21,809 nt of DNA from the IMG/VR virus record IMGVR_UViG_3300001097_000063, positions 1 through 21,809 of that record. One strand, given 5' to 3'. Source of the stretch: a virus. Below the pieces are notes generated by a model. That model was not told the origin of the DNA, made no database searches, and was given only the letters and a program-made list of their open reading frames with translations. Shown here piece after piece: positions 1 through 21,809 of the stretch (position 1 is its first letter; every line of letters begins with the position of its first letter). The translations under genes and the position numbers were made by a program.

Positions 1-72
1 AAATAGTGGGAATTGAACCCACGACATTCTGATTGGCAACCAGATGCTCTAACCAAACTGAGCTATATTTAC
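1..72 (-). tRNA. tRNA-Gly(GCC), 3' end cut by window edge
   Basis: Read on the minus strand this is a cloverleaf with acceptor GTAAATA, D-stem GCTC/GAGC, anticodon stem TCTGG/TCAGA and loop TTGCCAA, giving anticodon GCC, then T-arm GTGGG-TTCAATT-CCCAC. The last two acceptor bases and the CCA lie outside the window. It is identical over the shared stretch to the complete copy at 160-237. Confidence 0.93.
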
Positions 73-76
73 ATAT

Positions 77-150
77 TGGAAGAGTAGATAGGACTTGAAC
101 CCATGTAATCAAGGATATGAGCCTCGATGGAAAAACCAACGTTCCACTCT
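77..150 (-). tRNA. tRNA-Met(CAT) with unusual D-arm
   Basis: Minus-strand tRNA with a seven-pair acceptor (AGAGTGG/CTACTCT), anticodon stem CGAGG/CCTTG, loop CTCATAT (anticodon CAT), T-arm ATGGG-TTCAAGT-CCTAT and an encoded CCA at 77-79. Only 17 nt separate the acceptor from the anticodon stem and the D-stem can form just three clean pairs (TGG/CCA), or competes with the acceptor (GGAA/TTCC). Whether it serves as elongator Met, initiator or lysidine-type Ile cannot be told from sequence. Confidence 0.8.
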
Positions 151-159
151 GCATTATTT

Positions 160-237
160 TGGAGTAAATAGTGGGAATTGAACCCACGACATTCTGATTG
201 GCAACCAGATGCTCTAACCAAACTGAGCTATATTTAC
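160..237 (-). tRNA. tRNA-Gly(GCC), second copy
   Basis: Complete minus-strand copy of the tRNA at the left edge: acceptor GTAAATA/TATTTAC, discriminator U, encoded CCA (160-162), anticodon loop TTGCCAA. It lies in a direct duplication with a 165-bp offset. Confidence 0.93.
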
Positions 238-241
238 ATAT

Positions 242-327
242 TGGAAGAGTAGATAGGACTTGAACCTACAAGCGTTTAACCGCCACGAGTTAGCAACCCG
301 TTTGCTTAACCATTTGCATACTACTCC
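242..327 (-). tRNA. tRNA-Ser(GCT)
   Basis: Minus-strand type II tRNA: acceptor GGAGTAG/CTACTCT, D-stem TGC/GCA, anticodon stem ACGGG/CTCGT, loop TTGCTAA (anticodon GCT), a variable arm with a GCG/CGC stem, T-arm GTAGG-TTCAAGT-CCTAT and encoded CCA (242-244). Its 3' portion is identical to that of the tRNA-Met gene, where the duplicated block ends. Confidence 0.92.
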
Positions 328-332
328 TTATT

Positions 333-407
333 TGGTTACCCTTTTGAGAGTCGAACTCAAGTTTCCAGAGTGAAAGTCTGGCGTCCTAACCATTAGACGA
401 AAGGGCA
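333..407 (-). tRNA. tRNA-Glu(TTC), copy A
   Basis: Minus-strand cloverleaf: acceptor TGCCCTT/AAGGGTA, D-stem GTCT/GGAC, anticodon stem CCAGA/TCTGG, loop CTTTCAC (anticodon TTC), T-arm TTGAG-TTCGACT-CTCAA, discriminator A and encoded CCA (333-335). The body resembles bacterial tRNA-Glu. Confidence 0.92.
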
Positions 408-461
408 ATAATGTAGTTGTGCTATATTTAATTTCCCACACAACAAAGGGGAAAAGGTATA

Positions 462-536
462 TGGTGAGAATAGCAAGAATCGAACTTGCGATACTACAGT
501 GAAAGTGTAGTGTCTTAACCGCTTGACTATATTCCC
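462..536 (-). tRNA. tRNA-Glu(TTC), copy B
   Basis: Second minus-strand tRNA with loop CTTTCAC (TTC) on stem CTACA/TGTAG. The acceptor is GGGAATA/TATTCTC, discriminator A and CCA encoded at 462-464. The D-arm closely resembles Firmicutes tRNA-Glu, whereas copy A has a different body, so these two are not a recent duplication. Confidence 0.92.
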
Positions 537-543
537 AAGTTTA

Positions 544-612
544 TGGTGGAGGTGATGAGAATTAAACTCATGTCCAGTATACTAAAGCACCTGTCGACCT
601 CTTTACACCCCC
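544..612 (-). tRNA. tRNA-like element, anticodon not resolvable
   Basis: The minus strand shows a seven-pair acceptor (GGGGGTG/CACCTCC), a perfect T-arm (ATGAG-TTTAATT-CTCAT), discriminator A and encoded CCA (544-546), so both ends are tRNA-like. Only 34 nt lie between acceptor and T-stem, too few for full D and anticodon arms, and no stable five-pair anticodon stem with a seven-base loop can be drawn. It is the first tRNA-like unit downstream of the large structured RNA. It may be a decayed tRNA or a tRNA-shaped processing signal. Confidence 0.6.
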
Positions 613-619
613 ATTAACA

Positions 620-1203
620 AGTCTTTTAAAACTTAGTAATAATCACAACTGAATCTTCACTCTACAAGTCTATTACCATATCATATTCAGTCACTAGGCA
701 GAGTAGGATGAGCACAGAGGAGCTACCCCCATACTTTCTACCCCAATAAAATCCTAAGCAAGATTGTGTACTTGCAACTTTCACCCGCTATTCATCTTGA
801 TAACTTTATATTTTAAGTTATTCCAATTTTGTTTAGTCATAGGGCTACTTGCACCAAATTCTAATCTTATACCAGAGTTTCCTCTGTTCAAGACTGATTG
901 TATTCGTTGGATTCCTAAGTCCCTACAAGCCGTCCATAGGCTCTAGATTTTAGGTTATCTTCGGTTAGAAGACGGATTATTACAACGACTAGGTTTGTAC
1001 TTTTGAGTACAATAATAGATTTGCAACACATATTATAATTGGAAGTTTCTTCCTTTTCGCTTTTAATTACTTATCTGCAAAAGATTATACATTCAAAATA
1101 TCCTTAGAACGTACCTCTCTATCTTCTATATGTCCCAGAAAAGCTAGTTAAACTTTTTATTCACTGGGTTAGTTGTGGTTATTACTAAATTTTAAAAGAC
1201 CAT
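620..1203 (-). ncRNA. Large structured RNA (ROOL/GOLLD-like candidate) heading the tRNA operon
   Basis: A roughly 584-nt non-coding stretch on the minus strand starts just after a perfect promoter and ends about 8 nt before the first tRNA-like unit. Its first 31 nt (1171-1201) are complementary to its last 31 nt (620-650) apart from a few G.U/A.C positions, giving a long closing helix. Internal hairpins on the same strand include CAGAG-GAAA-CTCTG (873-886, a GNRA loop), GTACT/AGTAC (997-1010), GGAAG/CTTCC (1041-1053) and CTTC/GAAG (959-971). No reading frame of note fits. Giant ornate RNAs of the ROOL and GOLLD families are known from phages, are about 600-800 nt and often sit beside tRNA genes; ROOL is the better size match. 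Family assignment is inference from architecture, not from a sequence match. A TnpB-type guide RNA remnant is a less likely alternative. Confidence 0.65.
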
Positions 1204-1209
1204 GTTTGT

Positions 1210-1238
1210 ATTATATCACACTCTTGTGCTTTTGTCAA
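1210..1238 (-). promoter_or_regulatory. Consensus sigma-70 promoter for the structured RNA and tRNA array
   Basis: On the minus strand TTGACA (1238-1233), a 17-nt spacer and TATAAT (1215-1210), with an extended -10 TG one base upstream. Transcription would begin near 1203, exactly where the closing helix of the RNA begins. No other promoter is seen between here and the tRNAs. Confidence 0.9.
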
Positions 1239-1247
1239 GGTTGATAC

Positions 1248-1278
1248 CTCTCCCACCCTAATTAAAGAGTGGGTAGAG
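1248..1278 (-). terminator. Hairpin after the 130-aa gene, terminator-like
   Basis: Inverted repeat CTCT.CCCAC / GTGGG.AGAG with an AT-rich loop, 18 bp after the stop of the 1296-1688 gene and just before the -35 of the next promoter. No clear U-run follows on the minus strand, so termination is inferred from position and stem strength. Confidence 0.5.
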
Positions 1279-1295
1279 AACCTTACTTACTTAGA

Positions 1296-1688
1296 TTACT
1301 TTACATTAACAACAATACTATCTACTCTGCACTTGTCAATAACAACACAATCAGAGAATGAAGTTAACTTGTTTCTTAGTTCAGATAAGAAGACTTTGTT
1401 CTTATCTTGATGAGCATTATAAGTGTTAATTTCTTTCAAGTCATGCTTTTTACCTGAGTTAGGGTCTAAAGTAGCTAAGATTAATCTCTCATCAACTAAT
1501 ACAACAATGAATGACTTACCTTCTCCACCTTTAGTGATAACGATATCACCTTTTTTGATGAAGTCTGCGTCTGAGAATGGATTAGCTTCATCTTCTAACT
1601 GCTTCATTGCTAATTCACCCTGTTCTGTTAAGTCAATACCTAAGTTCTGTTCGATTCTTGCGTACACATCTTTGATAGTGATTTTCAT
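1296..1688 (-). CDS. Hypothetical protein, 130 aa
   Basis: A small soluble acidic protein with no signal peptide or membrane segment. The N-terminal 35 residues look helical (MKITIKDVYARIEQNLGID start); the middle contains a beta-rich stretch around KGDIVITKGGEGKSFIVVLV and the C-terminus is again hydrophobic-alternating, suggesting a small mixed fold. I do not recognise the family. The start is supported by AAAAGGAG 9 nt upstream. It is preceded by four tandem promoters (1737-2008), an unusually heavy investment for one small gene, and followed by a terminator-like hairpin, so it is probably a strongly expressed single-gene unit. Codons for Trp are absent, so it is uninformative about the code; the stop is TAA. 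Confidence 0.85.
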   Translation of the reverse strand: MKITIKDVYARIEQNLGIDLTEQGELAMKQLEDEANPFSDADFIKKGDIVITKGGEGKSFIVVLVDERLILATLDPNSGKKHDLKEINTYNAHQDKNKVFLSELRNKLTSFSDCVVIDKCRVDSIVVNVK

Positions 1689-1736
1689 AAATGTCCAACT
1701 CCTTTTTTAATATTATTTTTTTTATACTATATAAAT

Positions 1737-1765
1737 ATTATATAATATTTTACTCAATTTGTCAA
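1737..1765 (-). promoter_or_regulatory. Sigma-70 promoter (nearest to the 130-aa gene)
   Basis: Minus strand TTGACA (1765-1760), 17-nt spacer, TATAAT (1742-1737). About 49 bp from the start codon of the 1296-1688 gene. Confidence 0.85.
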
Positions 1766-1813
1766 CAACTTCTTCTCATTTTTTTCTTCATATTATTTTT
1801 TTACTATACTTAT

Positions 1814-1842
1814 ATTATATCATATTATAAGTAATTTGTCAA
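1814..1842 (-). promoter_or_regulatory. Tandem sigma-70 promoter, second
   Basis: Minus strand TTGACA (1842-1837), 17-nt spacer, TATAAT (1819-1814), extended -10 TGATATAAT. Confidence 0.85.
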
Positions 1843-1897
1843 TAACTTTTTTTTTCATATTGTTATTTAATATGTTTTATTTTTTTACTATACTTAT

Positions 1898-1926
1898 ATT
1901 ATATCATATTATAAGTAATTCGTCAA
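1898..1926 (-). promoter_or_regulatory. Tandem sigma-70 promoter, third
   Basis: Minus strand TTGACG (1926-1921), 17-nt spacer, TATAAT (1903-1898), extended -10. Confidence 0.8.
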
Positions 1927-1979
1927 TAACTTTTTTTCGTATTATTATTTAATATGTTTTATTTTTTTACTATACTTGT

Positions 1980-2008
1980 ATTATATCAAAATTATAGTAA
2001 TTTGTCAA
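1980..2008 (-). promoter_or_regulatory. Tandem sigma-70 promoter, fourth
   Basis: Minus strand TTGACA (2008-2003), 17-nt spacer, TATAAT (1985-1980), extended -10 with TG. The -35 lies only 7 bp beyond the stop of the ATT-start gene. Confidence 0.85.
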
Positions 2009-2015
2009 TAACATT

Positions 2016-2270
2016 TTAAAAGAAATCCAAGAATTTTTTTACTCCATTAGCATAAGTAACTCTAATCATTGCATTGGAGTATTCAACTTTAACTATTTCT
2101 CCACTTTCAGAAAAGTTTATAACTTTTCCGCTGGTAAGTTGCAATACCAAATTCTTATCGTTTCCTCCAATGGTTCTTACCACACCATACAGGTTATGTT
2201 TGAATAGGTCCGCTTTATCATCGTGAACAATACTTACATTCTTTCCAAGTAGATGATTTAAATATTTAAT
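2016..2270 (-). CDS. Hypothetical 84-aa protein with ATT start codon
   Basis: An uninterrupted frame of 84 codons with a perfect Shine-Dalgarno sequence AAAGGAG six bases before an ATT codon. An in-frame TAA sits two codons upstream of that ATT and the first in-frame ATG occurs only near residue 68, so ATT is the only start that both fits the ribosome site and gives a sensible protein. It begins IKYLNHLLGKNVSIVHDD and contains alternating hydrophobic stretches (VLQLTSGKVINF, IRVTYANGVKKF) that suggest a small beta barrel, possibly SH3- or OB-like; the family is not recognised. ATT starts are known in bacteria, for example infC, and are allowed in translation table 4. It has its own promoter at 2306-2334. 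Confidence 0.75.
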   Translation of the reverse strand: MKYLNHLLGKNVSIVHDDKADLFKHNLYGVVRTIGGNDKNLVLQLTSGKVINFSESGEIVKVEYSNAMIRVTYANGVKKFLDFF

Positions 2271-2305
2271 AGTTTACTCCTTTCTTTTTTTTTCCTTCTA
2301 TATAT

Positions 2306-2334
2306 ATTATATCAAAATAAACACAATTAGTCAA
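2306..2334 (-). promoter_or_regulatory. Sigma-70 promoter for the ATT-start gene
   Basis: Minus strand TTGACT (2334-2329), 17-nt spacer, TATAAT (2311-2306) with TG one base upstream. Located between the ATT-start gene and the stop of the gene at 2346-2657. Confidence 0.85.
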
Positions 2335-2345
2335 TAACTTTTTTC

Positions 2346-2657
2346 TTAATAAGTATAAATTGCTACTAAGTCTTTAAATAATTCTTCTTCTAGAACTAAT
2401 GTATTTGGAACTCTTAAATGTTCATAGGCTCCACGCATTAAAAGATTCTTAGACTTTACTGAATACATTGGATAATCTAAAATATCTAATAATTGTAACT
2501 CTGCTGAATTCAATACCTCTAATGTATTACTAACTAAAACCATCTTTTCTTCTTCCGTACCAGTCATTCCCTTAAAGTATTTTGAAAGTACACTACGCAT
2601 TTCAAGGGAAAGTTCTTTCTTAGTCTTCTCTTGAATCAGTTCCACTATTTTTTTCAT
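2346..2657 (-). CDS. Hypothetical protein, 103 aa
   Basis: The start is placed at the ATG at 2657 (MKKIVELIQEKTKKEL) because AAAGGAGG lies 5-6 bases upstream; a longer frame opening at 2687 has no ribosome site. The protein is predicted largely helical: a charged helix over residues 1-25, then GMTGTEEEKMVLVSNTLEVL and a C-terminal LVLEEELFKDLVAIYTY. No recognised domain, signal peptide or membrane segment. It overlaps the end of the upstream gene (2620-2913) by 38 nt in another frame, so its translation is probably coupled to that gene. The last gene of a three-gene operon with 2620-2913 and 2917-3150, read from the promoter at 3231-3259. Confidence 0.8.
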   Translation of the reverse strand: MKKIVELIQEKTKKELSLEMRSVLSKYFKGMTGTEEEKMVLVSNTLEVLNSAELQLLDILDYPMYSVKSKNLLMRGAYEHLRVPNTLVLEEELFKDLVAIYTY

Positions 2658-2913
2658 CACTACCTCCTTTTTCTGAATTAATAACATAAGTTCTTAATTT
2701 AGACAAGATAGAACCAACTTGTAATATTTCTTGAGTTCCTTTAACGTCTACTCTATCAAATAAAATTATAATGTTATTCGCTTCATACGGTCTAAGTCCC
2801 TCATCTAAATTAGTTATTAACTCTTTAGACGCAGACATTTCTCTTTCTGCCGTTTTAAATATTTCATTCAACTTCTTTTTTAGTATTTCTTTTTCATTCT
2901 GACTTAATTTCAT
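2620..2913 (-). CDS. Hypothetical protein, 97 aa
   Basis: A helical, highly charged N-terminus (KLSQNEKEILKKKLNEIF) is followed by a short beta-rich core (NNIIILFDRVDVKGTQEIL) and a hydrophilic acidic tail ending GTDSRED. Not recognised. GGAGGATAG upstream is both the end of the preceding gene and its ribosome site, leaving only 3 nt between the two frames; its own end overlaps the next gene by 38 nt. This packing indicates one polycistronic message. The tail is encoded by the overlapping region, so part of its composition is constrained by the downstream gene. Confidence 0.8.
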   Translation of the reverse strand: MKLSQNEKEILKKKLNEIFKTAEREMSASKELITNLDEGLRPYEANNIIILFDRVDVKGTQEILQVGSILSKLRTYVINSEKGGSDEKNSGTDSRED

Positions 2914-2916
2914 AAT

Positions 2917-3150
2917 CTATCCTCCTATCAATTCATTAATTTCTTTATTCCTATTGTCTAAATCCTTTAAGGCTTCATGCAATACGTCTATATTAGAAAA
3001 GAAAAATACATTCTTATTGGGGAAATCCTTATTCTTTTCCATATCATGGAGTTTAAATCCCTTCATCATAAGAAAGCCTGCTTTGAATTGAGAAAAGACA
3101 ATATAAGTTTTTGCTCTTTCAATAGTTAATTCTTTTTCAGTTTTTTTCAT
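2917..3150 (-). CDS. DUF5659-like small protein, 77 aa
   Basis: The central stretch (residues about 15-60: TYIVFSQFKAGFLMMKGFKL, then a spacer and KNVFFFSNIDVLHEAL) has the look of the small phage/Firmicutes family annotated DUF5659: an aromatic strand, a hydrophobic glycine-containing segment, a lysine/proline/asparagine linker and an F-x-F strand. The assignment is by pattern memory only. The function of that family is not known. Start supported by TAGGAGG five bases upstream. First gene of the operon with 2620-2913 and 2346-2657; the promoter at 3231-3259 lies about 80 bp upstream. Confidence 0.72.
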   Translation of the reverse strand: MKKTEKELTIERAKTYIVFSQFKAGFLMMKGFKLHDMEKNKDFPNKNVFFFSNIDVLHEALKDLDNRNKEINELIGG

Positions 3151-3230
3151 AAATCCTCCTACTATTTTTATGATGTTCTCGTCAACACTACTAGTTACTT
3201 AAAATAATTCTTTTTTTTTACTATACTTAT

Positions 3231-3259
3231 ATTATATAACAATATAAACAAGATGTCAA
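3231..3259 (-). promoter_or_regulatory. Sigma-70 promoter for the three-gene operon
   Basis: Minus strand TTGACA (3259-3254), 17-nt spacer, TATAAT (3236-3231). The intergenic stretch 3151-3364 holds this promoter, a second one at 3328-3356 and an imperfect inverted repeat around TACTTAAAATAACTAG (about 3189-3290); no gene is evident in it. Confidence 0.85.
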
Positions 3260-3327
3260 TAAGTTTTTCTAGTTATTTTAAGTATAGTTACTCCTTTCTT
3301 TTTTTATTTTTTTCTTTCTATACTTAT

Positions 3328-3356
3328 ATTATATAACAATATTAATAAATTATCAA
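3328..3356 (-). promoter_or_regulatory. Orphan sigma-70 promoter with leader and ribosome site
   Basis: Minus strand TTGATA (3356-3351), 17-nt spacer, TATAAT (3333-3328). The predicted leader runs into AAAGGAGTAACT at about 3296-3285, nearly the same as the ribosome site of the ATT-start gene (AAAGGAGTAAACT), but no convincing protein follows before the next promoter. It may simply add to transcription of the operon, or mark a deleted gene. Confidence 0.75.
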
Positions 3357-3364
3357 GAACAATT

Positions 3365-3805
3365 TTATATTTCTTTATACAGAAAACACCTATTTGCTAC
3401 AAACATATCTGAGTCAAAACTAAAGAAAGGGATGTCTTTTAGCATATACCCCCTCTCACGCGTGTATCCAACAATGACAAATTCTCTACCACAGTAAACA
3501 TTCATACTAACTGAAAATGTATTTGAGGTTCTAACATAAAATTCTCTTTCTTGTTCTGAGTAGTTTATTTTGAAATCCCTTGCAAACTGCTCTTTAGTTT
3601 TTATTCTAACTACATCTCCTACTTGATAAATAAGACTTGCTCTTTTTAAGTTCTCACGAGGAATTTTCATTCCTGTTTTTACCGCTCCTTTGTGGATTGG
3701 AATATAATACTCTCCGTGTTCTATCCCTTTTAGTTTCAATACTTTAAAGTTACCCCTTACTTGATTAGTTATGTCTTTATATAAGAGACTTTTACTCAAG
3801 GACAT
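3365..3805 (-). CDS. Hypothetical protein, 146 aa, possible SH3-like C-terminus
   Basis: Start ATG has TAAGGAGG seven bases upstream. The first third is basic (SKSLLYKDITNQVRGNFKVL). From residue about 64 the pattern GDVVRIKTKEQFARDF, then VNVYCGREFVIVGY-like strands and YMLKDIPFFSFDSDMF, resembles the small beta-barrel (SH3-like) domains common in uncharacterised phage proteins, which often end with a strand of the form Y-x-L-x-D ... F-S-x-x-M-F. This is a structural impression, not an identified family. It is monocistronic: promoter 3846-3874 upstream and the orphan promoter immediately downstream. Confidence 0.8.
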   Translation of the reverse strand: MSLSKSLLYKDITNQVRGNFKVLKLKGIEHGEYYIPIHKGAVKTGMKIPRENLKRASLIYQVGDVVRIKTKEQFARDFKINYSEQEREFYVRTSNTFSVSMNVYCGREFVIVGYTRERGYMLKDIPFFSFDSDMFVANRCFLYKEI

Positions 3806-3845
3806 ACTATTCCTCCTTATTTTTTTTCTTTTATCTTATATATAT

Positions 3846-3874
3846 ATTATATCAAAATATGAAAGAAATATCAA
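3846..3874 (-). promoter_or_regulatory. Sigma-70 promoter for the 146-aa gene
   Basis: Minus strand TTGATA (3874-3869), 17-nt spacer, TATAAT (3851-3846), extended -10. It diverges from the plus-strand promoter at 3951-3979, with about 75 bp between the two -35 elements: the strand switch of the window. Confidence 0.85.
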
Positions 3875-3950
3875 GAACAATTTCGTAAAGTAGTATTTAC
3901 AATTCCCTTCCGACCTTATAGATTCTCGATGAAAATACTAAAAATTTTTC

Positions 3951-3979
3951 TTGATATTTTCCCCATAATTTGATATAAT
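3951..3979 (+). promoter_or_regulatory. Sigma-70 promoter for the transglycosylase gene
   Basis: TTGATA (3951-3956), 17-nt spacer, TATAAT (3974-3979), extended -10 TGATATAAT. First rightward promoter of the window. Confidence 0.88.
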
Positions 3980-4012
3980 ATTATTAGAGATAAAAAAAAG
4001 GAGGAAAAATAT

Positions 4013-4627
4013 ATGCTGATACAAGACGTTGATATACAGAATATAAGTATTAATTATAGTAATAGTAGTTCTATTAAACATTATAATATAACTAATACAT
4101 TTAGTCAAGAGAAAAATAAAGATTTTTTCTATTTTTCTACAACTGTTTTAAAACCCAAGGTAGAATTGTTTCTGAGAGATTTAGCAATTGAATTAGACTT
4201 GGAGCTTTCTTTAGTTTTATCTCTAATAGAGTTAGAAACAGGAGGGAAATTCAACAATGAGGTGGTAAGTACTAATCCAACAAGTGTAGATATAGGACTT
4301 TTCCAACTAAACAGTAGGTGGGGAGTCCCAAACGCAGAAGAAATACTAGGTTGTGAAGTTGACCCATACGATATTTATGATAACATTTCAGGTGGTTTAG
4401 CAATACTTTACAATAATAGAGAATATTATAGAAATCAAGGGTATACTGGGGACAGTTTGATGAATATGACTCTATTGTCTTACAATAGGGGGATAGGTGG
4501 TGCAAATGTATGGATGAAAACACACAACGACTATCATATCTACGTTCACATTATAAGAGGCAACCAACATAAATGGCAAAAGCTAGTAGATGAAATGAAT
4601 AAGCCAGTTCATCTTTTAGAATTGTAA
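4013..4627 (+). CDS. Lytic transglycosylase-like protein (SLT/lysozyme fold), 204 aa
   Basis: Residues about 50-175 have the layout of soluble lytic transglycosylase domains, which cleave the MurNAc-GlcNAc bond of peptidoglycan: a hydrophobic helix leading to IELETGGKFN with the likely catalytic Glu75, the family motif GLFQLN (95-100, cf. G-L-x-Q), and SYNRG near residue 157 (cf. A-Y-N-x-G). The N-terminal 45 residues are polar and Asn/Ser-rich without a signal peptide, as expected of a phage enzyme delivered by the virion or released by a holin. Ribosome site AAAGGAGG precedes the ATG. It stands alone between two promoters and next to replication genes rather than tail genes. Trp codons are all TGG; stop TAA. 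Catalytic Glu assignment is by alignment from memory. Confidence 0.85.
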   Translation: MLIQDVDIQNISINYSNSSSIKHYNITNTFSQEKNKDFFYFSTTVLKPKVELFLRDLAIELDLELSLVLSLIELETGGKFNNEVVSTNPTSVDIGLFQLNSRWGVPNAEEILGCEVDPYDIYDNISGGLAILYNNREYYRNQGYTGDSLMNMTLLSYNRGIGGANVWMKTHNDYHIYVHIIRGNQHKWQKLVDEMNKPVHLLEL

Positions 4628-4636
4628 AAATAGTTC

Positions 4637-4665
4637 TTGTAAAACTGTTTATTTTCTGATATAAT
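4637..4665 (+). promoter_or_regulatory. Sigma-70 promoter for the early plus-strand operon
   Basis: TTGTAA (4637-4642), 17-nt spacer, TATAAT (4660-4665), extended -10 TGATATAAT. It would drive the 27-aa peptide and the three genes up to 7989. Confidence 0.82.
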
Positions 4666-4703
4666 ATTAATATAAGATAATAAAAAAAAAGAAAGAGGTG
4701 TAA

Positions 4704-4787
4704 ATGAGTGTTATATTAATGGGAATTTTATACTTTGTTGGTAGTCTATTTTCAGAATTATTGAATACTGGAGTTTATAAAAAATAA
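4704..4787 (+). CDS. Small membrane peptide, 27 aa
   Basis: ATG preceded by AAAGAGGTG at good distance and ended by TAA. The product is MSVILMGILYFVGSLF followed by a short polar end with two lysines at the C-terminus: one hydrophobic segment of about 15-16 residues. It sits directly behind a promoter and 15 nt before the next start, whose ribosome site GGAGG follows its stop. The function is unknown; small phage membrane peptides include holins, antiholins and leader peptides, but nothing here decides between them. Confidence 0.65.
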   Translation: MSVILMGILYFVGSLFSELLNTGVYKK

Positions 4788-4802
4788 TAGGAGGAGAAGA
4801 AT

Positions 4803-5963
4803 ATGAAAACAATAAACGATAAAGAAAAAAGTTTCAATGATGTTTTAGAAGACTCTTTTAGCAAACTAGATAAAGCAATACTTAACGGTTCAGAATTAAA
4901 TGAGGAAGTAGTTCGTGAATATTGTGATTTAGATTATTTAACTGAGTCTTTTATTGACTTTTATGAGTATTTCTCAGAAAGCTCAAAAACATTTAGTGTG
5001 GTTCAAAAAATGTTAGGAGATTATTTTATTTCAAAGTACTACTTATATAAGCTTTTAGGAAGTGTTCGAATTACTCAAGAAGTTGATATTGATGTAGAAG
5101 AACATAAAGTATTTAATAACTTAATGAGAGCATTTGAAGTAGCGAAGTCTGATAAGAAAAGCGAACTACAAAGTGAATCAAATACAACAAAGAAAGAAGC
5201 GTTAATAAATGATATTATTAATTTGAATTTTGCTTGTAGTGAACAAATTAAATTAGATTCATCTGATATGTCTAAGAATGTTGCTAGTAAATATGGTGGT
5301 ATAAAAGTTTCAAAGCTATATGCTAATATGTTTGGTGGAGATAATATAGTAACAACAACTTTTTCAAACTCTATTCAAAACAATAGAATGAAAGAAGACC
5401 TTTATATATCTATTTCACCTTTAGATATTTTAACATTGAGTGAAAATAGCTATTCTTGGCAAAGTTGTTTGAGATTACAAGGAGAGTACGGTGCAGGGAG
5501 TCTATCTTATATCTTAGATGGGTCAACAGTAGTAGCATTCATTGGTAAGTATAACGATAACTTCCCTTGCTTAGATAAAAAATGGAGACAGTTAATGTAC
5601 ATTCAGAAAAGTAATTGTTCTGATGATTCATTAACAATAGCTCAATCTAGACAATATCCCAATGATATATCTGACGCAGAAAGTATTAGTAGAAGACTTT
5701 TAATGTCTAAGATAAATGATTTCGCAGGTGAGAATCTATCTTACAAAAAAGTAATTCCAACAGAGAATATTGAAGAAAATGAGAATGCTCCTCATTATTA
5801 TGATTTAAGAAGTAATCATCATGGAGTTCAAACAACACATGAGAGTTTTAAAAACATTCCACATTTTCTAGTTGGGTCAGAAGCTTATTGTATTGATTGT
5901 GGTTATTCACTTGGAAGAGAAGATAGTCACTACGGGTATACCTGTAATGATTGTAGTTATTAA
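4803..5963 (+). CDS. Zinc-ribbon-tailed phage protein, paralogue A, 386 aa
   Basis: Not a named family I recognise. Residues 1-190 are helical and charged. Residues about 195-310 form a core shared with the gene at 6922-7989: an L-T-x-S-x-N segment, then SWQSCLRL, a GEYGAGSLSYILDGSTVVAF stretch and KWRQLMYI. The invariant W-x-S-C-L and G-x-x-x-Y-x-L-D-x-S-T pattern suggests a conserved site. The C-terminus (about 362-386) is a zinc ribbon with two C-x-x-C pairs (CIDC, CNDC). A GGAGG ribosome site is 10 bases upstream of ATG. Part of the operon 4704-7989. Both Trp codons are TGG. Cytosolic, no signal. Confidence 0.8.
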   Translation: MKTINDKEKSFNDVLEDSFSKLDKAILNGSELNEEVVREYCDLDYLTESFIDFYEYFSESSKTFSVVQKMLGDYFISKYYLYKLLGSVRITQEVDIDVEEHKVFNNLMRAFEVAKSDKKSELQSESNTTKKEALINDIINLNFACSEQIKLDSSDMSKNVASKYGGIKVSKLYANMFGGDNIVTTTFSNSIQNNRMKEDLYISISPLDILTLSENSYSWQSCLRLQGEYGAGSLSYILDGSTVVAFIGKYNDNFPCLDKKWRQLMYIQKSNCSDDSLTIAQSRQYPNDISDAESISRRLLMSKINDFAGENLSYKKVIPTENIEENENAPHYYDLRSNHHGVQTTHESFKNIPHFLVGSEAYCIDCGYSLGREDSHYGYTCNDCSY

Positions 5964-5981
5964 CTAGGAGGAGAGAATATA

Positions 5982-6908
5982 ATGATAAAACAAAAAAACA
6001 TAGCCATAGGTGAGACTCTTAGAGATGTGGAAACCTTTAAACTAATTTTGGGTCTTACTCAAAAAGAATTAAAGAACACACTGGTTAAAGATATTTTACC
6101 ACTGTTCTACAGCAAAGACATGATTAGAAGCAAAGACGGATATATTAAGGTTGTGGGTGAAGAAGATGTGATGTTACTTGCACATATGGATACAGTATTC
6201 AAAACTCCACCAACAACTTTTATATTCGACAAGGAACAAGAGTTAATAACTTCGCCAGATGGATTGGGTGGAGACGATAGATGTGGTATATTCGGTATTC
6301 TAGCTCTACTTTTAGCGGGACACCGCCCACATATACTGTTTACTGAAGATGAAGAAATTGGTGGAGTTGGAGCTCGCAAGGCTTCAAAAGAAGAAATTGT
6401 TCCAGTTGATATAAAATACTTAATTCAACTGGATAGACGAGGAAGTGAAGACGCAGTGTTTTATTGTTGCGATAGCCCAGATTTTCATTCCTTAGTAGAA
6501 GGGTACGGATTTAAAAAGACTAGTGGGAGCTTTACAGATATTGATACACTAATGCCTATCTGGGACATATGTGGCGTAAACTTGTCAATAGGATACTACA
6601 ATGAACATAGAGAATATGAATACGTAGACATTAAAGAAATGATTGCTACTATCGAAAAAGTTTCCAAGATGATAAATACATTGCCTAAAGAGAAACCAGT
6701 TTTTATTGAAAAAACATATGTTTACTACAAGAGAAAAAATAAAACTATTGATTTTTATCAAGGAATGTATCAACAAGAAAGTGAAGAAGGTGGATTTGAT
6801 ATAGTCTGTTACGCGTGTGGGAAATTTCATAAAGACACTTTTTCGAAGAGTGTATATGGTATGGATTTATGTGACGGATGTCATGGACTATTAGAGGTTC
6901 CGTCTTAA
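5982..6908 (+). CDS. M20/M28-like metallopeptidase fused to a zinc ribbon, 308 aa
   Basis: The first 240 residues follow the di-zinc aminopeptidase plan of the M20/M28 clan (cf. PepT): AHMDTVF (His/Asp ligands), DGLGGDDRCG (bridging Asp), FTEDEEIGG-like LFTEDEEIGGVGA (catalytic and ligand Glu), LIQLDRRG (ligand Asp) and NEHREYEY (ligand His). All five metal/catalytic positions appear present, so hydrolysis of a peptide or related amide is plausible; the substrate is unknown. The dimerisation domain of typical M20 enzymes is missing, making it compact. Residues about 276-303 add a zinc ribbon (CYAC...CDGC), unusual for a peptidase and shared in style with both flanking genes. GGAGG before ATG; 13 nt separate it from the next gene. 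Cytosolic. Confidence 0.82.
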   Translation: MIKQKNIAIGETLRDVETFKLILGLTQKELKNTLVKDILPLFYSKDMIRSKDGYIKVVGEEDVMLLAHMDTVFKTPPTTFIFDKEQELITSPDGLGGDDRCGIFGILALLLAGHRPHILFTEDEEIGGVGARKASKEEIVPVDIKYLIQLDRRGSEDAVFYCCDSPDFHSLVEGYGFKKTSGSFTDIDTLMPIWDICGVNLSIGYYNEHREYEYVDIKEMIATIEKVSKMINTLPKEKPVFIEKTYVYYKRKNKTIDFYQGMYQQESEEGGFDIVCYACGKFHKDTFSKSVYGMDLCDGCHGLLEVPS

Positions 6909-6921
6909 ACGGAGGTGATAC

Positions 6922-7989
6922 ATGTTAAAAGACATAAAAGACTTTTATAAGAATGGTTACGGGGTCGAGATAATTGACCCCAATCCTCTTATTTCCTTAC
7001 ACAATGAAAATAAAAAGGAAATAATCAATATGTTTGGGGGTCAAAAGAAAATAGAAATAGATATTGAAACTACAGTAAGTGACAGAGAGTATAGAAAGAT
7101 TCTTAATGTTTTTTCTAAGAAGTATGAGGGCATAAATGTACTATTGGAGCTAATAACCAAAGATGAATTTTTGAATAATAGAATTACTAGCAAAATAGAG
7201 TATAGTGAGGAAAAATTTAATAAAGGAATGAAAGTATCCAAAATACTCAAAAAAGCTGTAAATTATAATCCGTACGATTTACAAACTGACTATTCAATGA
7301 TTATACAGAAGTCGAAGATAGTTGGACAACTTGTTTTTAGTGTAGATATTTTAGATATGCTCACAATAAGTTTAAATAATAAAAATTGGAGTAGTTGTCT
7401 AAATCTCACCGATGGTATATACAGGGGTGGGACTTATGCTTATCTATTAGATAGTAGTACTTTTGTGGCTTATTTAAAGACAAATACAACGGTCATCAAT
7501 GGGGTTGAGATAGACGACAAACAATGGAGGCAATTAGTACATATTAATATAGAAAGGTCTCAAGCATTGTTTTCTAAGAACTATCCTTATGAATCAGATA
7601 TTTTAAGCACTGCTGTTAGAGAAAATCTTGAGGAGCTGTTATCTAAATATAAAAATTTACAGAATAAATGGATGTTAGTGAAAAAGATGGGAATCATAAG
7701 ACAATCAATAAATGATGTCGGTATGACTTTTGATTACAATGATATATTATTATCCTCCTCTGAAGAAAAAGATATGAGTGCTATATATCATAAGAAGGGA
7801 AGTATGGAATTATCTGTAGATATTGGGATTATGAAAATCCCTTGTCCAATATGTGGCGAAAAACATATTGATAGTGAAGATATGATTATGTGTAGCGACT
7901 GTGACACTATGATTAAGTGCAAGTCTTGTGGGGAATATAATTGAAAGAGTTATATGACTGAAGACGATATATGTTACGAATGTTTTTAG
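6922..7989 (+). CDS. Zinc-ribbon-tailed phage protein, paralogue B, 355 aa (one TGA=Trp)
   Basis: Paralogue of 4803-5963 over the core: LTISLNNKNWSSCLNL, a G-x-Y-x-G-G-x-Y-A-Y-L-L-D-S-S-T segment and QWRQLVHI. The C-terminus has two zinc ribbons in a row: CPIC...CSDC and CKSC...CYEC. The second ribbon is complete only if the TGA at 7942-7944 is read as Trp; the frame then continues through the C-x-x-C pair and stops at TAG (7987-7989). A standard-code reading would leave a half ribbon. GGAGGTG precedes ATG. Last gene before the promoter at 8000-8028. Function unknown; possible nucleic-acid or protein contact through the ribbons is inference. Confidence 0.82.
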
Positions 7990-7999
7990 AAAATAATAT

Positions 8000-8028
8000 T
8001 TGACAAAATTAAATTTATATGATATAAT
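8000..8028 (+). promoter_or_regulatory. Sigma-70 promoter for the recombination/replication operon
   Basis: TTGACA (8000-8005), 17-nt spacer, TATAAT (8023-8028), extended -10. One of the best matches in the window, placed 11 bp after the stop of the previous gene. Confidence 0.88.
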
Positions 8029-8076
8029 TATAGATGTAGAAAATGAAAGTATAAAAAAAAATAAAGGAGTGATGTA

Positions 8077-8964
8077 ATGTCAGATTTAAGACAGGGTTAC
8101 AGTTCAGTAGTTATTAAGGGAGAATTAATGGAGAATACTCTCGAGCAAAATATTAGTAAGAGAGATGGTTTCCCCTATATCGCAGGAGACTTGTCAATCA
8201 AAACAAGTGATGATAATATTGTCAAAGTAAACATGTATGCAGGAAAGTTTAAAAAAGCTGGTGGGGAAAGTAAATTATTCAAGAGTTTCAAATCTATCAT
8301 GGAAACTTATAAGTCTTCAGCAGACGCAGGAGAAGGGCAAAAAGGAGATAATGTAGAATTTACTAGTGCAGAGTTATCTCCAAATAGTTTTATGACAGAT
8401 GATGGAAGTATACTTGAGAACTACAATGTAAGAGGTGTATTCCCAAATAGAATAAAAGGAGAATTCGAACCTACTGGAACATTCGGAGTTGAAGTATTAA
8501 TTGACTCTATATTTGATGAAATGGATGAGGAAACACAAATGGAAACAGGAGCTAAGATTATAAAAGGTTATTTTATTGGGTACGCAGGAAGCGTTGTGGA
8601 GTTAGAATTTGCAGTAGAAAGTCCACAAAAAGTGAGTTACGTTGAGTCTCAATATAAAAAAGGAGACACTGTTAAATTATTCGGTCAAATGAAAAATAAA
8701 GAAGTTACTATCACCAAGACAGAAGAGATGGCTTTTGGAGAAGACATTGTTCAAGAAAGAACAGTATCGAAGAAAAGATTGCTTGTCACTAGAGGAACAA
8801 CTCCTTACTCAGATGGTAAAGAATATGCCATTGAAGAAGTTAAAGAAGCACTTAAGATGAGAAATATCAATTTAAAGTCAAAAAGCAAAACATCTAAGCC
8901 TGCTAAACCTAAAGCTAAAGAGACTAGTGGTTCTGGCGGTAGTTTTGACCCATCAAACTTTTAG
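8077..8964 (+). CDS. Single-stranded DNA-binding-like protein, 295 aa
   Basis: The body is beta-rich with motifs typical of large phage SSB-type proteins (SSVVIKGELMENTLEQ, NVEFTSAELSPNSF), followed by a basic, low-complexity linker near residues 268-285 (KSKSKTSKPAKPKAKE) and a glycine/serine tail ending SFDPSNF. A flexible tail with a terminal acidic/aromatic tip is how SSB proteins recruit partners. The immediate downstream gene is a Sak4-like ATPase, and SSB plus Sak4 pairs are a known recombination cassette in phages. The family is not certain from sequence alone; a general phage OB-fold DNA-binding protein is the alternative. AAAGGAGTGATGTA precedes ATG. No Trp codons. Confidence 0.65.
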   Translation: MSDLRQGYSSVVIKGELMENTLEQNISKRDGFPYIAGDLSIKTSDDNIVKVNMYAGKFKKAGGESKLFKSFKSIMETYKSSADAGEGQKGDNVEFTSAELSPNSFMTDDGSILENYNVRGVFPNRIKGEFEPTGTFGVEVLIDSIFDEMDEETQMETGAKIIKGYFIGYAGSVVELEFAVESPQKVSYVESQYKKGDTVKLFGQMKNKEVTITKTEEMAFGEDIVQERTVSKKRLLVTRGTTPYSDGKEYAIEEVKEALKMRNINLKSKSKTSKPAKPKAKETSGSGGSFDPSNF

Positions 8965-9011
8965 TCAGAATGCAGTCGTAAGTTATTAGAAAAAATAAAA
9001 GGAGTGATTAG

Positions 9012-10043
9012 ATGTTAGATTTAATGAATGTGGAAGAACATATCCCTAGTACCAATCTAAAGGGGTATTCAGTAATGATTTATGGTGAGAAAAAAGTTGG
9101 CAAAACATACAATGCAAGTCAATTTCCAAAACCTCTACTATTAGCTTTTGAAAAAGGGTACAGTGCTTTATTCGGAGTAAAGGCTGTATCAATTAATAAA
9201 TGAACTGAAGCTAAAGAAGTATTAAGACAGTTGTCGAAAGATGAAGTCAAGGACCAGTATGAGACTGTCATAGTCGACACTGCTGACATAGCTGTAGAGT
9301 ACGTAAAAGATTATATCTGTAACAGAGAACAAGTTGGTAAAATAGGAGATATTGGATACGGACAAGGTTATGGAATGTATGAAGAAGAATTTGATAGATT
9401 CATTAGAGAAATTCCAAAAATGGGATATGGTCTAGTAATCATCTCTCATGATAAAGATAAAGTCTTCACTGATGAAAGTGGTCATGAGTACAATAAAATC
9501 ACAACAACATTAGACAAGAGAGCTCACAAGGTTGTAACAAGAGCTGTTGATATTTACGCTTATGCTAGAATGGTGACAAATTCAGAGGGGGTTGAAAGCA
9601 GAAAATTATTCTTAAGAGGAACAGAGAGATTTGAAGCTGGAAGTAGATTTAAAAATATCAAACCTTTCGTAGAGTTTTCTCATGATGGATTAGCCGAGGC
9701 AGTTAAAGATGCAGTCTTGTCTGAGGCGGAAGAAAAAGGCATTAAAGTTTCTGAAGAAGTAAAGAACTTAAGAGAAGAAACTGCAGAAGACCACGGAACT
9801 TTCCAGGAAGAAAAAAATAGATTTGATGATTTAACTGGAGCGTTTATGGAAGAGGGAATTGCATTACTAGGTAATTTAGAAGACCCTGATGAAGTTACTC
9901 AGGGCAAAAGAGAGTTGTCAGACAAAATAATAACCCTAGTAGAAGAAGAACTAGGAAAAGGAAGAAAGGTTTCTGAGATGAGTAAATCTCAAGTAGACAT
10001 TTTATTCCTAATAAATAATAGAATAGAGAACGAATTGAAGTAG
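9012..10043 (+). CDS. Sak4-like RecA-fold ATPase (AAA_24 type), 343 aa (one TGA=Trp)
   Basis: Walker A GEKKVGKT at residues 25-32 and Walker B ETVIVDT at 84-90, with an SHD motif (VIISHDKDK) further on, match the phage Sak4/AAA_24 group: RecA-like ATPases that promote single-strand annealing and recombination with an SSB partner. Residue 64 is the in-frame TGA (9201-9203); the frame continues without break, and Trp is common in this position of the family (SINKWTEAKEVL). Residues beyond about 220 form a charged helical extension. Stop TAG. A strong terminator follows at 10052-10080. Standard-code annotation would split this gene in two. Confidence 0.87.
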
Positions 10044-10051
10044 TAAAATTG

Positions 10052-10080
10052 AATAGGAGTATAATACTCCTATTTTTTTT
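10052..10080 (+). terminator. Rho-independent terminator
   Basis: ATAGGAGTAT/ATACTCCTAT stem with a tiny loop followed by eight T. It would end the SSB-Sak4 transcript. No clear promoter lies between it and the next gene at 10101, so leaky read-through probably feeds the downstream operon; a weak TATAAT at 10060-10065 has only a poorly placed -35. Confidence 0.88.
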
Positions 10081-10100
10081 ATTAATGAAGAGGTGGTTAA

Positions 10101-10595
10101 ATGGCAAATAAAGTAAAATGTCCAGTTTGTGAGGAACGCTTCTATAAAGAAGAAGTGGATTTTGTGAAGAAGGGAAGAAGATATTATCACAAAGAATGTG
10201 TAGAAGAACAAGCAGAAGTTGATGAAGCGAATTCTGTGGTAAACCATGAAAATATGGTGGAAATAATAAAAAAAATATTTGATATAAAATATCCAAGTCC
10301 TAGAATACTTAAACAGATAAAAGACTATCAAAAAAAAGGTTACACTTACTTTGGCATATGAAAAACCCTAGAGTACTGGTTTATACTAGAAGGGAATTCT
10401 ACTAAGAAAGCTCATGGCGGAATAGGAATAGTACCCTACGTTTATGAGGACGCTTCTATTTACTATAGGAAGGTTAAAGAGAGCAAGGAGTCTGGTAACC
10501 AAAAAGTGAATAAGGAAGAACATAAGGTAGTTATAGCGAGACCAGATAAAAAAAGTGTTTTCGAGAAAAGAAAGATAGATATGAAAGAATTATAG
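10101..10595 (+). CDS. Small zinc-finger phage protein, 164 aa (one TGA=Trp)
   Basis: The N-terminus has a zinc-finger-like CPVC...HKEC arrangement (residues 8-34). The C-terminal half contains a stretch seen in many Firmicutes phage proteins of unknown function: GYTYFGIWKTLEYWF ... HGGIGIVPYVYEDA ... YY. The Trp in GIWKTL is the TGA at 10359-10361, after which the frame runs to TAG at 10593-10595. The stop overlaps the GGAGGTG ribosome site of the helicase. Position between recombination ATPase and helicase suggests a replication accessory role such as a helicase loader-like factor, but this is only context. Confidence 0.78.
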
Positions 10596-10605
10596 GAGGT
10601 GAACT

Positions 10606-13600
10606 TTGAGTAGTTTTAAAGATATAAATATAGAAGAATTGTACGACAACAAAGCAGTATTAATGTTATTTGGTGCTCTTTTGAACAACCCAACAACATT
10701 ATTAAAACATGATAGATTTAAATTAGAGGTGTCAGATTTTGTAGCAAGACATCATAGAATTGTTTTCTCTGCGATAAATAATTTAGTTAATTCTGGAGTG
10801 GATAGGTTGGACTCTATTGCGATAGACAGTTATTTAAATAAGTATCCAGAGCAGTATGAAATATTTCGGAGTAATAGAGGACTAGAAGCTCTTGAATTTG
10901 CAAAGAATAGTGCTGATGGAGACAATTTTGTGTATTACTATAATCGTGTAAAAAAGTTCTCTTTATTGAGGGCTTATTTGAAGTCTGGGGTAGACATAAG
11001 ATTTATATATGACCCAGACGAACTTAATTCAGACAAGAAAGAAAAAATGCAAAATGGTTTAGACAAGATGTCTATAAATGAAATAATTAATCTAGTAGAC
11101 ATGAAGATAGTAGAGGTTAGACAAAGCTTTGAAATGAGTGCAGATAGTTATGGACAAAGAGCTGGTCAAAATATTGTTGGTTTAATAGATGACTTATTAG
11201 AAAAACCTGCAATTGGACTACCTTTAAATGGCAGTTATATAAACGGTATCGTAAGAGGTGCAAGACTTAAAAAACTCTATATGAGAAGTGCTCCTACTGG
11301 TGTGGGGAAGGCTATCCCAAACTATACTAAGATACCAACTCCAGAAGGATTTAAAAGGGTTGATGAGGTAAAAATTGGTTCTTACATTTTTGGAAGAAAT
11401 GGAAAGCCAACAAAAGTAGTGGGCGTCCATCCGCAAGAGAGTGAAAAAGAAATAAACAAAGTTACTTTCGCTGATGGTAGAGTTGCCGAAACATGTGACG
11501 AACACTTATGGGAATATTTTACAGATAGAAGATGTGCCCATAAGACAAAAACTACTAAGCAGATACTCGAAGAAGCTAAATCTCTTGGTGGATTTAAAGG
11601 AACAAGTGGGTATACTTTTAAAGTTCCGATAAATGGTGCAGTTGAGTATAATGAAAAAGAATATGGACTTAAACCCTACACTTTTGGAGCACTATTGGGA
11701 GATGGAAGTTTCAGGTATGTAAGTGGAAGAAGAGATTTAACGTTCTCTGCTGCCGATGAAGAAATAATATCTACAATGTCCAAATTAGAGGGGTGGCACT
11801 ATGAGAAAGAAAAAAGTGAAAACTATTCTTGGTTCTTTAGGAAAGAAAAAAACACTAACAACAGAATTTCTGTTGAAGAATCAATAGGTTACAAAGACTT
11901 ATGGAATGCCAAAAGTGAAGATAAATTTATTCCTGACGACTATTTATTGGGGTCTATAGACCAAAGAATGTGCCTACTACAGGGGCTTCTTGATACAGAT
12001 GGCTCAATAGATAAAAAAGGAAGAGTTGCTTATCACACTATTAGTGTAAAACTTAAAGATGACGTTGTGAGTTTAGCTAGAAGTCTTGGTTATATACCAA
12101 CAATCATAGAGGACATAAGAGATAAATACTCTACAGGAGTTTGTTATAAAATTAATATACAAATGCCACACGAAGATAAGCTAAAAGTATTTAGGTTTTC
12201 TAGAAAATTAAATATTGCGAATAAGTATGTTTTAACGTTAAAAAGAAAAGAGCATAAAGATTATAATCCAATAGTAAATATAGAAAAAATGGGTTTCTCT
12301 ACAGAGATGACTTGTTTTACAGTTGACAACGATGAACACTTGTTCCTAATGAATGATTATATTGTAACTCACAATACTAGATTCAGTGCGGGAGATGCTA
12401 TAAACCTAGCAGTAGATAAAGTTTGGGACTCAAAGAAAAATGATTGAGTATCTAATGGTATAAGTATGCCATCACTATTTATTACTACAGAGCTAGAAAT
12501 ACAAGAGATACAAACATTATTCCTTGCCTTTGTCTCAAATGTAAATGAGGCACATATATTAGATGGAGAATATGACGAAGGAGAAAAGGAAAGGGTAATA
12601 GAAGCTGCACACATCATAAAGGGAGCTCCAATTTGGATAGAACACTTGTCTAATCATAATATTCAACAAGTAGACAATATGGTAACGAGACATAAATTAA
12701 AGCATGATGTACATTATGTATTTTTCGATTATGTTCACACTACTTTAAAGATACTTGCCGAAATTGCTTCTGCCAGTAGAGGAGTCAGACTAAGAGAAGA
12801 TAATGTTCTGTTGATGTTTGTAAGTAGATTAAAGAAGATAGCCAATGAGTTAGGAGTCTTTATATATACTGCTACGCAAGTTAATGGTGACTGGGATAAA
12901 GTAGACCAAGCTACACAAAATTTATTACGTGGTGTTTTTACGCCACTAAATTTCTTATCCGCATATCAAGTGGGGTTTTAATTTAACAAATTAAAGCTAA
13001 CGAGGAAGCCTAAGGTGAGAGCTATGGTAATCTCGTGGCATATTACTTAATAATGTATTAAGTAAGTCGCTGTATCGACTATTTCCAGTTAGATGGAAAG
13101 TAGGGTTACTATTGATAAGTAACGTAGTTTTAAGTAATTAAACTACTGAGAACCGAAACAGAAATTCTCTCCTTGGTAGGAGAGTAAGAGATAGTCAGTG
13201 CTTGTGGAAACACAAGAGTAACACGGCAAAATCAATGGCAGATTTGAATAACTTTTTATTCGCATCTTAGAAAGGTGTGTTGAAATTGAAAAAAAAATAG
13301 AAGTAAGTAGCATAGAAAATATTATAAATCTATGCGAATAAAAAGTAAACTAGAGTCGTCTATGTCAGCAATGGCGTAGTTAGGTACTGGTGAACTTACA
13401 AATGTAAGGTGTGCTATTAATTTAGTGCTAACGGGGAAACTCTAAGGGAGAAATCCTATGACAATCCCGTGCCAAGTTTAGTTAAAGGTGTAACGACTAT
13501 CCCAGCCAATAAAGGGAGTAGTTTTAAGGTGTAATTCCTTATTACGAAGAGCCAGTCCCTCCCATCTAGGGAGGTGCAGATATAGTCTAGTCCGTATTAA

Positions 13601-13935
13601 ATATCACGAAAGTGACGGTATAAACGAAAATTGATGTTGGAATAATTGCTTTAGAACCAACAGAAAAAGATATTAAAGCTATATCCCATATCTTAGATGA
13701 GAATTTCTTAGAAGTACCTAATATAGTGTTCCATGTATACAAGAACAGACGTTCTAAGTACAAGGGCGTAAAATTATGGTCGATAGCAGATTTGGGAACG
13801 TGTAGAATAACTGATTTATTTGTCACTAATTCGAAATATGAATTAATACCAATGAAGTCAACAGTAATAACTATTGAGAATGAACAGAAAAAAAGACAAC
13901 AGGGTACAGAGGATGTCCCTAGCGAAACCTTTTAA
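10606..13935 (+). CDS. DnaB-type replicative helicase, interrupted by one intein and two group I introns (one TGA=Trp)
   Basis: TTG start with TAGGAGGTG upstream. Coding parts: 10606-12933, 13226-13243 and 13627-13935; after removal of the intein (11311-12375) the protein is about 529 aa. Residues 1-200 match the DnaB N-terminal helical domain (LFGALLNNP, HHRIVFSAI). The RecA-like domain has Walker A SAPTGVGK^T (caret = intein), FITTELE, a Walker B-like VFFDYVH, and ATQVNG, then NLLRG-AKSMAD-KIDVGI, the conserved H4 region that reappears only when both introns are removed. TGA at 12445-12447 is read as Trp. The role would be 5'-3' unwinding at the phage fork with the primase encoded next. The C-terminal ~60 residues are polar and variable. 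Exon borders rest on P1 pairing and motif restoration. Confidence 0.87.
11311..12375 (+). mobile_element. Class 3 intein with LAGLIDADG homing endonuclease, 355 aa, in helicase Walker A
   Basis: The insert begins with Ala (AIPNYTKIPTPEGF), so the usual Cys1/Ser1 nucleophile is absent, and ends THN followed by Thr+1. It has Trp67 in DEHLW (block B), Cys335 in TCFTVDN (block F) and Thr+1: the W-C-T triplet that defines class 3 inteins, in which the block F Cys starts splicing. The middle holds two LAGLIDADG motifs, FGALLGDGSF (about 125-134) and LLQGLLDTDGSI (about 222-233), indicating a homing endonuclease with both acidic residues kept. Insertion between Lys and Thr of GVGKT is a classical intein site. 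All four Trp codons are TGG, none TGA. Confidence 0.88.
12934..13225 (+). mobile_element. Group I intron 1 of the helicase gene (292 nt)
   Basis: P1 forms between exon GTGGT and GCCAC (12942-12946) with the splice-site U.G pair. Core elements: GCTAACGAGGAAG (P, from 12996), GGTAATCTCGTGG (Q, near 13026), TGTATCGACTATT (R/P7, near 13071) and AGAGATAGTC (S, near 13187). The intron ends with G before GCAAAATCA, restoring LRG-AKS. No reading frame inside. The IA-type core resembles the T4 td intron. Confidence 0.85.
13244..13626 (+). mobile_element. Group I intron 2 of the helicase gene (383 nt)
   Basis: Core elements GCTAACGGGGAAACTCTAAG (13427-13446), GACAATCCCGTGCC (13460 on), TGTAACGACTATCCC (13489 on) and AGATATAGTC (13578 on) closely match the T4 td type. 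It follows exon GGCAGAT, P1 possible with GTCT (13358-13361), and ends in G before AAAATTGATG, giving ADKIDVG. Between the P1 strands is a perfect 15-bp hairpin (13251-13265 with 13332-13346) capped by about 66 nt of unexplained A-rich sequence. No open reading frame. Confidence 0.83.
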
Positions 13936-13950
13936 GTGGGAGGTGCTTAA

Positions 13951-15060
13951 ATGTTCTTTGAAATGAAAGAAGACATAAGAGACAAGCTAACTGAGGATGA
14001 CATCATTGATGTTTTAATGTCCTTAGGTAGTAGTTATCCTCAAAGAAGGAAAGATAGCCTTGTCTTCCAAACAGTGTGCCACCACCACCCAGACGATAAG
14101 ATGAGTTATAAATTATATTATTATCTCGAAACTGGGATTTTTAAATGTTATACAGGAGGTCAAGATGCGTATGATATATATGGGTTAGTACAGGATACAA
14201 TGTGGTATAGAGGATACAAGATAAGTTTAGAAGAATCTATAGAATACGTTGTAAACCATACAACTATAAACTTAGGTTTTGGTATAGAAACAGAAACAGA
14301 GAGAGAAAGAGACACACAGTTTACATGAGATTTTATAGATGAATACAAAAGAGCAATGGAAGATGGTAAAGAAGAGATACAGGTAATTAAAAAGATACCC
14401 AGTTACACAATAAATTTTTATAAAGATGCTTTCTATAAAGGATGAATCCAAGAGGGAATATCTATAGACTCAATGAAGAAGTTTAATATAAAATATTCAA
14501 TAACAGATAACAGGGTAGTTATTCCCCACTACGATATAAATAATAATCTGATAGGAATAAGAGGTAGAGCACTTAGAAAAAGTGAAATCAATGATGGATA
14601 TAAATACATGCCTATGACGATACAAAAGAAGATTTTTTCACATCCTACCTCCATGAACTTTTATGGTATATACAGGAATAAAAAAGTAATACGTAATTTA
14701 AGACAAGTAGTAATTTTTGAATCAGAAAAAAGTGTTCTAAAAGCAGAAACGATTTATCCGAATAACAACTTTACTTTAGCCATGGCTGGAAAAAAGATAA
14801 GTAGTCAACAAGTGAAATTGCTATTACATTTAGATGTAGATAGAGTTGTTTTGGCTTTAGACAAAGATTACACAGATTTTTACTCAGATGAAGGAGTTGA
14901 ATGTTTTGAGAACATGCTTAAACTAGCAGAGTTTTTAAAGCCTTACTTTACTGTCTTTATAATGGTTGATGAGCATGAATTATTAAGGAGAAAGCAATCT
15001 CCAATAGACCAGGGCAAAGAAGTCTTCGAAAAAATATATCATAAAAAAATTAGAATGTAG
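13951..15060 (+). CDS. DnaG-type DNA primase, 369 aa (two TGA=Trp)
   Basis: The N-terminus carries a zinc-finger-like motif with VCHHHPDDK (Cys43, His44-46) and GIFKCYTGGQD (Cys66), comparable to the CHC2 finger of primases though the second Cys of the usual C-x-x-C is Gly. The C-terminal half is a TOPRIM domain: VVIFESEKSV with acidic Glu257 and VVLALDKDY with Asp304/Asp306. It would lay RNA primers for the adjacent helicase. The frame passes through TGA at 14326-14328 and 14443-14445; without Trp reading, finger and TOPRIM halves would be in separate fragments. GGAGGTG precedes ATG, 15 nt after the helicase stop. The short length indicates a core primase lacking a DnaB-interaction domain. 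Stop TAG. Confidence 0.85.
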
Positions 15061-15071
15061 GAGCTGATAAT

Positions 15072-15281
15072 ATGAAGGGAATTTATAGACCAAAAATCAC
15101 TAAAGGGCTATCTAAATCTATGGTAGAAATGGATGGTAAAAGCTTCCATTTTGTGTGAGTAGGTGTTGCGGAAGACTACCTATTTACTGGGCAAAATGTT
15201 TACGAAGCACAAGGGTTAGAATTCAACATTCCAGAAGAAAGTATTGACTGAATATATCCATTGGAATTTTTCCAATGTTAA
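15072..15281 (+). CDS. Hypothetical protein, 69 aa (two TGA=Trp)
   Basis: AGGAGCTGATAAT precedes ATG, 11 nt after the primase stop. The frame contains TGA at 15156-15158 and 15249-15251 and ends in TAA, so it is invisible under the standard code. The product (start MKGIYRPKITKGLSKSMVEM) includes FHFVWVGVAEDYLFTG and ESIDWIYPLEFF, an aromatic, beta-rich small protein that may be an SH3-like fold; not recognised. Both its Trp residues are encoded by TGA. The end of the gene contains a perfect inverted repeat CATTGG/CCAATG that could form an RNA hairpin but is not followed by a U-run. Confidence 0.75.
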
Positions 15282-15306
15282 ATTAAAAAAAAAGAAGGGT
15301 GATTAA

Positions 15307-17049
15307 ATGCAATTTTCATTAGACAATTTAGTAGGACTTTCTAGTTCTATTCAAGAGGATTTACTTTTAAAAAGAGGAGTAAGTCCAGATGATATTAACA
15401 TATTTTTAAGTAGAGAAGACACAAGCGTAGATTACGAAGAAGATAAGTATAGGTTAAAGAATCTTAAAGAGACATCTGTGTTCTTAGATGAACAACTTAG
15501 CCAAGGTGACAAAAAAGTAATGATAGTAGTAGATAGTGACGTTGATGGTTATACCTCAGCATCTATCATATGAAAGTATTTATATAAGGTTTATAATCTT
15601 ACTGATATGGACTTTTTTATACACGAAAACAAAGAAGTAGGACTACCAGATGGAGAAGAGCTTGAAAAGATGAAAGAATATGACTTAGTAATAATTCCAG
15701 ATGCGGGTAGTAGTCAATATAAAAAGCATAAAGAACTCTCAGACGCTGGTACAAGTATTATTGTACTAGACCACCATGAAGCAAGTAAAGAATCTGAATA
15801 TGCAATGGTGGTTAACAACCAATTATCTCCAGACTACAACAATAAATTCTTAAGTGGAGCTGGAGTTGCGTTTAAATTTTGTCAAGCACTAGATGATGTA
15901 AATAGTATTAATTTCTCAGAACAGTTAGTAGATTTAGCAGCATTAGGGATAGCCTCAGATAATATGGACATGAGGTTGAGAGATAATATTGTAATAGTCA
16001 GAAGAGGCGTAAAATTAATGAATGATGATATTGAAGGAAACTTATTCATCAAGGCATTAATAAAGAAAAAGAGCTACTCTTTGGGTGACAATGTTTATCC
16101 AATAGACATAATGTTCTATATAGCTCCATTGATAAATGCTGTCATTAGACTTGGAAATATGCAAGAGAAGATTATGATGTTTAAAGCATTTATACTAGAC
16201 GGTAGTAAGGTAATAGGTTCTGGTAGAAACAACAAAGGACAACTAGTATTCATTGAAAAGGAAATGGCTAGAATGGCAGGTAATATTAAGATAAGACAAA
16301 AGAAGGCAGAAACTAATGGTATGAAAAAATTAACACAGTTAGTTGAGAAAGACCAATTAGGAAATAAAGTTATAATCTTAAATGCGACTAATATAATTGA
16401 GCGGTCTATGACTGGACTAGTTGCCAATAAAATACAAGACAAGTATAATAGACCAACTTTAATACTTTTAAAGAATGAAGAAGACGGTTTATTTTATGGT
16501 AGTGGTAGATGCCCCTCTGGAACAAAACTAAATGAATTTAAGAAGTACTTAAACAATACTGGTTTAGTAGAATACGCAGAAGGTCATCAAGCAGCTTTCG
16601 GAACTTGTATAAAACCAGAAAATATAAAACCATTAATAGAGCTAAGTAACAACCTATTAAAAGACTATGATTTTGAAAAAGTATTTAGCATAGACTTCTT
16701 AATGGACTCCACTGAAGTAAGTAGCGAGTACATCTTTAAATTAAATGATATGAAACACCTTTGGGGAACTAGATTGAGAGAGCCTAAGATTATGGTATCT
16801 AATATTAAAATAGACGCATCAGAGCTACAACTAATCGGAAAGAAATCTAATATTATAAAGATTATTTTTAATGGTGTTGAGTATATAATGTTTAGAGCAG
16901 AGGAAATAATTGCAAATATACCAAATGGTAACTCCCTTGAAATTAGTTTAATAGGTAAGCCGAACACGAATGAGTGAAATGGTAAGGTTGTCCCTCAAAT
17001 TATCGTAGATGAGTGTGAGATAAAAGCAAGTAGTTCTTTCGTTTTTTAA
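15307..17049 (+). CDS. recJ: RecJ-like DHH single-strand exonuclease, 580 aa (two TGA=Trp)
   Basis: The DHH phosphoesterase signature is complete: VVDSDVDGYTSASI (residues about 75-88), IIPDAGSS (130-135), VLDHHEA (153-159, the DHH motif) and ALGIASDNMDM. A GxGRNNKG-like segment and SGRCPSGTKLNEF with EGHQAAFG form the DHHA1-type C-terminal domain with its Gly/His-rich motif. RecJ degrades 5' ends of single-stranded DNA with Mn2+; in a phage it fits recombination or Okazaki-type end processing beside Sak4 and SSB. TGA at 15571-15573 lies just after the first motif and TGA at 16975-16977 near the C-terminus; reading on gives a final 24 residues to TAA. Ribosome site AAGGGTG precedes ATG. Length matches bacterial RecJ. 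Confidence 0.88.
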
Positions 17050-17061
17050 GAAAAAAAGATA

Positions 17062-17090
17062 TTGTAAAAATTATAAAATAATGGTATAAT
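17062..17090 (+). promoter_or_regulatory. Sigma-70 promoter for the DNA polymerase gene
   Basis: TTGTAA (17062-17067), 17-nt spacer, TATAAT (17085-17090), extended -10 (TGGTATAAT). Confidence 0.83.
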
Positions 17091-17129
17091 GTATATATAA
17101 GATAAGAAAAAAAAGAAAAGGAGGTATAA

Positions 17130-20100
17130 GTGAATTATTTTTCTTCACACAATCATACAGATTATTCTAACTTAAGACTAGCAGACTCTACAAATAAAGT
17201 TACAGACTTAATAGATAGGGCAATAGAGCTAGGATTAAGTGGTTTAGCAATAACAGACCATGAGGTATTAAGCTCACATGTGAAAGCAGACAAATATAGA
17301 ACCAAATTAGTAGAAGAAGGAGTTATAGATGAAAACTTTACTGTGGCTTTTGGAGACGAAATATATTTAGTAGATTCACTAGGGAACAATCAACAGTATT
17401 ATCATTTTATATTAATAGCGAAAGATGAAATCGGTTATGAGCAATTAAAAAAGATATCGTCTCAAGCTTGGACCAATTCTTACTATGATAGAGGAATGAG
17501 AAGAGTTCCAATAACTTATTCCCAAATAGAAGAAATTATTAGTACAAACAGAGGTCACTTAATGGCTACAACAGCTTGTTTAGGTGGTTTTCTGCCTAAT
17601 ACTTTAATGGGGATGTATAATGGTGAGATAGAAAAATCAGTAGCTCAAGATAGGATTAAGAAGTTTATCGAATGGTGTATCAATGCTTTTGAGAAAGACA
17701 ACTTCTTTTTTGAATTACAACCATCAACATCAGAAGAACAAACTATGGTGAATAGAATGATAAAATCAATAGGGGATTCGAAAGACATTAAGAGTATAAT
17801 AACTACTGACTCCCATTATCTGTCAAAAGAAGATAGAAGTATTCACAGAGCTTTTTTACAATCTCAAGAAGGAGAGAGAGAGGTCGATGCCTTTTATGGT
17901 TTTACCTATATGATGTCAGAAAAAGAAATAAAGGAAATAATGCACAATCACATTCCAGAAGAAGAAATAGACGAATGCTTTAGAAATACATTGATTATAG
18001 GAGAGCAATGTCAGAATATTAGTCTGGCTCAATCAGTGGATATAACCAAAGTTCCAGTTGAGGACCATGAATTTGACTCTAAGACAAAAGAAATGTTTAA
18101 GGGGTACAAATATATTACTAGATACTTAAATAGCCAGGACAGATATGATAAGGCTCTAATTTATCATACGTTAAGAGGAATAAAGAGTAAAAAAGATATT
18201 GAACCAACAGAAGAAGTACTACAAAGAGTGGATGTAGAATTAGAACATATACTAGGAACGAGTGAGAGAATTGGTAAGAATATGGCTAATTATTTATTGA
18301 CAACAAAGAGATTAGTTGAAATAATGTGGGAAGAGGGAGACAGTCTTGTAGGACCTTCAAGGGGTTCAGCAACAGGATTATTAATAAATTACTTGATAGA
18401 CATAATACAAATAAACCCTTTAAAATGGGACATTCCTTGGTGGAGGTTTCTCCACAAAGACAGACCAGACATTATGGACATTGACTTGGACTCACAAAAG
18501 TCACAGAGAGGTCAAATACTTAAGGCTTTAAATGTAGAGTTTGGAGAAGATAGAGTATTAAACATAGCCACCTTTGGAACAATTGGCTCTAGGAGTAGTA
18601 TAACATCTGCTTGTCGTGGTTTAGGTATCGAGGAGTCAGAAGCATTATATTTAACTGGATTGGTTCCAGAAGAGAGGGGTGCTAACTGACCATTGGCAGA
18701 CGTTATATTCGGCAATAGAGAAAAGGAAAGAGGAGTTCAACAAGAGTTTTTGTCTAAGTTGGAAGAATATGAAGATAAAAAATTACAGGAGACGATATTA
18801 GCATTCGAGGGAATTATAGACAAGAGAAGCATACATGCCTCTGGTATCTATATATATAATGAACCTTATTATAAAAGGAATGCTTTGATGATGTCTCCGA
18901 GTGATGTTCCTACAACTCAGTTTGACATGTCAGATTCGGATTAATTATATAGTCCCTATAACTTGTGAGAGTTATAGTAAATTTTGTGAACCTTACGACA
19001 AAAAGGGTGTTTAATCCTTATTAAAGGGGTTAAGCTAACGAGGAAACCTAAGTTGCTTCGGCAATATGGCAATCTCGTGTCAAGTCTTAAGTTTTAATAA
19101 TAGTGTAAATAACAATAAAAAATAAGTGAATCTAAAAAAGGAGTTGTTGGTTCTAATATTGGTAAAGTTGATGTCGGTGCAACAAGTTCTAAAAAAGTTT
19201 ACAAATATGATATCAATTGGAATCTAGTTGAGGTATATGACTCAGTAACTTTAGTCCTAAGAGACTTAAATTTAAAGGGGCATTCCCAACTTTATAGGGC
19301 TTTTAAAACCTCAGAACTTTATAAAAACTATTATTGAAGCAAGAGAAAGATGTAGAGACTAGCCGAGAGGCGTAGACTGGATATTGTCCCAGTCGAAGTG
19401 CAAGAGTTCTATTTTAAAATAGAACATGAAATAGTCCGTCCCTGTGGAAACATAGGATAAAGATGTATATGGGAGGAGTCAAATTTGACTTCTTAACTGT
19501 AAAGATTCTAGATAAAATTAGAATAACTATGAATCATTTAATCACCAACGGTGCGATGGAAAGACAAGAAACACTAAGGGAGACTTATGATAAGTATTTA
19601 TCTCCTGCTGTCCTTGAGTATGACAACTTAGAAATGTGGGACAAAGCTGCGAAAGGTGAAATTGTTTCTCTATTCCAATTTGATACAATGGTGGGTTCTA
19701 AAGCCATAAGAGAAGTAGCACCTCATTCATTGGTGGAGATGGCAACAGCAAACTCATTAATGAGATTATCATCTAGTGGAGGAAGTATTCAACCATTAGA
19801 TAAGTTTATTAAGTTTAGAAAGGATATAAGTCTTTGGTATGAAGAAATGCACCTACAAGGCTTAAACGAAGATGAGATAATGACAATGAAGAAACACTTA
19901 GATAAAAGTTACGGCATTGCGGCTACACAAGAAGACATTATGGAAATCCTAATGGACGAATCCATATCTGGCTTTACTGTTGTAGAGGCACATAAGGCTA
20001 GAAAAGCCATAGCAAAGAAGAAAGCTAAATTAATAGATAAGTTAAAAGAAGATTACTTCGATAAAGCGAAGGAAAGAACTGGAGCAAGAGAGGAAATAAT

Positions 20101-21743
20101 AAATTACGTATGGCATCATTGTGTAGTTCCTCAACTTGGGTAAATAAAATTGCCCATTCCACTTAACCTATAAATATAGGGTGTACTATTAATTTAGTGC
20201 TAACGGGGAAATCTAAGTCCATTTATGGATATGACAATCCCGTGCTAGCGAAAGCGAGTGTAGAGACTATTCCCGCAAGGGAAGTAGAGTTTAGGTGAAA
20301 TTCCTATTCTCCAAACAGTGGATAAAGTTTAATACCTTATTAGAGAGATATTAAACTTTAAAGAGTTAGTCCATGCCCACAAAAATGTGGGAACAACATG
20401 ATAGTTTTAGTCGGAATCATACCTTACCTTATTCTATGATAGCTTTGCAAATTTTAAACTTAACATATGAGTATAATGACTTAGCTTGGAATTCAGCTTG
20501 TTTAACAGTTGAAAGTGGTGCAATAGACCAAGATGGAGATAAGAACACATCTTCTAACTATGGTAAAGTAGCTGTGGCAATTAGTAATATGGAGCAAGTT
20601 GGAATAACAATAGCACCTCCAGACATCAATAAATCTGGATATGTATTTACCCCAGACTTTGATGGAGGAGTTATATTATTCGGACTAAAAGGAATGTCTT
20701 ACGTTGGTGATGACCTTGTTACTGAAATAGTAGAGAGTAGACCATACACTAGCTATGGAGACTTTTATAAAAGAATAAAACCGTCAAAGAGGAAAAATAT
20801 ATCCTTGATTAAGTCAAATGCCTTCAGGAACATTGAAGAAAAAGACAGAAGAGAATTATTAATGGATTATATTGCTGGAAAAGCAAAGGTAAAAACTTCC
20901 TTGTCTTTAAGGAATATGGCTGGACTATTTGATGCTAAATTTTTTAGTAATACAAAAGTTAAGAATAGCTCAATAATGTGGTACTTAAGAAAAATACTAC
21001 GTTCAAACGAAGAAATAAAGGTAGATGACAAAAAATATTTTCCATTACAAGAAATGATGATTGAATTTTTAAATGTAGAACACCCAGAGTTAAAAGTTGT
21101 TTACAAGAAAGACAAATATTTAGTAGAGTCATCAGTTTTCGAGTCTACTTATGAGAAAGATGCAGATAAGTTAAGAAAATTTATTAAAGAGAATGAAAAA
21201 GAACTTTTAAAAGAGTACAATAAAATCATAATAGTGGAAGAAGCGTCCCACTATACTGAAGGAACAATAGGTAAATGGGAAATGGATTCTATATCCTATT
21301 ATGCCACAGACAATGAATTAGACTATATAGACTATGAATATTATCCATTCGTGGATAAATTTAAAGACTTAAAAATAAAACCTGTGAAGTTTTATTGGAA
21401 AGACAAGTACCCAGTATTTCACTTATCAACGATAATTGGAACTTGCCTTAGCAGAAATAAGAATAAACATATGACTCAAATATTAACTAGGAGTGGAGTC
21501 GTTACTGTAAAGTTTAAAGGTTCTGATTTTGCGTACTACGATAGACAAGTCAAAAAGAATAGCTCTATTATAGATAGTAGTTTTTTTAGTAGGGGCAACA
21601 AAATTATGATTACTGGATATAGGTCGAGCGAAACCACTTTTAGGGGGAAAGATTATTCCAGGACAAAGCAAAGTTTAGTTTACTTAATTGAAAAAATAAC
21701 AGACGATGGAAAATTAGAAATGAGAAGTGAGAAACATAGTTAA
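17130..21743 (+). CDS. dnaE: DNA polymerase III alpha (DnaE-type), interrupted by two group I introns (one TGA=Trp)
   Basis: GTG start behind AAAGGAGGT. Exons 17130-18941, 19466-20141 and 20401-21743 join to about 1276 aa. The PHP domain opens with SHNHTDYSNLR and contains AITDHEV; the palm has GPSRGSATG and PDIMDIDLD (catalytic Asp cluster near residues 446-454); later come KFDFL, a long fingers region, QLGY^SFSRNHTLPYS (caret = intron) and a C-terminal OB-like domain (about residues 1180-1270). TGA at 18687-18689 is Trp in ERGANWPLAD. It is the only replicative polymerase in the window and, with helicase, primase and SSB-like protein, completes a replisome. About 14 other Trp codons are TGG. 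No epsilon-type exonuclease domain seen. C-terminus complete at TAA. Confidence 0.88.
18942..19465 (+). mobile_element. Group I intron 1 of the polymerase gene (524 nt)
   Basis: P1 pairs exon GGAT with GTCC (18952-18955), the splice-site U facing G. Core: GCTAACGAGGAAACCTAAG (19034-19052), GGCAATCTCGTGTCAAG (near 19069), GTAGAGACTAGCC (R, near 19352) and AAATAGTCC (S, near 19429). It ends in G before TATATGGGAGG, restoring MSDSD-YMGGVKFD, a conserved polymerase stretch. A decayed reading frame occupies the loop between Q and R. Confidence 0.85.
19119..19355 (+). pseudogene. NUMOD/HNH homing endonuclease remnant within polymerase intron 1
   Basis: A 78-codon frame without ATG, GTG or TTG at its head and with no convincing ribosome site. 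Its product contains KKVYKYDINWNLVEVYDSV and ends with LYKNYYWSKRKM; the K-x-V-x-x-Y-D ... Y-x-S-v ... Y-x-W layout is that of the NUMOD1/IENR-type DNA-binding module found at the C-terminus of HNH and GIY-YIG homing endonucleases. No nuclease domain remains, so this is probably a truncated former intron endonuclease. The Trp of the final Y-Y-W is encoded by TGA (19335-19337), so the module was read in, or adapted to, the recoded state. The stop overlaps the intron R element. Confidence 0.6.
20142..20400 (+). mobile_element. Group I intron 2 of the polymerase gene (259 nt)
   Basis: P1 pairs exon TGGGT with GCCCA (20152-20156), with the U.G at the splice site, just as in the T4 td intron. Core: GCTAACGGGGAAATCTAAG (20199-20217), GACAATCCCGTGCTAGC (20233 on), TGTAGAGACTATTCCC (20259 on) and GAGTTAGTCC (near 20363). 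It ends in G before ATAGTTTTAG; the split codon T^AT restores PQLGYSFSRNH. No reading frame. Its core is nearly identical to that of helicase intron 2. Confidence 0.87.
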
Positions 21744-21760
21744 CTTTTGTAAGAAAAACC

Positions 21761-21789
21761 TTGACTTTCTTTTACTTAAATGGTATAAT
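21761..21789 (+). promoter_or_regulatory. Sigma-70 promoter for the next gene (outside window)
   Basis: TTGACT (21761-21766), 17-nt spacer, TATAAT (21784-21789), extended -10 (TGGTATAAT). Starts 18 bp after the polymerase stop and points out of the right edge. Confidence 0.82.
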
Positions 21790-21809
21790 ATAATTAGGAT
21801 AGAAAATAC

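Follow-up and report, generated by a model that had tools for sequence, protein, structure and literature searches.

A ROOL RNA and a predicted tag-less tmRNA at the head of a phage tRNA cluster

The DNA analysed here, called the window throughout, is a stretch of 21,809 nucleotides from a virus (IMG/VR record IMGVR_UViG_3300001097_000063, positions 1 to 21,809). Near its start, the minus strand carries a predicted promoter, a large structured RNA, a short tmRNA-like element and a row of tRNA genes. The features are given below; the names of loops, junction, contacts and linker were mapped by us onto the Rfam structure from the text of the paper on a solved ROOL cage, as far as that text is available (PMC12286853).

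1210 to 1238, minus strand: sigma-70 type promoter with a perfect match (TTGACA, 17 nt, TATAAT; 12/12), predicted by promoter scan
620 to 1203, minus strand: predicted ROOL transcript body, from pairing and fold, in which the closing helix extends past the Rfam ends
632 to 1192, minus strand: ROOL RNA (Rfam RF03087, model positions 1-574, complete; 293.2 bits, E 9.3e-67)
933 to 936, minus strand: loop 8 half (TGGA) of the intermolecular kissing contact B4, by our mapping
908 to 911, minus strand: junction half (TCCA) of kissing contact B4, by our mapping
787 to 841, minus strand: 55-nt stretch between the conserved words AGTAGCCC and GGGTGAAAGTT, containing the variable linker by our mapping
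721 to 725, minus strand: loop 18 (TAGCT on the RNA strand, of which AGCT is self-complementary), candidate for the symmetric contact B6
544 to 612, minus strand: predicted tmRNA tRNA-like domain without mRNA-like domain, 69 nt (RF00023, 36.2 bits; covariance model R1, described below, 64.1 bits)
462 to 536, minus strand: tRNA-Glu (TTC), ARAGORN
333 to 407, minus strand: tRNA-Glu (TTC), second copy, ARAGORN
242 to 327, minus strand: tRNA-Ser (GCT), ARAGORN
160 to 237, minus strand: tRNA-Gly (GCC), ARAGORN
77 to 155, minus strand: tRNA-Met (CAT), ARAGORN

Another IMG/VR record, of 72,423 bases (IMGVR_UViG_3300023301_000006, here G005), represents the same virus; it is 99.90% identical to the window over 86-9361, 99.98% over 9361-21809, and fully identical over 901 bases around ROOL. 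Positions 1-101 of the window duplicate the tRNA-Gly region and diverge from G005, in which tRNA-Met is followed by tRNA-Ser(TGA); this is probably an assembly-end repeat.

A covariance search, proposed as a check in the preliminary description of this DNA, is decisive for ROOL. In an Rfam cmscan of the whole window, RF03087 scores 293.2 bits (gathering score 99.1), and a search of its own on the source record, an IMG/VR virus record of 24,182 bases, places ROOL at the same position. The preliminary description had likened the element to both ROOL and GOLLD; the likeness to ROOL stands over the whole model, while that to GOLLD (RF02032) falls, with no gathering-score match in the window and none at E <= 0.001 in the 72-kb G005. 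Similar size and tRNA linkage could still suggest that the element is GOLLD or some unrelated structured RNA, but ROOL and tRNA are the only Rfam families that reach gathering score in the window, and together with the GOLLD searches this makes such an assignment vanishingly improbable. We regard the identity of the 584-nt element as ROOL as near certain; it adds a new member to an RNA family already known.

The structured RNA of about 584 nt with a 31-bp closing helix that had been described earlier is likewise borne out. In the best 31-nt register found by register search, the closing helix P1 has 30 of its 31 positions paired; 300 resamples of this region from a first-order Markov model gave a mean of 19.6 (sd 1.5, maximum 25). 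The energy of the end duplex is -38.6 kcal/mol, against -15.1 ± 4.5 kcal/mol in the resamples, with a minimum of -31.6. For the minus-strand 584-mer, the predicted folding energy is -160.1 kcal/mol; 100 dinucleotide shuffles gave -122.8 ± 5.9 and none as low (z -6.3), and the closing helix appears in the predicted fold as 23 and 7 pairs flanking a single mismatch. The only listed frame of at least 60 codons fully inside 620-1203 is a 60-aa TTG frame on the opposite strand. By blastn, the ROOL region has no match at E <= 1e-5 among 50,697 phage records, and the four contigs L008-L011, which came from one pattern scan, have no ROOL match.

According to the available text of PMC12286853, the ROOL octamer is held by several contacts, including kissing between loop 8 and junction 6/8, and the variable linker sits inside the cage. 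Judged from sequence, the predicted B4 kissing contact of the octamer is retained in the window ROOL and covaries across relatives: of the 36 distinct ROOL rows (from 39 copies), 33 can form a loop 8/junction pairing of 4 bp or longer, and the pairings average 4.92 in length, whereas 1000 swaps of partners between relatives gave 4.19 ± 0.13 with a maximum of 4.58. The partners include TGGC/GCCA, TGGT/ACCA, TTGAC/GTCAA and GGATAT/ATATCC among others; three rows (L271, L285 and L290) have a pairing of 3 only. Two simple patterns sort loop 18 of 40 ROOL copies into 22 with TNGCT, 2 with another loop (looser pattern) and 16 with neither, and by this rough test TAGCT itself is present in 11 copies, including that of the window. 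The spacing from AGTAGCCC to GGGTGAAAGTT, 55 nt in the window, is 48-88 nt across 40 ROOL copies.

Two further points of the preliminary description, the place of the element at the head of a phage tRNA operon and the UGA recoding of the phage, are supported as well. For the first, the perfect promoter at 1238-1210 is followed on the same strand by five tRNA genes, and a sixth tRNA match in the cmscan is truncated by the window end. The final base of the promoter, 1210, is 7 nt ahead of 1203, and we infer a transcription start near 1203. The scan as a whole gave 7 promoter-like sites, against 6.0 ± 2.6 in shuffles, that is, no excess; thus the weight of the promoter lies in its perfect match and its position. 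The sole terminator-like site on the minus strand of 1-1800 is inside tRNA-Gly, and there is none between ROOL and tRNA-Gly. Across 46 ROOL-pattern loci, 34 of them with ARAGORN genes, 286 of 287 such genes share the ROOL strand; the 46 include L301 and L303, which proved to be non-ROOL and have no tRNAs, the window together with L012, both from one virus, and some near copies among the rest. Past the Rfam end of ROOL, the next tRNA follows after 4-19 nt in 8 of 16 loci, which were picked since a tRNA seemed near ROOL, and after 53-239 nt in the other 8; L290 and L291 each have a tRNA whose end is 12 nt upstream of ROOL. Taken as a whole, the identity and anatomy of the element as ROOL, and its position as first product of a phage tRNA transcript, are in our view highly probable.

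For the recoding, the Pfam domains AAA_24 (codon 64), DHH (codon 89) and DNA_pol3_alpha (codon 520) each span an in-frame TGA at which the table-11 frame breaks; the regions concerned are 9012-10043, 15307-17049 and 17130-18944 of the window. In our reading, UGA would be decoded as tryptophan. The anticodon TCA is found in none of the 16 ARAGORN tRNAs of the whole G005; thus the host may read UGA itself. Elsewhere in the window, a DnaB-type helicase gene (10606-12981) has LAGLIDADG and Hom_end matches in mid-frame and is intein-like.

The element at 612-544, which starts 19 nt downstream of the Rfam end of ROOL and before the first tRNA, had been missed in the preliminary description, and we think that it is the more novel part of the locus. 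A permissive cmscan of 530-640 (111 bases) matches it to the tmRNA family RF00023 at 36.2 bits (E 1.1e-13; gathering score 47); both ends of the model match, and 13 nt stand in for the 318 positions between them. The 7-bp acceptor, G3-U70, UCGAC, GGAC, the T arm and an encoded CCA are intact, all acceptor and T-stem pairs are formed, and P2 has only 3 pairs in plain register. With neither a tag reading frame nor pseudoknots, the element counts as tag-less. The same sequence scores 44.8 bits in G005; since the DNA is identical, the difference from 36.2 bits probably comes from search settings. ARAGORN makes no call at 612-544, and a search with the standard model found no full standard tmRNA elsewhere in G005. 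On these features it is near certain that 612-544 is a tmRNA reduced to its tRNA-like domain, which we call a mini-tmRNA.

Such an element could also be the functionless, decaying remnant of a tmRNA acquired from a host. Its predicted fold is weak, the tRNA-like form being 6.7 kcal/mol above the minimum-energy structure with a T-arm pairing probability of 0.01, its Rfam score is below the gathering cut-off, and ssrA fragments are known from prophage genomes, according to the accessible part of PMC9004378; all of this would fit decay, and the intact acceptor and T-stem pairs, UCGAC, GGAC and CCA would not. The viral relatives of the element bear on the same question. We searched with a pattern for the tmRNA tRNA-like domain in which 8-38 nt replace the mRNA-like part and U70 is fixed. 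At least 120 viral loci match this pattern; 109 of those listed have at least 6/7 acceptor pairs, and 11 were dropped. They hold at least 89 further distinct mini-tmRNAs (loci L013-L132), or 90 with that of the window, with lengths of 64-89 nt, and 44 representatives remain at <80% identity among those listed. The P2 pairs 2-5 are formed in 166 of 176 cells of these 44 listed representatives, against 82 ± 6 in row shuffles (maximum 105 in 2000); the pattern imposed the first P2 pair and the filter partly imposed acceptor pairing, but neither constrained the T stem or the remaining P2 pairs. An alignment of 20 of the 44 listed representatives, selected for a common 5' length, has 98.8% of its cells paired, against 73.7% in shuffles and 49-60% in slid registers, and 80 double changes, against 20.5 in shuffles (0 of 500 as high). 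The recurrence of the reduced form in representatives this divergent, with P2 pairing far over its null, argues against decay, and we consider a functionless remnant unlikely.

The covariance model R1 was built from the 20 aligned mini-tmRNAs. It scores mini-tmRNAs at 48-73 bits, tRNAs at no more than 37 and the 3' ends of ordinary tmRNAs at up to 38; the 64.1 bits of the window mini-tmRNA are to be read with an identical sequence among the 20 model sequences. The predicted folds of the 90 listed mini-tmRNAs have a T-arm probability of at least 0.5 in 48 and below 0.5 in 42, and the gap to the tRNA-like fold has a median of 4.4 kcal/mol, with 39 within 3. Of the 90, ARAGORN picks up 4, and every one of the 90 listed sequences has G as its third base.

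Records with mini-tmRNAs were then compared for other genes. SmpB was found in 0 of 48 such records, and in 10 of 14 control genomes. Of 46 records selected for long contigs, out of 110 such loci, 43 have the deleted form at a score over the Rfam tmRNA cut-off; in just one of the 46 (G011), the standard model also matched a full standard tmRNA above that threshold. No other tRNA is found within 1 kb at up to 71 of the 90 listed loci (one per sequence; some loci end sooner), and at the remaining 19 listed loci all 46 tRNA neighbours are on the mini-tmRNA strand. Going by the tRNA count, most of the listed mini-tmRNAs look like single genes outside tRNA arrays. Going by the sequences at hand, tmRNAs with only the tRNA-like domain (TLD-only) look widespread in uncultured phages.

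Among deposited phages, blastn with five mini-tmRNA queries gave 8, 4, 37, 4 and 0 records, and no TLD-only tmRNA was confirmed in the 10 regions inspected (R1 22.5-38.1 bits), which resemble the 3' ends of tmRNAs, ordinary or permuted, or else a tRNA or perhaps an attachment site. A pattern scan of genome contigs left 11 of 119 listed loci after acceptor pairing, and most of the listed matches look like 3' ends of ordinary tmRNAs; one of the 11 was scored with R1 and the other ten were judged by eye. The one scored (L213; JADEXW010000032.1, Pseudanabaenaceae cyanobacterium LEGE 13415, 2383-2466) is a mini-tmRNA of 62.3 bits on a bacterial genome contig.

In the records searched, the two RNAs of the window seldom occur together. 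Two ROOL patterns gave 48 stretches, for which 46 records were searched (L006 and L300 were omitted as copies or the same record), and ROOL is over the cut-off in 44 of the 46. Four of these 44, from 3 lineages (G005, G042, G057 and G069), hold a mini-tmRNA, which is a raw count and no measure of enrichment. The mini-tmRNA is on the ROOL strand in all four. Its distance downstream of ROOL is 19 nt (G005), about 1.4 kb (G042) or 1.2 kb (G057); the G069 contig has ROOL at one end and the mini-tmRNA at the other. G057 and G069 have one diverged mini-tmRNA copy in common. Its T loop (L305 138-218 and L306 196-276) reads GGCGGTA, compared with the usual TTNRANT. Full tmRNA is present in 4 other ROOL records of the 44. 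Since only 4 of 44 have a mini-tmRNA and 4 of 44 have a full tmRNA instead, ROOL does not depend on a mini-tmRNA. Conversely, ROOL is over the cut-off in 2 of the 46 mini-tmRNA records and in none of the other 44; GOLLD matches two mini-tmRNA records, at 150.4 bits and, under the cut-off of 150, at 70.3 bits. R1 matches in G055 (36.9 bits) and G085 (31.8 bits) look like tRNAs by sequence and were not counted. Two near-relative contigs (93% and 96% protein identity; polymerase/Sak4 relatives) are fragments, and they hold neither ROOL nor mini-tmRNA.

Two records deserve mention in their own right. G011 (IMGVR_UViG_3300025362_000004) has a full tmRNA, a TLD-only tmRNA, a GOLLD match just over the cut-off, a weak ROOL match of 31.7 bits and 39 ARAGORN tRNAs, all within 60-80 kb. 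G065 (IMGVR_UViG_3300032167_000002, 402,311 bases) has two ROOL copies, at 6246-6837 and 209967-210580, and a 97-nt RF00023 match of 38.9 bits, without UCGAC, at 244721-244817.

We propose three possibilities for how the two RNAs are related. First, a strong promoter of its own would drive ROOL, which would head the phage tRNA transcript as its first product and have its 5' end at the transcription start. Its 3' end would be set by an RNase P cut before the next tRNA-like element, here the mini-tmRNA; such a release is suggested by the mini-tmRNA occupying the place of the tRNA that elsewhere comes 4-19 nt after ROOL. The freed ROOL would then assemble into an octameric cage, as solved for other ROOL RNAs. 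The tRNAs of the transcript would feed the codon needs of the phage; the tag-less mini-tmRNA would tie up SmpB, thus blocking host trans-translation; and the ROOL cage would be an abundant, stable partner in the same takeover program. One transcript would thereby form a translation-takeover kit made of ROOL, a tmRNA antagonist and tRNAs, which we put forward as our best, though tentative, reading. In the portions of the literature available to us, the abundance of ROOL can equal that of 16S rRNA, and deletion of ROOL in one strain of L. salivarius gave no clear phenotype.

Second, ROOL alone may be functional, with the mini-tmRNA as a processing tag for the RNase P cut that frees the ROOL 3' end. 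The mini-tmRNA stands where 8 of the 16 chosen ROOL loci have a tRNA, and the accessible part of PMC3985003 describes processing of the tmRNA 5' end by RNase P; but 44 of 46 mini-tmRNA records are without ROOL over the cut-off, up to 71 of the 90 listed loci have no other tRNA within 1 kb, and G3, present in all 90 listed, preserves the alanine pair G3-U70, for which a simple processing signal would have no use. This explanation is possible but doubtful. Third, the uncut transcript may be the active form, in which the ROOL octamer cage would display eight mini-tmRNAs on its outside as an eight-fold SmpB trap; we think this very unlikely. More broadly put, the role of ROOL would be that of a scaffold, on which the tRNA-like element encoded at the ROOL 3' end is displayed or stored. 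The available text of Ling et al. (PMC12515178) describes a suppressor tRNA precursor fused to the ROOL 3' end with the octamer retained.

Few natural RNAs are known that form a protein-free cage, and ROOL is one of them. If the takeover kit is the right reading, a ROOL copy ahead of a likely tmRNA antagonist would tie this RNA to a testable process, namely the way in which ribosome rescue is controlled while a phage infects its host. Tag-less tmRNAs also seem to be common in phages, with at least 90 distinct sequences here; the 2025 tmRNA database, in the part of PMC11915505 available, has 79 phage tmRNAs and, across all groups, 9 unique 'standard, no CDS' and 72 'permuted, no CDS' sequences. 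If they are indeed common, anti-trans-translation would be a wide phage strategy. Among the open PubMed Central papers listed by our searches, none was seen to describe a wide spread of TLD-only tmRNAs among phages or their occurrence next to ROOL; other preprints and most subscription papers lie outside this scope.

Compared with known ROOL RNAs, namely the solved octamer env-120 (available text of PMC12286853) and those of E. faecalis and Firmicutes bacterium CAG:227 (available text of PMC12515178), the window ROOL agrees in its match to the whole covariance model, size, closing helix, loop 8/junction contact, linker, tRNA island and phage origin. It differs in that its phage seemingly reads UGA as an amino acid, in that a TLD-only tmRNA, not a tRNA, comes next, and in that it is known from sequence alone, whereas env-120 is known as an octamer. 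GOLLD (RF02032) is, like ROOL, a cage-forming phage RNA near tRNAs, but its sequence and structure are other than those of the window ROOL. For the mini-tmRNA, phage DS6A is the named precedent: the accessible parts of PMC4131195 and PMC11915505 describe a TLD-only tmRNA in this phage, and a DS6A-like TLD-only molecule that strongly inhibited tmRNA, perhaps via SmpB titration. By description, both the DS6A RNA and that of the window consist of the tRNA-like domain and have lost the mRNA-like domain; unlike that of DS6A, the window TLD-only tmRNA adjoins ROOL. Mitochondrial tmRNA (RF02544) and plastid forms, the latter of about 65 bp in the available text of PMC11915505, have no tag reading frame either; unlike the window element, they are organelle genes, and the mitochondrial gene is usually permuted.
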